Shown here in pieces: positions 1 through 64,000 of a stretch of 64,000 nt of DNA. Source of the stretch: a virus. The notes under the pieces are model-generated. The model had not been told where the DNA came from. It was given only the letters and a program-made list of their open reading frames with translations, and did not search any database. The stretch is from positions 62,001 through 126,000 of the IMG/VR virus record IMGVR_UViG_3300032309_001546. The stretch is one strand, 5' to 3'. A program made the position numbers and the translations under genes. Every line of letters starts with the position of its first letter. Positions within the stretch are counted from its first letter, which is position 1.

Positions 1-3
1 GTG

Positions 4-639
4 TTAAGTAGGTAAAGTAGCAATATTAGACAATAATTGCAATGATTCAAAATTTGTTTGCAAGTCAAACTTCTCAGCAGACTTCTTAAAACTAACCAAA
101 ACGTCTTCGATATTCTCTTCAGCAAAGAATTCTGCGTTCCTTTTCCTATAAATGTAAGGAGTCAGAGGACTGTATTCGCTGAATACAAAAGAATAGTTGA
201 ACATATTTTGATTAATAATGGTTTGATAATTGATAAATCTACCGTCAAGATAAAAAAGTTTACTATACCCAGTAGACTCAACTAAAAGTTTATTATCTGT
301 AATAGCTTGTATCGTTATAAGATAGGTATAAAGATCTAAATCAACCAATTGATATTGCACTCTTGTGGAGAAAGTATCATCAGGTAACTGACAGTAACTT
401 TCAGGACAAGCAAGAATTGCAAAATCTTTAGAGATAGATTGGCGAAAACGTTTATATGTCTGATTGACAACAGGAGTAAGCCCTATATCTTCTAGAGTAC
501 CTGTCTCAAGGAACACAGTATCCGGAGGTCTAGGCTTTAAGCCAAATACGCCTAAAAAATTACCTGCTGGCCGCGCCTTATACATAACTTTGCCAATGTC
601 AGACTTGCGAATAGCAGCAACAATCTTTTCAATTTGCAT
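4..639 (-). CDS. Hypothetical protein, 211 aa
   Basis: I do not recognise this protein. It reads through 211 codons and ends in TAA at the left edge of the window. The sequence is mixed, aromatic-rich and soluble-looking, with no signal peptide, membrane segment or cysteine cluster. Its start lies 2 nt after the stop of the upstream gene, so it is probably the distal gene of an operon beginning near 5.4 kb or further upstream. It could be a virion or baseplate-type protein, but nothing in the sequence shows this. Confidence 0.7.
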   Translation of the reverse strand: MQIEKIVAAIRKSDIGKVMYKARPAGNFLGVFGLKPRPPDTVFLETGTLEDIGLTPVVNQTYKRFRQSISKDFAILACPESYCQLPDDTFSTRVQYQLVDLDLYTYLITIQAITDNKLLVESTGYSKLFYLDGRFINYQTIINQNMFNYSFVFSEYSPLTPYIYRKRNAEFFAEENIEDVLVSFKKSAEKFDLQTNFESLQLLSNIATLPT

Positions 640-640
640 T

Positions 641-1225
641 TTATTCCTCTAAGTGTTTAGTCGCCTTATTCAATTCGTCTAAACTAGACAAATCAAAAAC
701 AAAACGTTTAAACATTTTAGTCTTTTTAAAGTTTTTATCTAAAGTTAATATTTTATATTTGCATATGCTATGCTTTTTACTAAGATCAAGAACAATATTC
801 CTTATAGAATCATAAGTTGCATCGTCTCCATATTTAATATAGTAGACGGTGTTTTCCTCCTCTATAAGGAATACGTTCTTTTTTCTAAAACTCTCGCTTG
901 GATAAAAGACTATATTATGACCTAATTTAGCATGCAAATAAAAGAATATAGCTAATGTCATTATGGACCCCTCGCTTATGTGGGGACGCTCTGAGGGATT
1001 TTTTGTATATTCTTCTATAGCTGCATAACTATTTAAATCATAATAGTATTTATCTAAGTCTAAAGTATTTAGAGTTTCTGGAAAAGTAATATCTCTAGGA
1101 TCAACTAAAAGTGTATCACTGAAATAATCAGTAATATCTAATACTTGAGTATAGAACCATATTACTATTTGCCAGATAATCTGATCATTAGTCAAGCTGG
1201 GCGTATCTATCTTGCTGACGCTCAA
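641..1225 (-). CDS. Hypothetical protein, 194 aa, TTG start
   Basis: Unrecognised protein. The best start is a TTG: a Shine-Dalgarno AGGAG lies 5 nt upstream of it and no in-frame ATG lies near. The gene overlaps the 3' end of the transglycosylase gene by 38 nt, so translation is probably coupled. The middle contains a hydrophobic stretch (MTLAIFFYLHAKLG) inside an otherwise soluble sequence. The C-terminal half is lysine-rich. No catalytic motif is visible. Confidence 0.65.
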   Translation of the reverse strand: MSVSKIDTPSLTNDQIIWQIVIWFYTQVLDITDYFSDTLLVDPRDITFPETLNTLDLDKYYYDLNSYAAIEEYTKNPSERPHISEGSIMTLAIFFYLHAKLGHNIVFYPSESFRKKNVFLIEEENTVYYIKYGDDATYDSIRNIVLDLSKKHSICKYKILTLDKNFKKTKMFKRFVFDLSSLDELNKATKHLEE

Positions 1226-1733
1226 ACTGTCTCCTAAGTCTATAATGATTCTTCATATAAGCATATCCACGCTTACCACAATTAATGCCTTGATTATAAT
1301 GGCAAGGCCAGTCTTTATGATAACGCTTCTCTAGATGTCTATATGTATTTATAAACTCTTTAGTTCCACTATATGGATTCTTAAGAAGTTTACAAGTCTC
1401 ATCATATTCCATTTCACGCAATTCTTTATTAGGTAGCCATTTAGGTATCTGTTGATACAGACCGCATTCCCCAGAGTAGCCTATTGCCTCTTTAGTAAAT
1501 CTGCTTTCTTGGTATGCGACGGCTAGAACAATTGCTTTTTCTTCCTTGGATAATTCTTTCTCAATTGAAGTTTTTTCAATTGCATCCGAGATTAAGTATT
1601 TATCTGAATCAGAGATGTATTCATATTTATCCAAGATCCGATATGTGTCTGTTGCCTTTATTGCATCATACTCAATGAAATTTTTCATTGGTGTGATCCA
1701 AAATGACAGCAACATTAGTATTTTCGTAAGCAT
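1188..1733 (-). CDS. Lytic transglycosylase-like (SLT family) protein
   Basis: Probably cleaves peptidoglycan glycan strands. Residues 1-14 are a hydrophobic N-terminal segment that looks like a signal peptide or anchor. The goose-lysozyme/SLT pattern follows: AYQESRF (E76 S77 R78, with E76 the likely catalytic acid) and then ECGLYQQIP at about 89-97, matching the conserved E-S and G-(L/M)-x-Q elements. AAGGAGAAA directly precedes the ATG. At 181 aa it is about the length of a single SLT domain. It could act in lysis or in DNA-entry cell-wall penetration; its position away from the structural operon favours neither. Confidence 0.75.
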   Translation of the reverse strand: MLTKILMLLSFWITPMKNFIEYDAIKATDTYRILDKYEYISDSDKYLISDAIEKTSIEKELSKEEKAIVLAVAYQESRFTKEAIGYSGECGLYQQIPKWLPNKELREMEYDETCKLLKNPYSGTKEFINTYRHLEKRYHKDWPCHYNQGINCGKRGYAYMKNHYRLRRQFERQQDRYAQLD

Positions 1734-1745
1734 TTTCTCCTTGTA

Positions 1746-2141
1746 TTACAATGCGCTAAACAATCCTCCTCCGTTAGAATAGATTACCTTTTTCAAAGGG
1801 TACCAGCTAATGAGCTCTTCGCAGAGCGCACAAGGCTTACTATTCTTAAGTTCAAGAGTGTTAGGTTGAACCCTAACTACATACAGGCTAGCGCCACTAA
1901 GGTCGCTAGTAGGGAATCCATGTAAACATGTCATCTCAGCGTGCATTGTATCTCTTAAACTATTCGGGAAGTTATGCTTTAGGAAGGGTGAACCTTTGAC
2001 CGTGTTAAAACCGGTACTAATGATTGTACCACCCTTAATTAGAACTGCGCCATGGCAGAACCTCTCATAACTGGATCGTCTAGCTTGTTTAATAGCAACT
2101 CGAATATATCCTAGTTCTTTCTTACTCAGGTTATACTCCAT
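1746..2141 (-). CDS. Cytidine/deoxycytidylate deaminase-fold zinc enzyme
   Basis: Zinc deaminase of the CDA/dCMP superfamily. The zinc and catalytic signatures are intact: H67-A68-E69 (HAE) and P103-C104-x2-C107 (PCxxC), so it should be active. Known members deaminate cytidine, dCMP or other amino-purines and pyrimidines; substrate cannot be read from the motif. At 131 aa it is close to a minimal single domain and shorter than typical phage dCMP deaminases (about 150-190 aa). It sits next to DNA ligase and a PurA-family enzyme, which fits nucleotide-pool remodelling. Confidence 0.75.
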   Translation of the reverse strand: MEYNLSKKELGYIRVAIKQARRSSYERFCHGAVLIKGGTIISTGFNTVKGSPFLKHNFPNSLRDTMHAEMTCLHGFPTSDLSGASLYVVRVQPNTLELKNSKPCALCEELISWYPLKKVIYSNGGGLFSAL

Positions 2142-2152
2142 AAATTATTTCC

Positions 2153-3301
2153 TTATTCGTAGTCTCTTAATGCTTTCGCATATGGAAACCTAGGTACCCC
2201 ATCAGGGGTTAGATTGAAATATTGAATAGTTACCTGCTTACCTATAAGTGAATCCTTGTTCTCCCATAGTCTTACAAGATACTCATGAGGGCCCATAATA
2301 TTACTATTAAAGTGGCGACCATCTGACATGACCAGGGTAAATGCCCCAGCCATGCCAGACTTGTTCCCCTCGCCCTCAACAACACCAACAATTTCATATT
2401 CGCTATCGATAAACTTCTTAAGCTTTAGAAGATTCTTACTTCGCTTATTTTCATAAGCAGTATTTCTTCTAAGCATAAGACCCTCATATCCTTCCTTAAG
2501 ATATGCAGTAAGCTTAGCCTGGACTTCTTCCTGGCTGTTTACAGTGTGCGTTTCAACTGTTGTGACATATTTCATGTCGATCAGTTTCATACCAAACGTA
2601 TTGTATTGCTTAAAAAACTTAAGACGATCAATGAAGTTACCATCTACCATGTTGTCGTAGCACCAGAACTGAATATACTTCTTGCTTTCAGCAAGTTGCG
2701 CATCATCAATCTTCTGGCGCTTAACAAGTTCTACAATCCTATTAAAGTTATCTTTAAATTCATGATTGTAAAGTTCACCATCTAGCTGGACATCCGGGCA
2801 CTTCTCAAAGAATGACTCAAGAGCTGAGTTAATATGAGGGCATGAAACAATCTTTTCATTGTTTCTAGTCCACATACCATCCTTATTGATCCTGCATCGA
2901 ATGCCATCGAGCTTAGGTTGAGTATAAGCGGGCCAAGTAATGTCATCTGCATAGTCATCGTAATTCTTAGCGAGCATTACCTGATAGGGTAAAGCCTCAT
3001 CTACATTATCGACAGTCTCAGTATAACCCTTCTTGATCTGTTTATCCCACTTAGCTTTTGCTTCCTTTGCAGCTTGGTCAGCTGCAGTAGTCGCATTCTT
3101 CTTGCCAACATTCATTGGCTCACAAACAGTAGGCTTACTGGTAGTCTTAACACCATCAATATGCCCACTGGTTGTATAAAATGAACCATTACCTAAAACG
3201 GCAATGGTCCATTCCTCAATCTTATTGCCATTTACTTTCTTATAAAGTGTAGGTAAAAAGTAATTAGTTACAACATCATCAACAGTTTCTAGCTCTGCCA
3301 T
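2153..3301 (-). CDS. ATP-dependent DNA ligase with N-terminal WGR-like region
   Basis: Seals DNA nicks through a lysine-AMP intermediate. The nucleotidyltransferase motif I is QPKLDGIRC with the adenylated lysine at K130. Further ligase motifs follow: the ELYNHEFKDNF region, EGLMLRR (motif IV-like) and LLKLKKF (motif V-like). Residues 15-95 resemble a WGR-type N-terminal domain, as in some phage ligases. The chosen ATG at 3301 has GGGAGG about 9 nt upstream; an upstream in-frame ATG at 3319 lacks this. The start overlaps the end of the PurA-family gene by 13 nt, so the two are co-translated. Length 382 aa. Confidence 0.88.
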   Translation of the reverse strand: MAELETVDDVVTNYFLPTLYKKVNGNKIEEWTIAVLGNGSFYTTSGHIDGVKTTSKPTVCEPMNVGKKNATTAADQAAKEAKAKWDKQIKKGYTETVDNVDEALPYQVMLAKNYDDYADDITWPAYTQPKLDGIRCRINKDGMWTRNNEKIVSCPHINSALESFFEKCPDVQLDGELYNHEFKDNFNRIVELVKRQKIDDAQLAESKKYIQFWCYDNMVDGNFIDRLKFFKQYNTFGMKLIDMKYVTTVETHTVNSQEEVQAKLTAYLKEGYEGLMLRRNTAYENKRSKNLLKLKKFIDSEYEIVGVVEGEGNKSGMAGAFTLVMSDGRHFNSNIMGPHEYLVRLWENKDSLIGKQVTIQYFNLTPDGVPRFPYAKALRDYE

Positions 3302-4350
3302 GCAAAGTAGTCCTCCCAATTAACAAATTCTGGATGATCAGAGAAAATAACATCTTCCTCAAGAAGATTAGAGCATTCGCCCTCGATGATCTCTGCAATA
3401 GTAGTCTGCATTTCTTTGAGTGTCTTGCATGTAACAAGCTCGTCGCGAAAGCGGAACTTAAATGGGTTACCTTCTTCTATCTTAGTTAGAATGTCACCTT
3501 TATTAAGTACAACGCAGGTGACGCCAGACAGGCGAATCGCAGCAATCATCTTATCAAGATTAAGATAATTAACAATTCTTTGACGTCCGGTTGTAATACC
3601 TTGTTCCTTGCCAATTCTGCCAATCTCAGCAAGAACTGGATCCTGCATTAAACTAACAGGAAACATAGGATCTGCCCCACTCTTAGTGTCGTACATCTTA
3701 CCAATGCCAATAATGCGAGTAATATCCATAGGCGAGAAGCCAAGTGAACAAGCATTATAAGGCAAAGTAGAACTACTAGTAACGTAAGGATAAGATCCAT
3801 GATCGATGTCTAGCCAGACACTCTGCGCGCCTTCTGCAAGGATAGAACCAAAAAGTTTCTCATCCCAGATCCACTTGGGATCAAGAACTTCAGCTGCACG
3901 AATTCCTTTACGCAACATCTTATCTGAGTAGCACGGAGCAATACCTTGCCCTGTAGTCCCAAGATGCGAAAGATAATTAGTGTCATAGCTAATGTGATCT
4001 TGAGTAATTACATGAGCCTTAGGTGAAACCTTAACAAGACTCGTATCAAATCTATTAACTTCTAGATAAGCAATCTCTGCCATGAACTTGCTAATATTGA
4101 TTACACAAGCAGGGCCGATAATGCTAGGAACACCGTGGAATACACCACTAGGGATAAGATGAGTCTTGTACTGCTTACCATCCAAGTAAACAGTATGACC
4201 TGCATTAGGGCCGCCGTTAAAGCGACAGACAAAGTCATAGTGTTGGTAATTAACCAATGAACTAACGACCTTGCCCTTGCCCTCGTCACCCCAAGCAAGC
4301 CCAACAACAACATCTACTGTATCAATCTCACGAGAATTAGCAAACTGCAT
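3289..4350 (-). CDS. purA-like: Adenylosuccinate synthetase family protein (PurA/PurZ-like), short form
   Basis: GTP-dependent ligase of the PurA family. Canonical members join aspartate to IMP to make adenylosuccinate. The PurZ branch uses dGMP to make the precursor of 2-aminoadenine. The P-loop-like motif WGDEGKGK has D22 and the NAGHT motif has H52, the two catalytic residues of PurA. EGAQSVWLDID and SYPYVTSSS match the family. PurZ enzymes known from S-2L and phiVC8 replace the first aspartate by Gly or Ser; here it is kept, which favours PurA or a PurA-like PurZ. At 353 aa it is far shorter than bacterial PurA (about 430 aa) and near archaeal PurA and PurZ. AAGGAA precedes the ATG. Confidence 0.88.
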   Translation of the reverse strand: MQFANSREIDTVDVVVGLAWGDEGKGKVVSSLVNYQHYDFVCRFNGGPNAGHTVYLDGKQYKTHLIPSGVFHGVPSIIGPACVINISKFMAEIAYLEVNRFDTSLVKVSPKAHVITQDHISYDTNYLSHLGTTGQGIAPCYSDKMLRKGIRAAEVLDPKWIWDEKLFGSILAEGAQSVWLDIDHGSYPYVTSSSTLPYNACSLGFSPMDITRIIGIGKMYDTKSGADPMFPVSLMQDPVLAEIGRIGKEQGITTGRQRIVNYLNLDKMIAAIRLSGVTCVVLNKGDILTKIEEGNPFKFRFRDELVTCKTLKEMQTTIAEIIEGECSNLLEEDVIFSDHPEFVNWEDYFAWQS

Positions 4351-4358
4351 AAATTTCC

Positions 4359-5417
4359 TTAAAAGGCATAGCGAACTTCACACCAGGGAATAAATTTCTT
4401 AATACCAGCAGAGAAAGCTTTAACATTGTCACCTTTAAGTCCATACTGATAGCATAGGACATCAGGCTTATTAGCTTTAGTTTGCTGGATTTCAGGAGTC
4501 CAAAGAAATTCTTCACCCTTAGGATTCCATTGCATGTTAATATCATGCAGATCAGTACTGTGAGTTAGAAAAATAACCTCAGATTTCATCTGAAGCTTGG
4601 CTCTGTCTGTTAGCTTACTATCCATAAGTTGCCATAGCTCAATCCAATCTTTCTTCCATTGCTTATCTCCATACATAATGACAGGAGAAAAGTTAGCATG
4701 AACCTCATAGCCTGCCTCAACAAGTTCGTTCATTGCATCAATACGATCTTCGATTGGAGAAGTTCTAATGTCAACATATTTAGACACTGCCTGAGGCATC
4801 AAACTGTAACGAATTCTAGTTCTGCTCTTAGGATTAAACTTTAAGAACGGATCAATATTAACAGTTTTAGTTGCAAAAGTCAACTTACCATGCTTAGTAC
4901 TCTTGATAGCTTCCATTAGTACAAATGGATTGTCACTAATCATTGCATCAATGCTGACGTCATTGTTATTGCCAATGTCATAGATCCAATATTCAGGATC
5001 ACACTGATTAGATTCGGGCTTAGGACCAAGCTCATTGCAGTGATCTACAATGCTTTCAGCAACCTTCTCACTATTAAGAAATACTGTCAAAGGATTACTG
5101 CCGCCCTTGCGCCGAGCAACATAGCAATACTGGCATGCACTTAAGCAGCCATTACTATGAGATGGAGCAATGAAGTCAGAGCTTCTACCGTTGACTGTAC
5201 TTGCAAGAATCTTAAGCTTACCAAGAACCAAGATGTGCTTCTTAGCCTTAATCCAATCAACAGGATCCATATCTACTAGATCTGGAATTTTCCAATGACT
5301 AGCAACTTTTTTAACCTGAGCATCAGGAAATCTATTTAGAATAGAATCAAGTCTGCTTTGCTCAGACTGTGAATAGTTATTATTCTCTACATAGATAGTC
5401 TTAAAGTCCAACTTCAA
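4359..5417 (-). CDS. splB-like: Spore photoproduct lyase-like radical SAM protein
   Basis: Radical SAM protein resembling spore photoproduct lyase, which directly reverses a UV-induced thymine dimer. The iron-sulphur motif is C91-x3-C95-x2-C98 within SNGCLSACQYCYVARR, the pattern typical of SPL. The C-terminal PWCEVRYAF also resembles the SPL family end. At 352 aa it matches the usual 340-350 aa. In a phage the lesion need not be the spore photoproduct, so the substrate is open. It is 8 nt upstream of the PurA-family gene in the same operon, and a UvdE-type nuclease is encoded 2.5 kb away. Confidence 0.82.
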   Translation of the reverse strand: MKLDFKTIYVENNNYSQSEQSRLDSILNRFPDAQVKKVASHWKIPDLVDMDPVDWIKAKKHILVLGKLKILASTVNGRSSDFIAPSHSNGCLSACQYCYVARRKGGSNPLTVFLNSEKVAESIVDHCNELGPKPESNQCDPEYWIYDIGNNNDVSIDAMISDNPFVLMEAIKSTKHGKLTFATKTVNIDPFLKFNPKSRTRIRYSLMPQAVSKYVDIRTSPIEDRIDAMNELVEAGYEVHANFSPVIMYGDKQWKKDWIELWQLMDSKLTDRAKLQMKSEVIFLTHSTDLHDINMQWNPKGEEFLWTPEIQQTKANKPDVLCYQYGLKGDNVKAFSAGIKKFIPWCEVRYAF

Positions 5418-5420
5418 GGT

Positions 5421-6053
5421 TTACTCCACGGTTGTGAACTCTGTCATGTAATGATCGCTTGTCTGCATAGCACGCAGATCTTCGACGGAATAAATATTCA
5501 TGTCAATCAAATAGCCAGGGTTGTTACGAATTCGGTTGCTAACCCAAGCAGAATCAATCCAGATACAACGATTGTTTGGATAAGCAAAATAGTTGCCATC
5601 TCTTCCTGCGAAGAAATGAGCGCATTTATGCTCTGGAGTCTCTGAGAAGTTGACGTCTAGAGCGCCGGCTTTGTTCTCCCAAGACCAGTCTAAAGTAAAT
5701 AGGTACTTACCTGTACGTCTAATGCCAGTAGGGCCAACAAGCTCTGCTGAGAGTCCTGCTAGCCGTGCTCTAACCTGCACATCAATGTAGGGTGAGAAGC
5801 AATCCCAGTAAACATGCTCTGTCAAAGGCAAGATTGGTGCATCCTTCTTCCAGCAAAAAGCTGTAATAGGACGACGAGTCCAATTTACCCCATTGTCGAG
5901 AAAGGCTTCAAACAGCGGAACCCGCTTTTCAATAGAAGCTACTGAGTGCACGTCACAGGGAGTAAACTCTCCATGACCCTTAGTATGATTGAACAAGTAC
6001 TCATTTCGAATTAGACAAGTAACTGTAGGGATATTATGGTTTAGATAAGACAT
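5421..6053 (-). CDS. Hypothetical protein, 210 aa
   Basis: Unrecognised. The protein is rich in Trp, Tyr, His and Asn and has several histidines in its N-terminal third (HNIP, HTKGHGEF, DVHSVAS). It has no membrane segment. The start is 8 nt downstream of the next upstream stop, and the stop is 3 nt before the SPL-like gene, so it is a co-translated partner of that gene. Aromatic-rich short phage proteins of this kind often bind nucleic acid or virion parts, but no motif allows a call. Confidence 0.7.
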   Translation of the reverse strand: MSYLNHNIPTVTCLIRNEYLFNHTKGHGEFTPCDVHSVASIEKRVPLFEAFLDNGVNWTRRPITAFCWKKDAPILPLTEHVYWDCFSPYIDVQVRARLAGLSAELVGPTGIRRTGKYLFTLDWSWENKAGALDVNFSETPEHKCAHFFAGRDGNYFAYPNNRCIWIDSAWVSNRIRNNPGYLIDMNIYSVEDLRAMQTSDHYMTEFTTVE

Positions 6054-6061
6054 TTTAAACC

Positions 6062-6427
6062 TTAGGGAGCGCCTTCTAATGCATCAATAAGAGCTAATCC
6101 TTCAAGAGGATAGCCCCAAGCATTGCAAGCTCTACCCTTAACCTCCCATCTGGGAATCGCGTAAATATCTCCTGCTGCCTTGCCTTCAGCAAGACGAACA
6201 TAAATACTATCGTCATTGTAGGCTTTGCGAACAAGACTGAGTAGACATCCTACTGTTGCAGGATCGTTGAAGTCTGGAAGCCCACCAGGTAGATCTTCAT
6301 AGTCTCCGTCAGGAATACGAATATAAGATTTAGTCTCAGGGAAATAGACCCGCATACCTCCGGTCCATTTCCAGTGCTTAGACTCAATAGCTTTCTCAAG
6401 TAAACCTCGAACTGCAATTACATTCAT
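6062..6427 (-). CDS. Hypothetical protein, paralogue of the 6598-6993 gene
   Basis: 121 aa, unknown function. It shares with the gene at 6598-6993 the pattern KHW-x-W near the N-terminus, a central DPAT-x-GCLL-x-LVR-x-A motif (DFNDPATVGCLLSLVRKA) and a C-terminal AL-(I/V)-x-ALE-x-AP. The two are therefore diverged duplicates. Its ATG overlaps the TAA of the 40-aa gene just upstream (TAATG). The family looks like a small soluble alpha/beta protein. Confidence 0.72.
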   Translation of the reverse strand: MNVIAVRGLLEKAIESKHWKWTGGMRVYFPETKSYIRIPDGDYEDLPGGLPDFNDPATVGCLLSLVRKAYNDDSIYVRLAEGKAAGDIYAIPRWEVKGRACNAWGYPLEGLALIDALEGAP

Positions 6428-6549
6428 TAGTATTCCTCTCCATCACCAGAAGGTGGCTCAAGATCATAACAATCATTAACACCAGCAACACCATGAAGCA
6501 TTGCTGTTTCCCAATAAGTTTCACTCTCTTCTAGATCATAATGTTCCAT
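6427..6549 (-). CDS. Small acidic protein, 40 aa
   Basis: A 40-codon gene preceded by GGAGACTTTT and ending in a TAATG overlap with the following gene. The product begins MEHYDLEESE, is strongly acidic, and ends PPSGDGEEY. The Shine-Dalgarno and the stop-start overlap support real translation. Function unknown. Confidence 0.6.
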   Translation of the reverse strand: MEHYDLEESETYWETAMLHGVAGVNDCYDLEPPSGDGEEY

Positions 6550-6597
6550 AAAAGTCTCCAGTTATTATTTAGATCTTTAATACAGAGTAATAGATAT

Positions 6598-6993
6598 TTA
6601 TGGCGCGACCTCTAGTGCGGCAACAAGAGCTTCTGCTTCGCTGGGGCCAACCCATTCACTAGAAAACGAGACGCCCATGCAACGCCACTTGTCACGAAAA
6701 GGCGAGTAAGCCTCAACAAATATCCTAGGGTCACGATGCGCATCTCGCACGAGAGCTAGTAAGCAACCAAGCGTAGCAGGATCTGAAAGATCTGGAATTG
6801 TATCTTGAGTTACCTGTGTTAGATAATTAAGGTAGCTTTGATAACCTAGAACATATCCATCAGAATCAATGCGAATAACACGTTGATTACTACTAGTAGA
6901 CATGCCAATTTTCCATTGCCAATGTTTACAAGCAATAGCCCGCTGGCCTAACTTATCAAAATAATCTAAGAGTTCATTTAGTTCATCTTTCAT
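6598..6993 (-). CDS. Hypothetical protein, paralogue of the 6062-6427 gene
   Basis: 131 aa from the ATG at 6993, which has GGAG about 11 nt upstream. The frame is open further upstream only because it runs through the tRNA-Tyr gene, so the longer version is rejected. It carries the same KHW-x-W and DPAT-x-GCLL-x-LVR-x-A signatures as the 6062-6427 protein, at about 35% identity in the shared core by eye. Unknown function. Confidence 0.72.
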   Translation of the reverse strand: MKDELNELLDYFDKLGQRAIACKHWQWKIGMSTSSNQRVIRIDSDGYVLGYQSYLNYLTQVTQDTIPDLSDPATLGCLLALVRDAHRDPRIFVEAYSPFRDKWRCMGVSFSSEWVGPSEAEALVAALEVAP

Positions 6994-7030
6994 TCTAGTA
7001 GAATCTCCAGTGATAAAGTAAATAAATAAG

Positions 7031-7112
7031 TGGGAGTAGATGGACTCGAACCAACGTAGACCGAAGTCGGGGGATTTACAGTCCCCTGCAATTGCCACTA
7101 TGCGATACTCCC
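7031..7112 (-). tRNA. tRNA-Tyr (GTA)
   Basis: 82-nt cloverleaf with GGGAGTA/TACTCCC acceptor stem, anticodon GTA in the loop CTGTAAA, a long variable arm as expected for Tyr, and a T arm with GGTTCGAGTCC. No CCA is encoded; the discriminator is A. Confidence 0.93.
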
Positions 7113-7167
7113 AATATAAGTGCTCAGGACGGGACTTGAACCCGTAATTCCAAGGAAGGCAGATTTT

Positions 7168-7855
7168 CTTACCACTATAGTTTTCACTACCAGCATATGC
7201 CGTTTGTGGTCTGGACTATACCTTTACCATAGTATTTCTACATTAGGTAACAACCGTCTAGTCTCTACACTTTCCTTAAATGGTTTGCTTTTCTCCAAGA
7301 GTCTGTCATAGAATGACAGTTTGGACAAAGCAACTGCAAGTTTTCTTCTACATTATTTGTCCTATCTCCATCAATGTGATGTATTTCCAATTTTATCTGT
7401 TCAGAAAGCCATTCTGAAAGATTACATTGTTCGCATTGATGAGTACGCTTTTTTATTAAATGAGGTTTTAGATTAGCAGCTTTAGAATAAGAACTCCAGT
7501 CTTTCAACTGTTGATCTTTATTCCAACCCTTGCCAGTAAAGTGAGAGGTGTCACACAATAGTCTTTGGATGTTCCGTTGGACATTTGCGTAATTACCTCC
7601 AGCTTGCTTTAGCCCAAGAACTTTAAGTACTTGGGAAATGCTTTTACTAGCCTTAACAGCATCTATTATTTGCTGATCTGTATAATCTTTATATTTTCTC
7701 ATAGTAATATTATAGCATAGGTAATGGAGAATAAACTGTGCGTTTGCCATTTAAGGCTTAGCTCGGTATTAGCATGCTAGTAAACTAGTTTAGCCTTCAC
7801 CGAATTTGATTGTGTTCACCTATAAGGTTTCCCCTATAGGGCTCAAATTTTCTAT
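7168..7855 (-). other. Group I self-splicing intron in tRNA-Leu
   Basis: 688-nt intron with the conserved group I core. A P/Q-type element AATACCGAGCTAAGCC lies near 7745-7765. The R-type element AGAGACTAGACGG lies near 7255-7270, and the S-type element AAGGTATAGTCC is at 7213-7224. These resemble the IC3 introns of cyanobacterial tRNA-Leu(UAA). The HNH gene sits in a peripheral loop between the Q and R elements, so the core is intact and splicing should be possible. Confidence 0.85.
7265..7702 (-). CDS. HNH homing endonuclease inside the tRNA-Leu intron
   Basis: Likely homing endonuclease that would spread the intron to intron-less alleles. The C-terminal HNH domain is clear: CEQC zinc pair, IHHIDGDRTNN (catalytic HH and Asn) and LCPNCHS (second zinc pair). 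The N-terminal third (YTDQQIIDAVKASKSISQVL) looks like a helix-turn-helix DNA-binding unit. I start it at the ATG at 7702; an in-frame ATG at 7750 lies right after the intron Q element and could be used instead. Neither has a strong Shine-Dalgarno, as is common for intron-encoded ORFs. Confidence 0.85.
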   Translation of the reverse strand: MRKYKDYTDQQIIDAVKASKSISQVLKVLGLKQAGGNYANVQRNIQRLLCDTSHFTGKGWNKDQQLKDWSSYSKAANLKPHLIKKRTHQCEQCNLSEWLSEQIKLEIHHIDGDRTNNVEENLQLLCPNCHSMTDSWRKANHLRKV

Positions 7856-7897
7856 AAGTCTGCTGCGTATGCCGATTTCGCCACCTGAGCAAAGGCA

Positions 7898-9067
7898 TTA
7901 CGCCACAAGTTCTTTATACTTGTCACGCAATGCAAAATAAGCTAAGTCTTTAGCCTTAGCCTCGACCTCAAGATCGAGATCAAAAGGTGCATAAAGTAAA
8001 TTGTCAGAAATCTCATTTACATAATCATGATGAGATCTGTCATATTCATGATCTCGACCTTTTGAAATATGCAGTAATGGTTTGTATGCTTTAGAGCGCC
8101 ACCAATGAAAATCAAATGAACTTACAGGCTTAATAGACATTTGATAATTAGCATTATTAATTTCTGAAGGATGATCAATTACAAACTGAATATGCTTACT
8201 ATAATTAGTACGAGTTTTCCATGTTTCATGGCATGCTTCAAGCGCTTCAGTTAATGGCTCGCCTTCGTTATTAATTTTCCAATGATGCACATCTAGAGTG
8301 ATGGGCATACCAGGAAAATGTTTAATAAGTTCTTGCCATGTCCAGCAACCCTTGTCCTCGGTCTCAAAAACAATACGCTTAAAAGCATTAGGATAGTGCT
8401 TTAGTACCTGCAAAAGCATGACATTAACATTATTTGCAGTTATAGCTGGATTATCAGCGCCTCTACTAACGTGAATGTTAAGTGGACAAGAGTAATCAGC
8501 TGGGGCACCAATCCAGTCAAGAAACATTGCATGGGCAATAAGTTCTGCTCTAGATGAGTTCTGCACTACAGGTGATCCACCAAGACTAACAAACTCTGGA
8601 GGATGCATAGTCAAGCGACCACCTCCATCCAGATATTTCTGAACAGTCTTTCTTAGTTGAAGCTCAAGGCCATTAAAAGCTCCATCAAATCTACCTTTGA
8701 TCATAGAGTTAAAAACTTTACATGGTCTAATCCAATAATTAAAATTTTTATAGGTAAATTCTAGACTCTGTCCATAACTCCAGAATGGAAATAAATTACT
8801 GCTAATGCGATACAACTTGATATTGTTCTGAATGTTATAGTCTAGAACAGCAATCAATTCCTTAATATTATGAACATAGATATTAAAGAGAACTTTAGCG
8901 CCAATCTCCATATGGTCATAGTGCGCATACCAGTCATCAAGATGACGCCAACTGCCGTCAAATTGAACTGGCTCAAAGTTAAGAGTCTTGATCTTCTTAA
9001 GAGTAATAGTTTTAAAGTTAGTTTTATGTGTTCCTAGGCTATTACAACAGTAACCAAGTGTAATCAT
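7898..9067 (-). CDS. uvsE-like: UV damage endonuclease (UvdE/UvsE family)
   Basis: TIM-barrel endonuclease that nicks DNA 5' of UV photoproducts, starting excision repair without photolyase or UvrABC. Family features seen in order: the N-terminal LGYCCNSLGT strand, YRISSNLFPF (conserved R-x-SS-x-x-P), LTMHPPEFVSLG (metal-binding His), IHVSRGA in place of the usual HxGG, VFETEDKG (metal Glu) and LDVHHWK (metal Asp and His). At 389 aa it is longer than bacterial UvsE (about 300 aa). The ATG overlaps the upstream gene's stop and has AAGGAA before it. Confidence 0.85.
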   Translation of the reverse strand: MITLGYCCNSLGTHKTNFKTITLKKIKTLNFEPVQFDGSWRHLDDWYAHYDHMEIGAKVLFNIYVHNIKELIAVLDYNIQNNIKLYRISSNLFPFWSYGQSLEFTYKNFNYWIRPCKVFNSMIKGRFDGAFNGLELQLRKTVQKYLDGGGRLTMHPPEFVSLGGSPVVQNSSRAELIAHAMFLDWIGAPADYSCPLNIHVSRGADNPAITANNVNVMLLQVLKHYPNAFKRIVFETEDKGCWTWQELIKHFPGMPITLDVHHWKINNEGEPLTEALEACHETWKTRTNYSKHIQFVIDHPSEINNANYQMSIKPVSSFDFHWWRSKAYKPLLHISKGRDHEYDRSHHDYVNEISDNLLYAPFDLDLEVEAKAKDLAYFALRDKYKELVA

Positions 9068-9378
9068 AGTTCCTTACTAGGCCAACTATCTACCATACCA
9101 GTAATTAGAAATTCACGATCTGTTGAGTCCAGTCTAGGAAATGCTTCCTGAATCATCTTTCCCTGATTCCAAGCAGACAGACACAACATAAATTCACTAC
9201 TACTCATCTCAGGATAGAGAACGTAGTAAGCCCTACTAAAGGGATCCTTGCGAATAAGTCTAATCTCATCAGTCTCATGAACAATATAAGCCGTAAGCGG
9301 ACCTCTTGGAGTCGTAAGGGTGTGGTATTCACCATCAAGACTAGGCATCCAAAAAGTATCAGTATGAGGATACAACAT
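9064..9378 (-). CDS. Hypothetical protein, 104 aa
   Basis: Unknown soluble protein. Its TGA stop overlaps the ATG of the UvdE gene (ATGA), so the two are translationally coupled and may be functionally linked. No recognised motif. The start at 9378 has AAAGGAGATATAT just upstream. Confidence 0.7.
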   Translation of the reverse strand: MLYPHTDTFWMPSLDGEYHTLTTPRGPLTAYIVHETDEIRLIRKDPFSRAYYVLYPEMSSSEFMLCLSAWNQGKMIQEAFPRLDSTDREFLITGMVDSWPSKEL

Positions 9379-9426
9379 AATATATCTCCTTTGTTACAGA
9401 TTAATTTTCAAATAACTAATTATAAG

Positions 9427-9498
9427 TGCTTCAAGTAGGATTCGAACCTACGCAATCTAGTTTACAAAACTAGGGCTCTGCCACTGAGCTATTGAAGC
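9427..9498 (-). tRNA. tRNA-Thr (TGT)
   Basis: 72-nt cloverleaf: acceptor GCTTCAA/TTGAAGC, anticodon arm CTAGT-TTTGTAA-ACTAG, T arm with GGTTCGAATCC, discriminator A. Confidence 0.93.
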
Positions 9499-9502
9499 AT
9501 GG

Positions 9503-9574
9503 TCGGGATGACAGGGATCGAACCTGCGACATCTTGCTCCCAAAGCAAGCGCGCTACCACTGCGCTACATCCCG
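9503..9574 (-). tRNA. tRNA-Pro (TGG)
   Basis: 72-nt cloverleaf: acceptor CGGGATG/CATCCCG, anticodon arm CTTGC-TTTGGGA-GCAAG, T arm with GGTTCGATCCC, discriminator A. Confidence 0.93.
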
Positions 9575-9604
9575 ATTAACAATAAGATACCGTACGAGTA
9601 CCAG

Positions 9605-9677
9605 TGCGACGGGAGGGGCTCGAACCCTCGACTGACGGATTAAAAGTCCGCTACTCTACCAACTGAGTTACCGTCGC
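9605..9677 (-). tRNA. tRNA-Lys (TTT)
   Basis: 73-nt cloverleaf: acceptor GCGACGG/CCGTCGC, anticodon arm CGGAC-TTTTAAT-CCG with anticodon TTT, T arm with GGTTCGAGCCC. Confidence 0.92.
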
Positions 9678-9698
9678 AAAATAGCAAACAAAATAAAG

Positions 9699-9779
9699 TG
9701 GACCGGGTGGGGGTCGAACCCACATAGCTTGCGCGTTCCGTTATGAGCGAAATTCCGTAACCAATTCGGAGGCCAGTCC
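9699..9779 (-). tRNA. tRNA with CAT anticodon, probably tRNA-Ile2
   Basis: 81-nt cloverleaf: acceptor GGACTGG/CCGGTCC, D stem TCCG/CGGA, anticodon loop CTCATAA, T arm GTGGG-TTCGACC-CCCAC. The anticodon CAU would mean Met or, after lysidine modification, Ile reading AUA. The C4-G69 pair is that of E. coli tRNA-Ile2, whereas the elongator Met tRNA has U4-A69. A TilS-like gene lies only 59 nt upstream. The variable region is 12 nt, longer than the usual 5, and can form a tiny GC-GCAA-GC hairpin. Confidence 0.85.
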
Positions 9780-9838
9780 AAAAGAGGGGATATCCCATCC
9801 CCAAGAAAAGCAAATTGCACCATAGTACAATTACTTTT

Positions 9839-10513
9839 CTAAATGTATTCAAATAGTACTTTATTATTTGGTGGATAAAGAATCTTTTCCACTACAGTAT
9901 ATAAACCAGCATTTACGAATAGTGCGTGAGGCACAATGTTCTTCCTAATGTAAGATCTCATGTTTGAGCCATCAAAATTAGTTGGATCAACATAATAGCA
10001 AAGATTATTTTCTTTGCAATACATTAGTAGAGATTCTTTTTTGTTTCTAATGAAAGGTCTAACTACAAAGACATCTGAATCTTCTTTTAAACGACGACTG
10101 ACTGGCATAGTATAAGCTTTGCCATTCAACGTATTAAAAAGGTATGTTTCAACAGCATCATCTAAGTGATGAGCTGTAATAATTTTACAAGCGCTAAAAC
10201 TCGCTGCTACTTGACCAAAAAGTCTGTATCTCTCGTCGCGCCAGTACTCTTCTTGACTGGAAGCCATTGGTCTATCTGGCTTGATAGCCAAGGACTTAAA
10301 CTGCCAAGAGTGAGCCTTACAATAATCTCTAACAATCTTTTCAGAAAGATCAGAAGTTACTGTGCCATGATGGATAAATACCACCATACCATGCTGACTA
10401 TGCTTACCCTTTGTTAAGAAGTGCAAGCAAGCCATACTATCCGGCCCACCTGAGCAGGCAAAAATAAATGGTTTGTCTTTTGAGAGTAATCTTTTGTCGT
10501 ACTTAAGATACAT
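9839..10513 (-). CDS. tilS-like: tRNA(Ile)-lysidine synthetase-like protein (TilS N-domain)
   Basis: PP-loop ATPase that in bacteria attaches lysine to C34 of tRNA-Ile(CAU), so that it reads AUA. The PP-loop is SGGPDS at residues 21-26. ITAHHLDDAVETYLFN near 112-126 is the TilS-specific TAHHxDDxxET motif, and a later RPFI-x7-LLMYCKEN segment also matches. At 224 aa only the catalytic domain is present; the C-terminal domains of the about 430-aa enzyme are absent, as in short TilS forms. The gene lies directly upstream of a CAU tRNA on the same strand. Other PP-loop tRNA enzymes (TtcA, for example) lack this exact motif. Confidence 0.85.
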   Translation of the reverse strand: MYLKYDKRLLSKDKPFIFACSGGPDSMACLHFLTKGKHSQHGMVVFIHHGTVTSDLSEKIVRDYCKAHSWQFKSLAIKPDRPMASSQEEYWRDERYRLFGQVAASFSACKIITAHHLDDAVETYLFNTLNGKAYTMPVSRRLKEDSDVFVVRPFIRNKKESLLMYCKENNLCYYVDPTNFDGSNMRSYIRKNIVPHALFVNAGLYTVVEKILYPPNNKVLFEYI

Positions 10514-10521
10514 ACTTTCCT

Positions 10522-12789
10522 TTAAAGATTAGCGATATAGTAGTCAAATACGTCTAGAATTTCAGTAGACTGTACTGTAATATCAGGACGACCTTGAGTA
10601 ATGATATTCTTAGGAAATCCTAGAAGGAATGACTGATTAGCATAATCAGCAATTAACTCAGATCTATAGCCAGAAAGACTATGAATATACTTTACTCGAT
10701 AGTCTGTCTCGTTCTTGATTAGAATTTCCATATACTTAACAGGATTGGCAAGAGCCTTAGCCTTAGCTTGAATAAACTTCTTCTTATACTCACCAAAAAT
10801 TGAGTTCATAAGCTTAGCATCGGCAACAGCTGGGATATCGGCACCACATTTGACATTTAAGTCATAGCCAATATTATTGCTCTGACCAAGGTAGTATCTT
10901 GTAAATGTATACTCGACGTAATGTCTCATAAACAATTGAAGATATCCAAGATTAATCTTTTCCTCTTGGGTAAGACTGTCTTCCCTGCTAGTAAGATCCA
11001 CATACATTGCAGTGTATGCTTCAAAGGTCTTATTCTTTACAATAGAAGTTGTAAAAGCATTAAAGTATTTAGGCATATGCTTTGTCTGCTCCTCAAAGTA
11101 AGCAGGAACAAGTTCGTTAATAGCATGTACAATCTCGTGCCACTTAGCCCTATCATCATAGGGCATTGCTGGATGAGCATCTTTCTCATTAAATCCACAA
11201 AATGTACGCCTATAATTATTTACGCCATACTGATAAGGAGTCGATGCATATCCATGTCTGGTTCTAGTGCGACTATTGACCAGACCAGTAAGAGTCTGAC
11301 CAACCTTCTTTTGAACCCACTTGTTAAGACTTGCGCCTGTAACATTAGAGTTGGCCACAAGATCCATAGCCATATCAAGGGCATAAGATTTGGGCTCTAC
11401 AGAATTTTGCCAAATAGATCCATGATAGCTTTGATCTGGGGCAAGTTCAGGCAAGTCAAAAGACTGAAGCATTTTACTTGCAGTCTTTCTAGTGTTTAAA
11501 TCCTCGCTTCGGAGCATACCATACAAAGAATCATATGTTGCAAGATTCAAAGTAGGATTACTTTGCTTTAGTTGAGCAACAAAAGCACTTTCACTAACAA
11601 CCGTGATATCAGGATTCTCAGAAAGAAATCCAAACAAACGGTCTAGTGAATCAAAATGAGTTTCCAGTGCAATATATCTATCAGTATTTACAACTTCATA
11701 GTGATCAGTATCTAGAAGATCAATCTCTAGCTTTGCAGGAATAACTTCAGAAGAAAATGATCCGCTATTAAGACCATAGCTATTGCCATAGTATTGTCCA
11801 GCATTTTTTCTTTCCCACCTGGCTTGCCACTCATTCCATTGAGCCAAAGGCATTTCAAGCTTAGGGCCATTCTTAAGATCTAAGATGTCTGCGTCAGACA
11901 TAAAAGACATATAAAGCATGGGAACATTATATATATGTGCAAATCCAGTAGTAGACTTTGGGATATCTAGTCCTCTGAGGATGCGATTTTGCCATCCCCA
12001 GTCAAAGGTAAAATGAGGAGAGCTCAGTACACGGCCTCTGCCTGGGATTTCCTCTATCTTCAAATCAGAGTAAGGACTGCTATAAGCAGGGCCAAGATAA
12101 CCATACTTAATAGTTTCAAGTATTCCTTCGTAAGGACTATGTTGATAATTGCCGCGACTAACAGCAGTGCTAGAATCCATTGAACGAGTACCAACAAGTA
12201 ACTTAACAATGTTATCCTTAATTGCTGATTGATTGTCTAGAAAATGCCGCTCAAGAGCATTCTTAATAGCATGTGGTGTTGCAATAACTGCCTTAATAGG
12301 AGCAGCCTTCATCATACCCTGAGGATACTTTACAATATGATTAAGACAACGTTCTTCATCGCTAGACAAAACATAATACTGTGTCTTGCTAGGAGCCTTT
12401 GCAACGCTACAATCATACTTTAAGGCAAAAGCTTTTTGCTCGTCATTGGAGTAATAGCCAGAGCCAAAAGCAATTGTAGAGTCATTAGGAATTGGCTTGG
12501 TTGAGATATCAACATACTGCATTCCAAGACGACGCACTGCTTCTTCCTGAGTAACAACAAGATCACAAGATGAGCCTTCGTTGTAAAAAGGAATAGGCAA
12601 TCTGGTACGACCACTATAATGATGCCGGGTACCCTGGTTGGGGATACAACAAACTGTATCCCACTCGGACACCAAAATGTTATCTAGATTATACTTAATA
12701 TTATTAAGAAGATAAGTACTAGAATCATTTGGTTTAGTTGCAACAATATCGAGAACAATAGACTTTAAATTAGACTTTCTCCCAATCAT
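10522..12789 (-). CDS. 755-aa protein with an HEIVH metallopeptidase-type motif
   Basis: Unrecognised large protein. Around residue 546 it has KWHEIVHAINELVP, an HExxH zinc-peptidase signature, in an otherwise helical C-terminal half. The N-terminal half has no clear domain. No signal peptide or membrane segment is seen. It follows a MoxR-type AAA ATPase gene by 14 nt and a VWA/metallopeptidase-like gene lies upstream, so the three probably form one functional module. The HExxH could be coincidental, because no downstream third ligand is obvious. Confidence 0.75.
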   Translation of the reverse strand: MIGRKSNLKSIVLDIVATKPNDSSTYLLNNIKYNLDNILVSEWDTVCCIPNQGTRHHYSGRTRLPIPFYNEGSSCDLVVTQEEAVRRLGMQYVDISTKPIPNDSTIAFGSGYYSNDEQKAFALKYDCSVAKAPSKTQYYVLSSDEERCLNHIVKYPQGMMKAAPIKAVIATPHAIKNALERHFLDNQSAIKDNIVKLLVGTRSMDSSTAVSRGNYQHSPYEGILETIKYGYLGPAYSSPYSDLKIEEIPGRGRVLSSPHFTFDWGWQNRILRGLDIPKSTTGFAHIYNVPMLYMSFMSDADILDLKNGPKLEMPLAQWNEWQARWERKNAGQYYGNSYGLNSGSFSSEVIPAKLEIDLLDTDHYEVVNTDRYIALETHFDSLDRLFGFLSENPDITVVSESAFVAQLKQSNPTLNLATYDSLYGMLRSEDLNTRKTASKMLQSFDLPELAPDQSYHGSIWQNSVEPKSYALDMAMDLVANSNVTGASLNKWVQKKVGQTLTGLVNSRTRTRHGYASTPYQYGVNNYRRTFCGFNEKDAHPAMPYDDRAKWHEIVHAINELVPAYFEEQTKHMPKYFNAFTTSIVKNKTFEAYTAMYVDLTSREDSLTQEEKINLGYLQLFMRHYVEYTFTRYYLGQSNNIGYDLNVKCGADIPAVADAKLMNSIFGEYKKKFIQAKAKALANPVKYMEILIKNETDYRVKYIHSLSGYRSELIADYANQSFLLGFPKNIITQGRPDITVQSTEILDVFDYYIANL

Positions 12790-12803
12790 TGTTATCCTTA
12801 CCC

Positions 12804-13997
12804 TTACGCCCCAAGGACGTAGCTAGAAAACTCTTGCTGCATTGCAAGACTTGCGAACTTATCATTATTGGCAATAAGAGACTGACAAATATGACGGGTC
12901 AGATCTTCCATAAAGATCTTTTCCTTCACAATATGCGTAAGCCGATCCTTGGTTCCCTTATCAACAGGCTTCTTAGAGTGAAGCTGATTAAGGAAGATTA
13001 CAAGTCGAGTTGCAAGGATGCTTGCAATAGCGGCCTTATAGGTGCCGTCAGTATTCGTAGCGCTGCGAATCTGATTGCCAAGGAAATCAATATCCTTGTG
13101 GTCGTAAGCAGCACGAATATCAGGAAGCTTATCCAACTCATCGTTAATGAAGTTGATAAAGAGGCTGGTAGTCTCAGGACCACAGCTGGCATCACCAACA
13201 AGTCGAATGAACTTAAGCTGCTTCTTGAAGTCCTTGAAGTCGCTAATCTGATTAAAGAAATGCACGATTGAACGCGGATTAATCTTCTCAGGAGACATAA
13301 TCTCAGGATGCTTAAGAACAAAGTTGATACAACGCTGGTCTAGGGCATTCTGCTCTGCCCAGGTAGCCCAGGTCTCTGCATCAAAGCCATACTGAATCGT
13401 AATGAAACGAGTCTTCATAGCATTGTCGATCTCCTGAACCATGTAATTATCATTAGCAGGGTTACTAGTCAGGATAATCGTCCAGCCCTTCGGGAGCTTG
13501 AAGCTAATATACTCCTGACGGTCAATAAGCTCCATGACAGCCTGCATGTAGCGGGGGTCTGCACGAGTGTAGTCGTCCAAGAGAAGGATACCGCCCTTGT
13601 CAGTGCGGCCCTGAATCCATGAGGGAACGGCATAGCCCATACGAGCCTGACCAGTCAACGGATTGCTGTCAAGATGGTCACCAGTCAAAACACCTAGGTG
13701 GTCACTGGTAATCCAAGTACCATTTTCACGCTCGTACTCCTTAACGGGGAAACCTACGATATCGCCAAGCTCTTCGCACTGTGCAAGATTAATCTTGACC
13801 ATGTGAAGATCATTGCGCTGAGCAACCTGAAGAACAGTAGAAGTCTTGCCAAGACCAGCATGGCCCTCGATGTTAACAGCCGTAGGCATCATGCCACGGT
13901 CCTGAAGATTCCTATTGGTACGAATTACATGCTCGAGAAACGTAACAATTTCACGAGAGTTGAGAACGAGACTATCATCAATCTTAATCTGAGACAT
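12804..13997 (-). CDS. MoxR-type AAA+ ATPase
   Basis: AAA+ ATPase, likely a chaperone or remodeller that works with the VWA protein encoded upstream. Walker A is GHAGLGKTS (45-53, K51). Walker B is GGILLLDD (135-142), and sensor 1 lies in TSNPAND near residue 180. MKTRFITIQYG supplies the arginine-finger region. The DxxGxP-type segment after the second strand (LGDIVGFP) is typical of the MoxR branch. Length 397 aa. MoxR ATPases usually pair with VWA proteins, which is the arrangement here. Confidence 0.87.
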   Translation of the reverse strand: MSQIKIDDSLVLNSREIVTFLEHVIRTNRNLQDRGMMPTAVNIEGHAGLGKTSTVLQVAQRNDLHMVKINLAQCEELGDIVGFPVKEYERENGTWITSDHLGVLTGDHLDSNPLTGQARMGYAVPSWIQGRTDKGGILLLDDYTRADPRYMQAVMELIDRQEYISFKLPKGWTIILTSNPANDNYMVQEIDNAMKTRFITIQYGFDAETWATWAEQNALDQRCINFVLKHPEIMSPEKINPRSIVHFFNQISDFKDFKKQLKFIRLVGDASCGPETTSLFINFINDELDKLPDIRAAYDHKDIDFLGNQIRSATNTDGTYKAAIASILATRLVIFLNQLHSKKPVDKGTKDRLTHIVKEKIFMEDLTRHICQSLIANNDKFASLAMQQEFSSYVLGA

Positions 13998-14082
13998 TTT
14001 ATTTATCCTTGGTTATAAGGTATTAGGATAAATACTAAAGAATACTTTAATCTTTTTTACTTTAATTAATAATCAAAAAGTT

Positions 14083-15462
14083 CTATAGAACTTCTTTCAT
14101 AATAACAACATCGCCAGGAAACTTTTGGTCTTTGTATTGCTCGCGCTCACCGCGAGTCATAACCCAAAGAATTGGCTTAGTTGTCTTAATAGACGGAGGA
14201 CTACATGCTCCGTCGCTGAAATAAACAAGACAAGTATACTTGCTCTTATTCCTATTCATATACTGAACAGGAGGATCAAAATCAGTACCACCACGGCCAT
14301 AGATTTTAACAGTACTCTTCTTAGAGTATTCTTCAACCTTAGCAATTGCAGCATCGCAATGAAGAAGCGTCATCTTTGCGCCAGTCTTAGAGATAAACTC
14401 TAGTTCTGCCATAAAGTTTGCCAACTCTTGATCGCTAACGCTCCCGCTAGTGTCAATTGCAATAAGCAACTTATGCTTAGGATTGAACTTGAGACCAGGC
14501 TGGCCAAGGAAACGAATAGATTCCTTACGCTTAGTCTTCTTTACAACTACACTAGTACTTGCAGCAATGAATCTCCTGAAGTAAGCTTTCCAGTTAGTAA
14601 CTGGATCCTTCTTTTCAAGAAGACGATCAATCTCTGAAAGTAGGTTACCAGGGATATAGCCGCGAGCAGTAGAACCAGACTGACGAATAGTCTCATGGTA
14701 AGCTCTACGGACCTGCTGACGACGAATCTCGTCTACAGCTTCCCAGTATCCAGTAGAATCTTCACCAGGCTCAAGGTCTGGCTTGTCCCACTGGCTATGG
14801 CTAGGATCGCCCTGGCCATACATATCCATTAGATTCTGATCTGCCTTGGATGGACCTTTGCCAGACTGACTCTCAGAGTCACCATCTTTATCTCCTGATG
14901 GACCAGGAGAAGATCCTTCTTGCCCATCCTGACCGCCATCAGGACTATCACCAGGATTCTTAGGGCCCTGATCTGGTCCATCACCAGGACAGGGATCTCC
15001 ATAGAATTCCTCAGGATACTCTCCCTTTAGATCTTCAATCTTCTGCTTTAGAAAATCATAGTAGAAGACAGTACCTGCCTTTTCAGGCAAGTTGTAATCT
15101 GGGAAGGTATCCATCTGGATACAACCTTCAGGAAGTTCTGATCTATCAATATACTGATTGATCTCAAGATCAGCAGCAATATTAAAGATCTTATGATCTG
15201 GGCAACGGTTACGATAGTAAGGACTCAAGTGGCCAAGTGAGATATGAAGAATCTCATGCTTTAGTACACCAACCTGATGCTCAGGGGGCATATCAAGATA
15301 CGCACCTTTTCTAAGCAACAACTTAAAGTTGTATCCTTCCATCGCAACTGCTGCAATAGGAATCGAATGATCGATCTCATACTTATTGACACCCAATAGA
15401 TACAATCCGAAGAAAGGATTGTCGTTCATCAATAGCCGAAACGGCTTAGTATATTGTTGCAT
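14083..15462 (-). CDS. VWA-like protein with metallopeptidase-like N-domain (DUF2201 type)
   Basis: Two-domain partner of the MoxR ATPase. The N-domain has LKHEILHISLGH (H69, E70, H73, with H78 close by), a zinc-peptidase-like signature. A low-complexity Gly/Pro/Asp/Ser linker spans about 160-225. The C-terminal VWA-like domain has IDTSGS near 336, a MIDAS metal site. It continues with LLHCD, GRGGTDFDPP and YFSDGA, which match the DUF2201 family. The 459-aa length is typical. VWA/MoxR pairs assemble or activate metal-dependent complexes; here the target is unknown. Confidence 0.85.
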   Translation of the reverse strand: MQQYTKPFRLLMNDNPFFGLYLLGVNKYEIDHSIPIAAVAMEGYNFKLLLRKGAYLDMPPEHQVGVLKHEILHISLGHLSPYYRNRCPDHKIFNIAADLEINQYIDRSELPEGCIQMDTFPDYNLPEKAGTVFYYDFLKQKIEDLKGEYPEEFYGDPCPGDGPDQGPKNPGDSPDGGQDGQEGSSPGPSGDKDGDSESQSGKGPSKADQNLMDMYGQGDPSHSQWDKPDLEPGEDSTGYWEAVDEIRRQQVRRAYHETIRQSGSTARGYIPGNLLSEIDRLLEKKDPVTNWKAYFRRFIAASTSVVVKKTKRKESIRFLGQPGLKFNPKHKLLIAIDTSGSVSDQELANFMAELEFISKTGAKMTLLHCDAAIAKVEEYSKKSTVKIYGRGGTDFDPPVQYMNRNKSKYTCLVYFSDGACSPPSIKTTKPILWVMTRGEREQYKDQKFPGDVVIMKEVL

Positions 15463-15485
15463 TCTTACCTTATTTTATATTTAAC

Positions 15486-16151
15486 TTATCGGCGGAATCC
15501 TTTGAATACCGTCTCAAGTTCTCTCGTCAACTTTTCAATATCATTAATATCGCCATCAAACGAATAGCCTACACCAAAAGGTAGCTTATAGGATGTAACA
15601 CCCTTAAGTTTCTGATTACCCCAGATGTTCTTGTCAGTAATCTTGGAATCATCGCCATCGTAGTCTGAAGATCCCTTAGGCCAAACAGGAGGACGCACAG
15701 CAGGCTTATTAAGATCAGTCTTAGGCTTATCTCGACGAGCCCCTTCAAGGGTCCAAAAATACTTGTCAGCTGTCATAAACGCAGAAATAATCTTTGCTGT
15801 AAGCTCAGTGTACTGAGGAGTACGCTTCTCGTCGGCGGCCAGGGTAAGCTCTCTGCGGACTTCATGACAAGCAGTCTCAAGAAGAGCAATACCACTAGTA
15901 ATTAGCGCATGCTTACTGGCATCGCGAAAATTGAGAAGACGATCAGCCTTGGAGTCATAGATCAAAGACGGATCCTTCTCATAAACAAAGTGATATTCTG
16001 GGAATAGCGAAGAAAGCTCTCTTAGAACAGTGGCAAAATGCTGACCACTGACTGTCATGGGACGATCAGTGTTAGGCAATTGCACAATGTAGCAGCCCTT
16101 AGTAGGCGCATCAAAAATGACAATCTGGGGACGAGTAGTATTAACTTCCAT
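15486..16151 (-). CDS. Hypothetical protein, 221 aa
   Basis: Unrecognised soluble protein. I use the ATG at 16151 because AAGGAGAATAAA directly precedes it; the frame is open a little further upstream but without a ribosome site. It begins MEVNTTRPQIVIFDAPTKG and ends in a basic FKGFRR. It lies just upstream of the VWA gene and may belong to that module. Confidence 0.68.
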   Translation of the reverse strand: MEVNTTRPQIVIFDAPTKGCYIVQLPNTDRPMTVSGQHFATVLRELSSLFPEYHFVYEKDPSLIYDSKADRLLNFRDASKHALITSGIALLETACHEVRRELTLAADEKRTPQYTELTAKIISAFMTADKYFWTLEGARRDKPKTDLNKPAVRPPVWPKGSSDYDGDDSKITDKNIWGNQKLKGVTSYKLPFGVGYSFDGDINDIEKLTRELETVFKGFRR

Positions 16152-16260
16152 TTTATTCTCCTTCAAAAACAAGTAGTTACAAGAACAACAACAGGAAATA
16201 AACAAAATGTTCCTGCGTTATTTGAATATTTAGACACAATTATATTTGTGTCAAGTAATT

Positions 16261-16641
16261 TTATCCAAGCATTTTAACTGCGTCTTCAGTTTGACTAGCA
16301 GTAAACGTTTGAGTCTTAGCTGACTGATTCTGCAGACTAGGACAAATAATGTCTTCAACATGCACAATATGATTATAGGTTACACGGATAGGTTCAGTCT
16401 GTCCCTTTGGAACAAACGGCTTAGTAACATATGGTTCTCCTAGTCTGCAATTGTGCAATCCAATTACACTACCAGGAGGAACTCCCATAAGTTTATCAGT
16501 TAAAGTGCCCTTTTGAAGTCTAACCATAAAAGTTGTATACTTTTTATTTGCTTCTGAACTCGTTACTTTAATATACAAATAGTCAGAGCTATCTGCATTA
16601 TAATTACCAAGAACACCAGAAACATACATTGAATGGGACAT
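16261..16641 (-). CDS. Hypothetical protein, 126 aa, possibly OB-fold
   Basis: Unrecognised. The sequence is strand-rich with no cysteine-metal motif except single Cys residues, and has a C-terminal Ser/Thr/Gln-rich tail. The pattern of alternating hydrophobics would fit a small beta-barrel, but this is only an impression. Its ATG overlaps the stop of the upstream 71-aa gene. Confidence 0.65.
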   Translation of the reverse strand: MSHSMYVSGVLGNYNADSSDYLYIKVTSSEANKKYTTFMVRLQKGTLTDKLMGVPPGSVIGLHNCRLGEPYVTKPFVPKGQTEPIRVTYNHIVHVEDIICPSLQNQSAKTQTFTASQTEDAVKMLG

Positions 16642-16856
16642 TAATCCTCTATTGGTTTAACGTAAATTGTAGCTGCAGTATCTTTATCAAAAAGATAAAC
16701 TACATTATTAATACGAATTCTAATACCAAGAGCATTGTTAGCAATCAGATAAAAAACTTTATCTAAGGTAAATCCTAATTCTACTAAACGAGAAGACCAT
16801 GGTTGAATGGTAGCTATCTTATAGTTGCCAGGCTTACAAAGACTTATTTTAATCAT
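16641..16856 (-). CDS. Hypothetical protein, 71 aa
   Basis: Small basic-to-neutral protein beginning MIKISLCKPGNYKIAT. Start and stop both overlap neighbouring genes by one or a few bases, which supports it being translated. It resembles small phage proteins predicted as compact beta sheets. Function unknown. Confidence 0.62.
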   Translation of the reverse strand: MIKISLCKPGNYKIATIQPWSSRLVELGFTLDKVFYLIANNALGIRIRINNVVYLFDKDTAATIYVKPIED

Positions 16857-17119
16857 TAGATGGGATTGTCTCTATTTAGCCATGATGACTTGAAATTATC
16901 AATACCAACAGCTAAATCAACTTCAAATGCAGTAATAGTAGAGGTTCCAGATTCTCCGCTAACACACCAGACCATAGACCCATCAGATGTTTCGGCCTCA
17001 TAAATACTGACAGAGCCAACAGTGCCGGCTAAGCTTGCTGTGTTTCCAACAACAGTATCAGGTGATACCTCAAAACACCAAGTATAAAGTTCAACGAGTA
17101 TTGATTCAGAGTATTCCAT
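16856..17119 (-). CDS. Hypothetical protein, 87 aa
   Basis: Begins MEYSESILVELYTWCFEV. The ATG at 17119 has AAGGAT 5 nt before it, and a terminator hairpin stands further upstream, so a promoter probably lies between about 17125 and 17170. Acidic, Ser/Thr/Gly-rich, no motif recognised. Confidence 0.62.
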   Translation of the reverse strand: MEYSESILVELYTWCFEVSPDTVVGNTASLAGTVGSVSIYEAETSDGSMVWCVSGESGTSTITAFEVDLAVGIDNFKSSWLNRDNPI

Positions 17120-17172
17120 GATAATCCTTATATTGTTCATTAGATATATTAATATTTTAACGCAATAAGAAA

Positions 17173-17189
17173 GGCCGGCGCAGCCGGCC
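17173..17189 (-). terminator. Intrinsic terminator hairpin after the 17198-17476 gene
   Basis: Perfect GGCCGGC-TGC-GCCGGCC stem followed on the minus strand by TTTCTTATT. The same hairpin recurs at 25938-25954. Confidence 0.75.
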
Positions 17190-17197
17190 ATGCTTAC

Positions 17198-17476
17198 TTA
17201 ATTTTCTGTTCCATCGATTGCATACTCAATCTTAAATTGATGAATAGCCTTAAGAAGTGAAACAAATGCATTCAGAATGCAAAGACAAGAAGTGTCGTTA
17301 ACTTGCTCTGCCATCTGATTAGACAAATACCACATTGTTGATAGTAGGTGTCCAGGAAGCTGGCCATTCAAGTCATGAATAATCATGTCATATAATTCGC
17401 TCTTGCTAATTTGATCAGTCTGTTGAAGTCTATAAACTTGAAAAATAAGATCTGAATTAATTGAGGGACCAGTCAT
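17198..17476 (-). CDS. Hypothetical protein, 92 aa
   Basis: Small helical protein beginning MTGPSINSDLIFQVYRLQQ. A strong terminator follows 9 nt after its stop, so it ends a transcription unit. GGAG (in AGGAGTTAAC) precedes the ATG. No motif recognised. Confidence 0.68.
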   Translation of the reverse strand: MTGPSINSDLIFQVYRLQQTDQISKSELYDMIIHDLNGQLPGHLLSTMWYLSNQMAEQVNDTSCLCILNAFVSLLKAIHQFKIEYAIDGTEN

Positions 17477-17486
17477 TGTTAACTCC

Positions 17487-18191
17487 TTAGGCTAAAGCTT
17501 TTTCCATTTGGTTACCATGTGCAATAAATGCAATAATAGGTGCAGCTTTCTTGCTACCATTACAAAGCCTACACTGATTACAAGTAATACTGCTTTTGGT
17601 TTGCGCTGGACAGACAACTACTTTATTACCAGCTGGACTAGTAAATGCATGAGGACTATCTTCACCTACAATTGTTGTAGCTCTCCATCCCTGAGCAACT
17701 GCAAGATCTGCGTCATTAATTTTTTCGCAGCTTGCCATAAGAGAACCACGCCAATTCTTAGCTACTTTCTCTTCTCTCCAGTGATGGGTATACCCTACTA
17801 ATTCAAGTTTTGTTTTGCTAATAGTTTCTTTGATCTCAGATGCTTGCGTTGCTGAGCATCTTCCGATGTCACCAATGGCGGATACACGAACCATTCTAGC
17901 GGCCTTGTGTCTATTCTTAAGAGCGTAAGATAAGGTCTTATCAGCGCCTTTTGCATAGGCACGCCTAGTTGAACTAGATCCAATATTGACGCTACCACTC
18001 CACGCATAACAGCCGTTACCTCTGAGCTTACATCCATCGCAACTCTCCCATGCTTCTTGCTTAGTATAGCCAATATATAGAGTAGGAACATTGCCAGTCT
18101 TTACGTTAACAGCCTGAGCATTCCAAATAAGGTTAAAGTCTACTTCTTGTGAAGAGGACTGTAGTGATTCTAAAATATTATCGTAATTCAT
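17487..18191 (-). CDS. Cysteine-rich phage protein (DUF7227-like)
   Basis: 234 aa with two cysteine clusters: CDGCKLRGNGCYAW near residues 32-45 and VCPAQ-x5-TCNQCRLC near 195-212. Between them, RVSAIGDIG, GYTHHW and LMASCE are conserved-looking blocks. Together these fit a family widely seen in phages and annotated DUF7227 or cysteine-rich gp88-like. The clusters probably bind zinc or an iron-sulphur centre. No SAM-radical motif of the CxxxCxxC type is present. The role is not known. Confidence 0.72.
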   Translation of the reverse strand: MNYDNILESLQSSSQEVDFNLIWNAQAVNVKTGNVPTLYIGYTKQEAWESCDGCKLRGNGCYAWSGSVNIGSSSTRRAYAKGADKTLSYALKNRHKAARMVRVSAIGDIGRCSATQASEIKETISKTKLELVGYTHHWREEKVAKNWRGSLMASCEKINDADLAVAQGWRATTIVGEDSPHAFTSPAGNKVVVCPAQTKSSITCNQCRLCNGSKKAAPIIAFIAHGNQMEKALA

Positions 18192-18317
18192 ATAAATATC
18201 CTAATATGAATAATTAAAAATCAAATATCAAAGAATACATTGTAAACAAATACAGATAAACAAAAAGTCCCAAGTATTTCTACTTGGAACTTATTTATTA
18301 CTTACATTTGAATATTA

Positions 18318-18761
18318 CTATTCTAAAGTTTTCTTAGCTATTTTCTTTGGAGCATAGCTAACTTTATGTAAACCATTTTTAATACCAAAATCTTTACCAA
18401 AAGTAGAAACTGCCTGATAGACATACCAAGCTCTAATAGCCCACATTCCATCTTCTTTGCACATTTGCTGAAGAAGACGGTCTGCTTTGTCTCTATAAGA
18501 CAAAGGAAGATGCTTTTCTATAATAAGCTGATAAAGAACATCATGGACTAAAGATCCACGCATGAAATCCTTACTGTCAACAGCTGGACCTGAAGCTCCA
18601 TCCCATGCATAGCCATGACGAATTGTCAATGTGCCATCACCAAGAAATTCTATATATTCGGTTTTGATATTCAAGGGAGGAATTATATTTATTTTACAAG
18701 TATAATCCTCTTTTAATTGATATTTCCAACCATCTGTATATGTAATGTAACCTTCAGTCAT
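18318..18761 (-). CDS. DUF1353 family protein
   Basis: 147 aa with the DUF1353 signature: GYAWDGASGP followed about 15 residues later by LVHDVLYQL and then a helical DRLLQQM region. The family is common in phages near lysis or tail genes, with unknown biochemical role. Here its neighbour is a lysozyme-like protein, which agrees with a lysis or envelope association. Confidence 0.8.
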   Translation of the reverse strand: MTEGYITYTDGWKYQLKEDYTCKINIIPPLNIKTEYIEFLGDGTLTIRHGYAWDGASGPAVDSKDFMRGSLVHDVLYQLIIEKHLPLSYRDKADRLLQQMCKEDGMWAIRAWYVYQAVSTFGKDFGIKNGLHKVSYAPKKIAKKTLE

Positions 18762-18770
18762 GATATTCCT

Positions 18771-19415
18771 TTAAGTGTGAGTTACTGCAGCTAATGCCAT
18801 CTTGGTACCATGACCATCATACCAAGCTCTATTCATCTTACCAAAGGCAGCAACAGTTTCCTGCTGCTTAATTGGATCAGGTCCGGCCTTAAATAACCTC
18901 TTAGCGCCAGTTTCTGTACAGTGAGACTGTGAAGTTATAGTAAGAGCTTGAAGCTCACTAAAGCCTGCAGCAAGACATGCCAGATAAATCTGGCGATATC
19001 TAGCCAAAGTTAAAGTGATCTCTTGAGTTGAAGTCATACTCCAAGGCTTTGAATCCTTAGGAATAGTAGCTTCTGTCTCAGGCTTATAGCCAGGTACCCA
19101 GTTAAGCCTTCGTCTAAGATCCTGATAAGCAGGGTTATTAAATTGATAACAACCCCAAGCAGTAACCATTGCCTTACCATTCCTTTGTTCCTTAGGAAGG
19201 AAATTAAAGGTATTAGCAGGTAAAGAAAGAGTAGCTGAACTCTCGTGCTTGGCAAGTAGAATTGCCCATCTCTGGAATTCCACAGAATCATTTGCAGTTA
19301 CAGATTGAATTAACTCAATCGCATCTCCCATTTCAACTACTGTCTTAGCAGTAGCTGGCATACCAGGAGGAACTTTATTCTTCCAATACCTACCGTAGTA
19401 AGGTAAGGTGTCCAT
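18771..19415 (-). CDS. Lysozyme/transglycosylase-like protein
   Basis: Probable peptidoglycan hydrolase. LLAKHESSATLSL near residues 53-65 carries a Glu-Ser pair, and AWGCYQFNNPAYQD near 85-98 matches the G-x-(Y/F)-Q-F segment of lysozyme-fold transglycosylases. No signal peptide is present, so export would need a holin; the following gene encodes a one-pass membrane protein. Length 214 aa. A structural cell-wall hydrolase is the alternative. Confidence 0.65.
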   Translation of the reverse strand: MDTLPYYGRYWKNKVPPGMPATAKTVVEMGDAIELIQSVTANDSVEFQRWAILLAKHESSATLSLPANTFNFLPKEQRNGKAMVTAWGCYQFNNPAYQDLRRRLNWVPGYKPETEATIPKDSKPWSMTSTQEITLTLARYRQIYLACLAAGFSELQALTITSQSHCTETGAKRLFKAGPDPIKQQETVAAFGKMNRAWYDGHGTKMALAAVTHT

Positions 19416-19846
19416 TACTGAGCATCAACCTCAGCAGCAGTGGCTGCATCAGCAGGATGAGCAGGATGTGTATCGAAAGGCACACCTAGAACAGCCTCAG
19501 CCGCCACGGTCTTGGCATCATAAGGAAGTGCTCTAGGAGCAGCCTCAGTAGCTGCACTGCCACTAGCAGCAGGTGCAGGGGTAGCTGCACTACCCGATCC
19601 AGAGCCAACACCTGAACCAGCTGGAGCCTCAACGGCAGCAGGAGCAGTAGTAGCACGACCAGTCACAAAACCGACAACACCACCTAGAAGGGGAAGCACC
19701 AACGCTAGAACTGCAGCAGCTACACGAGAAAGGAACCAGCCACTCTGCTTAACTACCGCAGGAGCCGCAGCAGCAAGGGCTGCCTCAGCCATAACCTTCA
19801 TACCATCACCAGTAATCTTTGAAAGATCAGTACCATCAACACTCAT
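19415..19846 (-). CDS. Small membrane protein, holin candidate
   Basis: Start at 19846, with AAGGAGATAATT before the ATG. One long hydrophobic segment (FLSRVAAAVLALVLPLLGGV, about residues 37-60) is followed by a Gly/Ser/Ala/Pro-rich tail. Its gene overlaps the start of the lysozyme-like gene by 1 nt. The pairing of a one-helix membrane protein with a lysozyme-like protein suggests a holin or pinholin, but no family match is visible. Confidence 0.62.
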   Translation of the reverse strand: MSVDGTDLSKITGDGMKVMAEAALAAAAPAVVKQSGWFLSRVAAAVLALVLPLLGGVVGFVTGRATTAPAAVEAPAGSGVGSGSGSAATPAPAASGSAATEAAPRALPYDAKTVAAEAVLGVPFDTHPAHPADAATAAEVDAQ

Positions 19847-20093
19847 AATTATCTCCTTTGTCAAAATTAGAGGCCTGAGCCACCTCTGTTAAAATTGTTA
19901 TAATCTCAGCGTAAACAGTATAAGCATCGCAGTCATCTAGATTGTAACCTTTAGCTACAAATCTAGCATTAAGCATTTGCGCAATTGAACTAATTGCTTG
20001 AATATCTGGATAGAAGCCAGCGCCTCTGCTCATAAGCAAAGCGAATTGACCTTCTGTCGTGTTAATATCAAATCCAGTATTAAGATTATCCAT
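19836..20093 (-). CDS. Hypothetical protein, 85 aa
   Basis: Begins MDNLNTGFDINTTEG; helical, acidic and soluble. Its 3' end overlaps the start of the next gene by 11 nt, so translation is probably coupled. Unknown function. Confidence 0.6.
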   Translation of the reverse strand: MDNLNTGFDINTTEGQFALLMSRGAGFYPDIQAISSIAQMLNARFVAKGYNLDDCDAYTVYAEIITILTEVAQASNFDKGDNYEC

Positions 20094-20101
20094 TAGATCT
20101 C

Positions 20102-20443
20102 CTAGATAGATTCATGGCTCTTAAGTTTAAACTTAAGGTCTTTGCTTTCTGGTTGAGGAACATCACTAGCAATACTATGAAATTTTTCCAATGCAAGAGC
20201 AAACGAAGTTACAGGATGTAAACTATAAGCTGTGCCAAGTAAAGTGCCACGGTCATCTGCATGCATAAAGCATGTAGCCCATCTACCTTCACTATTTAAC
20301 CACATCTCAAATCTAAATCTGCCAAATCTACAATACCAAACACCATCTTTAGCTTTATCAAAAAGTATTTTATATGTAGCTTCTAGATGTTGTCGATAAG
20401 TAAGAAATTCTTGATCTGCTTTATTTATATTTAATATTGTCAT
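20102..20443 (-). CDS. Hypothetical protein, 113 aa
   Basis: Begins MTILNINKADQEFLTYRQHL. Contains WYCRFGRFRFEMWLN and a CFMHADD block. No known motif; no strong Shine-Dalgarno. Confidence 0.58.
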   Translation of the reverse strand: MTILNINKADQEFLTYRQHLEATYKILFDKAKDGVWYCRFGRFRFEMWLNSEGRWATCFMHADDRGTLLGTAYSLHPVTSFALALEKFHSIASDVPQPESKDLKFKLKSHESI

Positions 20444-20464
20444 AGTATCACTTGTTATAAAATA

Positions 20465-20704
20465 TTATGTATTATGGCTTTCAACTAGTAAGTCTTGTTC
20501 TTCAACAATTAGAACAGTCTTAAAGACTTTAGTTTCTCCATAAATGGGAATCAAAGATTTACGCATTGCAAAAACAAGAGGCTTAGACTCAGAAGCATTC
20601 ATGTAATAGACTGGCTGAAAATTTTTATCTAAAAAAACATATATTTCATAGGTCTTAAGCCAACCAGCAGGAGTCTCTCCATGCTCATAAATTGCCTTCG
20701 TCAT
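20465..20704 (-). CDS. Hypothetical protein, 79 aa
   Basis: Begins MTKAIYEHGETPAGW. Strand-rich, neutral. The ATG overlaps the TAA of the upstream 43-aa gene (TAATG). Unknown function. Confidence 0.62.
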   Translation of the reverse strand: MTKAIYEHGETPAGWLKTYEIYVFLDKNFQPVYYMNASESKPLVFAMRKSLIPIYGETKVFKTVLIVEEQDLLVESHNT

Positions 20705-20835
20705 TAGTTATCCTCTCTCTGCATACTTAGCAGATGTTGAATATCTTCACGGATATCTTCAACTTTTGTAATTAGCTCCTCAACTTGTCTTTCAAGCTGA
20801 GTAATCTTAAATTCTAGATCGTATTCATCAGGCAT
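20704..20835 (-). CDS. Small coiled-coil protein, 43 aa
   Basis: Start ATG at 20835, with GGAGGAGGAAG just upstream inside the end of the preceding gene. The product is one amphipathic helix with leucine/isoleucine heptads (ITQLERQVEELITKVEDI). It overlaps the preceding gene by 8 nt. It may be a dimerising adaptor. Confidence 0.62.
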   Translation of the reverse strand: MPDEYDLEFKITQLERQVEELITKVEDIREDIQHLLSMQREDN

Positions 20836-21112
20836 TGTCGTCTTCCTCCTCCTCCTCAAGGTCTGCAAAGTCTTCCAGGACAAGAACAGGCTTGCTAAGA
20901 GCATCTCGCATCTGATTAAGCGTTTTCTGTAGTTCATCAAAAGACTCTGCACTTACAAAAGGCTCACAGTAAGTAGAAACAAGTCCATTTCTATACTGAA
21001 CTTCTACGATGCGAAAATCCTCATAAACAGATCCCTCAATCTCACTAGTAGTCTTAAGGACTCTATGATTCCATGTAAAGCTATAGTCAAGGTCGTATTG
21101 ATAATCACTCAT
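20828..21112 (-). CDS. Hypothetical protein, 94 aa, acidic C-terminus
   Basis: Begins MSDYQYDLDYSFTW and ends in a run of Glu and Asp (DLEEEEEDD). An acidic tail of this type can mimic DNA or recruit partners; that is inference. No motif recognised. Confidence 0.65.
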   Translation of the reverse strand: MSDYQYDLDYSFTWNHRVLKTTSEIEGSVYEDFRIVEVQYRNGLVSTYCEPFVSAESFDELQKTLNQMRDALSKPVLVLEDFADLEEEEEDDNA

Positions 21113-21180
21113 CCCAATTCCTGTAAAGTAGTATTGCTGTATACGTAAATAAAGTAATCATAAATAGACAGAGTAAAACA

Positions 21181-21651
21181 TTACTCAGCATCTGGCTTAT
21201 CTTCCTCTTCTTCGTCCTCATAATCAAGCTCTACAAGCTTATTACCAGTTTCTGCAATATACTCATCACTATGAGTCTTGCATAGGGTCGTCCACCATCC
21301 TCTGTAGGAACCACAGTGTCCGGGCTCACCACAGACCTCACAAGTCTTAGCACTAAGAGCTCTGGCTTCTGAGATAAACTTGTCAATAGTAGGACAACTA
21401 TAGTCTAGATAAAAGGACAAAGTTCCAAACTTTTCTTTAACCTGAACAGCCTCAATAGTGTACCTAGGGTACGTAAGCTTAGTCTCATCAACATAAGCCT
21501 TAATCTTAGCACAAAGATCGTCAAGTAGCTGATACCATCCATCACCAGTATCAATGCCCCAACACATACATGTCTGAGTCATTGGAAGATGCCGCTGACA
21601 AAAGATATCAGGATATTTCTCAAAAAGCTGGTCTTGTAGTTCTTGTTTCAT
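21181..21651 (-). CDS. Hypothetical zinc-finger-type protein, 156 aa
   Basis: The C-terminal half has CEVCGEPGHCGSYRGWWTTLC-x2-H arranged as two Cys pairs plus His, a treble-clef-like zinc site. Phage proteins with this ending are frequent, their role unknown. The tail is strongly acidic (DYEDEEEEDKPDAE). The ATG overlaps the stop of the upstream 43-aa gene. Confidence 0.7.
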   Translation of the reverse strand: MKQELQDQLFEKYPDIFCQRHLPMTQTCMCWGIDTGDGWYQLLDDLCAKIKAYVDETKLTYPRYTIEAVQVKEKFGTLSFYLDYSCPTIDKFISEARALSAKTCEVCGEPGHCGSYRGWWTTLCKTHSDEYIAETGNKLVELDYEDEEEEDKPDAE

Positions 21652-21782
21652 TATTCATCCTCTTCTGTGAAAAGATAGTCGTCTTCAACAAACCAAGATT
21701 CTTCATCTTCTAGGTATTGACCTGAAGACTCGTCAGCAAGCTTATTAAGCTCATCAATAGCAAGGTCTTTCATTCTTCCCAT
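21651..21782 (-). CDS. Small acidic protein, 43 aa
   Basis: Starts at an ATG 8 nt after AGGAG and ends in a TAATG overlap with the next gene. The product begins MGRMKDLAIDELNKLADE and ends YLFTEEDE; 15 of 43 residues are acidic. Unknown function. Confidence 0.58.
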   Translation of the reverse strand: MGRMKDLAIDELNKLADESSGQYLEDEESWFVEDDYLFTEEDE

Positions 21783-21791
21783 GTTAATCTC

Positions 21792-22190
21792 CTACCACCA
21801 ACAGATATAGTAAACTTTCTTTCCAAGAGCAACTTCTATATAGGCTCTGCAAAAAATTTCAATATCTTCTCTAAGCCTATCTTCATTACAAAAGTCACCA
21901 GTATGAAATGGTCCATTTGCAGGCGGAAGATTACTAGCAAGAAGATCCTCAAAAAGTGCTTTAAGATCTTCTAAGTCTAGATAGACTTTCTCAACATTAA
22001 ATGCGCTAATATCAAAGTAATCATCACCAAATCTAACCGTACGCATAGTAACTTCTGGCTTATACTTTTTAAGCCAAAGTTTTTCAAACCAGGCATTAAG
22101 ATCGCCATGTTTACGCCAAGATCCAATTTCTTCGTCATTTTCATCAGAATTCTCAGGATCTTCAATCCTAAGATACATATCAAGTCCCAT
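21792..22190 (-). CDS. Hypothetical protein, MGLDMY family (copy 1)
   Basis: 132 aa, opening MGLDMYLRIEDP and containing SWRKHGDLNAWFEKLW. This opening (MGLDMY plus a WR-x-H-x-x-LHGWFE-type block) is recurrent in phage genomes, with unknown function. It is a tandem duplicate of the next gene, with the same N-terminus, the central W-R-x-H block and a C-terminal GKKV-(Y/F)-Y-x-x-W. Confidence 0.75.
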   Translation of the reverse strand: MGLDMYLRIEDPENSDENDEEIGSWRKHGDLNAWFEKLWLKKYKPEVTMRTVRFGDDYFDISAFNVEKVYLDLEDLKALFEDLLASNLPPANGPFHTGDFCNEDRLREDIEIFCRAYIEVALGKKVYYICWW

Positions 22191-22199
22191 ATTATTCTC

Positions 22200-22592
22200 C
22201 TACCAGGAACTGGTATAAAAGACTTTCTTACCAATAGCAAGTTCAATAGCAGCTTTTCCAAGCAATTCTAGATCTATTTCTAGTTGTTCTTCAGTCTTCT
22301 CACTTCCTGCACTAAAAGGCACGTCTGTGTTAGGAAGCCTATCATTGATAATTGCATCTTGCAATTGAGTAAGAAGGGCCATATCCACGTAGACTGATAC
22401 TCCATTAAAGCAACTAAGAATAAAAGTGTCTTCTCCAAAGGACACATTTACACTGACTTTGTCTGGCTTATGATTTTCAATCCAAAAGTTTTCCATCCAA
22501 CCATGAAGGTTAGAATGATTACGCCAGTATGCAATCTTCTCAACGTCTCCTGTATTAGGATCCTCAGAAACAAAGTACATATCAAGACCCAT
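22200..22592 (-). CDS. Hypothetical protein, MGLDMY family (copy 2)
   Basis: 130 aa; opens MGLDMYFVSEDPNTGD and contains YWRNHSNLHGWMENFW. Paralogue of the 21792-22190 gene, separated by 9 nt, roughly 35-40% identical by eye. The core and the ends are kept while the middle differs, so the two may have divided roles. Confidence 0.75.
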   Translation of the reverse strand: MGLDMYFVSEDPNTGDVEKIAYWRNHSNLHGWMENFWIENHKPDKVSVNVSFGEDTFILSCFNGVSVYVDMALLTQLQDAIINDRLPNTDVPFSAGSEKTEEQLEIDLELLGKAAIELAIGKKVFYTSSW

Positions 22593-22634
22593 TTTATCAC
22601 CTGTTATTAAGTGTTGCTTAATAGGTAAAAAATA

Positions 22635-22814
22635 CTATTTAAACTGTAAATTTAAATTATTAGTTGTTGCATAATCTGCAAGCTCTTGTCCATCACTAAA
22701 GCTTTTAAACTTTGAAAGATCAGGACCAAAAAGTAAATATTGTTTTGTTCCATCCTTTATAAAAGTATAAACAATACAATGATTTAGCTTTGTTGTTTCA
22801 TACCACTGTGACAT
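22635..22814 (-). CDS. Hypothetical protein, 59 aa
   Basis: Begins MSQWYETTKLNHCIVYTF. Starts in a TAATG overlap with the upstream 39-aa gene. Soluble, mixed composition. Unknown. Confidence 0.58.
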   Translation of the reverse strand: MSQWYETTKLNHCIVYTFIKDGTKQYLLFGPDLSKFKSFSDGQELADYATTNNLNLQFK

Positions 22815-22933
22815 TAACTCTCAGGTTCTTGTGGAGTTACTGGCTTGTCTTTGTCGATTGGAGCCTGATTAGCTAGCTTTGCAGCAAGTACAATCTCTTT
22901 TAGACGATTAGATAACATTGCAAATCTATCCAT
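22814..22933 (-). CDS. Small protein, 39 aa
   Basis: Begins MDRFAMLSNRLKEIV. AAGGAT precedes the ATG by 5 nt, and the stop overlaps the next start. One amphipathic helix followed by a Pro/Glu-rich tail. Unknown. Confidence 0.55.
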   Translation of the reverse strand: MDRFAMLSNRLKEIVLAAKLANQAPIDKDKPVTPQEPES

Positions 22934-22942
22934 TTTAAATCC

Positions 22943-23203
22943 TTAGTCAACATAATTTTTAAAATTTGAATAATTAATTAGACTATTACCAAGTTTAGTA
23001 AGAACTCCGTCTTTCCAAGCAATTGAGCTATCCATAAGATCTCTTACTTCTTGCTCTGAAAGATTAGAAGTATCTTCACCTTCTTCGCTGTCATCAGTCA
23101 AGTAGATAATCCCATTACCTTTTGAGATTGCAATAGCGTCAAGAATATCTTCAGACTCAACAACTTCACAAGTTTTATTCTTGGGATTAGCATAAACGTA
23201 CAT
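22943..23203 (-). CDS. Hypothetical protein, 86 aa
   Basis: Begins MYVYANPKNKTCEVVESEDI; acidic middle (DDSEEGEDTS). AAGGAGATAATAT stands before the ATG. Unknown. Confidence 0.65.
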   Translation of the reverse strand: MYVYANPKNKTCEVVESEDILDAIAISKGNGIIYLTDDSEEGEDTSNLSEQEVRDLMDSSIAWKDGVLTKLGNSLINYSNFKNYVD

Positions 23204-23265
23204 ATATTATCTCCTTATTATTAATTACCAATAATAACTAATAATAAGAAATAATCAAAAAGTAC

Positions 23266-23844
23266 TTAGATTATATGGAAAGCTGTCTTATAAAGCTCAG
23301 AGTCTTCTATATACTCTTGTTCTTTATAATAAAATCCAGTATCTTTATCTTGTATTTGTTGTTGTTGCACCGCTTTTATTACTTCATTCTTAAATAAGCT
23401 TGCAAAACCAAGTGTCAAACCACCAAAAAGTAAACCAATTATTGTTCTAACTATAGTTCTAGTTAGCCATTCACGGTTTTCTGACTCTTTTTTCTCTTTT
23501 TCTGTCCGAATATCAACTTTTACACGCTCAATTTCTTTAGCTATACGGTCATTTTGATCAATCGTAAATCGCGTAAGTAATTTCTCATTTTCACTTCTAT
23601 TTAACTCTATAGTCTTATTAATCGCTTCTATCTGCTGACGCTGAAGCTCAGCAAGCGAATCAAGATCTTTCTCTACGTCTCTGAGACGCATATTTATTCC
23701 GGGATTTCCGTCATAAGATCCAAGGACTATTGTCTTTAGATCATCAATTGCTTTATCATGTTTTTCATGACTTTTCTTTAAATCATCAAGCTTAGTGTTG
23801 ATGGAGTCAAGTAAAGAATTAGGGCAATCGGTTGAGTTTGACAT
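23266..23844 (-). CDS. Coiled-coil protein with one membrane helix, 192 aa
   Basis: A long charged coiled coil covers about residues 10-125 (leucine/isoleucine heptads, many Lys/Glu). A single hydrophobic segment (TIIGLLFGGLTLGFASLF, about 133-150) and a short tail follow. The layout suggests a membrane-anchored spanin- or tether-like protein, but no lipobox or signal is present. GAGG stands 9 nt before the ATG. The closely following intergenic region holds AT-rich inverted repeats. Confidence 0.68.
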   Translation of the reverse strand: MSNSTDCPNSLLDSINTKLDDLKKSHEKHDKAIDDLKTIVLGSYDGNPGINMRLRDVEKDLDSLAELQRQQIEAINKTIELNRSENEKLLTRFTIDQNDRIAKEIERVKVDIRTEKEKKESENREWLTRTIVRTIIGLLFGGLTLGFASLFKNEVIKAVQQQQIQDKDTGFYYKEQEYIEDSELYKTAFHII

Positions 23845-23997
23845 TGGGAAATCCTCTATAAATAAATAGTATTGTTAAAACATTTTCACCACCTGTATAG
23901 AGGAAACTAGACAATTCTATCTAGCCCTAAATCATAGTGTAATTATACTAGAGTTTACAGTATCTTATACTTTTGATGTATTTTTGATAAAGAAAAA

Positions 23998-24090
23998 ACC
24001 CTAGGTTTTACGCCACTTTTTCAACCATCTATTTTACTTATAAGTAGCAAAATAAAAATAGTTAAAATTAGCATAAAACCTAAGGTTTTC
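23998..24090. repeat. Inverted repeat, CCTAGGTTTTACGCC / GCATAAAACCTAAGG
   Basis: An approximately 15-bp imperfect inverted repeat with arms near 24000-24014 and 24071-24085 flanks an AT-rich centre that includes ATTTTACTTATAAG. It lies between the 192-aa coiled-coil gene and a tiny membrane peptide. It may act as a terminator or operator. Confidence 0.45.
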
Positions 24091-24102
24091 TTTCTTTTTA
24101 GC

Positions 24103-24171
24103 CTAAAGCGGCAAGCAAATTAAAATAAAAGCAATGACTAGAAATATGATAGCAGCTGCTTGAATTTCCAT
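24103..24171 (-). CDS. Tiny membrane peptide, 22 aa
   Basis: Starts at an ATG immediately after the TAA of the 73-aa gene and encodes MEIQAAAIIFLVIAFILICLPL, essentially one hydrophobic helix. No strong Shine-Dalgarno, so only moderately supported. Confidence 0.38.
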   Translation of the reverse strand: MEIQAAAIIFLVIAFILICLPL

Positions 24172-24393
24172 TTAATATCCAGAACGAGTTATGTTTGCAA
24201 TCTCGTAGTGATCTTTATCATAAAGACGCCAAGAATTCCAATCATCTCCAGGATCACTAAAAGAACTATGAACTAGATGAAATGTTTCAGCTTGCTGAAG
24301 TACAACTTCATTAAAGTTCAACTTAATACGCTCACTTTTAAGATACTCGCGAATATTCTTATTACCATTAATGGTAGCTCCAATGTAAGGCAT
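24172..24393 (-). CDS. Hypothetical protein, 73 aa
   Basis: Begins MPYIGATINGNKNIREYLKSE. GAGGAGAACTAA precedes the ATG. Contains the block DDWNSWRLYD. Unknown. Confidence 0.65.
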   Translation of the reverse strand: MPYIGATINGNKNIREYLKSERIKLNFNEVVLQQAETFHLVHSSFSDPGDDWNSWRLYDKDHYEIANITRSGY

Positions 24394-24406
24394 TTAGTTC
24401 TCCTCT

Positions 24407-25873
24407 TTAGTAAGGTGCATCAATCATTTCATAACCATATGCAGGAATTCCGTAAGGATATCCAGGAATAGCAAATTTAACTTTCTTTGGGGCAGGAGCA
24501 GGATACTCTAACTTAGCCTTCTTAATCTCAGCCTCGAGATAAGAAGAAAAGCTCTTACTAGCTGGTGTACTCTTATTGTTCCGGTCAAAACACTGAATAA
24601 TATGACCATTAGTCATGCTGACCATAGCACATACGTTTCCTTTACGGAAAAACATATGGCTATTATCATTGTAGTAACTACCAATACAGTGTGCACAGTC
24701 ACTGCCCGCGACTCTCATCTCATTAGAAGTCTTAATACGGATCTTTTCAAGATGCTCCGGCAAAGCAAGAGTAGGCATATCACGATCAGGAACATTAACA
24801 TCATACTTAAGCAGTGCAAGACGATTCTGTTCCGCCGCGATTCTATGATTATTAACACTAGCATTAATCATTTCAAGAACACTCATAGTCTCGTAATCAA
24901 TAGCACTAAGACGCTCATCTCTGGCTCGAAGACCAGGAAGGCCCATACGGTAACCATCCTTAATGAACTTTTCCACAGCCTCTGCAAGACCAGTACCAAC
25001 ATTAACAGGATGAAGATCCTTCATAGCCTTTACCCAGCCATCAAGAATCTTAACATCATTAACTTTGCTCATCTTCGTATAAAGAGTAGCCTGGTTCTTA
25101 TCAATATCAGCCAGTAGCTTAGGGATACCATTGCCACTCATCTCTTCATTATGATTAATAGGAATCAACTGAACATACTCACAAGCAAGACCAGAATGGA
25201 ACCAACTAAGCCGCCGATTACTAAAGGTACGGTACTTGTAGCTCTGAATGAATTCCGCATTAATAGGATGATTTTGCATTAGAGACTTTGTCTCTGGAGC
25301 TTCATCTCTAGTCATAGAAATTTTTCTAGGAGTCCAATTGCCACGAGGAGCATTGCCATTAGGCCAGATCTTAACAGAATCCCAAGCTTTCATAGTACGA
25401 ATAGACTGAGGAATCTTATTAAGCAGTACCCGTCTATCAGTATACTTCAAAGACGAGTAACCATGGTTAAAAGCGCGCTTTACAGTGAACTTTTCCCAAG
25501 GGGTACGGGCATTATGAAGATCCTTAAGAGCCCAAGTAAGATCAACAAGATCATTAGACTCTCTAGGGAAGGAACTAGGATCCTTACTTCTCTCAGTAGT
25601 CTGATGACAAGCAGAGATAAGAGTTATCGCAGCATCAAGCTTATCATGCATATCCTTATGCCAGTAAGCAAGGCCGGCAACCAAGTTAATAATAGTCTTG
25701 TGCCGAGACATCATAGGCTTAATATAGTGCCATCTAGCACTTACTTTATAAGCACCATTCTTACTCTTATTACTGTAGTGCCGCGGCATATTCTTCATCT
25801 TAATATCAAGACGATCATTCATATTCTTCCACAAGTAATTCTTATCCTCAACAAACGCATTAAAGTCATACAT
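24407..25873 (-). CDS. PcfJ-like protein, 488 aa (tentative)
   Basis: The start at 25873 (MYDFNAF) has AGGAG 10 nt upstream; a longer frame reaches into the repeat region and is rejected. The C-terminal third, from SNEMRVAGSDCAHCIGSYY through FDRNNKSTPASKSF, resembles the PcfJ-like family. There a hydrophobic position, HCVGSY and a downstream R-x-x-x-T-P block are typical. PcfJ proteins are known from conjugative plasmids and phages, with no settled activity. The rest is basic and helical. It starts a transcription unit next to the repeat-rich region at 25.9-26.5 kb. Confidence 0.62.
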   Translation of the reverse strand: MYDFNAFVEDKNYLWKNMNDRLDIKMKNMPRHYSNKSKNGAYKVSARWHYIKPMMSRHKTIINLVAGLAYWHKDMHDKLDAAITLISACHQTTERSKDPSSFPRESNDLVDLTWALKDLHNARTPWEKFTVKRAFNHGYSSLKYTDRRVLLNKIPQSIRTMKAWDSVKIWPNGNAPRGNWTPRKISMTRDEAPETKSLMQNHPINAEFIQSYKYRTFSNRRLSWFHSGLACEYVQLIPINHNEEMSGNGIPKLLADIDKNQATLYTKMSKVNDVKILDGWVKAMKDLHPVNVGTGLAEAVEKFIKDGYRMGLPGLRARDERLSAIDYETMSVLEMINASVNNHRIAAEQNRLALLKYDVNVPDRDMPTLALPEHLEKIRIKTSNEMRVAGSDCAHCIGSYYNDNSHMFFRKGNVCAMVSMTNGHIIQCFDRNNKSTPASKSFSSYLEAEIKKAKLEYPAPAPKKVKFAIPGYPYGIPAYGYEMIDAPY

Positions 25874-25937
25874 TAGTAAGTCTCCTAAGTAGATTAGATC
25901 ATTGTTTAGCCAAGAGATAAAAAAGAGCACTGTAAGA

Positions 25938-25954
25938 GGCCGGCGCAGCCGGCC
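25938..25954 (-). terminator. GGCCGGC hairpin upstream of the PcfJ-like gene
   Basis: Identical GGCCGGC-TGC-GCCGGCC hairpin to that at 17173-17189. It lies in the leader of the PcfJ-like gene and not after a gene. It could stop read-through from the repeat region. Confidence 0.5.
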
Positions 25955-26039
25955 CATAAATAAAGTACATTGAAGACTATATACTAGTAAAGAGAGATAG
26001 ACAGAGTAATAGGATATACAGAAGAGATTAAGGTCTAGA

Positions 26040-26440
26040 CAGTAAGGAGTATACATGTAGCATGACAAGTCATGTCCTGCTATACCCTGCGTTATACCTT
26101 GCTATACCCTGCAAATACCCTGCAGATCCCCTTAAAATACCTTGCTATACCTACCCCGCTCCTACAAACTATACCAATATACCTTGTCCTCGCGTAAGCC
26201 CGTCTTATACCTCTATATACCCCTATATGCCAAAAGCATACAAGGCTATTCTCTGGACTCTTTTTGAACAAGTTCTTATACCCCTATATAGTAAACTTAT
26301 ATACTTGTATGTATACTTGTATACCCCTATGGGGCAAAAGCTGCCTTCATGAAACTCTGGATATCCATCGTAAAACTCTGGACTCTTTTTGGATCTTAAA
26401 AATGACTCTTATCTCTGGACTCTTTATGGTCTCAGAATCC
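26040..26440. repeat. Gene-free region with several classes of short direct repeat
   Basis: About 600 nt without a gene lie between 25874 and 26490. On the minus strand it contains five close copies of GCARGGTATW (26075-26155), and four copies of TATACCCCTATA-like sequence (26215-26335, plus strand). It also has three copies of CTCTGGACTCTTTTTG at 26251-26266, 26376-26391 and, with a variant end, 26413-26429. Iteron-like spacing could mean an origin or a regulatory switch. Confidence 0.6.
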
Positions 26441-26486
26441 TGGCCCGGTTGCTTGCATGTATAGCCCTTTATAGCTATATCCTCCT

Positions 26487-26518
26487 TGAAAAGAAAAACC
26501 CTGCTGTTAGGCAGGGTT
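26487..26518 (-). terminator. Intrinsic terminator after the 26532-26921 gene
   Basis: AACCCTGC-CTAACA-GCAGGGTT stem followed by TTTTTCTTTTC on the minus strand, 13 nt after the gene's stop codon. Confidence 0.85.
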
Positions 26519-26531
26519 CTCTTCCTTGAGA

Positions 26532-26921
26532 TTAGATCTCTTGGGCATGAGAGTGACGAGTCTCTCGATTAGGACTGTTAGCAGCACGGCGGCGCTTGAT
26601 AGCCTCCAACTTTGCAGCTAGTTCATTTTCCTCACGTTCAGCATTCAAAGCATCCAACTTACGCTGGTACTCACGCTGAGCACGGGTCGTCTTTACTTCC
26701 TCAACAGGCTTACTAGTAGATTGAGATGCTGCGGGTCTAATACCCTCAACCTTCTCAGTTACCATATTACTACCCTTCTTGAGGATAGGACCAAACAACC
26801 CCATGAAGATAGCAGGGATTACTAGAAGAACAGTACCGAAGATACCCCAAAGGGCACCTGCTGCACCTGCTGCTCCTGCTTTGGCAAGAAATGTTCCGCC
26901 TTCTGCGCCTACATCAGCCAT
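26532..26921 (-). CDS. Membrane protein, 129 aa, charged C-terminus
   Basis: Gly/Ala-rich hydrophobic N-terminus with one or two membrane helices (AGALWGIFGTVLLVIPAIFMGLF, residues 20-44). A Lys/Glu/Arg-rich coiled-coil tail runs to the end. It could be a membrane tether or holin-like protein. Its ATG follows the previous stop by 2 nt. It ends the SSB transcription unit. Confidence 0.65.
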   Translation of the reverse strand: MADVGAEGGTFLAKAGAAGAAGALWGIFGTVLLVIPAIFMGLFGPILKKGSNMVTEKVEGIRPAASQSTSKPVEEVKTTRAQREYQRKLDALNAEREENELAAKLEAIKRRRAANSPNRETRHSHAQEI

Positions 26922-26923
26922 GA

Positions 26924-27235
26924 TTAGCCCTCCACTCGATAGAATGCACCTGCATTAGGTGCGTGAATCTGAATAGCGCGATAACCTGGATGAAGCGGCT
27001 TACCCGTTGCATCCTTCTTGTGTCGCTTTAGAAATAGAGGAAGGTTCTTGAAGCCCAAGGTGAATCCCTCGGCACCAATCTCCCCATTGCTCCATACCTC
27101 GATATCATCACCACCCATCTTGCAACGAGTAACGACGAAGCTACCAGCCTCTGTACGAACTCGTGCTACAGTAGGAACTGCAGGGTTAGATGAACCAACT
27201 CGAATCACACCACTCGCGGTCAAAACATCACTCAT
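26924..27235 (-). CDS. Hypothetical protein, 103 aa
   Basis: Start at the second of two adjacent ATGs (27235, or 27238), with GAGAGG upstream. A longer reading frame runs through the tRNA-Arg gene and is rejected. The sequence is strand-rich with the block LGFKNLPLFLKRHKK. It lies between the tRNA-Arg and a membrane-protein gene. Unknown. Confidence 0.62.
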   Translation of the reverse strand: MSDVLTASGVIRVGSSNPAVPTVARVRTEAGSFVVTRCKMGGDDIEVWSNGEIGAEGFTLGFKNLPLFLKRHKKDATGKPLHPGYRAIQIHAPNAGAFYRVEG

Positions 27236-27283
27236 CATATACCTCTCATGTTGTACTCTAGAATATAGAGCGTTTGGGGAAAG

Positions 27284-27358
27284 TGTGCCCGACTGGACTT
27301 GAACCAGTGACCTACGGCTTAGAAGGCCGTTGCAACTATCCAACTGTGCTACGGGCAC
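27284..27358 (-). tRNA. tRNA-Arg (TCT)
   Basis: 75-nt cloverleaf: acceptor GTGCCCG/CGGGCAC, anticodon arm ACGGC-CTTCTAA-GCCGT with anticodon TCT, T arm with GGTTCAAGTCC. Confidence 0.93.
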
Positions 27359-27386
27359 GCAGCCTAGGTTTTACCCTAGTAGTTGT

Positions 27387-27881
27387 TTAGAAGCCGTCTC
27401 CATCCTCGAAGACAAAGTTGTCAGCAGGATTTCCGGCAGTCTGACGACGACGCACAGTAGTACGAGCCACAGCACGGACTGCAGGAGTTGCCACAGGACC
27501 AGCCGCCTTCATCTGCTGAGGAGCTGGAGTAGAAGCAGGTGCTGCTTCCTTGGTTGGCCGGCGACCATAGTTGATCTCATTCGCGACAACTTCAGTGATG
27601 TAGCGGGTCTCACCCTTGCTCTCATACTGACGAGTCTTGATTCGACCCTCGATCTCGGCCTCACTACCCTTTGACAGGTACTTGGCAGCATTCTCTGCAG
27701 CCTTACCCCACACAACAACACGATGCCACTCCGGCTCACTGACCGTCTCTCCCGCCTTATTTACGTACTCGTAATTAGTGCAGATAGACAAAGTAGCCCG
27801 GCTACGGCCAGTTTCAGTCGTAGACAACTTGGGATCATCACCAAGGAAACCACGAAGCTCAACACGATTCTTATTACGCAT
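27387..27881 (-). CDS. ssb: Single-stranded DNA-binding protein (SSB)
   Basis: Binds single-stranded DNA during replication and repair. The OB-fold (residues 1-105) has the standard SSB landmarks: N-RVELRGFLGDDP, EWHRVVVWGKAAENAAKYLSKG and EGRIKTRQYESKG. A low-complexity Ala/Pro/Arg linker follows. The C-terminus is DNFVFEDGDGF, an acidic-aromatic tip of the kind that recruits partner enzymes. At 164 aa it is a normal bacterial-type length. It is followed by a tRNA-Arg gene. Confidence 0.9.
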   Translation of the reverse strand: MRNKNRVELRGFLGDDPKLSTTETGRSRATLSICTNYEYVNKAGETVSEPEWHRVVVWGKAAENAAKYLSKGSEAEIEGRIKTRQYESKGETRYITEVVANEINYGRRPTKEAAPASTPAPQQMKAAGPVATPAVRAVARTTVRRRQTAGNPADNFVFEDGDGF

Positions 27882-27952
27882 CTCTCATCTCAACTTACCC
27901 ATCCACTGATGGTAATGTTTATTTCAATAAAGCATAATACTCACGATAAAAA

Positions 27953-27972
27953 GCGAGCGCAGCGAAGCTAAT
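27953..27972. repeat. AGCGCAGCG-core hairpin
   Basis: AGC-GAGCGCAGCGA-AGCT stem-loop, one member of the family of hairpins with changing stems and constant core found at 31730, 32195 and 32893-33080. Confidence 0.55.
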
Positions 27973-28084
27973 GTATGCCAAGTACAAAGATCTGAAACAT
28001 TGTACTAACAATGCTCAAAAATGTAATGGCAAAGTATAAAACGAAGATCCCACTGATAATGTCCCACAGTGTAGATTTCTTCAT
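27968..28084 (-). CDS. Small membrane peptide, 38 aa
   Basis: Encodes MKKSTLWDIISGIFVLYFAI and a further hydrophobic stretch, one membrane helix. Its ATG overlaps the TGA of the upstream 30-aa gene (ATGA), so translation is probably coupled. No own Shine-Dalgarno. Confidence 0.5.
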   Translation of the reverse strand: MKKSTLWDIISGIFVLYFAITFLSIVSTMFQIFVLGIH

Positions 28085-28173
28085 GCTAGGAAAAACACTA
28101 TCTCTGAAAGCACATTTGTGAAGAGTACCTTCAGTATCCAAGCTATTCCAATCAACGTAATGATTCTTTGCAT
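28081..28173 (-). CDS. Small membrane peptide, 30 aa
   Basis: GAGGTAATA precedes the ATG, inside the end of the upstream gene. MQRIITLIGIAWILKVLF is a membrane helix. Stop overlaps the next start. Confidence 0.52.
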   Translation of the reverse strand: MQRIITLIGIAWILKVLFTNVLSEIVFFLA

Positions 28174-28175
28174 TA

Positions 28176-28328
28176 TTACCTCGTAGCTAGAGCCAAGATA
28201 GCAATAGCAGGCCAGATCAGACTAGCCGCAGTATAAGCAAACACAAACCAGACAGGAACCACAACGCTTGCAGTTCCATTGATGTGGCTCATAGTGAAGG
28301 ATACAGTACTCATAAGAATTGACTTCAT
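28176..28328 (-). CDS. Small membrane protein, 50 aa
   Basis: Begins MKSILMSTVSFTMSHING; the second half is a hydrophobic helix rich in Ala, Val and Ile. It starts in a TAATG overlap with the previous gene, with AGGGGATCTA as ribosome site. One of a chain of coupled tiny membrane genes. Confidence 0.55.
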   Translation of the reverse strand: MKSILMSTVSFTMSHINGTASVVVPVWFVFAYTAASLIWPAIAILALATR

Positions 28329-28534
28329 TAGATCCCCTTTCTGGTTTCGGCGTCTCCGATGTTGACGAACTTTGCTCCCTTGAATTTGCGGTACGAGGCG
28401 ATGAGAAGGCCTGGGACTCTCTGTACCCAGATGCCACCTTGTGCTTTGATTCGCTTTGCGATCCGCCTTGCAGCGTATCGATTAGGCGTTTCATGCACGG
28501 AAAGACATCCACTAGCAACAAGTACACTGTACAT
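28328..28534 (-). CDS. Small basic protein, 68 aa
   Basis: Begins MYSVLVASGCLSVHET; Arg/Lys-rich middle (NRYAARRIAKRIKAQGG). AGGAGATCTA before the ATG. It may bind nucleic acid; no motif recognised. Confidence 0.6.
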   Translation of the reverse strand: MYSVLVASGCLSVHETPNRYAARRIAKRIKAQGGIWVQRVPGLLIASYRKFKGAKFVNIGDAETRKGI

Positions 28535-28731
28535 TAGATCTCCTGGTTGCGGATGATTTCAATTTCTTGACTGATCCGGATATCCCGGACAGCAAGCATC
28601 AAAGTACTGATACGGTCAACTCCCCAGACTGCTTCCAGCATTGCAATCAAGTATGCAATGTTCTCTGCATTTCGGTAGTTGATGTCAAAAAGACGGTTAT
28701 CGACTTTATCCATAGGATCTACGTTTTCCAT
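28534..28731 (-). CDS. Small protein, 65 aa
   Basis: Begins MENVDPMDKVDNRLFDIN; helical. AGGAGAAGAAC precedes the ATG, and the stop overlaps the next start (TAATG). Unknown. Confidence 0.62.
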   Translation of the reverse strand: MENVDPMDKVDNRLFDINYRNAENIAYLIAMLEAVWGVDRISTLMLAVRDIRISQEIEIIRNQEI

Positions 28732-28740
28732 GTTCTTCTC

Positions 28741-29022
28741 CTACTTGATGTCTTCAGCGCGGGCGATTGCCTCTGCTGCGAGAATGATGCATTCAAGGTT
28801 CTCGAAGTTCTTTTCAAGATACTCGATGCGGTTACGGGCCTTACGAGATCCTTCCTTGATTGCGAAGTCTTCATTCCACAGAGGAGCGGTGTCCTGAAGT
28901 AGATTGAATGCACAACGGTACTCTTGGAGCTGGGCCTTTCGACTTTCACGGGTATTAGCCGTAAGGTTGATGTAAGTCAGGTGATGAAAAGTATCGGTAA
29001 TCAGACTCTTTGTCTCGTACAT
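28741..29022 (-). CDS. Hypothetical protein, 93 aa
   Basis: Begins MYETKSLITDTFHHLTY; all-helical, highly charged, ends AIARAEDIK. GGAGGAATAA before the ATG. Could be a small coiled-coil dimer. Unknown. Confidence 0.65.
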   Translation of the reverse strand: MYETKSLITDTFHHLTYINLTANTRESRKAQLQEYRCAFNLLQDTAPLWNEDFAIKEGSRKARNRIEYLEKNFENLECIILAAEAIARAEDIK

Positions 29023-29190
29023 TTATTCCTCCGAGGAATTGTTGTTGAACTTGAACTTGCGGCATCCATTCTTAGATTCCTCCTTCCGGGGGTCTCCATG
29101 GTTGCCGTTCTTGAAACCACCGTAAGCAAGCGTCATTGCGGCGCTATCACGACGAGGGACAAACTTATCTTTCTTTACAGTCTTTGACAT
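29023..29190 (-). CDS. Small basic protein, 55 aa
   Basis: Begins MSKTVKKDKFVPRRDS and ends NNNSSEE, with Lys/Arg/Asn/Gly-rich content and no membrane segment. Weak AGGT ribosome site; the stop abuts the next start. Unknown. Confidence 0.52.
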   Translation of the reverse strand: MSKTVKKDKFVPRRDSAAMTLAYGGFKNGNHGDPRKEESKNGCRKFKFNNNSSEE

Positions 29191-29196
29191 TGTAAC

Positions 29197-29352
29197 CTAC
29201 AGGTATAAGTAGCTAGAATCAAAGAACATCACTGCTGCGATGATCCAGAAAGCAACGCCGCCATAAAAACTGGCGACGAGAAGGGTTGTTTCAGCAAGGT
29301 TGAAGGTGTGCTCTTCAAACCGCTCCTTGTCAATGTTGAATGTAATCTTCAT
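29197..29352 (-). CDS. Small membrane protein, 51 aa
   Basis: Begins MKITFNIDKERFEEHTF; residues 20-45 form a membrane helix (TTLLVASFYGGVAFWIIAAV). Its ATG overlaps the upstream TGA (ATGA). Confidence 0.55.
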   Translation of the reverse strand: MKITFNIDKERFEEHTFNLAETTLLVASFYGGVAFWIIAAVMFFDSSYLYL

Positions 29353-29498
29353 GACCAGTAACTCCAGCGAAGGATGTCAATGAGGACCATGAATGCGCAA
29401 GCAGCGAATCCAAGTCCACTAAGACAGAAAAAGAACAACGTGCAGAATTGCCAATTGTTCACAGTAACAGCATACTTACCAACTTGAATCTTGTGCAT
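29349..29498 (-). CDS. Small membrane protein, 49 aa
   Basis: Begins MHKIQVGKYAVTVNNW; residues 17-41 are a membrane helix. AAGGAGAATAAGA precedes the ATG. Coupled to the next gene by an ATGA overlap. Confidence 0.57.
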   Translation of the reverse strand: MHKIQVGKYAVTVNNWQFCTLFFFCLSGLGFAACAFMVLIDILRWSYWS

Positions 29499-29500
29499 TC

Positions 29501-29647
29501 TTATTCTCCTTCAGGAAACAAACGAAAGAACTTATCCTCTGCCCAGTCTTCAAATGAGAAGTCCAGTTCTCGGTCAAGACCAAGTTCCGCAGCTTCAATC
29601 AACAAGTTATCCTCATTCTTGTCAAACCACTCTTCAAAGTCAATCAT
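29501..29647 (-). CDS. Small acidic protein, 48 aa
   Basis: Start at 29647, with AAGGAGGACACC upstream. Begins MIDFEEWFDKNEDN; strongly acidic and helical. Unknown. Confidence 0.6.
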   Translation of the reverse strand: MIDFEEWFDKNEDNLLIEAAELGLDRELDFSFEDWAEDKFFRLFPEGE

Positions 29648-29672
29648 GGTGTCCTCCTTAGGACATAAGGGT

Positions 29673-29858
29673 TTAGAATTGTTCGAATGCCTTCTCAGCG
29701 TGAGCAAGCGCAAGGACAAGGCTATCTCTGTAGCCCTCAAGCTCTGGATGGGTTGGTAGTACACCATTTGCCCGCGTAACCAAACTCTTGAGAGTAGATA
29801 CCATGCCTTTCAGCGCATCGTAATCTATTCCACTATGACCAGCATACATCTTCATCAT
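29673..29858 (-). CDS. Hypothetical protein, 61 aa
   Basis: Begins MMKMYAGHSGIDYDALKG; helical, ends HAEKAFEQF. GAGGAGTAAGTC before the ATG. Unknown. Confidence 0.6.
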   Translation of the reverse strand: MMKMYAGHSGIDYDALKGMVSTLKSLVTRANGVLPTHPELEGYRDSLVLALAHAEKAFEQF

Positions 29859-29861
29859 GAC

Positions 29862-30068
29862 TTACTCCTCCAAACCAGAGTGATTGAGGAAGTCCCCGAT
29901 AACGGCATGGATAGCGCTGACCTTGTCACCAGCATATCCGTTCCAGTCATGGACTTCCATGCTATTGTCAGCGCGGACATCAAGGCCAAGGATCATGACA
30001 TCTCCCTGGTAGATCTTGATAAACGCAGATCCAGTCTCTATGTTCTTCAAAAAGTCTACAGTCAGCAT
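29862..30068 (-). CDS. Hypothetical protein, 68 aa
   Basis: Start at 30068, with TTGGAGGACAAC upstream. Begins MLTVDFLKNIETGSAF. A tRNA-like element stands just upstream. Unknown. Confidence 0.6.
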   Translation of the reverse strand: MLTVDFLKNIETGSAFIKIYQGDVMILGLDVRADNSMEVHDWNGYAGDKVSAIHAVIGDFLNHSGLEE

Positions 30069-30097
30069 GTTGTCCTCCAAGGACATAAGGGGGAAAG

Positions 30098-30168
30098 TCT
30101 TCCTGATAGGATTCGAACCTATCTGCTAGACCCGCAGAAGGCGGGTTTGCAATACCATAAGGAAGTGA
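30098..30168 (-). other. tRNA-like element lacking a normal D arm
   Basis: A perfect T arm (ATAGG-TTCGAAT-CCTAT), an anticodon-like arm (ACCCG-CCTTCTG-CGGGT, TTC in the anticodon place) and a CTTCCT/AGGAAG acceptor are present. The 13 nt between acceptor and anticodon arm are too short for a D arm, and U33 is replaced by C. It could be a decayed tRNA-Glu or a structural mimic. Confidence 0.5.
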
Positions 30169-30185
30169 TTCAGCCTTTGTGGCTA

Positions 30186-30252
30186 CTGGACATGACACCC
30201 AATAGGTTATCCTACCAACGGGCAGGTTACAGGCTGTTGACCTATTGGACTA
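30186..30252. repeat. Long nested hairpin next to the tRNA-like element
   Basis: CCAATAGGT and ACCTATTGG arms (9 bp) enclose a CAAC/GTTG stem. It lies between the 30253-30810 gene and the tRNA-like element and may be its leader or a processing signal. Confidence 0.45.
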
Positions 30253-30810
30253 CTAGTTCTCTGGGAAGATGTTTCCCAGCAGAAACTCTTGACATTCCAG
30301 TCGGGAGCTGGGCTCGTAGTAAGGAGCGAGTTCAGGATCACGGGCGTTGACCTTGGCTCTCTTGGCCTTGATCTGTTCCCTGAAATCCTGAAGTTCCTTG
30401 CTGCCCTTCTCCATGCGCATGATAGAGTCTGTCTCGTTAGTGAGGACTTCTCCCCACAACTTCAGACCCTTCTTCAACGTCTCAAGGAACACGGGAGTCA
30501 TGGATACCAGGTGAGCAATCTGGTAGAAGCAATTCTCGTGGACACTGTTCTCCAAAGAGATGCCGACATCTCTCCAGCCAGTGCCATGGTCCCAGTACAG
30601 ACCCTGGAACTCCAAGTCAACTACCTGGATGGTGTTCGGAAAACTGACCTTGAAGGTCGTATCTTCCCACCTCTTGCTCCAGGGGTCCTGTTCCTTAGCG
30701 GAGTAGAAGTTCTTCGTGCTCTTCTGGACAACCTCGATGTTCCAATCATGCTCTTCACAGATACTCTCCAGAGTCTTCTGGATGATAAAGTCAAGGACAA
30801 TGTCTTTCAT
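30253..30810 (-). CDS. Hypothetical protein, 185 aa
   Basis: Begins MKDIVLDFIIQKTLESI; the third of three close ATGs is chosen because GGAG lies 7 nt before it. Mixed helical protein with Trp-rich blocks (WGDVG-type GTGWRDVG). No motif recognised. A strong terminator and a GAGGTAA/TTACCTC palindrome stand upstream. Confidence 0.65.
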   Translation of the reverse strand: MKDIVLDFIIQKTLESICEEHDWNIEVVQKSTKNFYSAKEQDPWSKRWEDTTFKVSFPNTIQVVDLEFQGLYWDHGTGWRDVGISLENSVHENCFYQIAHLVSMTPVFLETLKKGLKLWGEVLTNETDSIMRMEKGSKELQDFREQIKAKRAKVNARDPELAPYYEPSSRLECQEFLLGNIFPEN

Positions 30811-30829
30811 GTTCATTCTCCAGTAAAGA

Positions 30830-30845
30830 GGTAACATTACCTCTG
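30830..30845 (-). promoter_or_regulatory. Leader palindrome of the 30253-30810 gene
   Basis: GAGGTAATGTTACCTC, a perfect short hairpin directly upstream of the gene. It resembles the 5' leader hairpins of the 42-47 kb genes. Confidence 0.45.
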
Positions 30846-30851
30846 AGGTTA

Positions 30852-30886
30852 TAAAAAGTGCTCCAGTTTACAGACATGGAGCAAGG
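30852..30886 (-). terminator. Intrinsic terminator closing the structured 30.9-31.45 kb segment
   Basis: TGCTCCA and TGGAGCA arms around a 10-nt loop, followed on the minus strand by CTTTTTAT. No gene ends nearby, so it would terminate a non-coding or long leader transcript. Confidence 0.7.
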
Positions 30887-30889
30887 TCA

Positions 30890-31450
30890 CGGGACACCAT
30901 TATTTGTGCTCCCCTATACTAGGCTGTTTCTCACCTAGTAATTCAATCATATGGGAATCGAACCCATAACTAGATATCCATAATGGTATATCTAGCGTCA
31001 CCAGACTAATCAAAAGGGTACGGGTCGTCTTATTTGCTAGCGTGCGAACCCCTTCCCAGTCGTTACTAGCGAACTAGTAACCACCCCATGTCTATATAAC
31101 TACTAGGGCAGGGGTCCCTAATAATTAGCCCATGTTTACTCTCATTACTCGCGGCAGGGCTCCGCCAGTAATAAACCCTATGTTTATCTCGTTACTAGAA
31201 GCAAGGGACTAACTAGTAACCACCCCGTGTTCATCTTGTCCATTAGTGGCTGAGGCCCACTAACAGCCAGCCTATCTTTATAGCCAGGTTTGCAACCCTG
31301 ACACCCCTAGGTTTCCATGAACGGTAGGCGCGTTCATGTGTTTCTAGAAGGATTAGAAGGTGACGTCTTGCAGTACGAACAATAGGGTTTACATCCCCTA
31401 CTATTCGCAATGTAACCTGCGTGACGCCGTAAACTTGTGAGCATTTTATA
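30890..31450 (-). ncRNA. Candidate structured non-coding RNA segment with a hairpin array
   Basis: About 560 nt without an ORF. Five hairpins recur about every 40-50 nt (31062-31081, 31100-31127, 31144-31172, 31191-31220, 31241-31265). Stem bases are similar to TTACTAG/CTAGTAA, with differing tops, and are joined by spacers close to ACATGGGGTGG. A T-arm-like hairpin (ATGGG-TTCGATT-CCCAT) lies near 30951-30968. The segment ends at an intrinsic terminator. No clear promoter cassette precedes it, so it could be a 3' extension of the upstream transcript. Confidence 0.5.
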
Positions 31451-31470
31451 GACCTACTCAGGTCTGAGGA

Positions 31471-31677
31471 TTACACGAAGAAGCGACGAGCCACGTGAAC
31501 GGCCTCAATGAGAGACTCAGAACCAGTGCTGGCATCTTCCTCGTATTCCTCGAAATCGACAAACTCTTCAGGACTGTCCGGGCGATGGCTCCAGTCGATG
31601 CGGTCAATGACCTCATCTTCGCTACCGACAGGAATGTTGAAGCAATCCTCAAAAGACACGAACTCAACAGGGACCAT
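31471..31677 (-). CDS. Small acidic protein, 68 aa
   Basis: Begins MVPVEFVSFEDCFNIP, rich in Glu and Asp (EEFVDFEEYEEDAS). CGGAG stands 7 nt before the ATG. Unknown. Confidence 0.65.
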   Translation of the reverse strand: MVPVEFVSFEDCFNIPVGSEDEVIDRIDWSHRPDSPEEFVDFEEYEEDASTGSESLIEAVHVARRFFV

Positions 31678-31724
31678 GACAGACTCCGTTTGTTACGAAG
31701 ACACACATAATGTCTTCACCATGA

Positions 31725-31745
31725 AAGGCGAGCGCAGCGAGCCTA
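31725..31745. repeat. AGCGCAGCG-core hairpin
   Basis: GGC-GAGCGCAGCGA-GCC stem-loop; same core as the hairpins at 32195 and 32893-33080. Confidence 0.55.
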
Positions 31746-31763
31746 ATACTGTGTAGCGGAGTA

Positions 31764-31800
31764 AAAATAAAACCCCAACACATCCTACTGTGCTGGGGTT
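31764..31800 (-). terminator. Strong intrinsic terminator of the 31.8-32.24 kb non-coding unit
   Basis: AACCCCAGCACAG and TGTGTTGGGGTT pair around a short loop, followed by TTATTTTTAC on the minus strand. Confidence 0.82.
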
Positions 31801-32240
31801 CTATCTCTCTATCTCGCATTAGGACACTAGCAGGGTCACTACTAGTTACGAGTCTATCAGCCCAAGAGGAGGCTTATCCAAATCGTAATGCGGAATTGGC
31901 AACCGCACCTGTCTACTTACACTAGAACCCGACAGGCCCTTTCTAGTGCTTTGATACCCGACAACTACTGGTGTGGTATCTACTGGAGTCTTGAGCCCAG
32001 TCTACTCTCCTCCTGGGTACGCCTAACTAGGCTCACCATGCTCCCCCGAGGTTGGGAACATGGGTACGGGGCGCGTAACTGCCCCTTCCCAGTTTTTATG
32101 TTAAGCGGACTGGGAACCGCCCCTGTCTGATACATACCAGAAGCCGACAGGCCTCATCTGGTACGAGTAGCGGTAGCTACTATCCGCCATGTGAGGCGAG
32201 CGCAGCGAGCCTAATAGAATCCTATTACCTGGACTCTGTC
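31771..32240 (-). ncRNA. Candidate structured RNA with two linked double-pseudoknot units
   Basis: About 470 nt with no ORF, its own promoter cassette (32242-32272) and its own strong terminator. Unit 1 (31878-31948) and unit 2 (32086-32163) each have four interleaved helices: arm X, GCGG, arm X', CCGC, then CCTGTC, arm Y, GACAGG, arm Y'. X differs between units (CCAAAT/ATTGG against TTCCCAGT/ACTGGGAA). So does Y (CACTAGAA/TTCTAGTG against TACCAGA/TCTGGTA). Pairing is kept in both. Chained pseudoknots recall tmRNA, but no tRNA-like domain is present here. Confidence 0.65.
32190..32214. repeat. AGCGCAGCG-core hairpin
   Basis: GGC-GAGCGCAGCGA-GCC stem-loop near the 5' end of the candidate non-coding RNA; same core as the array at 32893-33080. 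Confidence 0.55.
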
Positions 32241-32241
32241 T

Positions 32242-32272
32242 GGCCATACTAGTAATGCAACTATTTTTGGCC
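32242..32272 (-). promoter_or_regulatory. Promoter cassette driving the 31.8-32.24 kb non-coding unit
   Basis: Minus strand reads GGCCAAAAATAGT, then TATGGCC after a short gap: the AAATAGT and TATGG elements of the repeated cassette. Confidence 0.5.
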
Positions 32273-32320
32273 GACCCTAGTAAAGGGGTTTCCCCCCGAG
32301 TAGGGGGGTTTCGTGGGGGT

Positions 32321-32360
32321 AAAAAAGTTCCCCTCCCACACTGTAAGTGTGAGAGGGGGG
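32321..32360 (-). terminator. Intrinsic terminator after the 32365-32844 gene
   Basis: CCCCTCTCACACT and AGTGTGGGAGGGG arms, then AACTTTTTTACC on the minus strand, 5 nt after the stop codon. Confidence 0.85.
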
Positions 32361-32364
32361 TTCT

Positions 32365-32844
32365 CTAGTCCCAGTCGCCAGCAACAGGGGCGGACTTGCG
32401 GGCGGCAGGCTTGGCGGCGGGCTTGGCAGGCCTCGCGGGAGCCTTGGCAGCGGGCTTGGCGGGTGCCTTGGCGGGCTCCTCGACAACACCGTGACGACGC
32501 ATAAGCGCCTTCTCGGTGGCCAAGAGACGAATCTGGGCCTTGCTGTACACGATGAGCCTGGTGGCGTTGTGCCAGGCCTTGTCATCGCTCTGCCAGGACT
32601 CCGTCTCGAGGCCTGCCCCGTCGATGTGCACGAAATTGTACCCGCTCTCGTCCGCCTTTGCGACGAACCAGTTCACGAGCTCCTGGCCGACCAGACGCAC
32701 CCGCGTCCAGTTGGTGTCCTCCGTCCCGTAGGACGAACTGACCGAGAAGTCCGCGTACTTTCCGCTGGCCCCGATCACGGGCTGCTTGCCCATGTAGCCG
32801 AAGCCCGAGACCTTGAGGGTGAGAAACTTGCGATTCTGTTCCAT
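32365..32844 (-). CDS. Probable second single-strand-binding-like protein, 159 aa
   Basis: Start at 32844, with GGAGAACGTC upstream. Residues 1-110 read like an OB-fold with alternating strands (KFLTLKVSGFGYM, WTRVRLVGQELVNWF, ATRLIVYSKAQIRLL). A Lys/Ala/Pro-rich tail of about 35 residues follows, ending GDWD. The layout resembles SSB proteins, but the fit is weaker than for the SSB at 27.4 kb. The basic tail is unlike the usual acidic SSB tip apart from the last residues. It has its own terminator and a leader holding a hairpin array. Confidence 0.6.
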   Translation of the reverse strand: MEQNRKFLTLKVSGFGYMGKQPVIGASGKYADFSVSSSYGTEDTNWTRVRLVGQELVNWFVAKADESGYNFVHIDGAGLETESWQSDDKAWHNATRLIVYSKAQIRLLATEKALMRRHGVVEEPAKAPAKPAAKAPARPAKPAAKPAARKSAPVAGDWD

Positions 32845-32892
32845 TGACGTTCTCCGTGGTAAGTGAGCCAAAGGCGGCTCATCATGAAAGGC

Positions 32893-33080
32893 GAGCGCAG
32901 CGATGCCTGTGCTGCGGCGTTGTTGCTGTTGCCTGCGTAGCGCAGCGGAGCAGGCTGTGTTGCTACCTGCGGAGCGCAGCGAAGCAGGGTAACCACGTAG
33001 CGCAGCGGAGTGGTGTGTCCTGTGGTTCTGATGAGCGTAGCGCAGCGGAGTGAATCAGAGGCGAGGACTCGGCGCAGCCC
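32893..33080. repeat. Array of hairpins with constant AGCGCAGCG core and changing stems
   Basis: Six adjacent stem-loops in the leader of the 32365-32844 gene. The core is G-N-AGCGCAGCG-N-A, flanked by self-complementary arms that differ each time: GGC/GCC, CCTGC/GCAGG (twice), CCAC/GTGG, TGA/TCA and GGACT/AGTATC-like. Relatives occur at 27953, 31725 and 32190. Confidence 0.7.
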
Positions 33081-33105
33081 AGCGGAGTATCTGGACTTTT
33101 TTACG

Positions 33106-33130
33106 ACTATTTGTACTATTTTTGTATTAT
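33106..33130 (-). promoter_or_regulatory. Promoter cassette for the 32365-32844 gene
   Basis: Minus strand ATAATACAAAAATAGT followed by a second AAATAGT; matches the repeated cassette but lacks a clear TATGGG element. Confidence 0.5.
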
Positions 33131-33157
33131 AGAAAGAATAGCCCATTGCTGGGCTAC
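33131..33157 (-). terminator. Intrinsic terminator after the giant gene
   Basis: TAGCCCA-GCAA-TGGGCTA followed by TTCTTTCT on the minus strand, just after the 33170 stop. Confidence 0.82.
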
Positions 33158-33169
33158 TCAATCTAATGG

Positions 33170-36100
33170 CTACTTCTTACCCGTGATACGGTTAAGACGT
33201 GCCGCGACACCGGCCTTCTTCTCCGAGGGAGCAGGGGCGGGCTTCTCTTCAGCCTCAACCTCGGCGTCGAAGTCATTGGGATCGATGAAGATAATCTTCA
33301 GGCCCGACTCTTCAGCGTAATCAACCGCATTCTTTGTACCGCCAGTGCTGCCATCCCAGACAGCAATGACGATATCGGCGCAGTCAATCATCTGCATGTT
33401 ACGGCGCTGCATGCAGAACTTGTCTTCGCCATAGGTCTTCTCGCTGACCTGGACGACTTCGCTGGCAACTTCCAGCATGTTCCAGTAGCGCTGCTTGGCT
33501 TCGCGGGGCCACATAGCCTCCTGCTCTACACAGGGGATCATGACCGTGAACGGGATACCCATCTCGTGCGCAATCTCTGCCGCATCCTGGTCAACGCCAA
33601 GGGCACCGCCAGTGATTAGCCAGAGCTTCTCACCGTGCTTGGCAAGACCACGCTCAAGCTGAGCCGCAATCTGTTCACGTACCCAGATGCGCTTCTCCGC
33701 ATTGGGATTGTATCCGCCGATCTTGTCGGGACGGTGACCAGTGAAGGCCACAAAGAAGTACTCCGTCTCTTCGGCTTCAACTTCCTCAGTTGCAGCCGCG
33801 ATCTTAACCTTGAAGGGATCGACATACAGCATACCGGGCTTGTAGTCTGCATACCCTTCGGGGCGGTTGTTGTGGGTAGACTTCGCGCCCGCAGGAGGAT
33901 TCGGCAGAGTGCTGACATCCCGCTTCTGGATGTAAAGCATTACTCCATCAAGTCGGGCTTCGTCATACCAGGCTTGAGGGCCCTTCTGGCGGATCTGCCA
34001 CTCGCTAAGGTCAACGCTATCAGCATCAAACTCGATGTAGGGGCCATGGTCCCCGTACACAATGCGTGCGTACTCGGTTGCAATAATGCTTCCATTCGGG
34101 GTTTGGATTTCCCCATCAAAGCCCTGACCATCCTCACGGAGTCCGAGTTTGGCTTCGACTTCACGCTTGTCGGCTTCGCGATTAGGCAAACCAAGCGTTG
34201 TGGACTTGAAGTCTTCGGACTCTTCGTCTTCGGCAACAGGGCACACAGCGGCCATCGAGGGGCCATTGTCTTCGTATCTGGCTTCGCAGGTCGGGCAGAG
34301 ACCGGCCACGAAATCCCCCTCGACTTTGCAGTCCTCACAGGCATTTGTGCAAATGCGGCAGCCAGCGCCCTCGCACACTTCGCACACAGATGTGGGGATG
34401 GACTCTTCTGCTTCTTCCTCAGTCTTGTTGGCAAGGCGCAGCAGGACGTCAGCGTGGCAGGCTTCGGGTGCACAATGGCAAATCAACGACTTGCCAGTAA
34501 GTTCTCCGAGGCTATCCATGAGATTAACCTGTGCCTTCACCCAAGCCTCGTACTTGGCAATGACTTCCTCACGGTTGCCATCGCGGCCAAGGACGAAGGG
34601 ATTACCCCACTTGCTGGGACGGCCAACGTATACCGCACCGGAAGGAATATCCTTATCTGCCCGGTTGTAGACGGCAGGTGCAGCGTTAGCAACGACCGGA
34701 GCGCTAGCCTCAGTGGCTTCAGACTCTTCGTCTTCGCTGTCCACCCAGCAATCGGTGTAATCGAAGCGGTCGCTGCTCTTGGCCTTCTCGTCTTCCTCAA
34801 AGACCTCGGACTCTTCCTCTTCGTCACCGTACTGGCTAGGGTCGAAGTCCGGGTTCTCTTCACCGAAGTCCGGCTCTTCTGCATCTTCCGGCTCGGGCAT
34901 CTCGTCAGCGTCCTCCGAGATGTCATACTCGTGCGAGGGCTCATCCTCGTAACCCTCCTCGTACGTATCCTCTTCAGGCTCATCACCAGAGAAGACATCG
35001 TTGAGATCCTCTTCGCCTCCACCCTGAGGACCGTTGTCGTCGCCAAGGAAGGTGAGGATCAGGAAGCTGTTCAAGCCCTGAGGCGCGAACCTGGTGCCAA
35101 CAGCCACGGTGCGACCCATGACAGTTTTACCATTCTCGTCCTTGGTCTTGATGTCGGGGTTCCACTCGGTAACCCACTCACGCTCCACAAGCTCTGCCTT
35201 CACCGCAGTACCCGGGAAGATCTCGATCAAGCGACGCAGGAAACCGAATGAGTCAGCAGCTTCAAGCGTGCTCATAGCGTTGAAGCTGTCGAGCTCAGCC
35301 TGCGCTTCTGCGATCTTTGTCTCGCTGGGCTTCTTGGCCTTCTTCAAGTCAGCCAGTGCGTGACGAAGCTCCTCACCCTTGTTCTTCCGACGAAGCTCGA
35401 TCTGACGACCGATTTCGCTGACAGTCGCAAGCTGACCCTCAAAGCCATTGGCCTCTCGACCATCGCTGATGCGCACGCCGGGCAGGCTGAGAAGACCATC
35501 GATCCCCCAGCCAAGCTTCTCGCCGTCACCGCCGAAGCCACCGCAGTTCTTCTCACCACGGATGTAGGCGAGGAGAGCTTCTGCGTCCTGGCGTACCGTC
35601 GGGGTACCACCCTTGCCCAAGTAGAGAGCAAGCTGACGGGCTTCACCGAGGCTGTTATCGTCGAGGCCGTTGATTGCGGCAATGCCATTGCTGGACATCC
35701 AGTCCGTGAGGTATTCCCAGGGACCGCCGACGAAGAACGCAGTGGTAGCGATACCGCCATTCGCCTTAAGGTTGCCATTGGCATCCTCGGTGATGGTGAT
35801 CTCAAGAGCCTGTGGCTTCGCATCCTTGCCGACCTTCTTGGCCTTCTCAGCAGGCTGCAGGTAACGATTGGCAAAGGCAAGCCAGGCCATCTTCACAGCA
35901 GCGTCGCGGTCTTCAGCCTCAAAGTTCTTGAGGATGTACGACTCGATCTGGGAGTCTACGAGTTCAATCGCCGCTCTGATGGGCATCGCCGAGTAGGCCA
36001 GCCAGAGTGCCTTCTTGGCACGCGAGATGTTGCCGCCAGCCAGCATTGCACTGACGACCCTGTAACGACGGTTGCTCTCGTGGCCTGCAGGAGCCATGAT

Positions 36101-39100
36101 CTTGTGGATCAGTTCCTGGTTGGTCCAAGCCTGGAGGTTCTTGAAGCTACCGGGGCTCCAGTTCCAGTAGAGCCAGGCCTCGGTCTCTTCGCCAGGGGCC
36201 TCGTCTTCCGTGCGACCAAGCCAAGCAGTGAGCGTCTGGTGCAGGACGTTCTGGCGACCAGCTTCCCACTGAGCATTGGCGAGGGATTCGACCTCATCGA
36301 TGCACCACTGGCGGTAGTCAGCCCAGAGGGTGTAGACCTTCGAGCTAAGCTCACCAGCGACGAGGTGGGTAACGATCTCGCCTTCTTCGTTGCGGACGGG
36401 AGCGGTCACCTTCGTGCCATTCTCGAACAGGGGCTGCATGTCTTCACCGAGGACAGCAACACGCTTGGCCGGGTCGACGAACAAGCTCTTCGCACCAAGG
36501 CTGAGCTTCCGCAGAACGGCAGGCACGAATGCCCAACCTTCACGGCCCTTGCCTTCGGTGACAAGGTCAAGCCAGACCTGGTAGACCTGCACCATCCGGT
36601 AGGATGCCCAGGCTTCAGCGTAACCCGTCATCTTGACCGCTGCGTCAACGATGTCGGACAACGTCACGCCGAAGAGGAGCGTCTCGGAGATCTCCTCACG
36701 AAGCTCCTCGAGGAAGGTAGGCAGCTTCACCCAGCCAACAGCCAGGGACATGCCGTAGATCTTCGCGTTAGCGACGATACCAATCGCCTTCTGGAAGACG
36801 TTCTCCTCCATGTTCATCACCGACTCGTACAAGCTCTCGTGGCTCATACCAGCAGTGGTGGCTTCGACCGGCGCTTCGGGCTCCGTAACGGCGGTAATGA
36901 CGAAGTTCTCCGTCTTCACCTTGAAAGCCTGACCGAGGATCGTGGCCGCGTTGAGGCGGGTCCACAGGCTCTTGTTCTCCGGGATACCGGCGACCATCTT
37001 AGCACGGAGCGCGTTCTTCTGTGCACGCTTCTCGGCGTTGAGCTTCGCCTTATCAGCAAGAGCGGTACGCCAGGCCAGACCCTTCACGATGAGCATGGCA
37101 AGCTTACCACGCGCAGTGGGGCAGCGGTCATCATAGTCCATGCCTTCGTTTGCCTGGAGCAGGAGGACTACCGTGTCTCCGCTCGCCGTGGTGAACATGA
37201 TCACCATACGGCCGCTTACGCCGATGATGAAGATATTCAGGCTTTCCGGCAGCTCACGGATCTCCGCAACCGTGCCCGACGTTTCGCCGGTGGGGTTACG
37301 GAAGAAGATTGCCAGGTTGGGCGCGCAGTTGTTCTTCGCCCAGCGAGCAAAGTTGGTGCAGTAGACAATAAGACGACCATCAGCCGTCTTCGTCTCCAGC
37401 TCCATGGTCTGCTTCGCCTTCGTAGCAACCTCCTCAGAGTGCTGCCCTTCAGCAATCCAAGCCGCATGCAGCATCGGCCAGAGGACCGGGATGGGGTAGG
37501 TTGCCCACAAGTCGCTTCCCTCCTCGGTAACAGGAGCGATCTTCATCGAGCCAGGCTCAATGTTCTTGCTCAAGGTGCCAACCAGCTGCTGTGCCAGCAT
37601 GCGGAAGGGGAGAACAGGGATTCGCATCGCGCCGAGGAGCTTCGCAAGAACGCTGTTGCGGTTGTCCTCGACCTTGGCCTCTTCGTCGCCAGCAACGAAG
37701 TCGTCAGCATCCTCGTCCAGACCCTTCAGGAAGTCGGGGAGACGCTTCTTGGCGTAGGCGATGTAGCCAGCAATGAGCTGGTAGAACTCCTTCGAGTTGA
37801 CCTCAGCTCCGAGAAGCATAAGGATCGACTGAAGCGACATAACCGCCTTCTCCTTCGTGAGCGCCGCAGTGCCGGGGATCCAGCAAAGGGCATAGTCGTT
37901 CTGGGTAGCGGACCACTCGGTCTTCACCTCACTGGCAATGATGCAGACGCCTTCAGGGAAGTACCGAGCCGGAAGCGGGATGCACATACCCTTGATCAGA
38001 CCTTCGCTGGTCAAGATACGAGCCACCATCGGAGCGGTCAGACCCATGGCCTTCGCCACGTCGGCACGGACAAGCACAAGGCCGTCGAAGAACTTGACCA
38101 GTGCAGCGGCAATCTTGCCCAGGTCCAGGACCTTACCCGGCAGGACAACGCGGGCAGTAACCCGCGAGATCCAGTACGAGTCAGCATACTTAGCAATGCG
38201 GCCCAGGGTCTTACCCTTGAACCGCAGAGCCGCCATGCTGACCTTCTTGGCTTCGGGCGTGCAGTAGAGGGTCATACCCTTCTGCAGAACCCGAATGGTG
38301 ACAAGGCCAAGCTTCTTAGCGTTGGCCACGGCATCGGTATCGTCGTCAGCGACAACGAGACCTTCGAGGAGTCCAGGGCTATCGTCAGCCGCAGGACTAG
38401 TAGCACACGCCTCCTCAAGGAAGGCTGCGAACGTGCCGGGAGTGCATACCCGGACTTTCTTGTTACCCATCTTGTTCTCCTTAGGGGTGGGTGCCCCGGT
38501 GTGCTTCGTCGAGGCCAGGATGATTCCCGGCTTAACGGAAGCTTTGGTGTCGTTGTTGGTGCTGGTGGCTTCACCGTTTAGGTCATTGTTGACCTCGGCA
38601 AAGATATCCTCGCAAGCCGCCATAAGACGAGCTGCGATGGCTGAGATGGCGTCGCTGGGGATGCCGGCATAGAGGCGGTCATAGCCACCTCTCATGGTCA
38701 ACTCGGTACCGTCCGCCTGGCAGACATTGCAGAATTGGCCCTTTGAGCCAAATCCTGCAACACCGCAACCGACGCAGGTCTCGGGCCCGCAGTCGGCTTC
38801 GCTGGGCTTAGCCTTAACCATGGCCTCGAGCTTCGTCGCAAGGGCATTGCCCACTACAACGAACAGGATACCGACGATGCCGACGACAAACAGAAAGCCG
38901 GGTCCTGCAAGGAACTCGGCCGGGCTCTTAGCCCAAGCGGCTTCGACCGCCTGGCTGAACGTGGGTGCTGCAGCGGCGAGTACGGCGATAAGCGGGGAGC
39001 TGGCCTTCACCGCATTGCGGCGTTGGCGGCTCAGTTCCCGCTTTCTGGTGCGCTTCTGGGCATCCTCAGTCGCCGTCATGGCGAAGAAGACGCTTGCGGT

Positions 39101-39967
39101 ATCCTGTGCGGACTTGCCCGTGTTACCACAGACAGCGGCTTCGATGCGCTTGGCAAGGGTGGTCTTGATGACCACAATCTTAGCGCCGATAGCTACGGGC
39201 TTCACAGGAGTAACCTGCTTGGCCTTTGCCGCCGCGATGTGCGCCGAGAAGGTCATGGCCTTCGTGACGCGGGGGAATTTCGCGACGGGCTTCGCAGCAG
39301 CCTTAGCGACGGGCTTCGCAACGGGCTTGGAGGCAGCCTTGGGAGCAGGCTTTACAGCGGGCTCAGCGACGGCTTCCACTGCCACTTCCGTGACAGCAGC
39401 AACCTCGATGGCAGGGGCAGGGGCAGGCTTCACAGGAGCCTTAGCGACAGGCTTGGCAATTGCCTTCGGAGCGGGCTTGGCGACAGCCTTGGGGATATGG
39501 ACCCCCTTCGACCGCAGCCAGCGGTCAAGGCGGATAGTGGTCCAGCAGTTACGCCGGGCCAAACGGGCTGCATGGCGGGTAAGCGCCTGCAGCCTGAGCG
39601 ACGCCGCCGACTGGGCAGCAACAGTCCGCCGAAGCGGAAGGACGATGGCGTATACGTTCGCCAGAAAACGGGCCACGAAGGCCAAGATGACACGGACCAT
39701 GGGATGGTCCTTACCCTCCGCGAGGAGGATTGGGGTGGTCGGCTTCACCGAATTGGCAAAGCGGACCACGAGGGAAGCGGGGATGCGGGGAGCGATGCGG
39801 GTTGCAGCCTCCGTGACCAGCACGAAGCTGGTGACGAAGAAGCTGACTAGGGCAGCGGCCTGCTGCGAAAGGGTGGGGGCCAGCTGGGCCTCCACGGTCA
39901 GCGCCGTTGCGAAAACGGCGAACACCACAGCCACGATGGCGGTGATGGCGAGTTGGATCCGAGACAT
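33170..39967 (-). CDS. Giant multidomain protein, 2265 aa
   Basis: AGGAGGTAACTC precedes the ATG. Order of parts: hydrophobic segments at about 5-27, 38-58, 88-110 and 368-392; a Lys/Ala/Pro-rich repeat at about 160-260; and a zinc ribbon (CVGC-x10-CNVC) near 410-428. A long central region of unknown fold follows. An acidic Glu/Asp linker runs to about 1765. A DUF4326-type domain (YVGRPSKWGNPF, CHCAPEACHAD) covers about 1768-1855, followed by Cys-rich knuckles (CEVC, CRIC, CEDC, CPTC) at about 1858-1895. A YpsA/DprA-like SLOG domain (FTGHRP, ITGGALGVDQDAAE) occupies about 2065-2245. No single function follows from this. A second strong ribosome site lies at codon 500. Codon use is GC-rich compared with the structural genes. 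Confidence 0.85.
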   Translation of the reverse strand: MSRIQLAITAIVAVVFAVFATALTVEAQLAPTLSQQAAALVSFFVTSFVLVTEAATRIAPRIPASLVVRFANSVKPTTPILLAEGKDHPMVRVILAFVARFLANVYAIVLPLRRTVAAQSAASLRLQALTRHAARLARRNCWTTIRLDRWLRSKGVHIPKAVAKPAPKAIAKPVAKAPVKPAPAPAIEVAAVTEVAVEAVAEPAVKPAPKAASKPVAKPVAKAAAKPVAKFPRVTKAMTFSAHIAAAKAKQVTPVKPVAIGAKIVVIKTTLAKRIEAAVCGNTGKSAQDTASVFFAMTATEDAQKRTRKRELSRQRRNAVKASSPLIAVLAAAAPTFSQAVEAAWAKSPAEFLAGPGFLFVVGIVGILFVVVGNALATKLEAMVKAKPSEADCGPETCVGCGVAGFGSKGQFCNVCQADGTELTMRGGYDRLYAGIPSDAISAIAARLMAACEDIFAEVNNDLNGEATSTNNDTKASVKPGIILASTKHTGAPTPKENKMGNKKVRVCTPGTFAAFLEEACATSPAADDSPGLLEGLVVADDDTDAVANAKKLGLVTIRVLQKGMTLYCTPEAKKVSMAALRFKGKTLGRIAKYADSYWISRVTARVVLPGKVLDLGKIAAALVKFFDGLVLVRADVAKAMGLTAPMVARILTSEGLIKGMCIPLPARYFPEGVCIIASEVKTEWSATQNDYALCWIPGTAALTKEKAVMSLQSILMLLGAEVNSKEFYQLIAGYIAYAKKRLPDFLKGLDEDADDFVAGDEEAKVEDNRNSVLAKLLGAMRIPVLPFRMLAQQLVGTLSKNIEPGSMKIAPVTEEGSDLWATYPIPVLWPMLHAAWIAEGQHSEEVATKAKQTMELETKTADGRLIVYCTNFARWAKNNCAPNLAIFFRNPTGETSGTVAEIRELPESLNIFIIGVSGRMVIMFTTASGDTVVLLLQANEGMDYDDRCPTARGKLAMLIVKGLAWRTALADKAKLNAEKRAQKNALRAKMVAGIPENKSLWTRLNAATILGQAFKVKTENFVITAVTEPEAPVEATTAGMSHESLYESVMNMEENVFQKAIGIVANAKIYGMSLAVGWVKLPTFLEELREEISETLLFGVTLSDIVDAAVKMTGYAEAWASYRMVQVYQVWLDLVTEGKGREGWAFVPAVLRKLSLGAKSLFVDPAKRVAVLGEDMQPLFENGTKVTAPVRNEEGEIVTHLVAGELSSKVYTLWADYRQWCIDEVESLANAQWEAGRQNVLHQTLTAWLGRTEDEAPGEETEAWLYWNWSPGSFKNLQAWTNQELIHKIMAPAGHESNRRYRVVSAMLAGGNISRAKKALWLAYSAMPIRAAIELVDSQIESYILKNFEAEDRDAAVKMAWLAFANRYLQPAEKAKKVGKDAKPQALEITITEDANGNLKANGGIATTAFFVGGPWEYLTDWMSSNGIAAINGLDDNSLGEARQLALYLGKGGTPTVRQDAEALLAYIRGEKNCGGFGGDGEKLGWGIDGLLSLPGVRISDGREANGFEGQLATVSEIGRQIELRRKNKGEELRHALADLKKAKKPSETKIAEAQAELDSFNAMSTLEAADSFGFLRRLIEIFPGTAVKAELVEREWVTEWNPDIKTKDENGKTVMGRTVAVGTRFAPQGLNSFLILTFLGDDNGPQGGGEEDLNDVFSGDEPEEDTYEEGYEDEPSHEYDISEDADEMPEPEDAEEPDFGEENPDFDPSQYGDEEEESEVFEEDEKAKSSDRFDYTDCWVDSEDEESEATEASAPVVANAAPAVYNRADKDIPSGAVYVGRPSKWGNPFVLGRDGNREEVIAKYEAWVKAQVNLMDSLGELTGKSLICHCAPEACHADVLLRLANKTEEEAEESIPTSVCEVCEGAGCRICTNACEDCKVEGDFVAGLCPTCEARYEDNGPSMAAVCPVAEDEESEDFKSTTLGLPNREADKREVEAKLGLREDGQGFDGEIQTPNGSIIATEYARIVYGDHGPYIEFDADSVDLSEWQIRQKGPQAWYDEARLDGVMLYIQKRDVSTLPNPPAGAKSTHNNRPEGYADYKPGMLYVDPFKVKIAAATEEVEAEETEYFFVAFTGHRPDKIGGYNPNAEKRIWVREQIAAQLERGLAKHGEKLWLITGGALGVDQDAAEIAHEMGIPFTVMIPCVEQEAMWPREAKQRYWNMLEVASEVVQVSEKTYGEDKFCMQRRNMQMIDCADIVIAVWDGSTGGTKNAVDYAEESGLKIIFIDPNDFDAEVEAEEKPAPAPSEKKAGVAARLNRITGKK
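38470..38485 (-). promoter_or_regulatory. Internal ribosome-binding site at codon 500 of the giant gene
   Basis: AAGGAGAACAAG directly before an in-frame ATG at 38470 (MGNKKVRVCT). Spacing is ideal, so a 1766-aa shorter product is likely made. Confidence 0.6.
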
Positions 39968-40004
39968 GAGTTACCTCCTAGTCAACGGGGTCCAGCGCGA
40001 TCTA

Positions 40005-40205
40005 TAGGGAAGCATTCCCTATGACCGACATACCAGTGTCTTGTAACACACTGGAAGATTTCTGGTCCTTTATGGGAAGGACCCTGTTTAAAACCCTGGC
40101 TTTCTGTTCGCTCCGGCATTGACCCATACTACCTTCTTGGAAGATACTGGGGTGCCATTCGAACTATCCGGCCCATTGCGACCACCCCTTAGCAGAGAGC
40201 TGGTC
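40005..40205 (-). promoter_or_regulatory. Structured 5' leader of the giant gene
   Basis: About 240 nt between promoter and ATG hold a chain of hairpins: ATAGGGAA/TTCCCTAT at 40012-40030, CCAGTGT/ACACTGG at 40032-40054, GGTCCTT/AAGGACC at 40063-40082, and GACCA/TGGTC at 40179-40205. It may control translation or mRNA stability. Confidence 0.5.
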
Positions 40206-40212
40206 CACATTT

Positions 40213-40242
40213 TAGCCCATAGTAGTGCAACTATTTAAGTAT
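40213..40242 (-). promoter_or_regulatory. Promoter cassette for the giant gene
   Basis: ATACTTAAATAGT, then TATGGGCTA on the minus strand, immediately after a short terminator hairpin at 40258-40269 with T6. Confidence 0.6.
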
Positions 40243-40257
40243 CGTACAAAAAATACC

Positions 40258-41815
40258 CTTCCTGGGAAGTTCATTAAAACACTTACACACCCAGTGTGCA
40301 GTTTGCTCAACGCATAAATTACTAGTCTGATACTTGTTAACAGACCAGCGATCTATACGCCGTGAACCCATCCAGGGACGCCAGGAGCCTTGCCTCCGTC
40401 CTGGGATTAGCTTCGCACATTAGCATGACATAAAGCGTTTTATCCCTTAAAGGATTCTTGCGCTGCAGTCTTCTTCTCCCACTACATTACTAGACTAGAG
40501 GTTCAATGGGCCTCTATGCTAGGGATCTTGCCGCCGAATTGCGCGAGAAGATATAACCATCCTACTCCTTTTGAGAGCAAGAGCATCTAGTAATTACCTG
40601 ACCTATGTGTAGTTATCTATGGGCAAACAGATCCTAACAAGAACTGAACCTCTGGCAGCGGTTTCTTGTTAGTTTAGGCGTACAAGCGCCTATCCCCTCT
40701 TATACGTGCATGCCTGGCAGTCATCACATACTAATTGGGGGCTGATCTTTTGCTTGCATAGTGATTTGGGTTCTTCTTACCAGTAAGAGCGGCGCTACTC
40801 GCTAAAACCAGTATATAGGGTGTTTATAACCCAATCCAAATGCAAACGGCTCCTCGGTATTTCAACCGAATCACAGCCTTCTACAAGTGTCAAGTGTGGG
40901 AGTCAAAGACACAGCATCCTTCTTGGGACGCTTTGTGTCATACTTCTGTTACGAAGCTAAAGCAACGAATCTCACCATCTCACAGACCAGGTCCTGTCTA
41001 CACAGTAATCAACTGTATAGCGGTTATCTGATCTGTCCTCGTTGATTCCTCGTTATCTCTGCAGAAGGGCTACCGCTTAAAGTAGAAATCCTCCTGGATA
41101 ACTTGGTCCACCGGCCACACCTGCTAGAGTGCGCCTACTCTGTCTCACGACAGTTGGGGAATTATGCAGCATTTACTCTGTAAAAACAGGGAAAGGGTTC
41201 AGCACTTGCCGCCTTGCTTAAGGGCGGGAGTTTGCCTATCACGAGATCTGCTTGTGTCGGTTTTGCGGGGTGTTTTTGTTGAGGTTCCCCTTTTGCCTCC
41301 TTTTTTAAAGTCCGTACTCTCTTTCGAGGACAACAGACTTAGTGCGCGTAATCAACGCTTGGGAAAGTTAAAACCCATATAGTCATCTTTGGTGAGGGAT
41401 GACGCCCTACTGCCGACAGGCAGACCCCTAAAATCTCTATTAGCCATACTTGACATCCACACCACCGACATATTAGGAGCTTTCGCCCCCGGAAGAACTG
41501 TTCCTCCTTGGTGTTTCAGTCTGTGTTGCAGGCCGTACGAGATCTTAGGTTGACAGTTTTTCTGCTACCGACTTTTAGGGATTGCTCCCTCCGCCGGATT
41601 TATGCAGGAACACAGTTTTGGCTGTTAGCCTAGCTGCTTATACTGTCCTCGTGTCCTCTCCGACCATCCACCTTTGGGCATGGCCAGATACTGCACAAGT
41701 CAACGAACCGGTAAGATTCGTTGCTTATTTTTTATGGGGCGTTAACTACGTGCAAAACCTTGCCAACGCTGATCCCCACATATGGTCACTCCATATGTTT
41801 AAGACTCCACTGTTT
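40258..41815 (-). ncRNA. Candidate long structured non-coding transcript, about 1.6 kb
   Basis: No plausible gene occurs, yet the segment is bounded by the same promoter cassettes (41817-41904) and by a terminator-like hairpin with T6 at its minus-strand end. Strong stem-loops include CTAACAAGA/TCTTGTTAG at 40634-40671, GACACA/TGTGTC near 40908-40938 and TCGGT/ACCGA near 40854-40869. Others are GTCTG/CAGAC near 40325-40345 and a GGAG/CCTCC-topped hairpin at 40370-40404. The size and ornate folding recall phage-encoded GOLLD and ROOL RNAs; identity is not established. A possible plus-strand terminator (GAGG/CCTC then CTTTTTT) sits near 41280-41308. Confidence 0.55.
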
Positions 41816-41816
41816 A

Positions 41817-41861
41817 GCCCATAGTATTCTTTTGACGACTATTTTTGGACTATTTGAGTAA
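41817..41861 (-). promoter_or_regulatory. Promoter cassette (downstream copy) for the 1.6-kb non-coding unit
   Basis: Minus strand TACTCAAATAGT, a second AAATAGT, then TATGGGCTA. Confidence 0.5.
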
Positions 41862-41873
41862 AGTAAAACAATT

Positions 41874-41904
41874 TAACCCATAACTATACAACTCTTTGAG
41901 TATT
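41874..41904 (-). promoter_or_regulatory. Promoter cassette (upstream copy) for the 1.6-kb non-coding unit
   Basis: Minus strand AATACTCAAAGAGT, then TATGGGTTA. The preceding hairpin GCCC-GCGTTAA-GGGC with TATTTTTT (41905-41932) terminates the MazG-like gene. Confidence 0.5.
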
Positions 41905-41999
41905 AGAGAAAAAATAGCCCTTAACGCGGGCTAGACGTGCTTTTCTGTTCCCAAGAAGCAACTCTCGGATGGGCACCACCCCATCAGGCACCTCCCGTT

Positions 42000-42287
42000 T
42001 CAGGGAGACGGGCACTCCCCATCTTTGAGGTGACGCTTGCTGCGCACACAGCCGTATTCGGCCATGCGAGCCTCCACCTTGCGAAGGTGAAGAGTGTCAC
42101 CCCAAACCGAGATGTAGGGTTTATTAGCCAAAGCTCCGAGAAGCCGGCCAATTCCCCACATCACGTCGGAAGCCTCGTCCTTGAGTTCTTCAAGGTTTTT
42201 AACCTCGAAAAGCTCTACTGCCTCTTCGGCAATATGGACGATAGCAACCCGGATGGGAAGCACCTCAAGACATTTACAGAAATGCAT
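42000..42287 (-). CDS. MazG-like NTP pyrophosphohydrolase-fold protein, 95 aa
   Basis: Possible nucleotide pyrophosphohydrolase of the all-alpha MazG/dUTPase-like superfamily. The metal motif EExxE...ExxD is visible: AEEAVELFEV near residues 20-29, followed by LKDEASDVMWG near 36-46. AAGGAGTCTACAG precedes the ATG. It is short, about one MazG domain. MazG homologues cleave (d)NTPs; the MazZ branch makes dGMP for Z-DNA phages. Which applies here cannot be told from the sequence alone. Confidence 0.65.
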   Translation of the reverse strand: MHFCKCLEVLPIRVAIVHIAEEAVELFEVKNLEELKDEASDVMWGIGRLLGALANKPYISVWGDTLHLRKVEARMAEYGCVRSKRHLKDGECPSP

Positions 42288-42357
42288 CTGTAGACTCCTT
42301 GTGGTAATGCTGTATGCAGTACAGCGCTGTGAGTAAAAGGATCTTTACTTCACTGTT

Positions 42358-42419
42358 TAGCCCAGACTAGTGTACTATTTAAGTATGTTTCAAAGAATGA
42401 CCCATCTTGCGATGGGTCA
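42358..42419 (-). promoter_or_regulatory. Terminator-promoter cassette upstream of the MazG-like gene
   Basis: Hairpin TGACCCATC/GATGGGTCA (42398-42419) with TTCTTT, then ATACTTAAATAGT and TGGGCTA on the minus strand. Confidence 0.6.
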
Positions 42420-42445
42420 CTCAGTGATGTCTCTCTTCCCTTTCT

Positions 42446-42808
42446 CTACTTCCGCCAGGCCCCAGTACGAGCCTCGACCACAGTCTTGAGGTTGCAGTAG
42501 AGGTTGCCCACCGCATAGCGGCAGGGGGTAGCGGTGGTCAGCCAGTCCTCGTTGGACTGAAGGTCGGGACCCTTGGCCATGGCCAGAGAGTAGCGAGCTT
42601 CCTCTGACAACTGGCATTTGGCCAGAGTCTTGCGGTGCACCGAGACCTTGACGGTGTCGATCTCGCCGCTGAAAGAAGCCGCCACGTGGTTCCAGCCGAT
42701 GGCCTTGAGGGCCTCGACGATCTCCGTCTTGTAGACCGAGACGGGAAGGGTGGGGGGGAAGGAGATAAGGAGCGCGCTATCCGTCACATCATTGATCTTC
42801 TTGCACAT
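42446..42808 (-). CDS. Hypothetical protein, 120 aa
   Basis: Start at 42808, with GGAGGAAACC before the ATG. Begins MCKKINDVTDSALLISFP. Alpha/beta-looking small protein with no known motif; GC-rich codons. Stands alone between terminator-promoter cassettes, with a leader hairpin GGCAG/CTGCC near 42845-42865. Confidence 0.65.
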   Translation of the reverse strand: MCKKINDVTDSALLISFPPTLPVSVYKTEIVEALKAIGWNHVAASFSGEIDTVKVSVHRKTLAKCQLSEEARYSLAMAKGPDLQSNEDWLTTATPCRYAVGNLYCNLKTVVEARTGAWRK

Positions 42809-42874
42809 GGTTTCCTCCATTGGAAAGGCGGTGTGGCGCACCGTGGCAGGGGGTAGAATCTGCCATCTTCTAGT

Positions 42875-42928
42875 TCATAGTAGGACTATTTAAGTACTAT
42901 AGATTACTTACCCCACCTTGCAGTGGGG
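42875..42928 (-). promoter_or_regulatory. Terminator-promoter cassette upstream of the 120-aa gene
   Basis: CCCCAC/GTGGGG hairpin at 42911-42928, then AGTACTTAAATAGT and TATGAAC on the minus strand. The hairpin lacks a long T run. Confidence 0.55.
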
Positions 42929-42953
42929 CTTTCATCTACCTCAACCTCAGCTC

Positions 42954-43100
42954 TTAGTCCTGCATGCAGCTCCACGAGATGCCGATCCAGGACAGGATCA
43001 GAAGACCCGCGCAGACCGGCTCCATCACGCCAGAGCCAAAGCTCCAGCCGAGGGTGCAGGTTGCGAGGAGGAAGCTGGCGGTAGCGATTGCATTCTTCAT
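42954..43100 (-). CDS. Small membrane protein, 48 aa
   Basis: Encodes MKNAIATASFLLATCTLGWS, then a second hydrophobic stretch, so probably two membrane helices or a signal plus helix. GGAGAATGTC precedes the ATG. Unknown role. Confidence 0.6.
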   Translation of the reverse strand: MKNAIATASFLLATCTLGWSFGSGVMEPVCAGLLILSWIGISWSCMQD

Positions 43101-43159
43101 GACATTCTCCAGTTTGGCATCATTCTTTACGAAGTGTAAAGCTATGTATGCCCACAGCC

Positions 43160-43217
43160 TAGCCCATACTACTATTTGTGTATCCTAGAAAAGATAGCCC
43201 ACCTCCTCAGGGTGAGC
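43160..43217 (-). promoter_or_regulatory. Terminator-promoter cassette upstream of the 48-aa gene
   Basis: GGCTCACC/GGTGGGCT hairpin, where a G-T wobble pairs only in the minus-strand RNA, then ATCTTTTCT, ATACACAAATAGT and TATGGGCTA. Confidence 0.6.
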
Positions 43218-43244
43218 CATCCTATCTATCCTCAATCGCTCTAG

Positions 43245-43424
43245 TTACTCGCTGCGGTCAGCAAGCCAACCACCACGACGCACCGACTGGCGGCACGCGA
43301 GGCAGTCACAGCCCCAAAGGGCGTCGGCGATGTCGCTTTCCCAGGCAAACTCCTCTTCCTCCGTGAGGAGGACGATGAGCTCGATCTGAAACAGGGCGAG
43401 GATCTTGACAAGAATCTTGTCCAT
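43245..43424 (-). CDS. Small protein, 59 aa
   Basis: Start at 43424, with AAGGAGTTAGCC before the ATG. Begins MDKILVKILALFQIELIVLL, a hydrophobic segment, then acidic residues and a CDCLAC pair. Probably membrane-associated. Unknown. Confidence 0.6.
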   Translation of the reverse strand: MDKILVKILALFQIELIVLLTEEEEFAWESDIADALWGCDCLACRQSVRRGGWLADRSE

Positions 43425-43476
43425 GGCTAACTCCTTTACGAGTGGGGACGACATTATCCCAAAGCTGGCCAAAGAT

Positions 43477-43531
43477 TAACTCATAGCAGTACAACTATTT
43501 ATGTATTGTCGATTACTTACCCCTTACGGGG
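43477..43531 (-). promoter_or_regulatory. Terminator-promoter cassette upstream of the 59-aa gene
   Basis: CCCC/GGGG hairpin at 43520-43531, then AATACATAAATAGT and TATGAGTTAA on the minus strand. Confidence 0.55.
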
Positions 43532-43549
43532 CTTTCGTCGGGTTGCTCT

Positions 43550-43810
43550 CTACTTGTCGCCGCATACCGGGAGTGGCGTGCCGTTAGGCACGTCACTCAT
43601 CGGGTGTGGGTGAGTCGCAGAGAAGTCTACAATCCACCACCGCCAACGGGTTTCCCCGCTAAGGCTGCAGTCGATCTCAACAAGCTCGTCCTCAACGCAG
43701 TACCCAGCAACCTTCGGCTCGATCGTACCGGTGGTCGGCACGGGGAGCGTGTTGTTGCTGGAGCAAGCGGTGAGGAGCGAGGCAAGCAACGCGATCTTCA
43801 ACTTATCCAT
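43550..43810 (-). CDS. Predicted lipoprotein, 86 aa
   Basis: Start at 43810, with AAGGAGATCTC before the ATG. The N-terminus MDKLKIALLASLLTACSSNN is a lipoprotein signal with lipobox LTAC (Cys16). The mature part has two further Cys and Trp-rich segments (WRWWIVDF). It could be an outer-membrane spanin subunit or a surface-exclusion lipoprotein; no family is recognised. Confidence 0.68.
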   Translation of the reverse strand: MDKLKIALLASLLTACSSNNTLPVPTTGTIEPKVAGYCVEDELVEIDCSLSGETRWRWWIVDFSATHPHPMSDVPNGTPLPVCGDK

Positions 43811-43852
43811 GAGATCTCCTTTCGGTTTGGGTGACATTACCCATCTCACCGT

Positions 43853-43906
43853 TTAGCCCATAGGACTGTTTAAGTATTGTTCAAAGAATAGCCCGCCTAA
43901 GCGAGC
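43853..43906 (-). promoter_or_regulatory. Terminator-promoter cassette upstream of the lipoprotein gene
   Basis: GCTCGC/GCGGGC hairpin with TATTCTTT, then ATACTTAAACAGT and TATGGGCTAA; a GGGT-AATGTC-ACCC leader hairpin follows. Confidence 0.6.
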
Positions 43907-43934
43907 CACTCGATGATGCAGTCTACCTCATCCT

Positions 43935-44135
43935 CTAGTCATCGAATCCATACTGCCAAAACAGCGAGGACACGATGGCCATGCCGATCAGCACGATCGT
44001 TGCGAACGTGCCGAGAGCGTTGAACAGGTTCTCGGGGCCGGCGACCCGAAGCCAGTTGTCCATGAGGCAACCAGCGAAGAACATATTCAAGAGGTGAACG
44101 AAGACGCGGACAATGTTCCAGAGAACCTTAACCAT
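43935..44135 (-). CDS. Small membrane protein, 66 aa
   Basis: Start at 44135, with AAGGAGTCTGTC before the ATG. Two hydrophobic stretches (VRVFVHLLNMFFAGC and FATIVLIGMAIVSSLF) make it a likely two-helix membrane protein. Unknown. Confidence 0.62.
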   Translation of the reverse strand: MVKVLWNIVRVFVHLLNMFFAGCLMDNWLRVAGPENLFNALGTFATIVLIGMAIVSSLFWQYGFDD

Positions 44136-44192
44136 GACAGACTCCTTTCTAGTAATATTCCCCAACGAAATGCGGGGCTATATCACCACACT

Positions 44193-44256
44193 TTAACCCA
44201 CACTACTTGAACTATTTAAGTACAGTAGAAAAGATAGCCCACCTTGCGGTGAGCCA
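44193..44256 (-). promoter_or_regulatory. Terminator-promoter cassette upstream of the 66-aa gene
   Basis: GGCTCACC/GGTGGGCT hairpin with ATCTTTTCT, then GTACTTAAATAGT and TGTGGGTTAA on the minus strand. Confidence 0.6.
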
Positions 44257-44276
44257 GAGCTTCCCTGATTGTGGAC

Positions 44277-44567
44277 CTAAGGCTTGTTAGCCAAGTGGTC
44301 CGTGATGGCCTTGCTGTTGCCCTGCGAAGGGCAGCACCCAAACTCGCGGAACCAGTAGTCCCGCTTGTTATGCCACTTCTTCTTGGCGGCCTTCTTCCGA
44401 GCCTCGCTTGCCTTTTTACGGGCAGCACGGACAGAGGCGCGAATCTTGCGAGCCTGCTGACGAGTTTCCTCGTCAACAAGCCCGCAGAACAGGATCATGA
44501 AACCCGTTCCTGCACCCCCGAGAAGAATGACGGCGAAAATCAATCGCAACCACATCATCGAGTCCAT
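44277..44567 (-). CDS. Membrane-anchored basic protein, 96 aa
   Basis: AAGGAGGTTTGTT precedes the ATG. One N-terminal membrane helix (LRLIFAVILLGGAGTGFMIL) is followed by a very basic helix full of Lys, Arg and Ala. The tail may bind nucleic acid or ribosomes at the membrane. Unknown. Confidence 0.65.
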   Translation of the reverse strand: MDSMMWLRLIFAVILLGGAGTGFMILFCGLVDEETRQQARKIRASVRAARKKASEARKKAAKKKWHNKRDYWFREFGCCPSQGNSKAITDHLANKP

Positions 44568-44634
44568 AACAAACCTCCTTTACGTTAGGTTAGCGCTCTG
44601 CGAATCTGCAGTTTACGCCATGTCATGTCACCTT

Positions 44635-44686
44635 CTAAGTCATACTATTTAAGTATCTTAGAAAAAATGACCCGTCCAAAGACGGG
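44635..44686 (-). promoter_or_regulatory. Terminator-promoter cassette upstream of the 96-aa gene
   Basis: CCCGTC/GACGGG hairpin with ATTTTTTCT, then ATACTTAAATAGTATGACTTAG on the minus strand, where the two elements abut. Confidence 0.6.
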
Positions 44687-44725
44687 CCATGTTCCCTTGC
44701 CCACCCTAAGGTGAGCCGTTGCTCT

Positions 44726-44968
44726 TTACCTGAACGGAACGTACAGGTAGAGAGCGCGACGATTGAACCCAGTCGCCTTGTGGATGCTCGCGAAGAGCCG
44801 GTATTCCGGGGGCGAGCTGGTCATGGCGCTGTAAACGCCACGTGCGACCTGGTAGCCGCATCTGCTCCCGCGGTTCTCGAAGGCAGTCCAGGCCGCAGCC
44901 TGAGACAGCCAGTCGAGAAGACGATCCTCCTCTGTCTTGGGGGTCGTCTCGTTGGTGTTGTTGCTCAT
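44726..44968 (-). CDS. Hypothetical protein, 80 aa
   Basis: Start at 44968, with AAGGAGGATAAA before the ATG. Begins MSNNTNETTPKTEEDRL; helical, soluble, ends in a basic aromatic stretch. Shares a GGCAG/CTGCC leader hairpin with the 120-aa gene. Unknown. Confidence 0.62.
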   Translation of the reverse strand: MSNNTNETTPKTEEDRLLDWLSQAAAWTAFENRGSRCGYQVARGVYSAMTSSPPEYRLFASIHKATGFNRRALYLYVPFR

Positions 44969-45029
44969 TTTATCCTCCTTGAAGGTTGCAGTGTGGCGCA
45001 CTGGGCAGGGGGTAGAATCTGCCATATAT

Positions 45030-45097
45030 TAACTCATAGCAGAACTCTGTAAGTATTAGAGAAGAAATACCCCACCCTAGCATAAGCCAAAGTGGGG
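45030..45097 (-). promoter_or_regulatory. Terminator-promoter cassette upstream of the 80-aa gene
   Basis: CCCCAC/GTGGGG hairpin with TATTTCTTCT, then AATACTTACAGAGT and TATGAGTTAA on the minus strand. Confidence 0.55.
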
Positions 45098-45123
45098 CAA
45101 TCCTCTAGTCCATCAACCAGTTA

Positions 45124-45351
45124 TTACCAGTTGAAATCCTGCTCAACATGATGGAGCACCTCAGTGCCAAACACGCTGAACCGAATCAACAGTCGAAGGC
45201 GCACAGGGGTGCCACCCTCGATGCCGTGGTGCTGCAGCCCAAAGGCCACAAGATTCTTCCACCCACGGCCGGGGTGGGGAGTGGTGTCAATGACAACACC
45301 GTTCACCATGGTCTCAACCTCAAGCAACTGCATCTCGGTCGTGATCATCAT
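45124..45351 (-). CDS. Hypothetical protein, 75 aa
   Basis: Start at 45351, with GGAGGATAAG before the ATG. Begins MMITTEMQLLEVETMVNG; strand-rich. Unknown. Confidence 0.62.
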   Translation of the reverse strand: MMITTEMQLLEVETMVNGVVIDTTPHPGRGWKNLVAFGLQHHGIEGGTPVRLRLLIRFSVFGTEVLHHVEQDFNW

Positions 45352-45441
45352 CTTATCCTCCATTGAAAAGGAAGGGAATTTCACCCCACCCGAGAACACT
45401 CTCAGGATTTGAAGTTCATAGAAAATTTGAACCTCCACACT

Positions 45442-45498
45442 TTAGCTCATACTATTTAAGTATATAAGAAAAGATGGCCCATCCTCTCGGACAGGCCA
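45442..45498 (-). promoter_or_regulatory. Terminator-promoter cassette upstream of the 75-aa gene
   Basis: GGCC/GGCC-ended hairpin with ATCTTTTCT, then ATACTTAAATAGTATGAGCTAA on the minus strand. Confidence 0.58.
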
Positions 45499-45551
45499 CC
45501 TAAGCTAATACAAGCTGACTCAAGGGCTCAAAGGATCAAGCTCTCAATCAA

Positions 45552-45752
45552 TCAATGCCAGGGATTACGCCCAGCAGGATTGAAGAAGCCGCGACGGGCG
45601 CACTCACGCTTGATCTCCTCGCGCCTCTCTTCCATATCCCGGCAGTAGCTGTTGCCCCAGCCGTACTGGCTGTGGAAACGGACATCATCCGCGAGAAGGT
45701 TGACGGAAATGAGGGAATTGCAGTTCCGAATCTCAATCTTCAACTTATCCAT
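45552..45752 (-). CDS. Hypothetical protein, 66 aa
   Basis: Start at 45752, with GGAGGTTTGCC before the ATG. Begins MDKLKIEIRNCNSLISVN; charged C-terminus with CARRGFF. Unknown. Confidence 0.62.
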   Translation of the reverse strand: MDKLKIEIRNCNSLISVNLLADDVRFHSQYGWGNSYCRDMEERREEIKRECARRGFFNPAGRNPWH

Positions 45753-45806
45753 GGCAAACCTCCAGGTTGAAATCACTCCTATGAAATATAGGTAGTGTGC
45801 CAAATG

Positions 45807-45861
45807 TTAACTCATAGTAGTACTCTGTTAGTATGTTAGAAAAGATAGCCCCCGAAGGGGC
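45807..45861 (-). promoter_or_regulatory. Terminator-promoter cassette upstream of the 66-aa gene
   Basis: GCCCC/GGGGC hairpin with ATCTTTTCT, then ATACTAACAGAGT and TATGAGTTAA on the minus strand. Confidence 0.58.
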
Positions 45862-45892
45862 CAGAGCTTGACCAGAGCGTGAGCTCTAGTTA

Positions 45893-46156
45893 CTACTTGT
45901 ACATCGCCTTAATGAAGGCGTTCTCGATGGCGCGAACCAGCTGCCAGCTCGCGTTCATCTCCTTGTCCAGGTCCCAGGAGGAACCGTCCTTGGCCTCGAT
46001 GTCCTTGAGGCGGGAGATCTCGACCTTGATCGTGCTAAGCGTGTTCCGAAGCTCCTCATGGGAACCCTCTTTGATACCGTTGTTGTCAACAGAATCATTG
46101 AAGGTTGCCCAGCAGGTCTCCGCAATCTCGCTCATCTGGATCATGCTCTTGTTCAT
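45893..46156 (-). CDS. Hypothetical helical protein, 87 aa
   Basis: Start at 46156, with CGGAGGATAAG before the ATG. Begins MNKSMIQMSEIAETCWAT; all-helical, charged. The leader has the GGGTGAAATTCCC-type hairpin. Unknown. Confidence 0.63.
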   Translation of the reverse strand: MNKSMIQMSEIAETCWATFNDSVDNNGIKEGSHEELRNTLSTIKVEISRLKDIEAKDGSSWDLDKEMNASWQLVRAIENAFIKAMYK

Positions 46157-46244
46157 CTTATCCTCCGTTGGTTGGAAGGGAATTTCACCCTGCCCGAGAC
46201 AATTCCCAGGACTTGAAGCTAGTAAGATTACCAACTCCCACATG

Positions 46245-46300
46245 TTAACCCATAATACTATTTGAGTATCTTAGAAAAGATAGCTCGCCATTACAGCGAG
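46245..46300 (-). promoter_or_regulatory. Terminator-promoter cassette upstream of the 87-aa gene
   Basis: GCTCGC/GCGAGC hairpin with ATCTTTTCT, then ATACTCAAATAGT and TATGGGTTAA on the minus strand. Confidence 0.6.
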
Positions 46301-46313
46301 CCAGAGCTAATCT

Positions 46314-46670
46314 CTAACGCCAGTTGTGAACAATGCTGAACCAGGGTTGAACCAGGTCAGCCGGAAGCTCCTTGTGGAGCTTATCCGTGATTTCCCTCCA
46401 CTCCAGCATGTGCTGGTAGCGGATAGAGGACGGGATCTCACGGTTGTAGCCGTGGAACCCCTCAAACCAAGCGACGAACACCTGGATATCCTCTGCAGTA
46501 GCCTTGCGAGCCTGATCCCTAATCTCCTCAAGGGAGACCTGGGCAGCAGACTTGACGGCAGGAGCAACGTTGACAGTCTTGACGCTCTCCTTCCCGAAGG
46601 GGAAGAAAAGAGTAACAAGGCCGACGACGAAGCAAAGAGCCATCAAAGCGACAAGAATAACGTTCAACAT
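46314..46670 (-). CDS. Membrane-anchored protein, 118 aa
   Basis: AGGAGGTTTGCC precedes the ATG. N-terminal membrane helix MLNVILVALMALCFVVGLVT, then a soluble helical domain with Trp residues (FVAWFEGFHGYN, EWREITDKLHKEL). Likely exposed in the periplasm or cytoplasm from the inner membrane. Unknown. Confidence 0.66.
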   Translation of the reverse strand: MLNVILVALMALCFVVGLVTLFFPFGKESVKTVNVAPAVKSAAQVSLEEIRDQARKATAEDIQVFVAWFEGFHGYNREIPSSIRYQHMLEWREITDKLHKELPADLVQPWFSIVHNWR

Positions 46671-46724
46671 GGCAAACCTCCTGGTTGAAATCGTTCCTAT
46701 GAATTATAGGTAACGTGCCACAAG

Positions 46725-46779
46725 TTAAGTCATACTATTTGTGTATGTAAGAAAGAATGACCCACCTTGCGATGGGTCA
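46725..46779 (-). promoter_or_regulatory. Terminator-promoter cassette upstream of the 118-aa gene
   Basis: TGACCCA/TGGGTCA hairpin with TTCTTTCT, then ATACACAAATAGTATGACTTAA on the minus strand. Confidence 0.6.
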
Positions 46780-46789
46780 CTCAATCAGG

Positions 46790-46981
46790 CTACAGAGAGA
46801 AGTATCTCTGTGACCACACGACGGACAGGCTGTTCCACGTACCCCAGGTCAGGGTGCTATGGCGGGTGTGCTTGTCCATGCTGCGGTCGATGACATCAAG
46901 CTCCTTGCGGGAGACTGCCGAAGCAATCTCTTGAAGGAACTTCTTTGCCAGGTACTCATTAGACGCGACATTGATTCTCAT
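46790..46981 (-). CDS. Small protein, 63 aa
   Basis: Begins MRINVASNEYLAKKFLQ; GGAGATAGACA before the ATG, leader hairpin GGGTAATTTCACCC upstream. Helical, soluble. Unknown. Confidence 0.6.
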   Translation of the reverse strand: MRINVASNEYLAKKFLQEIASAVSRKELDVIDRSMDKHTRHSTLTWGTWNSLSVVWSQRYFSL

Positions 46982-47018
46982 TGTCTATCTCCATGAAGGG
47001 TGAAATTACCCACATACT

Positions 47019-47071
47019 ATCCCATACTATTTAAGTATAGGAGAAAAAATGACCCATCTCTCGATAGGTCA
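47019..47071 (-). promoter_or_regulatory. Terminator-promoter cassette upstream of the 63-aa gene
   Basis: TGACCTATC/GATGGGTCA hairpin with ATTTTTTCT, then ATACTTAAATAGTATGGGAT on the minus strand. Confidence 0.6.
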
Positions 47072-47084
47072 TTGATCCTAGTAC

Positions 47085-47573
47085 CTACTTGATGTAGGTA
47101 TTGATTGACATCAGGCTGCGCATAGCCTGGTGTTGATACTCCGTTTTGGCAACCCACTCAAAGGTCGCCTCAATGGAGCGTTCGAGCCGATTAAGCGGCC
47201 CGCTGAGGAACTGAATCTCACCCTGCGACATAGGCGGGGTAAGGTCCGACTCAACAAACTTAGCAAAGACATCCCACTGGTTGTTAAGCCAGAGAGTGAA
47301 AGATGCGTGAGCCTGTTGAGCCCGGACCAAGCGTTCCATTGCTTGATCCGTCGTGATGTTCTGAGCACAGGCGTTGATGCCAGTCCTCCAGACGCAAGTC
47401 TTGAGGCCCACCGCCTGGATCTCAAGAACATCACGCTCCACTGCAGCGACCTGCTCGTGGAAGTACCGAGAGATCATCCCGGCGGTGGGTGCCTCATTGG
47501 TTGAATAGGTATAAATACCCTCAACCGATGAAGCGTTGACGAGGAGAGCGGACACGATAACGTTGTTCGACAT
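47085..47573 (-). CDS. Hypothetical protein, 162 aa
   Basis: Start at 47573, with TTGGAGTCAATC before the ATG. Begins MSNNVIVSALLVNASSVEGI; helical, no membrane segment beyond a weakly hydrophobic N-terminus. It is the first gene of the minus-strand block after the divergent region. Its promoter has TATGGGCTA but no clear AAATAGT element. Unknown. Confidence 0.63.
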   Translation of the reverse strand: MSNNVIVSALLVNASSVEGIYTYSTNEAPTAGMISRYFHEQVAAVERDVLEIQAVGLKTCVWRTGINACAQNITTDQAMERLVRAQQAHASFTLWLNNQWDVFAKFVESDLTPPMSQGEIQFLSGPLNRLERSIEATFEWVAKTEYQHQAMRSLMSINTYIK

Positions 47574-47639
47574 GATTGACTCCAAGACAAAGGGCGGAAT
47601 TGCCCACACACTAGCCCATAACGGTACAGGCGGTCGATC

Positions 47640-48038
47640 CAAAGGGGGTGGGCTAAAACGAATAGGGGGTACACATCTTTACCAGGCGGGCTATATAGAG
47701 TACCCACTCTTTTCCGAAAAAAAATATATTAATTATATATATCCAGATATATAGCCTGTCTTTAGATTGCTCTTTTCCAAAAAAAATATATATAAATATA
47801 TAAGCCTATATAGAGTTCTTTAGGCAAGTCTACGTCCCCTTTTCAGACCTATACCCCCTTTTCCCCTAGCTTTCCCACTAAGTGTTTTCTCAAAATATAT
47901 ATAGAGGTTTTCCCCTATACTATATATAGGACTTTTCCTTATACATATAAGGTCTTTCCTTAAATAATATTTAAGGTTTTTTCCTTTTCCCTATATAGCG
48001 TCCCTTATGGTATCAAGTTAATAAAGTTTAAACTTAGT
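47640..48038. promoter_or_regulatory. AT-rich divergent intergenic region with palindrome series
   Basis: Separates the minus-strand early-type block from the plus-strand structural block. It is rich in ATATAT and TATATAG. Three palindromes, each followed by a pyrimidine run, lie at 47914-47930 (CCTATACTATATATAGG), 47937-47952 (CCTTATACATATAAGG) and 47958-47976 (CCTTAAATAATATTTAAGG). No gene is visible. An origin, packaging start or divergent promoter is possible. Confidence 0.55.
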
Positions 48039-49361
48039 TTGATTACTAGTAAGAAGTACTCTGTTTTGGCACACTATAACGACATTAATAAGGCTAATAA
48101 TAAGAAGCCTAGGTCTTCACACGATAATAGTGCTGGGCGGGGAGTTGATAACCCATATAAGAATGCAGAGAGACTAGCTCAACCTACTTATACTGGAACT
48201 ATCTCTGGACAAGTTATAGATCCTTATACTCTTAAGAATAGCTTAGAGTTTTCAAGTAGGGAAGAGGAGATGCCTTTTGACTTGCAAGCTCTTTCTGAAG
48301 AAGAAAATGTTAATGTTATAGAGAGCGCAAAGGGCCTTCCTACTAGGGGTCTTGCTATCAGTGAGGATAAGTCCTTTACTAAGACTGCTAGTCTCTTAAA
48401 GGACTCTAGTCTCGTCTCTGGCAATCATAATACTAATGGTCTTGGCGGCGTGGAGGCCAGTACACAAATACTACTTGATAGAGTTGGGGAGCTTTTAGAT
48501 AACGATGAAACATTACTGGAAAGAGCTGAGCCCCTTGATCATACTTCTTCTACTTCTATCTCTCTTAAAGATGCTTTTCAAAGTGCTTTAGACGCCAGTG
48601 ATCCTAATACTATAGATGTTAATGCTTTCTTCTCTAGCAGTAGTCTTGGGACTTTTCTTGGTAGTGATCCTGATCTATATAAGGACTTGCATATAACACC
48701 TCAGAGTGCCGCTAGAATGAGGTCGCATCTTGCCGCCGTTAAACATGGTACTTATGCTAGTGTGCCTCTTATCTGTAAAGGATATGAGAGTTGCCCCATT
48801 CGCAGCTCATGTTGGTTTGCTGTTAAGAAGGACAATGGAAGTATTGATCTTGCCTCTAGTAAATTCCCAGTACTGCAACCTTGCCCGGTAGAAGCTAGTA
48901 TTCTTCAGGTTAAGGTTAAGCAATACTGCAGTGAGAACTTTAGAGATATGAATAACATTACCCCTAGTGTTATTAGCTTGGCTACCAAGCTTGCTGAACT
49001 AGATATCTATGAGATCCGGGTTAATATGCTGTTATCTCAAGGTGACAGCCTTGGCGAGGGTAGAGACTTAATGCAGGAGGCCGTGCTAAGTAGCGACTTA
49101 CATGGTAATCCTGTTAAGACTGCGATGAAAGAACATCCTGCTTTTGCGTTGAAGGAACGCTTTCAGAAGATGCGTAGTCAATTGATGAAGGAACTTTTAA
49201 GTACTCCAGAAGCTAAGTTAAATGCGAGGGCTAAGATGGAGTCTACTAAGGTTGAGAGTGTTAGTTCAACAATGACAAAAATGTCTGCTGCATTAAGTAA
49301 GATTAATAGTTTAATAAGAGATAATAAAGATAGTGATCCTTTTGATTACGAAGATGATTAG
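48039..49361 (+). CDS. Hypothetical protein with Cys cluster, 440 aa
   Basis: First gene of the structural block. The best start is a TTG at 48039; no Shine-Dalgarno is seen, so the start is uncertain. Around residues 247-290 there is ICKGYESCPIRSSCW, and later PCPVEAS. This spacing, C-x5-C-x5-C ... C, suggests a metal-binding site. The rest is acidic and helical with a coiled-coil end. It could be a small-terminase-like or packaging cofactor given its place four genes before the large terminase, but no homology is recognised. Confidence 0.6.
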   Translation: MITSKKYSVLAHYNDINKANNKKPRSSHDNSAGRGVDNPYKNAERLAQPTYTGTISGQVIDPYTLKNSLEFSSREEEMPFDLQALSEEENVNVIESAKGLPTRGLAISEDKSFTKTASLLKDSSLVSGNHNTNGLGGVEASTQILLDRVGELLDNDETLLERAEPLDHTSSTSISLKDAFQSALDASDPNTIDVNAFFSSSSLGTFLGSDPDLYKDLHITPQSAARMRSHLAAVKHGTYASVPLICKGYESCPIRSSCWFAVKKDNGSIDLASSKFPVLQPCPVEASILQVKVKQYCSENFRDMNNITPSVISLATKLAELDIYEIRVNMLLSQGDSLGEGRDLMQEAVLSSDLHGNPVKTAMKEHPAFALKERFQKMRSQLMKELLSTPEAKLNARAKMESTKVESVSSTMTKMSAALSKINSLIRDNKDSDPFDYEDD

Positions 49362-49392
49362 CTTTTAACTATTTGTACTTTAAGGGATTTAA

Positions 49393-52300
49393 ATGGCACA
49401 ATTTAGTCCGCGAGTAAGAGCCGCAAGAGACTACATTTTGAATCCCGACATGGATCCTATCAAAGCAGCAAGTGCTTTGTATGGAAAGCATGCTAATGCT
49501 AATACCTACTTAAGTACTGTAGATGCTAGTGTTCGCGGTATTTTCACTGCTAGTACTGCTATTATGAAGGGTACTGCTAGGTTTACTGGCGACGTAGCTA
49601 AGTCGCTGAATAAGGTTGTTAAACCTCGTAAGATTATAGAAAGTACATTAAGTAGGTTGATTGGTCAGAAAGATACAAATGATATTTTAAACTTTACTGA
49701 TAATATCCTTAAAGAATCTACGGATGCTTTAAAGGAGATGGGTAAACAAATATCTATCTTTACAACTGAGTATGCTGCTAATGCAACTAATATGGAATAT
49801 GGGGGAAGTGCAAGTAACGTACTTAGAAGTATGAAGACTGCAATGCTTTCTGCTAGTGGATATAGTTTCTCTGTTAATGAAATGATACAGAATACTGTAG
49901 TTATAGACATTGAGACCGGCGGCCTTGGCAAGAATGCCCCGATTGTTCAGATGGCTATGGCAGATATATCTCGTATTCCAAATATGAGTCAAATGACTCC
50001 TGATGAGATTAGAGCTTACCAGGAAGAGATAGCCAGATTAACTCCTCGTGAGCAATTAGAGCGAGGAATGCTAAGCATGCAGATGCTGCCTGAAGCAGTT
50101 CTCAGAGATGATGCTAGAACTGCTGCTAATGGAGCTGTACGCACACCTACTTACAATATGACTACACACTTACCAAGGAGTGCTCAGGCTTTCCAAGAGA
50201 CTTTTGGTGGTTGGGGCTTGCATACTGAAGGCTATACTATCGGAGACTTTTATCGAGAGTATGCAGATGAAGTAGATCCGTCAGCCGCAGATCCTAATGA
50301 TCCTATGGCTCGTAGAATCTCTGATGCTAATATGGCTTCTATTAGAGCAAATCTTGAACAGCATGGTTTTATTTCATTGCAAGATGGCAGAAGACTATAT
50401 AGTCAGAGAGAAGCGACTAAGTGGTCAACTATTTTTATGAAGAGGGCCGCAGATGAGAATAAGAATTTAACTGCAGCTAATATTTCATTCGAATCTTTTC
50501 GAGTAGGTAAGCTGCAGAATTTCTTTGTTGAGGATGCAGAGGTAGGAGTAGATGACAGAGCTGTCAACTTTGTTATTGGCAGAGATCAAATGACACAGGC
50601 TGAGAAGGATAAGTTCTTCCTGAATAATGATCCAGATATTGTTGCTGCTTTTGGCGGAGAACTAAAAGGGCACAAAGATATAAGAGATATGTATCAAGCG
50701 ACTTGGAAAAGTAAGTATAAGCTTAATATCTTAGATGAGAATAATTATTACTTTGTAGACCAGTTTAAGACTTTGCAGAACAAAGGAAGAAGCAATGAGA
50801 TGATAAATCTTTTTCCTGAGTTTATGCGTCGCCTTGGCGGCGGATTAAAAACTTATGACCAGCAGAACTTGACTAAGATGTTATTCTCTGGGCTAATGCA
50901 ACTTGACTATATTCCTCATAGCCAAGATATCTTCTCAGGTACAGCTATTGACTGGGCGACTAGAACTGCTTTGGGCGAATCAGAAAGTCACTTAGCTTTC
51001 TCTGACGTTTTACAGCAGGCTAGAATCATGACAGAAGGTAAGTTAGGTGACGCGACTTCTGATGTCTATAACATGACTAAAGCAACTGGATCTGCTGCCG
51101 TTGGTGACCAGGTAAAGGGAATGTTTTCTGCGATAAGAGTCTTGCTTGATCCTAAGAGAAAGACCTGGTTTGATTTAGGAAAAATTATTAGAGAGACTGA
51201 AGTAAGTGTTAACCATCCTATTCAAAGAACAACTGAAGCAGGTCAAGTATTTAATGCTCCTGCTGCGTTAGGTAATCTCCAATTTACTGGAAGTATTGCT
51301 GAGGTAAACAAGCAATATAACATTACCAAAGAACTATTAAGAATAAATGAGACTGTAGACCATGCACTAGGAGTAGGCAATACTCTATATGACCAGAGAG
51401 GAGCGGGATTAACAGAGACAATGCCCGCGAGACAACTAGAAGCAAACAGCCCTCAGTTAAGAGAAGGTACAACTATCGAATACAATGGTACTACTTACCA
51501 AACACGTGCTAGTATACAAACTCCATCTGGCCGAATGTATCAGGTTCAAGGTTCGAATGCTCTTATTCCAGCTCAAGATATAACAATTCCAGCACAGGAT
51601 GTCACCTGGTTTGAAACTGGACATGAGCCTTTCTCTCTAGGAAGACAGACAGGACAAAAGCGCCATGAGCTTACAACTCCTGACAGTAGAAGTTTATACA
51701 TGAGCTATACTACTCATGACTATGAGTTGACAGATAGAATTAGAGAGCAACATCAAAGCCATCTTGCAGCAGGAGCAACGGCAGATGAGGCAAATGCAGC
51801 AACGAAAGAATGGCTAGTTGGTCAGTATGCGGAGACAAGAGGTATACAGTCAACTGGTAGAACTGCTCCTGGAATGATTGACCAATTCCGTACTTTAATG
51901 GGAATGTTTAATAATCGACAAGAAATGACAGATACTTTGCGCTTCCAGATGGAACATGGTAAGAAAGCAATGGATGCATCTATTCATGAACAAGTAAGAG
52001 GTAGAGTTGCAGAAGTTGCAAGACTAGGCAAGGAAGACATTATAACTCCGACACGAGACTTTGTAACCGAAGGCGCAAGAACTGTTAGTGATGTCTTCTC
52101 GGGCCGTCGCTCTTTAAACGATATAAGCTTAAGTTCTATATCTAATTTGCCAAATGCAATAGTCCAGCAGACTTTTAATGTAGATGCAGACTTTGCAAGA
52201 ATGTTTACCCGTGTTGCTGGTAGGCCATTGGCTGTTGCTGGAGCAGTAGGAGCAGTTGCTGGAGCTGTAGGTGCTGGCTATATGGTAGATGGTCCAAGTT

Positions 52301-53214
52301 GGAAAGCAACTACAGGTGACATTCTTAAAATGACAGGCGAGGAAAAAACAATCCTTGAACAGGGACATCACAAATCTGGTGGCAATCTTCTTGATGTTTC
52401 TACTCCTTATCTTGGAGATATACAACATATCAATCCAAATGGCGCAGTACTAACTGCACTAGACTCTAGTAAAGTTGATTATGCGATTGGTGACGGTGAC
52501 ACTGTTGAAGTCTTGTCAAAAGGCTTTCTTGGTATGGGTAGAAAAAAGCTAGGAAGTATCCGTGTTGCAGGCATTGACACACCGGAAACTTCGCATGGTG
52601 GTGGTAATGGACCAGGTAATATGCCTTACTCTGCTCAGGGTAAACAGTACTTAAGCAACGTGCTTAGCTCTAGAGAAGGAGCTTATGTTGCTATTGGACC
52701 AAAACAGACGTATGGTCGCGCCGTTGGTCTTGTTGTTGATGAGTCAGGAATTAACTATTCTCACCAGATGGTTGAGCAAGGACTTGGTTCAGTGCTTTAT
52801 CGTGAAACTCCATTTGAAGACTTAATTAGCCAGAAAGATTATAATCGAGCTGAGAATAGAGCAAGAGCTGGCAACAGAGGAATGTGGAGTGAACCATTCT
52901 ACTATGGTGCACAAAGCGGGATTGAAGGTAGAGACAGAACTGGTTGGAATAAAATGACACCGACTAATGCTTATAAATTTAACTTTGATAGAAGTCCTGG
53001 CACAACTACTGAACAAGTTGAAAAGATGAGAGAACCAATGGAGATGGCTCATTCTTTAAATAGTATAATTGATACAACACAAGAAGATTTTTTAAATGCT
53101 GCAGGCAGTAGCATTGGAAGAGGTAATCATAAAGCATTGATGGCAGATATGCAACAGATGGCGCTAGCAAATAGCATGCAAAAAAACCGAGGAAGAGGCA
53201 GGGAGCGTAGATAA
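49393..53214 (+). CDS. Virion-operon protein with DEDDh exonuclease motifs and a thermonuclease domain
   Basis: 1273 aa. The N-terminal part has all three DnaQ-like exonuclease motifs: VVIDIETGG (D172, E174; Exo I), NISFE near 364-368 (Exo II) and HLAFSD near 532-537 (Exo III, the DEDDh histidine form). The third acid is Glu in the Exo II motif, so activity needs testing. A Gly/Ala hydrophobic segment lies near 951-972. A staphylococcal-nuclease-type domain follows at about 1030-1155: GDGDTVEV, RVAGIDTPET and YGRAVGLV, with the catalytic Arg, Asp and Glu positions visible. Two nucleases in one probable virion protein suggest ejection with the genome; this is inference. Confidence 0.8.
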   Translation: MAQFSPRVRAARDYILNPDMDPIKAASALYGKHANANTYLSTVDASVRGIFTASTAIMKGTARFTGDVAKSLNKVVKPRKIIESTLSRLIGQKDTNDILNFTDNILKESTDALKEMGKQISIFTTEYAANATNMEYGGSASNVLRSMKTAMLSASGYSFSVNEMIQNTVVIDIETGGLGKNAPIVQMAMADISRIPNMSQMTPDEIRAYQEEIARLTPREQLERGMLSMQMLPEAVLRDDARTAANGAVRTPTYNMTTHLPRSAQAFQETFGGWGLHTEGYTIGDFYREYADEVDPSAADPNDPMARRISDANMASIRANLEQHGFISLQDGRRLYSQREATKWSTIFMKRAADENKNLTAANISFESFRVGKLQNFFVEDAEVGVDDRAVNFVIGRDQMTQAEKDKFFLNNDPDIVAAFGGELKGHKDIRDMYQATWKSKYKLNILDENNYYFVDQFKTLQNKGRSNEMINLFPEFMRRLGGGLKTYDQQNLTKMLFSGLMQLDYIPHSQDIFSGTAIDWATRTALGESESHLAFSDVLQQARIMTEGKLGDATSDVYNMTKATGSAAVGDQVKGMFSAIRVLLDPKRKTWFDLGKIIRETEVSVNHPIQRTTEAGQVFNAPAALGNLQFTGSIAEVNKQYNITKELLRINETVDHALGVGNTLYDQRGAGLTETMPARQLEANSPQLREGTTIEYNGTTYQTRASIQTPSGRMYQVQGSNALIPAQDITIPAQDVTWFETGHEPFSLGRQTGQKRHELTTPDSRSLYMSYTTHDYELTDRIREQHQSHLAAGATADEANAATKEWLVGQYAETRGIQSTGRTAPGMIDQFRTLMGMFNNRQEMTDTLRFQMEHGKKAMDASIHEQVRGRVAEVARLGKEDIITPTRDFVTEGARTVSDVFSGRRSLNDISLSSISNLPNAIVQQTFNVDADFARMFTRVAGRPLAVAGAVGAVAGAVGAGYMVDGPSWKATTGDILKMTGEEKTILEQGHHKSGGNLLDVSTPYLGDIQHINPNGAVLTALDSSKVDYAIGDGDTVEVLSKGFLGMGRKKLGSIRVAGIDTPETSHGGGNGPGNMPYSAQGKQYLSNVLSSREGAYVAIGPKQTYGRAVGLVVDESGINYSHQMVEQGLGSVLYRETPFEDLISQKDYNRAENRARAGNRGMWSEPFYYGAQSGIEGRDRTGWNKMTPTNAYKFNFDRSPGTTTEQVEKMREPMEMAHSLNSIIDTTQEDFLNAAGSSIGRGNHKALMADMQQMALANSMQKNRGRGRERR

Positions 53215-55979
53215 TGTTATCTCTTATAAGTAAAATCCTAGGGAAAGCTGGATCTGCCATTGGTAAAGCTGGTGGAGCTGCACGAGGAGCGGCAACCGGA
53301 GGCGCGGGTCGGGCTGCTGCAAGTGCTGGTCTCGGTGTCTTCAATGGAGCAGCAACTGGAGCTATGATTGGCTCTGCTATTCCTGGGGTTGGGAGTGTAG
53401 CAGGTGCGGTTGTAGGAGGTGTAACTAGCGCCCCTGTAAGGGCCGGCCTTGGTGGCTTAGCTCGACGTCTTGGATTGTCTAAAGCAGGAGGAGCAGCCGC
53501 TAGTTCTGCTGCTGGAGGTGCGGCTCAAGTAGTGCAAGGAGCTACTCCAGTCGGGGCAAGTGCAGCTTCTAATTTAGCTGGAGCTTTAATTGGAGATGCT
53601 GGAAGAGCTGCCCCTGCTGCTTCAAGGGCGGCCGCAACAACAGAAAAACAAGTAGCTTCTGTAAGTCGAAAAAAGAATAGAGGTGCTGGTAGAAGGGAAA
53701 AAATAGAAAGGGAAAAACAAGCCGCAGCTAGTGCGCCTGTAAGAACAGCCAAAGAAGCAACTTTAGGTCCCAATGCGAATGAGCAAGCACTATATGATTC
53801 TGCAGATGTTGATCTTCCTATGCGTAAAGGAAAATCGCCAGCAGCAATGCAGTCTACAGATCATATTTTCCCTGGAAAAATGTCTGGTGCTGCGGATGAA
53901 GTTTCAGATTTTCCAGCGCGTAAAGGAAAATCAGCCGCAGGGGGAATGCAATCTGGAGACTCTCTTTTCTCAGGACAAGTGCCTGGTGTCACTAGACCAA
54001 CTGAAGTTGGAGGAGCTGCTGCGGGAGAGGATATATTAGATCTTCCAGGCAGAAAAGGAGCAACAGGACCAGGAGCAGTTCAATCTGGAGACTCTCTTTT
54101 TTCTGGGCAAGTTCCTGGGGCTACTAGACCAACGTCTGCTGAATCTTTTGCTAGTGCAGAAGTAGATGCTGACTTACCAGTAAGCAAACCTAAAGATGTT
54201 CCGATGTTGCCTGGCACTCGACCCCAAGATGCTGCAATGTTGCCTGGCACTCGACAAGCTGCCCCTGCTCCAGGAGTGAACCCAGCTGCGCCAGATCCAA
54301 GTGTAGCAACACCTGGAGCCGCACCAAGTGCAGGCCCTACAACTGGAGCACAGGCAGCGAAGAAGATGCCAGGACCACCAGAAAGGATGGCTAATATAGT
54401 AACAGGTGGAGGAGATACAGTTGATGACATAAAGAAACTTAAAGATCCTAGTAGATTGATTGACTGGGCTGTTGGTCCTGCTATTGGAGCAGCAATTGGT
54501 GGTGCTGAAGGATTTTATAATTACGACTCATCAAAAGAAAAAGATCCTCTATTAAAAGAGACACCTTTTATTGCACGTATGAAAGCTGCAGGTGAAGGAG
54601 CCGCTAAAGGAGCTGGCTACGCAGCTGCAGGTATTGCAGGCGAGAGAGCTTTAGTTGGCATTGGCAAGATGAATATGTCGGAGTATCAGAAGTCTCTATT
54701 GCCTGGCCCAATAAGTTTAACTGAAGCTTTTACAAAAGGATTTGGTTCAACAGCAGGAGCATCTGGCACTACTAGCATGGGAGGGATATCAAATAGAGTA
54801 ACTGGTGCTTTTGACGAAAGTAGTGGTTATGTTGCGGCCCTTAGAACTGATAAAGGAATAAAAGCTGAAGAAGCTGTTTCGGGCAAGATAAGACAAGTAG
54901 AAAGAGAGGCGGCAGAGGCTACGAAGAAAAGGGCTGCTGCTGCAGCTTCTGCTCCAACCGCGACTGCACCTGCTGCGGCAACCGCAGCTCCAGCTGCAGC
55001 TGCAGGGGCAACTCCGACTCGCCGTACTGTTAGTGCTCCTCCTGCGAACTTTAGACCCGGTTCAATGACAACCCCAACACCTGCTCCTGCTGCTTCTGCA
55101 ACAGCCGCTCCTTCATCTTTTCCAGCAGGTACCCCCGCAGCAGCGCGTAATCCAGCTTCGGCAGCGCCAGCGGCTGCGCCAGCAGCACCCGCTCCTCCTC
55201 CTCCAAGTGCTACAGTAACTGCAGCAACAGCAGCTTCTAATGCAAATGCGCCAAGAGTTCAATCCAGAATTCAGATAGAGCAGCTTAATAAGCAGAGAGA
55301 AAAAATTAGGAATAATACTGCTGATAGTATGATGCACTTGCCAGATCATATGACTCCACAAAGAGTTAGCGATAGCGTGAACTCTGCTAGAGGTATAGTT
55401 GATGCTGGTGTTATTGCAGCAACTGCAGTAGGGGCACTCGCAGGTACCCCTATACTTATGGCAAAGCAAGCTGTTCATAATTATAAAGAACATATTTTAC
55501 AGCCAAATGAAAAGACAAGTCAGGTCTCAGCAGGAATGAGTTTAAGAGGGCCTCAGATTCAAAATCCATTCTTGAGTGAAGGTCAAGCAACAGGTGAATA
55601 TGGAATCCGCAGTACCTTAGATGCTCAGTTTGGAGATGGCGCTATTGCAAGGAATATTATAGCTGCAGGCGTAACAACCACTGTTGGTGGAGCCGCAATG
55701 TTTGGAGCAATGGGAGCTACTAGTTATGGTGGTGGACCTGGTCACCCAATGAATGCTTTACAAATGAGAGATCCTGCAGTAAGTGCTAAGGCTCAGATGG
55801 ACGCAGATGCAAGTAATAAGATTAGAATGAGTGATCCATCTCAGCTTGGACTAGCTGACGCCGAAGAAATGTACTATTCAAATCCGAGTATGAGACCAGT
55901 TCAAAGCAGATCAAGACCCGGTCAGTATAATGACACTGGTAATCTAACACTTGCTCTTAGTGCATTAAGAAGAGGTTAA
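53214..55979 (+). CDS. Ala/Gly-rich structural-type protein, 921 aa, with internal repeats
   Basis: Starts in a TAATG overlap with the previous gene. Three copies of an about 40-aa repeat lie near 190-320, with the core LP-x-RKG ... MQSGDSLFSGQVPG. Ala/Pro/Thr-rich linkers and Gly/Ala hydrophobic segments fill the rest; TGAQAAKK is shared with the next protein. No enzyme motif. It probably belongs to the virion or its internal proteins, based only on position and composition. Confidence 0.68.
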   Translation: MLSLISKILGKAGSAIGKAGGAARGAATGGAGRAAASAGLGVFNGAATGAMIGSAIPGVGSVAGAVVGGVTSAPVRAGLGGLARRLGLSKAGGAAASSAAGGAAQVVQGATPVGASAASNLAGALIGDAGRAAPAASRAAATTEKQVASVSRKKNRGAGRREKIEREKQAAASAPVRTAKEATLGPNANEQALYDSADVDLPMRKGKSPAAMQSTDHIFPGKMSGAADEVSDFPARKGKSAAGGMQSGDSLFSGQVPGVTRPTEVGGAAAGEDILDLPGRKGATGPGAVQSGDSLFSGQVPGATRPTSAESFASAEVDADLPVSKPKDVPMLPGTRPQDAAMLPGTRQAAPAPGVNPAAPDPSVATPGAAPSAGPTTGAQAAKKMPGPPERMANIVTGGGDTVDDIKKLKDPSRLIDWAVGPAIGAAIGGAEGFYNYDSSKEKDPLLKETPFIARMKAAGEGAAKGAGYAAAGIAGERALVGIGKMNMSEYQKSLLPGPISLTEAFTKGFGSTAGASGTTSMGGISNRVTGAFDESSGYVAALRTDKGIKAEEAVSGKIRQVEREAAEATKKRAAAAASAPTATAPAAATAAPAAAAGATPTRRTVSAPPANFRPGSMTTPTPAPAASATAAPSSFPAGTPAAARNPASAAPAAAPAAPAPPPPSATVTAATAASNANAPRVQSRIQIEQLNKQREKIRNNTADSMMHLPDHMTPQRVSDSVNSARGIVDAGVIAATAVGALAGTPILMAKQAVHNYKEHILQPNEKTSQVSAGMSLRGPQIQNPFLSEGQATGEYGIRSTLDAQFGDGAIARNIIAAGVTTTVGGAAMFGAMGATSYGGGPGHPMNALQMRDPAVSAKAQMDADASNKIRMSDPSQLGLADAEEMYYSNPSMRPVQSRSRPGQYNDTGNLTLALSALRRG

Positions 55980-55981
55980 TT

Positions 55982-58900
55982 ATGGCGTTAAGAAGAAAGA
56001 GTTTACAGTCTCCGTCGCTCTTTAATATTCCTCCTGAAGCGGAAGAAACTTTTAATGTTTATGATAAGCAGGCATTAGAAATAGGTCAGTCAGTAGGAGG
56101 TGACAATAGAAGTTATTTTGATCAAATGCATGAAATTATGACCAAATCTGGTCACAATTTGGTTGGATTTGAATCAAGTGAAGCGGATATGGTAAATCAA
56201 ACTTTAGGAGGAATGTCTCCTAGCCGAAGACTAGGATACGGACAAGGGACTCGAGCACATTATCAAAACCCAGAAACAGGATCGGTTAGAAGTGTTATTA
56301 ATGATGATTTAGATACAGATCATGCGGTAAACTGGATGGACAAAGAGGGATGGGAGCAACACCAAGCCAGGCACGCAAAGGCTGCACGTGACATGGGATA
56401 TGATCTTCCTAGTCTGCCTGCGTTAAATCCGGATGGAACTGTTGCGCGACCTCATCATGCTGAAGCTGCTGTAGGTAATAGTCCAGGAGTTTCTTCTGCC
56501 TCCTCTTCTGCTTCCTCTGTAGTTGATTCTCCACCGCCAGCCCCTGATCCAGTCCCTGCCCCTATTGAGACTAAAACTCTAGAAGAAAAGAAAGCCGAAG
56601 TTTTAGGACAAAGAGCAAAACAGCCACAGCGTGTTCCTCAACAGCATAATACTTGGCAAAGAACAGTTAGAGACTATTTAGCAGACGTAGCAAAGCCGCC
56701 GGAGCCATCTGCCGACCCTACAAAACTTCGAGCAAAAGGCGGAAAGGGTTTTATTCCCACTCCTGTTAGGCAGGCTTTAACAGGAATGGGATATGAAATA
56801 CCTGAGCCTGAGATGCCAGGCACACCAGCTCAGGGTGATAACCCGGCGAGTCCAGCGTATCATTCTAGAAAACAGGTTGAAGAGATGTATGGAATGGCAG
56901 AACATCTTGCTGGGCGTGACCTTGAGAATGAAGCTCGTCTCCGATATTTCAATGATCAGAGGAGCGCGGGTAATGCCCCTGCGGCTCCTGCTAAGCTTGC
57001 TCAGGGTGCTGAGAAAGTTGCACAGGCTGCATCGAGTGGCGCTCCTATTCCACAGCCTGTTAGCGTAGAGGAATATCTTAGTGCTCATAATAAAATGATT
57101 AATGATCCGTCTCCGGAGAATAAAGCAACAATGGAGCGTCCTGAGTATATGCAGACTCGGGCCAATGAAGGGGCAGCGATAGACAAATCACTGATGGAGC
57201 AGGCTAAGGCAGCAACACCTGCCGGAGCTAAGATTCCACAAGCAGCTGATGCTCCTGCTCAAGCCGCGCAAAAACTTGCTAGTACTGAGTCTGTACCTAC
57301 GACATCCGCCCCTGCTAGTTCTGCTGCTCAAGCTGCAGATGATGGTCCAGGTAAATTTGATATGGGCGCTGTTCCTGAAGACAGAATACCAAAGCGCCCT
57401 AAGCCTGGGGAGCTAGGATCACAAGAATATGTAGATAAACAACAAGCCGAGATAGAAGAAAGACAGCGTGCGCAGGCAAAAAAGAAATATGAGCAGTTGG
57501 CTAATTCTGATAACCCTAGACATCGAGCTATGGCCGAGAAATTAAAAGCCAGAGCTGAAGGTGGAAATGTTATTAAGGATGGTAAAGCGGCTGGAACTCT
57601 TGCAGAGCAACCTGGCTCTACTGTACCTAAAATATCAGACTCTCCTGCTGAAGCCGCACAAAAAGTTGCGAATACTGCAAGTGTACCTATTGAGACCGGC
57701 GCAGCAGCAGCAAGAAAAAGTAGTCTCCCTGAAGGCGCAAACAACTTAGGTACTACTAGCACTCCTGGTAGCAACCAAGCTGGTCCAACTACTGGAGCCC
57801 AAGCCGCAAGATCTGCCGCAAATATGTCACCTCCTGCCTTCGGACATCAAGGCGGAGAGGATGGCCCTGGAACCACAAGAGGTCAAGCAGCAAGAGGTGC
57901 TAGAGGCGTTGATCCAAATCTTGATAGAAGTGTTGACAGAGTATTTGGCGAAGCAACAAATGGAGTTGCTAATAATGGAGCTAAGGTGGCTCCAGGTGCA
58001 GCAGTGCGTAAGCGTAGAGGAGCTGGAAAAACAGGAGGTGCAACTGGTGCAGCTGCGTTTCCTTCTTCTCCTGCGGCAGGAGCTGGTCCAGTTGGCGGGG
58101 CTAATGCTCCAGCAGGTTCACCAGGCGCAGCACCATTATCTCCTAGTGCGGCCTATCAGGCCCAAGTAGAAGAAGCTAAACAGGCACGAGCTGCAAAAGC
58201 TGCTAGGGCAGGTGGTGGCTCTGGAGCTGCTGCAGCAGGGAAAGCTACCAAAGGATCAAGAACTAATGGAATGCTAAGAGGTATGGCATACAATAGCTCT
58301 CTGGTTGATAGAGAATTGGACTTAACCACTAGGGGCTTTGTAGCCGGTATTGGATCTATTGCGAATGACCTTGGTCTTAATAGGCGTGTTACGGCATACG
58401 GAGCAGACGGAAAGCCGAGTTCTTACATGGATACTTTTTTTGGAACTACTATTAGAGGTGGAACTGGATATGCACATCCTTTGATGGATGATGCAGGTCG
58501 AGTTACTTGGACAACCGCAAAGACAGTTCAGGCAGCTACTGCTGGTTGGGGAAAACACATTGAAGACTCATTCCAAAGTTCTACTGGAATTATGAAAACA
58601 ATGACGGGTATTAGGCGGAGTCTTTACAATGGTCTTGGTGGTGGATCAGATGGATTTATAAATAAAATGCTAACTAAACTTGGAGGTGCTGGTACATTGG
58701 TAGCTCCAGTTCTTATGGGTGCAACAGCGATTGCCGACTTCAGGCAAGGTTACAAGAAGGGTGGAGTGTTTGGAGGCATTGCTGGTGCTGGCAAAGGCAT
58801 AGTTGCTGGCTGGATAATGAATAAGGTAGTTGCTGCCGCTCTACTTAATCCTGTTACTACTCTTATTGCTGGCGGCGCTATTGCCGCTGCTGCCTATGCA

Positions 58901-59170
58901 ACATATAAAATCTTTGACGTACGAAATCAAGGAAATAACTATCTAAGACAAAGACAGATGCAAGGACCCTCATGGAAGAGTGGGCCAAGCGCAGGAATGA
59001 GTAGCTCTATGGGTAATACAATTAGACAGCGAAGCATTCATGCTATGGAGAATTCACGATTCAATGCAATGAGATCTATGGGCAATGAATCCTATATGAT
59101 TACAGCTCCGAAAAGCAGATATGCTAACTCAACATCAATACACAGTACGGCTCCAATGCTATCTTATTAA
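55982..59170 (+). CDS. Ala-rich structural-type protein, 1062 aa
   Basis: Follows the previous gene by 2 nt. Repeated blocks A-Q-KLAS-T-S-VPT occur, and TTGAQAAR and TTRGQAARG match the linker motif of the preceding protein. Hydrophobic segments near residues 905-985 (VAPVLMGATAIADF, LNPVTTLIAGGAIAAAAYATY) are membrane-like. The C-terminus is Met/Arg/Ser-rich (AMENSRFNAMRSMGNES). Possibly an ejected or inner virion protein. No fold recognised. Confidence 0.68.
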   Translation: MALRRKSLQSPSLFNIPPEAEETFNVYDKQALEIGQSVGGDNRSYFDQMHEIMTKSGHNLVGFESSEADMVNQTLGGMSPSRRLGYGQGTRAHYQNPETGSVRSVINDDLDTDHAVNWMDKEGWEQHQARHAKAARDMGYDLPSLPALNPDGTVARPHHAEAAVGNSPGVSSASSSASSVVDSPPPAPDPVPAPIETKTLEEKKAEVLGQRAKQPQRVPQQHNTWQRTVRDYLADVAKPPEPSADPTKLRAKGGKGFIPTPVRQALTGMGYEIPEPEMPGTPAQGDNPASPAYHSRKQVEEMYGMAEHLAGRDLENEARLRYFNDQRSAGNAPAAPAKLAQGAEKVAQAASSGAPIPQPVSVEEYLSAHNKMINDPSPENKATMERPEYMQTRANEGAAIDKSLMEQAKAATPAGAKIPQAADAPAQAAQKLASTESVPTTSAPASSAAQAADDGPGKFDMGAVPEDRIPKRPKPGELGSQEYVDKQQAEIEERQRAQAKKKYEQLANSDNPRHRAMAEKLKARAEGGNVIKDGKAAGTLAEQPGSTVPKISDSPAEAAQKVANTASVPIETGAAAARKSSLPEGANNLGTTSTPGSNQAGPTTGAQAARSAANMSPPAFGHQGGEDGPGTTRGQAARGARGVDPNLDRSVDRVFGEATNGVANNGAKVAPGAAVRKRRGAGKTGGATGAAAFPSSPAAGAGPVGGANAPAGSPGAAPLSPSAAYQAQVEEAKQARAAKAARAGGGSGAAAAGKATKGSRTNGMLRGMAYNSSLVDRELDLTTRGFVAGIGSIANDLGLNRRVTAYGADGKPSSYMDTFFGTTIRGGTGYAHPLMDDAGRVTWTTAKTVQAATAGWGKHIEDSFQSSTGIMKTMTGIRRSLYNGLGGGSDGFINKMLTKLGGAGTLVAPVLMGATAIADFRQGYKKGGVFGGIAGAGKGIVAGWIMNKVVAAALLNPVTTLIAGGAIAAAAYATYKIFDVRNQGNNYLRQRQMQGPSWKSGPSAGMSSSMGNTIRQRSIHAMENSRFNAMRSMGNESYMITAPKSRYANSTSIHSTAPMLSY

Positions 59171-59198
59171 TAATAGAAATTTAAAAAATAAGAATAGC

Positions 59199-61340
59199 AT
59201 GAAAGAAAAAATCTTAAATTTATCTGATCTTTACAAGAAGGTCGACACCGAGAGCATAGATGTTTCCTATGTTGACTATTGGAGTAAGATCCAAAACAGC
59301 ATAATTCAAGAGTACATAGATACCTATGGACTTAGAACTAAAACAAAAACAGGAGCAGCATGTTCAGTAGGATGTGAGAACTGCCAAGTCTCACATATAG
59401 AGAAGTATAAGAAAGACTATCCTACGCATCCTATTGAAAGTAAAAGAAAAATAAAAGCAGATCCTAAAGCTTTTCCAACTCATGCTTTCCAAATTAGTTG
59501 TCCTCTTATTCCTAAAGATTATCTTGAACAGTATTCTGACTTTGCCAGTGAGCTTTCTGCTGAAGAGAAAGATGCTTTAGTTATTAACACTGATCCGGTC
59601 ACATTTGCTAGTAAAATGTTCAACTGGAAACCAAGAGCACATCAAGAGATTGCACTTAGATGTCAAAGCAAAAAGAAAGTTTATCGATTTGGGCGGCGTT
59701 CTGGTAAGTCGGATGCTCTTGCTATTGAAATACTATTTCATGCATTTACTAGAATTAGAGAATATTTTGATGAAGACATTAAAGAGAAAGTTAATGGGAT
59801 TAAGATTCTTGTTTGTTGTCCTTTTGATTCTCAGGTAACTGCAATATTTAATAGAATACTTGAATTGCTTAATAGTAATGCTAGTTTAAGAAAAGAATTT
59901 AGATATAAGCAATCACCTTATCATCAGTTAAGATTGGATAATGGTGCAATTATTTCTGGGTTTACTACTGGCAGCAATGGCGCTAGCGCAGTAAGAGGCC
60001 AGGACGCTCATGTTATCATCCTTGATGAGGTTGATTACATGACTGAGAAGGACTTTACTACAATCCTTCCAATCGCCCAGTCCCATGGTGATTGTCTAAT
60101 TAGAGCTGCCTCTACCCCTAGTGGTCTTCGTAGTAAGTTTTATGAATGGTGCCAAGAAGCAGCCGACTGGAAAGAGTTTTATTTCCCAACAGCTGTTATT
60201 GATGAGACTCCTTTCGCACAGGCTAAGATCTCTTGGAAAAGTCTTCGCAATGAAATGAGACGAGAGTATACAAGTGATGGCTGGTTACAAGAAGTCATGG
60301 CTATGTTTATTAGCAACGCAGATGGCGTGTTTGCTGCTCCACTGGTTGCGAGTGCAATGGATGGCTATACTTATAGTCAAATGAGAGAAGCTAAAATGAA
60401 AGGAGACCTTGCGGGTTTTAGATACAGCCTTGGAGTTGACTGGAATACTAGCTTTGGTACTTGGATATGTATTACTGGATTTCATCCACAAGTTGGATTA
60501 CAAGTAATGGAAGTTGTTAATGTTCCTAAACAAAACTTTACTCAGCTACAAGGTCTTCAAAAAATAACTGAATTGCTTAGCTTTTGGCAACCTCATCATA
60601 TCTACGTTGACAAAGGTCATGGTGCAACACAATGGGAGACATTGAAAATGTGGTCTTCCCAGCAGAAAGCTGGGACTTACGAGTTTAATGTACAAAGAAG
60701 AATCAAAGCTTATGACTTTGGTAGTAAGGTTGCAATACGAGAGCCATCAAGTGGGCGAATTATTGAACATCCTGCTAAACCATTCCTTGTAGAAAATGCA
60801 GTTAGAAGATTCGAAGATAAGATGATTAGGTTTTCTTTTGAAGATGATTTGCTTAGAAAACAACTACTTAACTATATTATTAAGTCTCGTCAGCCTAATG
60901 GGACTCCTGTATTTGGACAAGATAATACAAGTATTGGAGATCACGCACTTGATGCATTTATGCTAAGTCTTGTAGCATTTACAATAGAAGAAGGACCTTT
61001 AGCTATGTCTAGAGGAATAGTTTCTAATTTTGGAATAACTGAAACTCTCGGACATTCTATTCTAAGCGAACAGAATCAAGATCCACATAATAAGAAATTA
61101 ACAGGTGGAGAGTTGCTAAGGCAATTGCAAAATGAAAGGAACTCTGCTATAGATAGCAGGAAAAATGGCTCTGGTCCTTATGAGAAAAAGACAGAGCACT
61201 ACAGTGACCTTGATAGAAGAGCATGGGAAAGAGATATGATTGTTACTAGAGATGGCAAAGGAAACATGGGACAAGCAATAGCTCCAGTGTTTAACTCCCG
61301 ACACAATTACCAACGACCAAGTGGTCGAACTATTAAATAG
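59199..61340 (+). CDS. terL: Terminase large subunit
   Basis: DNA-packaging motor ATPase and nuclease. Start at the ATG at 59199; an upstream in-frame ATG overlaps the previous gene. Walker A FGRRSGKSDA is near residues 164-173, Walker B VIILDEVDYM near 270-279 and the coupling motif AAST near 305. RNase-H-like nuclease acids appear in LGVDWNTS (near 411), YVDKGHG (near 469) and GDHALDAF (near 580). Unusually, an N-terminal extension holds ACSVGCENC and a later SC, a possible zinc site. Length 713 aa, longer than the usual 500-600. Confidence 0.92.
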   Translation: MKEKILNLSDLYKKVDTESIDVSYVDYWSKIQNSIIQEYIDTYGLRTKTKTGAACSVGCENCQVSHIEKYKKDYPTHPIESKRKIKADPKAFPTHAFQISCPLIPKDYLEQYSDFASELSAEEKDALVINTDPVTFASKMFNWKPRAHQEIALRCQSKKKVYRFGRRSGKSDALAIEILFHAFTRIREYFDEDIKEKVNGIKILVCCPFDSQVTAIFNRILELLNSNASLRKEFRYKQSPYHQLRLDNGAIISGFTTGSNGASAVRGQDAHVIILDEVDYMTEKDFTTILPIAQSHGDCLIRAASTPSGLRSKFYEWCQEAADWKEFYFPTAVIDETPFAQAKISWKSLRNEMRREYTSDGWLQEVMAMFISNADGVFAAPLVASAMDGYTYSQMREAKMKGDLAGFRYSLGVDWNTSFGTWICITGFHPQVGLQVMEVVNVPKQNFTQLQGLQKITELLSFWQPHHIYVDKGHGATQWETLKMWSSQQKAGTYEFNVQRRIKAYDFGSKVAIREPSSGRIIEHPAKPFLVENAVRRFEDKMIRFSFEDDLLRKQLLNYIIKSRQPNGTPVFGQDNTSIGDHALDAFMLSLVAFTIEEGPLAMSRGIVSNFGITETLGHSILSEQNQDPHNKKLTGGELLRQLQNERNSAIDSRKNGSGPYEKKTEHYSDLDRRAWERDMIVTRDGKGNMGQAIAPVFNSRHNYQRPSGRTIK

Positions 61341-61347
61341 AGGACTT

Positions 61348-61785
61348 ATGGCTTTAAAATTATTTACTCTAGAAGACGATAATCAATTCCATGAAGTTGA
61401 TAACGTTACTAAGAGAATAACTTCATTTCATGACACCACTGATGGCTCATATAGCATATCTAGGTTCTACCTAGTAAATGATCCATTAGAATTAGGTTAT
61501 GAAAACATTACTATTACTCTTGTAATCAATGGACTAGAAAATGGTCCAATTTCACAAAATGGTATTGTTTATCAACTGCTAGCAATGCGCAATGAAACTG
61601 CTCTCCCAGAGAATAATGTCTGGGAAAATATTCCTTTTAATAATGAAATTGCAATATCTAACATTGAAGCTGGTGTTGAATCTTATCGCTACTTCGCACT
61701 AAGAACTTACGTTCCTCGTGGCCATGGAGCTAACTATATTAACGAAGCAAATCTAAAGGTTCTAGCTACTGAAATAACAGGTTAA
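61348..61785 (+). CDS. Hypothetical structural-type protein, 145 aa
   Basis: Start at 61348, with GAGGACTT before the ATG. Begins MALKLFTLEDDNQFHEVD; strand-rich, no cysteines, ends VLATEITG. The place directly after the terminase and before a large virion-type protein suggests a head or tail part. Unknown. Confidence 0.66.
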   Translation: MALKLFTLEDDNQFHEVDNVTKRITSFHDTTDGSYSISRFYLVNDPLELGYENITITLVINGLENGPISQNGIVYQLLAMRNETALPENNVWENIPFNNEIAISNIEAGVESYRYFALRTYVPRGHGANYINEANLKVLATEITG

Positions 61786-61786
61786 A

Positions 61787-64000
61787 ATGAAAATTGGAAA
61801 AATTAAAAAAGATGGAGATCCTGCTCCGATTATAGGACTTGACGTAGAGCTAGCTCCTGACGGAGCAAAAGGTGTAATTAACCAAAACATTACGCTAGAA
61901 GAGGTCTTGGAAGAGACTATAAGAAATAATCCTTCGGCTATAACTGATGACTCTGGTAATGTTGATCCTGAAAAGCTTCAACAGCTTGTGAGGGATATAT
62001 CAATAAAGATTAATGCACAGTCTAACTATAATCAAACATTAGACACTCCTGTCTACAAGGCAGGTAGTAACAAGACAAACTGGGATCCAGAAGAAGTTGC
62101 AGCCTTAAAGCAATCAAATAGAGAAAGAGCTGCAGACTTAATGAGAAAGATAGAATCTTCTCTAGATAAAGTAGATAAAGAGCTTGAAGATCTTGATTAC
62201 TATATCGAGTACGACACATCTAATCCTAGATTCGTTATGCTGGCAAAGTCTCTGTTCCCAGACCACACTCTTGGAGTTTTGCAATTCAAAGAAATTAATG
62301 AACTTAAGAAACTAAGAAGTCGAATAGGGGCAATAAAGGCAGCTGAGAAGACTAATAAATATAATAAAAAAACCAATAATCCTCTTATAAATCTGAATAA
62401 AGAATTTGAGCCAGAGCTTCAGGCTGCTTTGAAGTATGCTACTTTAAAGGCAGAAGCAGCTACAATTGAATCTATGAAGTTATCCATAATGGGCAATCAA
62501 GTAGAAGCTGAACGGACTTTAGCTACAGGCACAAGAGATCTTGCTATCCAATTGGGATGGGACAGTTTTGTTAGCGATATTACATCGGCAAGAGAAAAAC
62601 CAATTAGGCTAGTAGATGAAGATGTAAGTTTTCCAAGAGATCTTCTTGAATTTGCAGGTGCCATTGAAGAAGACGAGGTTTTAATTACTGAGAATAATAT
62701 AGGCTCAAAAGTTAGTCTTATTCCTTTACAGAAGCAACTAGTAAAGGGAAAACAATCTACTGGCTATATTAGAGACTTACTTGGTAAGCTTGATGAGCAA
62801 AGTAGTTATGTTGATAATGTTCTGAATGGCAAGAAGCCTGTTCAGATAAAAAGAGGAAAGAATGGAAAGGTTGAGTATGATCCTATTACAATAGAAGATT
62901 GCTGGAAGTGTTTTAAGCTTTCCTGGGATGGACTAAAAGATTTCTCTGCCGGTATAGATATAGAATATGATGCTAAACTTGCGTTAGACAATATTGAGTA
63001 TATGTATAAGAAGATAAATTATGCGTTTGACTTACCTTACTTGATACAGCAAAATCTCTGTAGTCTTGTTAGGCTAGGCAGTTTGTGTCCAATCGAATTA
63101 GCTTTTCTTCTTTCATCTTTTCTTGGTCTATTCATGTTTACATGGAAAGAAATGTTCAGTCTTAGTGCGGCTGGATCTTTCCTAAAGGACCTACTTTTTC
63201 AAGGATTGCTTAAGCCTATCCTTGGAGGATTACAGATTGGTCTCCAGCTTTCTGTCGGGCCTCTGCCTACTTATAAAAGTTGTGTATTAAACTCAATAAC
63301 TAATCTTCAGTCTTTTGATAATACTCTTGGTAGTTATGGCTTTAAAGTAAGCGAACTATCTGATTGGCTTGATGGCAAAGCAGAAAGTGTAGAGAGTGAG
63401 AATGGACAACTTATATTGCAAAAACTTATAACTGAAGGTAAAGCTGTTGCAGGCTTTGGAGAGACTGGAAATGAAGTTAGATTAGGAGAAGATGTACTTG
63501 CTCCAATGAGAGACACAGTTGTAAGCTGGGCAGGCGGAGATACTAAGGATAAGTTCTGGACTACAGTCACTAATCCCTTACTTGGTATAGGCGCACTTGA
63601 TGCTCTTGAGATGTTTAAGGGCGCACTTGAAGATTTCACTGTATTTGCTGGAGAGCAGTCTGATATAGTTAAGTCTATCCTCAAGGCAATTGAATTTACT
63701 ATGAAGGATGAAGGAGATTCGATTGTTGAATTGGCCGCTAAGCTTGCAGGTCTTGGTACATGTATTAGCCTACTGTATGGAATCTTCAGCGGCTTTAAGG
63801 ATGCAAATATTGATGCTTGTATAAAGATGGAGATGCCAAATGGCGCAGGCAGTCCTTCAATTCTTGAAACACCTTTCACTATACCAGAGCTTGCTGAACG
63901 ATTGAATATCACTGATATTAAATATGACGAAGCGGTAATCTCAAGGAATCCTAGCGCTGAAGGTTCAGCAGAGAAAGCTCTTGGCCAACAAGCTTATCTT
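61787..64000 (+). CDS. Large structural-type protein, partial (738 codons in window)
   Basis: The ATG is 1 nt after the previous stop, and the frame is open to the window end, so the C-terminus is missing. N-terminus MKIGKIKKDGDPAPIIG; charged helical part with coiled coils up to about residue 250. A hydrophobic region near 440-510 (LAFLLSSFLGLFMFTW, LLKPILGGLQIG) and a further region near 650 could be membrane-active or buried. Frequent ATA, AGA and TTA codons match the phage tRNA set. Portal or internal virion protein are options; no motif decides. Confidence 0.7.
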   Translation, partial: MKIGKIKKDGDPAPIIGLDVELAPDGAKGVINQNITLEEVLEETIRNNPSAITDDSGNVDPEKLQQLVRDISIKINAQSNYNQTLDTPVYKAGSNKTNWDPEEVAALKQSNRERAADLMRKIESSLDKVDKELEDLDYYIEYDTSNPRFVMLAKSLFPDHTLGVLQFKEINELKKLRSRIGAIKAAEKTNKYNKKTNNPLINLNKEFEPELQAALKYATLKAEAATIESMKLSIMGNQVEAERTLATGTRDLAIQLGWDSFVSDITSAREKPIRLVDEDVSFPRDLLEFAGAIEEDEVLITENNIGSKVSLIPLQKQLVKGKQSTGYIRDLLGKLDEQSSYVDNVLNGKKPVQIKRGKNGKVEYDPITIEDCWKCFKLSWDGLKDFSAGIDIEYDAKLALDNIEYMYKKINYAFDLPYLIQQNLCSLVRLGSLCPIELAFLLSSFLGLFMFTWKEMFSLSAAGSFLKDLLFQGLLKPILGGLQIGLQLSVGPLPTYKSCVLNSITNLQSFDNTLGSYGFKVSELSDWLDGKAESVESENGQLILQKLITEGKAVAGFGETGNEVRLGEDVLAPMRDTVVSWAGGDTKDKFWTTVTNPLLGIGALDALEMFKGALEDFTVFAGEQSDIVKSILKAIEFTMKDEGDSIVELAAKLAGLGTCISLLYGIFSGFKDANIDACIKMEMPNGAGSPSILETPFTIPELAERLNITDIKYDEAVISRNPSAEGSAEKALGQQAYL

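Follow-up and report, generated by a model that had tools for sequence, protein, structure and literature searches.

A double-pseudoknot unit predicted in several small-RNA genes of an uncultured phage clade

The locus and its phage

The DNA analysed here (the window, a stretch of 64 kb) comes from a phage record of 145.9 kb, of which it covers positions 62001-126000. The terminase of this phage has only about 30% identity to its best match among the INPHARED isolate phages, whereas 19 IMG/VR loci carry a terminase 81-100% identical to it, which places the phage in an uncultured clade. Its source may perhaps have been freshwater. The minus strand of the window carries genes for adenylosuccinate synthetase, a spore photoproduct lyase-like protein and the UV-repair protein UvdE (3289-4350, 4359-5417 and 7898-9067), together with a 2265-aa frame (33170-39967) that has low-complexity stretches and, towards its C-terminal end, a few matches to domains of phage families. 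A tRNA with a CAT anticodon (9698-9779, minus strand) lies beside a gene for a TilS-kind PP-loop ATPase (9839-10513, minus strand), and the two may perhaps be a tRNA-Ile2 and the lysidine synthetase that goes with it, both supplied by the phage.

The subject of this work is a segment of the minus strand, the orientation of the genes that flank it, running from about 32211 to about 31763. No convincing gene is seen within the segment itself, which looks like a noncoding RNA gene, predicted to give an untranslated and intricately folded product (Table 1). From 5' to 3' it is laid out as a leader hairpin, the P0 hairpin, unit A, several hairpins, unit B, a hexaloop hairpin, a bipartite hairpin and a terminator. 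The initial annotation had credited the segment with a promoter-like cassette of its own and a strong terminator, and a leader and a strong terminator stem do stand at its two ends; a search of the minus strand upstream of it gave no match to a sigma-70-like promoter. The same leader hairpin reappears ahead of the next gene in the window, and leader-type elements stand 5' of small protein genes and RNA cassettes throughout the phage group, with eight copies of the GGCTCCTKCGTCGCC-type element inside 3 kb of G004.

With pseudoknots left out, the 456-nt RNA folds with a z score of -6.9 relative to shuffles, its folding energy lying well below theirs. The segment has no gathering-level match in Rfam 15, the sub-threshold matches being taken as chance. 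Its description as a gene-free, structured RNA stands. RNA homologs were not found by blastn in isolate phage genomes.

Table 1. Features of the RNA segment, of its relatives and of neighbouring RNA cassettes. Positions are those of the window unless a locus is named; in unit rows the position of each strand is given in brackets.
Feature	Position	Strand	Remarks
Leader hairpin GGCTCGCTGCGCTCGCC	32195-32211	-	5' side of predicted transcription unit
P0 hairpin AGTAGC-TACC-GCTACT	32166-32181	-	GGTGGC/GCTACC in relatives, one two-sided change
Unit A core	32088-32164	-	Homologs in L004, L041, L003, L024
Unit A PK1	TACCAGA (32157-32163)/TCTGGTA (32135-32141); CCTGTC (32146-32151)/GACAGG (32122-32127)	-	
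Unit A PK2	GGCGG (32117-32121)/CCGCT (32104-32108); CCCAGT (32109-32114)/ACTGGG (32088-32093)	-	
GGGGC/GCCCC hairpin	32068-32085	-	Opens RNA2-derived part; GAGGT/ACCTC in L004, two two-sided changes
CATGTTCCC/GGGGAGCATG hairpin, 9 bp	32037-32062	-	Relative to L004, one two-sided and two wobble changes
GATACC/GGTATC hairpin	31953-31980	-	Immediately 5' of unit B; relative to L004, one two-sided change
Unit B core	31878-31949	-	Homolog in L004; detected by unit A model R1
Unit B PK1	CACTAGAA (31941-31948)/TTCTAGTG (31920-31927); CCTGTC (31931-31936)/GACAGG (31908-31913)	-	
Unit B PK2	TGCGG (31903-31907)/CCGCA (31889-31893); CCAA (31896-31899)/TTGG (31878-31881)	-	
CCTCTT hexaloop hairpin	31859-31874	-	RNA1 of L004 and L041 has this loop too, with another stem
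Intrinsic terminator, long stem then TTTTATTTTT	31763-31802	-	RNA1 and RNA2 of L004 end in near-identical ones
RNA1 (unit A) cassette, 260 nt	L004 6297-6556		Own leader and terminator
RNA2 (unit B) cassette, 352 nt	L004 6602-6953		Own leader and terminator
RNA4, about 500 nt	30937-31430	-	Outside the original finding; about 0.3 kb onward, past the 68-aa gene
RNA4 tandem pseudoknot repeats, four	31081-31268	-	In the window
RNA4 3' tRNA-like end	30937-31014	-	Cloverleaf-like fold, canonical T arm
RNA3 cassette	L004 7014-7172; L041 8280-8440		Loop TCTCCGT can pair with downstream ACGGGGA
RNA0, leader-to-terminator cassette without clear gene	L041 7734-7915		In G004 and G001, immediately 5' of RNA1

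Two double-pseudoknot units

Each unit consists of two H-type pseudoknots, PK1 then PK2, set back to back with zero linker. PK1 combines a Y arm of 7-9 bp with a 6-bp inner helix, CCTGTC/GACAGG, and PK2 combines a 5-bp stem 1, KGCGG/CCGCN, with an X arm of 4-6 bp. The units are about 75 nt long (A 77 nt, B 72 nt) and start 215 nt apart. Both of the minus-strand units that had been proposed could be located, with the proposed helix order, identical in the two; the GCGG/CCGC helix, given before as 4 bp, proved to be 1 bp longer, reading GGCGG/CCGCY in unit A and TGCGG/CCGCA in unit B. Unit B has an X arm of just 4 bp, with which nested alternative pairings compete, and the prediction of PK2 in this unit is weak.

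A descriptor of the full chain, in which PK1 (S1 of at least 7 bp, S2 of 6 bp) abuts a PK2 of 4/5 bp, matched unit A and nothing else on both strands of the window, and gave no match in Markov sequence (10 x 64 kb, 640 kb in all). The PK1 part of the descriptor by itself matched both units and nine further places in the window, compared with 19 matches in a one-strand null of 640 kb; the nine extra matches are scattered in the window and are of the kind that chance also gives.

Covariation was assessed in a hand alignment of five unit sequences (A and B of the window, A and B of L004, and A of L041), in which 122 of the 130 cells in paired positions are paired. Two-sided compatible changes occur in seven pairs: the Y arm has four of these, PK2 stem 1 has one (G-U/G-C to U-A) and the X arm has two, whereas sliding the partners by 1-3 columns leaves 0-1 such pairs. 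Column shuffles attained seven two-sided pairs in 28 of 2000 cases and the observed number of paired cells in none of 2000. Four of the seven covarying pairs are intact in every sequence; the other three (in the X arm the outermost pair, in the Y arm the innermost two) are mismatched in at least one. The internal covariation of the X and Y arms that had been noted at the outset is thus real, and homologous loci, to which the initial annotation had looked for a loss of pairing in these arms, retain it. The number of independent changes is small, since unit A is represented by three lineages and unit B by two. The inner helix of PK1 is invariant across units and so is neither supported nor contradicted by covariation, which means that PK1 rests on complementarity and repetition. 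Outside the units, the RNA2-derived part of the segment differs from L004 by four two-sided changes spread over three hairpins. No reading frame of at least 20 aa is kept whole across the window, L004 and L041, in line with the original remark that no tag frame is present.

Separate cassettes and a probable fusion

Relatives of the segment were located by exact patterns and by blastn. G003/L024 is identical to the window over the RNA segment, G002/L004 also has both units, and G004/L041 and G001/L003 have unit A alone. Matches in L045 and L179 were rejected as chance matches within other phage sequence. Bacterial homologs were likewise rejected: 59 pattern matches in bacterial genome contigs compare with about 48 estimated by chance, and model R1, made from unit A only, scored none of them convincingly. 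A supposed kinship with 23S/5S rRNA (GGGGCGGTT, which is P-loop-like, and CCGAAGTTAAG in L041) is put down to chance because L057, scanned permissively against Rfam, had no match to rRNA.

In L004 the two units belong to two small cassettes, RNA1 and RNA2, each with a GCTCCTTCGTCGC leader at its start and a near-identical terminator at its end, and in L041 an RNA1 cassette is followed not by RNA2 but by another cassette. RNA1 and RNA2 have a common domain order, and in their 3' halves both have the CCTCTT hexaloop, another hairpin of larger size, GATAGAGA and the terminator; in addition, R1 detects unit B with an E value of about 1e-8. By these sequence likenesses RNA1 and RNA2 are paralogs. 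The window RNA corresponds to RNA1 as far as the X arm of unit A and from there on to RNA2, starting at the first hairpin of the latter and running through the terminator. Given that the units sit in independent cassettes in L004, and unit A alone in L041 and L003, the chained RNA of about 450 nt in the window looks like a lineage-specific deletion fusion of two paralogous small-RNA genes. A single deletion that took away the 3' part of RNA1 together with the RNA2 promoter would account for it. The reverse event, an insertion in L004, would be less simple because L041 too has a complete RNA1.

The linkage of the two units, a central element of the initial annotation, therefore holds in the window and fails as a general feature. 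What the comparison points to as the true finding is the double-pseudoknot unit, spread over several predicted small-RNA genes, with the linkage a local fusion. As judged from these comparisons, this phage RNA family is new, absent from Rfam and lineage-restricted. The noncoding RNAs of phages are poorly charted, and the locus offers a clean family outside Rfam that combines paralogy and covariation with a probable natural fusion.

Comparison with known RNAs and possible function

The chained pseudoknots had first been likened to tmRNA. The window RNA does share with tmRNA (RF00023 and relatives) the presence of several H-type pseudoknots in an RNA of a few hundred nucleotides, but it has no tRNA-like domain or tag frame and a different domain order. 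ARAGORN and Rfam found tRNAs only in the window, and a permissive Rfam scan of 31400-32700 returned no tmRNA, so the parallel does not hold. As the initial annotation had itself observed, 31763-32211 gives no match to a tRNA-like domain; at the 3' end of the RNA stands an intrinsic terminator.

The most likely reading, to which we give a probability of roughly 0.45, is that of a trans-acting, probably protein-binding phage RNA that would serve host takeover or counter-defence. It is favoured by the stand-alone cassettes among small genes, their patchy presence, and a fold that is kept without a kept reading frame; the accessory distribution of RNA1 and RNA2 is compatible with many functions. 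The RNA would be transcribed early in infection from its own gene, end-to-end stacking of its two H-type pseudoknots would make each unit a compact domain, and the rigid RNA would bind a protein in trans, as a decoy, scaffold or inhibitor.

The hexaloop suggests a different use, that of a regulatory small RNA acting by base pairing. The pseudoknots would protect the RNA, and an exposed loop, notably CCTCTT, would pair with host or phage mRNAs at their ribosome-binding sites (AAGAGG/AGGAGG). We regard this as unlikely, though next in probability. In every lineage RNA1 and RNA2 have the very same loop, on stems that differ (ACGTCC/GGACGT, AGCCT/AGGCT), and purine runs resembling Shine-Dalgarno sequences, such as GGAGG, lie ahead of phage start codons in the region. 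Six bases nevertheless make a short loop, CCTC loops are common, and simple pairing would leave the conserved double pseudoknot superfluous. C-rich seed loops are found in staphylococcal-type small RNAs, which the window RNA resembles in being stand-alone and terminator-ended with an anti-Shine-Dalgarno-like hexaloop; it differs from them in that the double-pseudoknot domain dominates and target pairing is a candidate feature.

Type III antitoxin RNAs consist of nearly identical units of about 34-48 nt, repeated in tandem. Like ToxI, AntiQ and CptI, the window RNA has repeated pseudoknot units in one noncoding RNA, and the units could in principle imitate such an antitoxin and neutralise a ToxN-type RNase of the host. 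A phage precedent exists in the pseudo-ToxI carried by escape mutants of phage TE (PMC5086642), and the neighbouring RNA4 contains a real tandem pseudoknot array of 1-4 units. The window units are, however, twice as long as the repeats of these antitoxins, each with two stacked pseudoknots, and they are not in tandem; the Rfam scan returned no antitoxin family, and the units resemble the RNA4 repeats weakly (see below). We therefore think antitoxin mimicry very unlikely. The ToxN-like family PF13958 had no match in six phage records, the control genomes being likewise without a match, and Pfam and PADLOC searches of the neighbouring proteins gave nothing significant.

About equally improbable is an RNA-only assembly in the manner of GOLLD, ROOL and OLE, in which the RNA would fold by itself and multimerise, with the units as contacts. 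GOLLD occurs in phages too. The window RNA has the ornate, multi-pseudoknotted character of these noncoding RNAs, which assemble as homo-oligomeric complexes (PMC12286853), but it is smaller, relatives have its units in separate small cassettes (RNA1 measures merely 260 nt, and G004 has a single unit copy), and none of the GOLLD, ROOL and OLE families of Rfam matches it in sequence or structure. That the segment acts in cis on the downstream 68-aa gene (31471-31677), as a riboswitch-like leader or an attenuator, which the position of the terminator immediately 5' of this same-strand gene might suggest, is hardly likely either, because a fresh leader element intervenes between terminator and gene, the window, L004 and L041 differ in what comes after the terminator (other RNA cassettes or genes), and RNA of a length reaching about 450 nt lies ahead of the terminator.

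Phage use of modular pseudoknot RNAs can now be tested with defined constructs.

RNA4 and other neighbouring RNAs

RNA4 is more widely conserved than units A and B, occurring in at least five lineages, some of them without RNA1 or RNA2, with homologous loci in L092, L093, L095 and L097. Its 5' portion has a further pseudoknot, and the number of its tandem H-type pseudoknot repeats, each about 47 nt long, ranges from one to four across lineages; the pseudoknot stem of the repeats covaries (AGCCC/GGGCT and ACCCC/GGGGT). RNA4 often lies directly 5' of a gene's ribosome-binding site. It has neither an Rfam family nor an ARAGORN call, and its identification as a tmRNA was rejected on these negative results. 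With its tandem pseudoknots and tRNA-like end, RNA4 may outrank the original finding in importance. Homology between its repeats and units A and B was considered and is not claimed: R1 gives E values of 0.01-0.03, and the reciprocal model R2 misses both units. In the RNA4 of L095 (G001), the anticodon-arm position is enlarged by more than 100 nt, with a second T-arm-like hairpin (GAAGGGTTCAATCCCCTTTTTC).

RNA0 contains two H-type pseudoknots (TACTGG/CCAGTA with ATCCGT/ACGGAT; CCTTGTC/GACAAGG). RNA0 and RNA3 appear to have the topology of units A and B without detectable sequence likeness, and homology is not claimed for them. The phage group might possess a toolkit of pseudoknot-module RNAs, RNA0-RNA3 with RNA4 as its core, which duplicate, fuse and change their number of modules and act as joint effectors against host translation or defence; we hold this to be unlikely. 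The closing stem of RNA3, GTTGA/TCAAC, becomes GTTGA/TTGGC in L041, where wobble pairs preserve the pairing. At L004 9823-9985, a leader is followed by a noncoding stretch that has no tRNA call and carries a terminal acceptor-plus-T-arm minihelix (CTTCCT...ACTGGTTCGAATCCAGT...AGGAAG).

Follow-up and report, generated by a model that had tools for sequence, protein, structure and literature searches.

Sixteen repeated minus-strand copies of one intergenic plan, a terminator hairpin with a T-tract, a 13-bp element (A), a spacer and a 22-bp element (B), were found at 40.2-47.1 kb of the phage sequence. The copies are best explained, with moderate confidence, as composite terminator-promoter cassettes resembling the promoter-early stem-loop (PeSL) cassettes, built from new motifs in a lineage unrelated to the T4-type phages, from which the host polymerase would read one-gene units. 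In the proposed mechanism, the minus-strand hairpin would terminate the upstream message, and B would act as a sigma-70-type promoter lacking a -35 element, with TASTAT as the -10, GRG as the discriminator and the A/R of YTAR as the start. Host RNA polymerase, or the host core with a phage sigma-70-like factor, would then produce a short message for each small gene. The common cassettes could also serve as joints for the shuffling of gene bodies, giving an array of interchangeable one-gene units. The array opens the leftward arm. It is most likely a host-takeover region and would be expected to be transcribed early.

The window (the whole stretch of 64,000 nucleotides that was analysed) corresponds to positions 62001-126000 in a viral record of 145,919 bp. 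GC content is about 39% overall and mostly 45-62% across 26.5 to 47.5 kb. Genes in the left part lie mainly on the minus strand and the structural genes on the plus strand, and the array adjoins a divergent AT-rich region (47.65-48.04 kb) between the leftward and rightward arms. Outside the array, the plus-strand genes are closely packed and intergenic gaps are scarce. The phage terminase showed 22-30% identity to those of GenBank phages; tblastn gave six matches, the best being Moorella phage MTATph1 (29.5%), with no classical T4 record among the six. Terminase identities of 81-100% were found in IMG/VR contigs, including records of 174-176 kb, and this set of contigs suggests a freshwater source. 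The DNA polymerase is of the Pol III type.

An earlier sequence-only reading had described the repeated minus-strand layout in about 15 gaps between 40.2 and 47.1 kb. This was confirmed, with the number of copies now 16 (Table 1); a further B, the 17th, has no A and lies outside that range, at the head of the array (47,620). Alignment of all copies gave nTACnnAnAnAGT for A and AnTAS-TATGRGYTAR-nnTGTGG for B. The decamer TATGRGYTAA of the earlier description is present, with all exact copies in the window on the minus strand at 40.2-46.3 kb, but B is longer and extends upstream to AnTAS and downstream to TGTGG. All matches to ATACTTAAATAGT with at most one mismatch were on the minus strand at 40.2-47.04 kb, against 0.08 matches predicted by base counting; with at most three mismatches there were 58 matches, compared to 27.4 ± 5.1 in shuffled sequences. 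Related copies had also been claimed at 33.1 and 32.25 kb. The former holds for the hairpin and A and fails for B, and the latter site has no more than part of A and a degenerate TATGGCC.

Table 1. Cassettes and related features of the array (window positions; cassettes are named by position; gap, nucleotides from AGT of A to TATG of B).
Feature	Position	Strand	Gap	What follows; remarks
B alone, TATGGGCTAG TGTGTGGG, without A	47604..47625	minus		ORF 47573-47085; array head
Cassette 47038 (hairpin, T-tract, A, B)	47010..47073	minus	-1	ORF 46981-46790 (63 aa)
Cassette 46746	46718..46782	minus	-1	ORF 46670-46314 (118 aa); leader common with 45834
Cassette 46269	46238..46303	minus	2	ORF 46156-45893 (87 aa); leader common with 45463
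Cassette 45834	45800..45863	minus	5	ORF 45752-45552 (66 aa)
Cassette 45463	45435..45501	minus	-1	ORF 45363 or 45351-45124 (75-79 aa)
Cassette 45056	45022..45099	minus	5	ORF 44968-44726 (80 aa); leader common with 42897
Cassette 44656	44628..44690	minus	-1	ORF 44567-44277 (96 aa)
Cassette 44223	44186..44256	minus	8	ORF 44135-43935 (66 aa)
Cassette 43877	43846..43911	minus	2	ORF 43810-43550 (86 aa)
Cassette 43506	43469..43532	minus	8	ORF ending 43245 (59-69 aa); hairpin without T-tract
Cassette 43183	43152..43223	minus	2	ORF 43100-42954 (48 aa)
Cassette 42897	42863..42929	minus	5	ORF 42808-42446 (120 aa); hairpin without T-tract
Cassette 42386	42350..42422	minus	7	ORF 42287-42000 (95 aa); sole phase exception; B start TCTGGGCTAA
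Cassette 41903	41866..41933	minus	8	First of tandem pair
Second tandem A-like element and B (TATGGGCTAA at 41823)	41807..41861	minus		Heads ORF-free 1.5-kb unit; no terminator of its own
Unit of about 1.5 kb	40287..41806	minus		No minus-strand ORF of at least 60 aa; candidate large structured non-coding RNA
Cassette 40242	40205..40275	minus	8	2265-aa ORF 39967-33170; weak hairpin
Terminator and A-like element, without B	33110..33159	minus		Lies after the 2265-aa ORF
Partial A (AAAAATAGT) and degenerate B (TATGGCCAGA)	32240..32270	minus

Thirty terminator-like sites were found at 30-49 kb compared to 16.8 ± 4.3 in shuffled sequences, the strongest mostly on the minus strand. The sequence TCTTTTCT, earlier given as part of the repeat, occurs exactly in only five of the 16 copies, and most of the others carry T-rich variants; cassettes 43506 and 42897 have AAGTAATC in its place. 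The hairpin of cassette 40242 reaches only -5 kcal/mol. The G-U wobble pairing noticed earlier was present in all hairpin regions but one (one to five pairs), and most hairpins were more stable in the minus-strand form than in the plus-strand form. The distance to element A is constant for the GGG of the 3' hairpin arm, for the A residue preceding the T-tract and for most of that tract, so that the terminator and element A make up a single rigid module. A is asymmetric, intergenic and always oriented in the direction of transcription. Travelling with the terminator, it may be an upstream promoter element, a regulator site or an inherited scar. A was also considered as a -10 element and rejected on inspection of the alignment, its invariant bases being at odds with such a role. 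The stoperators of mycobacteriophage L5 are 13-bp asymmetric intergenic sites in one orientation, and A shares these properties. It could accordingly be the operator of a phage regulator controlling the B promoters or the terminators, a reading also in line with the rigid distance to the terminator and with A-like sequences after terminators without B, at 33.1 kb and in the relatives G003 and G007. We consider this quite unlikely, as A is locked to terminators in a single array whereas stoperators are dispersed over the genome; moreover, no repressor or integrase gene was noticed.

B reads best as a sigma-70-like promoter without a -35 element. Six of its positions are invariant at the 17 sites (T0, T2, G3, T7, A8 and T14). 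The -10-like hexamer has T (15 of 17), A (12), any base, T (17), A (15) and T (17), followed by G (17), R (17) and G (14), with a purine at the proposed start. Scored with textbook sigma-70 frequencies, which may differ from those of the host, the TASTAT register (-3) had a mean of 3.06 against an overall mean of -3.08. A second hexamer, TARnnT at +7, 10 bp downstream of TASTAT, scored equally well (3.19; other registers at most 1.6), so the start could fall near position 18-19. The TASTAT register is preferred because GRG, a favoured discriminator, follows it and an invariant T-A-purine stands at the expected start. Furthermore, leader stems often begin at positions 13-17 and would be cut by a start at 18-19; this leader argument is statistically weak, the excess of structure in the 5' stem-loops over coding controls being marginal (p = 0.08). 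Transcription more probably starts in YTAR than directly after AAATAGT, since the element conserved in every cassette sits further downstream. The earlier statement that this is not an ordinary -35/-10 pair was correct: the region before B matched the -35 at 2.35 of 6 positions, compared to 2.47 at control positions. A scan for sigma-70 -35/-10 pairs gave no excess (12 found, 11.9 expected), a 22-bp B matrix scored nothing above 21 bits in the rest of the 145.9-kb phage record, and a search for motifs enriched ahead of other phage genes gave nothing convincing.

A phage-specific or modified RNA polymerase, as had been suggested, is unsupported, given the sigma-70-like -10 and GRG of B and the lack of a match to the bacterial-type beta subunit (PF00562) in the phage, in a search whose controls worked. 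A search for a T7-type polymerase (PF00940) carries no weight, its controls having been silent as well. The phage does encode a sigma factor of 368 aa, with sigma-70 region 2 and no Pfam hit for region 4. B, which lacks a -35, might therefore be recognised by this factor, and the array would then be middle or late rather than early. In phiEco32, the sigma factor gp36 has no region 4 and recognises one element only, tAATGTAtA (PMC8948821). This alternative is nevertheless unlikely: the sigma factors of relatives are 68-84% identical although B is absent from their syntenic locus, B is restricted to the array and absent before other genes, and the C-terminus of the phage factor still resembles a degenerate region 4 by eye. 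Because no beta subunit was found and the sigma factor is conserved where B is absent, PeSL-like cassettes read by host RNA polymerase are preferred over a phage-specific polymerase.

The distance between A and B had been given as 0-10 nt. The values found were discrete, -1 (four sites), 2 (three), 5 (three) and 8 (four), with a single 7; the last B of the tandem pair lies 25 nt from one A-like copy and 14 nt from another. Eleven of the 12 distinct spacers are in one phase modulo 3 (P about 1.4e-4, assuming an independence that is incomplete among repeat copies). These steps are predicted by no promoter model and count against the preferred explanation. The spacers resemble TAC/TAG/TAT triplets, making triplet slippage the cheapest explanation, and it can yield 3-nt steps without selection. 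It is very doubtful that A and B are two parts of one promoter or regulatory site and can be moved apart only in 3-bp steps; to our knowledge, no -35/-10 or activator geometry predicts such a separation. If true, the rule would mean that triplet spacing is sensed, either by a phage factor or by a translational mechanism that reads frame. The kept phase, together with a TAA or TAG stop at 17 of 17 sites and a start-like NTG three bases on in 16 of 17, could also suggest that ATG-RGY-TAR is a transcribed two-codon minigene, with transcription starting near A upstream and the steps reflecting a reading frame. We regard this as the least probable of the readings, for in-frame stops lie upstream at variable distances, starts are mostly missing, one site has CTG and a broken phase, slippage explains the steps, and a -10, discriminator and initiator account for most of the same invariant bases.

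The sequence supports the earlier proposal of one-gene units, as a hairpin and A/B on the minus strand lie at nearly every boundary. The array holds 14 ORFs of 48-162 aa, one ORF of 2265 aa and one ORF-free stretch of 1.5 kb. Each of the 14 small ORFs is preceded by a cassette or B, and most have a GGAG-type ribosome site. Each array gene, and a long, apparently non-coding RNA, is probably copied into its own message. Coding of the A-B stretch was considered and rejected, with stops present and starts missing. None of the small array proteins tested against Pfam, PHROGs and PADLOC could be placed in a family with confidence; the only homologue of one array protein was an identical one in a near-identical relative, and a phage DNA collection gave no match to the array, the non-coding RNA or the wider 20 kb.

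Three pairs of leaders align (46746/45834, z = 31; 46269/45463, z = 20; 45056/42897, z = 19) and precede unrelated ORFs. The coding parts do not align, the best z of 6.9 coming from a gene start common to a different pair; one ORF pair outside these three is alike only in the first codons (MDKLKI). Shared leaders on unrelated genes are the pattern expected of cassettes acting as recombination joints, and gene bodies appear to have been shuffled at them. The same leaders, and the presence of other repeated elements such as GGCTCCTTCGTCGCC at this locus in relatives, could mean that the cassettes are chiefly scars of recombination or transposition and that B is no promoter. This is highly improbable, as genes behind strong terminators would be silent without a promoter, and the -10-like, discriminator and start-like pattern is sharply conserved.

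Giant or large ORFs occupy the syntenic locus in four relatives (G003, G006, G007 and G008), and short terminator-bounded units are clearest there in G003 and G007. GGCTCCTTCGTCGCC and CTCCGCT elements replace A and B, and B was absent from all the syntenic loci read. This indicates an exchange of the cassette sequence in the relatives, with a similar terminator-separated layout retained. Their elements do not resemble sigma-70 promoters, which counts against our preferred explanation. An A-like sequence directly follows the terminator of the giant gene in G007 (CTAAAATAGTCC), in G003 (ACTTACAGAG) and at 33.1 kb here; A therefore seems to predate the array and to be separable from B. A B-like core, TGGGCTAAAA (TGGGCTAAAAA in some), lies on the plus strand of the divergent region and is kept in all relatives examined. 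Among the matches listed in scans of viral contigs for A with B, terminator with A, and B, clusters occurred only in this phage and a near-identical 43-kb relative; two other B matches were single sites, of which that in L205 is intriguing yet alone. A 17-site B matrix run over 2.06 Mb of loci scored the array sites at 15.5-32.4 bits and lone sites in L205 and L206 at 28.5 and 26.2 bits, with a few weaker singles elsewhere; the shuffled null gave 1.2 matches above 14 bits per 146-kb strand.

PeSLs are known from T4-type phages (Arbiol 2010; Comeau 2014, cited in PMC4503421 and PMC4177764), where they are proposed recombination joints (cited in PMC4503421). As outlined in these citing papers, they share with the present cassettes a stem-loop terminator followed by a promoter in one intergenic unit, repetition among small genes of unknown function, and evidence of shuffling, here the three homologous leader pairs on non-homologous genes. 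Measured against the same outlines, the present cassettes have a -10-like TASTAT and no -35 in place of a host sigma-70 early promoter with both elements, and they add the rigid A, the 3-nt-stepped spacer and the conserved TGTGG further downstream. The phage, too, differs, being not T4-type by terminase comparison and having a Pol III-type polymerase. Kayvirus 515A1 has 58 early sigma-70 promoters and 42 terminators, with 35 units for 238 ORFs and promoters made of a -10 and a TRTGN extension (PMC7698491). The present array, with its numerous small genes and its predicted host-type promoters and Rho-independent terminators, resembles such SPO1-like/Kayvirus host-takeover modules, but almost all of its genes form units of their own, separated by copies of a single cassette sequence. 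The phiEco32 gp36 promoters (PMC8948821) are similar in their single conserved element, missing -35 and phage-encoded sigma factor; they differ in sequence (tAATGTAtA, here TASTATGRGYTAR) and placement, and B is missing from relatives that have the same sigma factor. Should starts map to B, the array would supply about 16 naturally varying promoters without a -35, their spacers ranging from -1 to 8 nt, with which the role of the upstream element could readily be tested. The organising principle is thus known from other phages, while no match was found for these signals or for the 3-base spacing rule. The array is a real, lineage-specific version of that principle, and composite terminator-promoter cassettes, reported as shuffling joints in T4-type phages, would also operate with other signals in an unrelated freshwater lineage.

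No minus-strand ORF of at least 60 aa was found in the unit of about 1.5 kb, and folding of a 941-nt portion of it gave a z-score of -3.76. An Rfam search of the unit returned no family, and no similar phage DNA was found in the phage DNA collection searched. The unit is a candidate giant structured RNA. Further units bounded by terminators are kept in three related phage records. In the fold of unit X, two-sided changes were observed at 12 of 77 pairs across three sequences, but with 23 non-pairing cells, and in that of unit W at 13 of 52 pairs, with two sequences compared.

Features on and outside the cassette array
Feature	Position	Strand	Remark
ORF-free unit, ~1.5 kb	window 40287-41806	minus	tandem cassettes of its own
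Apparently non-coding units	window 31000-32260	minus	also in G003, G006, G007
Repeated hairpin units (CCCTGCC..ATAGACATGGGG)	window 31000-31450	minus	
Gene for 2265-aa protein	window 33170-39967	minus	
Two leaders	window 46149-46206, 45344-45402	minus	GGGCAGGGTGAAATTCCC or near copy
GCTCGCTGCGCTCGCC / CTCCGCT elements	window 27900-33100	minus	repeated, upstream of genes
Lone element B, near-perfect (AATAGTATGGGCTAGTGTGTGGGTAATT)	L205 346-420		one site

The hairpin repeats are closed by GGGTTCGATTCCC, which is similar to a tRNA T-arm; ARAGORN detected no tRNA in their interval. DUF4326 and YspA/SLOG domains are carried by the C-terminus of the giant protein, and large ORFs of 1471-3763 aa occupy the same position in the relatives.

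The lone L205 copy of B, the putative promoter element of the cassette, lies on an 11-kb viral contig separate from this phage. The sequence shared by the two leaders resembles the P2 arm of the FMN riboswitch; their Rfam matches fell far short of the threshold, with E-values of 0.087 and 3.1. In this phage, the repeated elements upstream of genes seem to correspond to the GGCTCCTTCGTCGCC of the relatives.

Follow-up and report, generated by a model that had tools for sequence, protein, structure and literature searches.

A candidate new class of giant structured noncoding RNA in the early region of an uncultured phage

We analysed a window of 64,000 nucleotides (bases 62001-126000 of the 145,919-base record of an uncultured phage) and conclude that a unit of about 1,560 nt without a protein gene most probably specifies a noncoding RNA that is giant, structured and of a new class. 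Such an RNA would function in the early phase of infection, either free-standing or as an RNA-protein particle. We give this reading a probability of about 0.65. Since the RNA is encoded on the minus strand, its start lies near 41820 and its end near 40250. The initial annotation had suggested a large ornate RNA at this place, and this is still the best reading of the segment in view of its strand-specific fold, an architecture that is robust to the folding parameters, the lack of coding capacity and the promoter-like cassettes of its own.

No gene had been seen in the segment, and our analysis agreed with this. The longest ORF on the minus strand has 44 codons, compared with a median of 66 and a 5th percentile of 46 in shuffled sequences, and the longest ORF preceded by a Shine-Dalgarno-like motif has only 16 codons. 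The stop-free segments of both strands gave no significant match in Pfam or PHROG. Thus, translation of the region, which would have spoken against an RNA, finds no support in the ORF and protein-family searches. Across about 1 Mb from 13 records of related phages, no run without an ORF of at least 85 aa is longer than the interval 40008-41936. This comparison rests on the ORF-free measure (ORFs of at least 85 aa) and not on the gaps left by a simple gene caller; the large gaps that such a caller reported in relatives were in part missed genes (terminase, GC-rich early genes).

The segment is part of an early array on the minus strand at 40-47 kb, in which about 14 units each open with the same promoter-like cassette (TACTTAAATAGT...). 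The TACTTAAATAGT box was located at 15 minus-strand positions (40241, 41860, 41902, 42385, 42896, 43182, 43505, 43876, 44222, 44655, 45055, 45462, 46268, 46745 and 47037). Exact matches to it occur seven times in the genome, all within the array block, and were absent from 20 shuffles of the genome. Throughout the cassettes (40214-47037, minus strand) the box is followed by a TATGGGYTAAA-like box at a variable spacing of about 0-27 nt, and because of this variability the arrangement is a poor fit to an ordinary two-box sigma-70 promoter. Most TACTTAAATAGT boxes lie directly downstream of a terminator-like hairpin. With lengths of mostly about 290-800 nt, the units generally carry one small ORF each; these small neighbours are orphans and therefore offer no functional hint. 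The giant-RNA unit is the sole protein-free one in the array. Cassettes resembling those of the neighbouring genes had been described at its start, and TACTTAAATAGT-like boxes were indeed found on the minus strand at 41902 and 41860, 1.6 kb ahead of the next box at 40241. The two boxes, this distance and the absence of an ORF together point to a minus-strand transcription unit. A scan for the TACTTAAATAGT box detected no cassette internal to the segment. When viral contigs were scanned with the promoter pattern, only the same virus was recovered, plus two chance matches within unrelated coding genes.

The hairpin with a T run that the initial annotation had placed at the end of the unit was confirmed in part: the hairpin exists and is followed by a U6 run at the usual place, but its stability does not exceed that expected by chance, and the terminator hairpins of the neighbours reach -10 to -17 kcal/mol in comparison to -5.0 kcal/mol here. 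In view of this weak hairpin, the 3' end is less secure than any other part of the giant RNA.

Features of the giant-RNA unit and its flanks, in window coordinates. RNA position i corresponds to window position 41821-i.
Feature	Position	Strand	Basis
Promoter-like cassette 1 of the RNA unit (TACTCAAAGAGT...TATGGGTT)	41875..41902	-	box matching
Promoter-like cassette 2 of the RNA unit (TACTCAAATAGT...TACTATGGGCT)	41816..41860	-	box matching
Exact-consensus cassette of the next unit (leader and 2265-aa gene, 33170-39967)	40214..40241	-	box matching
Intrinsic terminator between the RNA and the upstream gene (42000-42287), to which it belongs	41915..41933	-	-10 kcal/mol
Terminator-like CUUC/GAAG hairpin with U6 run, weak	40248..40270	-	-5.0 kcal/mol, z -0.01
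Putative giant noncoding RNA, begins GGGCUAAACAGUG, ends UUUUUU; exact ends inferred	40248..41820	-	z -12.6, no ORF above 44 codons, flanking cassettes
5' hairpins, RNA 23-85	41736..41798	-	pair probabilities 0.86-0.98
Domain I, RNA 96-860 (765 nt), closed by a 17-bp helix, 96-112:844-860	40961..41725	-	p 0.97; retained with every parameter set tested
Tight four-way junction in domain I, 168-173:576-581, 174-179:264-269, 272-282:384-394, 396-401:570-575; linkers 0-2 nt	41240..41653	-	predicted fold, parameter-robust
A-rich, weakly structured internal segment, RNA 514-560	41261..41307	-	local z -0.1 in 41050-41349; unpaired runs
Domain II, RNA 861-1414 (554 nt), abutting domain I	40407..40960	-	predicted fold, parameter-robust
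Outermost closing helix, RNA 13-20 (41808-41801) with 1430-1437 (40391-40384)	40384..41808	-	p 0.89, Turner 2004
3' terminal domain, RNA 1445-1560; 12-bp + 9-bp hairpin at 40362-40308	40261..40376	-	predicted fold

The many strong stem-loops reported for the segment proved to lie far beyond chance. The minimum free energy (MFE) of the minus strand at 40258-41820 was -586.4 kcal/mol, compared with -471.6 kcal/mol (sd 9.1, best -491.7) for 60 dinucleotide shuffles of the whole length (z -12.6). The plus strand of the segment reached -498 kcal/mol (z -6.0). The same method gave z -3.4 for E. coli 16S rRNA, and z -1.5 to -5.9 for five same-length window controls that were mostly coding and for which few shuffles were used. 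Local windows of 300 nt had z-scores of -3 to -4 across most of the segment, and since these windows reach only about -4, the folding signal is global. When pairing was limited to spans of 150 nt, the MFE was -502.5 kcal/mol, so that 84 kcal/mol are gained in the unconstrained fold. The fold contains four GNRA tetraloops (shuffle mean 0.47, maximum 2) and 12 helices of at least 9 bp (shuffle maximum 8), 67.4% of the bases are paired (shuffle maximum 64.5%), and 60 of the pairs are G-U. With the Andronescu 2007, Langdon 2018 and Turner 1999 parameters 82-90% of the pairs were kept, compared with 31-70% for shuffles, and all main helices were retained except the outermost helix joining the 5' and 3' ends. 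The predicted fold is well supported, and the segment is exceptional and very likely functional as RNA; the function itself is an inference.

The predicted RNA would fold into two large domains with long-range closing helices and an accessory 3' domain. A long stem with interruptions (861-871:1404-1414, 877-885:1391-1399, on to 919-925:1339-1345) closes domain II. The outermost closing helix was lost in three other parameter sets and is thus uncertain. The predicted RNA also has a palindromic loop, CUUAAG. This loop and the A-rich segment are compatible with oligomerisation of the modelled RNA and prove nothing of it.

The initial annotation had left open whether the RNA belongs to a known class or to a new one. 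Searches of Rfam 15 with cmscan (gathering threshold and E ≤5, permissive filters, both strands) returned no relevant family. The covariance models of GOLLD, ROOL, OLE and HEARO gave no match on either strand at E ≤5, and those of group I and group II introns found none either; the flanks consist of promoter cassettes and a terminator, with no exons. Thus, the RNA is not recognisable as GOLLD, ROOL, OLE or an intron. The lone weak Rfam match, TCL6_2 (E 0.72), was attributed to chance. The only other copy of the RNA lies on one identical contig (35 kb without a difference), and no diverged homologue was detected among viral contigs, GTDB genomes, phages and plasmids. A blastn search of phages and plasmids gave no match to the giant RNA, and searches that used back-translated patterns of several of its stretches, the flanking proteins or the late gene beside the early region found no copy beyond the identical contig. 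Single-sequence covariance models of two subdomains found no match in 17 related records. The identical copy gives no covariation signal. The pattern searches reach close relatives only, and diverged homologues may therefore exist. By every search made (Rfam, viral contigs, GTDB, phages and plasmids), the predicted RNA is new as a class.

Natural ornate phage RNAs known so far reach up to about 830 nt, and the RNA-only cages are larger than the ribosome. GOLLD forms a homo-oligomeric nanocage (14-mer) and is commonly, although not universally, located beside a tRNA island. The giant RNA shares general properties with ornate RNAs, as it is long and without coding capacity and has elaborate structure beyond chance. 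GOLLD (833 nt) and ROOL (env-120, 659 nt) are phage RNAs that assemble into RNA-only cages and each contain a disordered internal linker; the level of GOLLD rises during lysis, and GOLLD bound ribosomes in pull-downs (Nature 2025, PMC12286853). Like GOLLD, the giant RNA is phage-borne, noncoding, very large, ornate and organised in domains, and it has an internal unstructured linker, which in its case is predicted. However, it is about 1,560 nt long versus about 830 nt for GOLLD, roughly twice the length, and lies away from tRNA genes, which are located at 7.0-9.8 kb and 27.3 kb, the nearest 13 kb off. ROOL is likewise phage- or prophage-borne, ornate and multi-branched with a disordered linker (that of the giant RNA again being predicted) but is less than half as long. 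OLE RNA (about 600 nt) is also large, structured and ORF-free, whereas it is bacterial chromosomal and part of a membrane-associated RNP. The sequence models of all these named families failed to match, and the giant RNA can at most be likened to the mode of GOLLD and ROOL by analogy.

According to the proposed mechanism, leftward (minus-strand) transcription would start from the two tandem early-type promoter cassettes. The size of the fold and the tandem early cassettes would fit a stable and abundant early RNA that most likely acts in trans, as a free-standing RNA or RNA-protein particle comparable to the RNA-only cages of GOLLD and ROOL. The narrower proposal, namely that the class is unrelated to GOLLD, ROOL and OLE, about twice their size, and operates during early infection as an autonomous ribosome-scale RNA or RNA-protein particle, has in our judgement roughly balanced chances. 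The formation of a particle, taken as a step by itself, is suggested by analogy and is possible rather than probable.

The segment could alternatively be a huge structured 5' leader of the 2265-aa gene that is reached by readthrough of the weak terminator and regulates the gene in cis. This fits the weak hairpin and the location of the giant gene next downstream on the same strand; however, an exact-consensus cassette stands at 40241 between the RNA and the gene, as it does ahead of other array units, and a two-domain fold of 1.5 kb far exceeds the needs of any leader, which makes this explanation unlikely. It is quite improbable that the segment yields several small RNAs or leaders through processing or internal promoters with the long-range pairing being incidental: although most 300-nt windows are structured on their own (z -3 to -4), the segment has no internal cassette, the unconstrained fold gains 84 kcal/mol over the one limited to 150-nt spans, and the long-range helices persist under parameter changes. 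The possibility that the region is a mere set of leaders, raised at the outset, is thus unsupported.

We consider it more improbable again that a highly diverged GOLLD or ROOL was overlooked by the Rfam models. The phage-borne, large and ornate character with an internal A-rich unstructured segment would agree with such an origin, as would the domain lengths of 765 nt (I) and 554 nt (II), which come close to the 833 nt of GOLLD and the 659 nt of ROOL (PMC12286853), but no match appeared up to E 5 with permissive filters, the whole length is about double and no tRNA cluster is adjacent. A DNA-level element, such as an origin or a site for packaging or recombination, with hairpins that function in the DNA itself, would account for the folding of the reverse strand beyond chance (z -6.0); the strong strand bias (-586 versus -498 kcal/mol), the 60 G-U pairs within the fold and the promoter cassettes directed into the segment render it very improbable. 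Least probable of all is that a gene has decayed here or that the segment represents a self-splicing intron devoid of an ORF. The large size and the accessory location could be cited for this, but Pfam and PHROG show no protein-family trace, no Rfam family matches (group I and group II introns among them), the flanks are formed by promoter cassettes instead of exons, and decay could not produce a z-score of -12.6.

If the reading as a giant noncoding RNA of a new class is true, it widens the class of ornate phage RNAs to about 1,560 nt and to an early array rather than a tRNA neighbourhood, and suggests that giant RNAs can serve as early-infection factors. With a folding signal above that of 16S rRNA by the same measure, the RNA would be a large target for cryo-EM. 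The analysis also suggests that, even without an alignment, RNAs of this kind can be detected by folding a single sequence, provided that shuffles, a comparison of the two strands and perturbation of the parameters are added.

A second structured RNA of the same phage was found in the early region on the same strand, extending from 30838 to about 31540 (about 500-700 nt). Its gene-free part at 30838-31470 (633 nt) has an MFE of -237.6 (z -13.5). Parts of this RNA are present in four relatives at about 80-87% identity, and in a module of 120 columns four pairs are changed on both sides (compensatory). Modules are repeated within it, and its 3' end resembles a T-arm (UAUGGGUUCGAUUCCCAUA). It has no Rfam match, and no sequence similarity with the giant RNA was detected. 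The presence of a structured RNA in the early region of this clade makes a second, larger one more believable. A sub-threshold match to the nadA riboswitch at 31587-31644 (minus strand; 25.9 bits with a gathering threshold of 37.5, E 0.002), in or beside a small ORF, may be due to chance.

The terminase of the phage is just 22-30% identical to those of isolated phages and 81-95% identical to that of about 18 other IMG/VR contigs, several of which were read whole. The early region of about 8 kb is bounded by a late gene running rightward (440 aa, 48039) and by the leftward 2265-aa gene (33170-39967), and relatives either lack it or have other content there. As the giant-RNA unit lies in a region missing from relatives, it is accessory and perhaps recent. 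Towards its C-terminus, the early 2265-aa protein contains a DUF4326 domain and a YpsA/SLOG domain, and giant genes of 1497-3763 aa occupy the matching place in relatives. The leader of the 2265-aa gene, about 245 nt long (39968-40214, minus strand), itself has several strong hairpins. An AT-rich non-coding stretch with a series of hairpins (47600-48045; AAGGAAAAAACCTTAAATAT...), which separates the early array from the divergent late genes, is perhaps an origin or control region.
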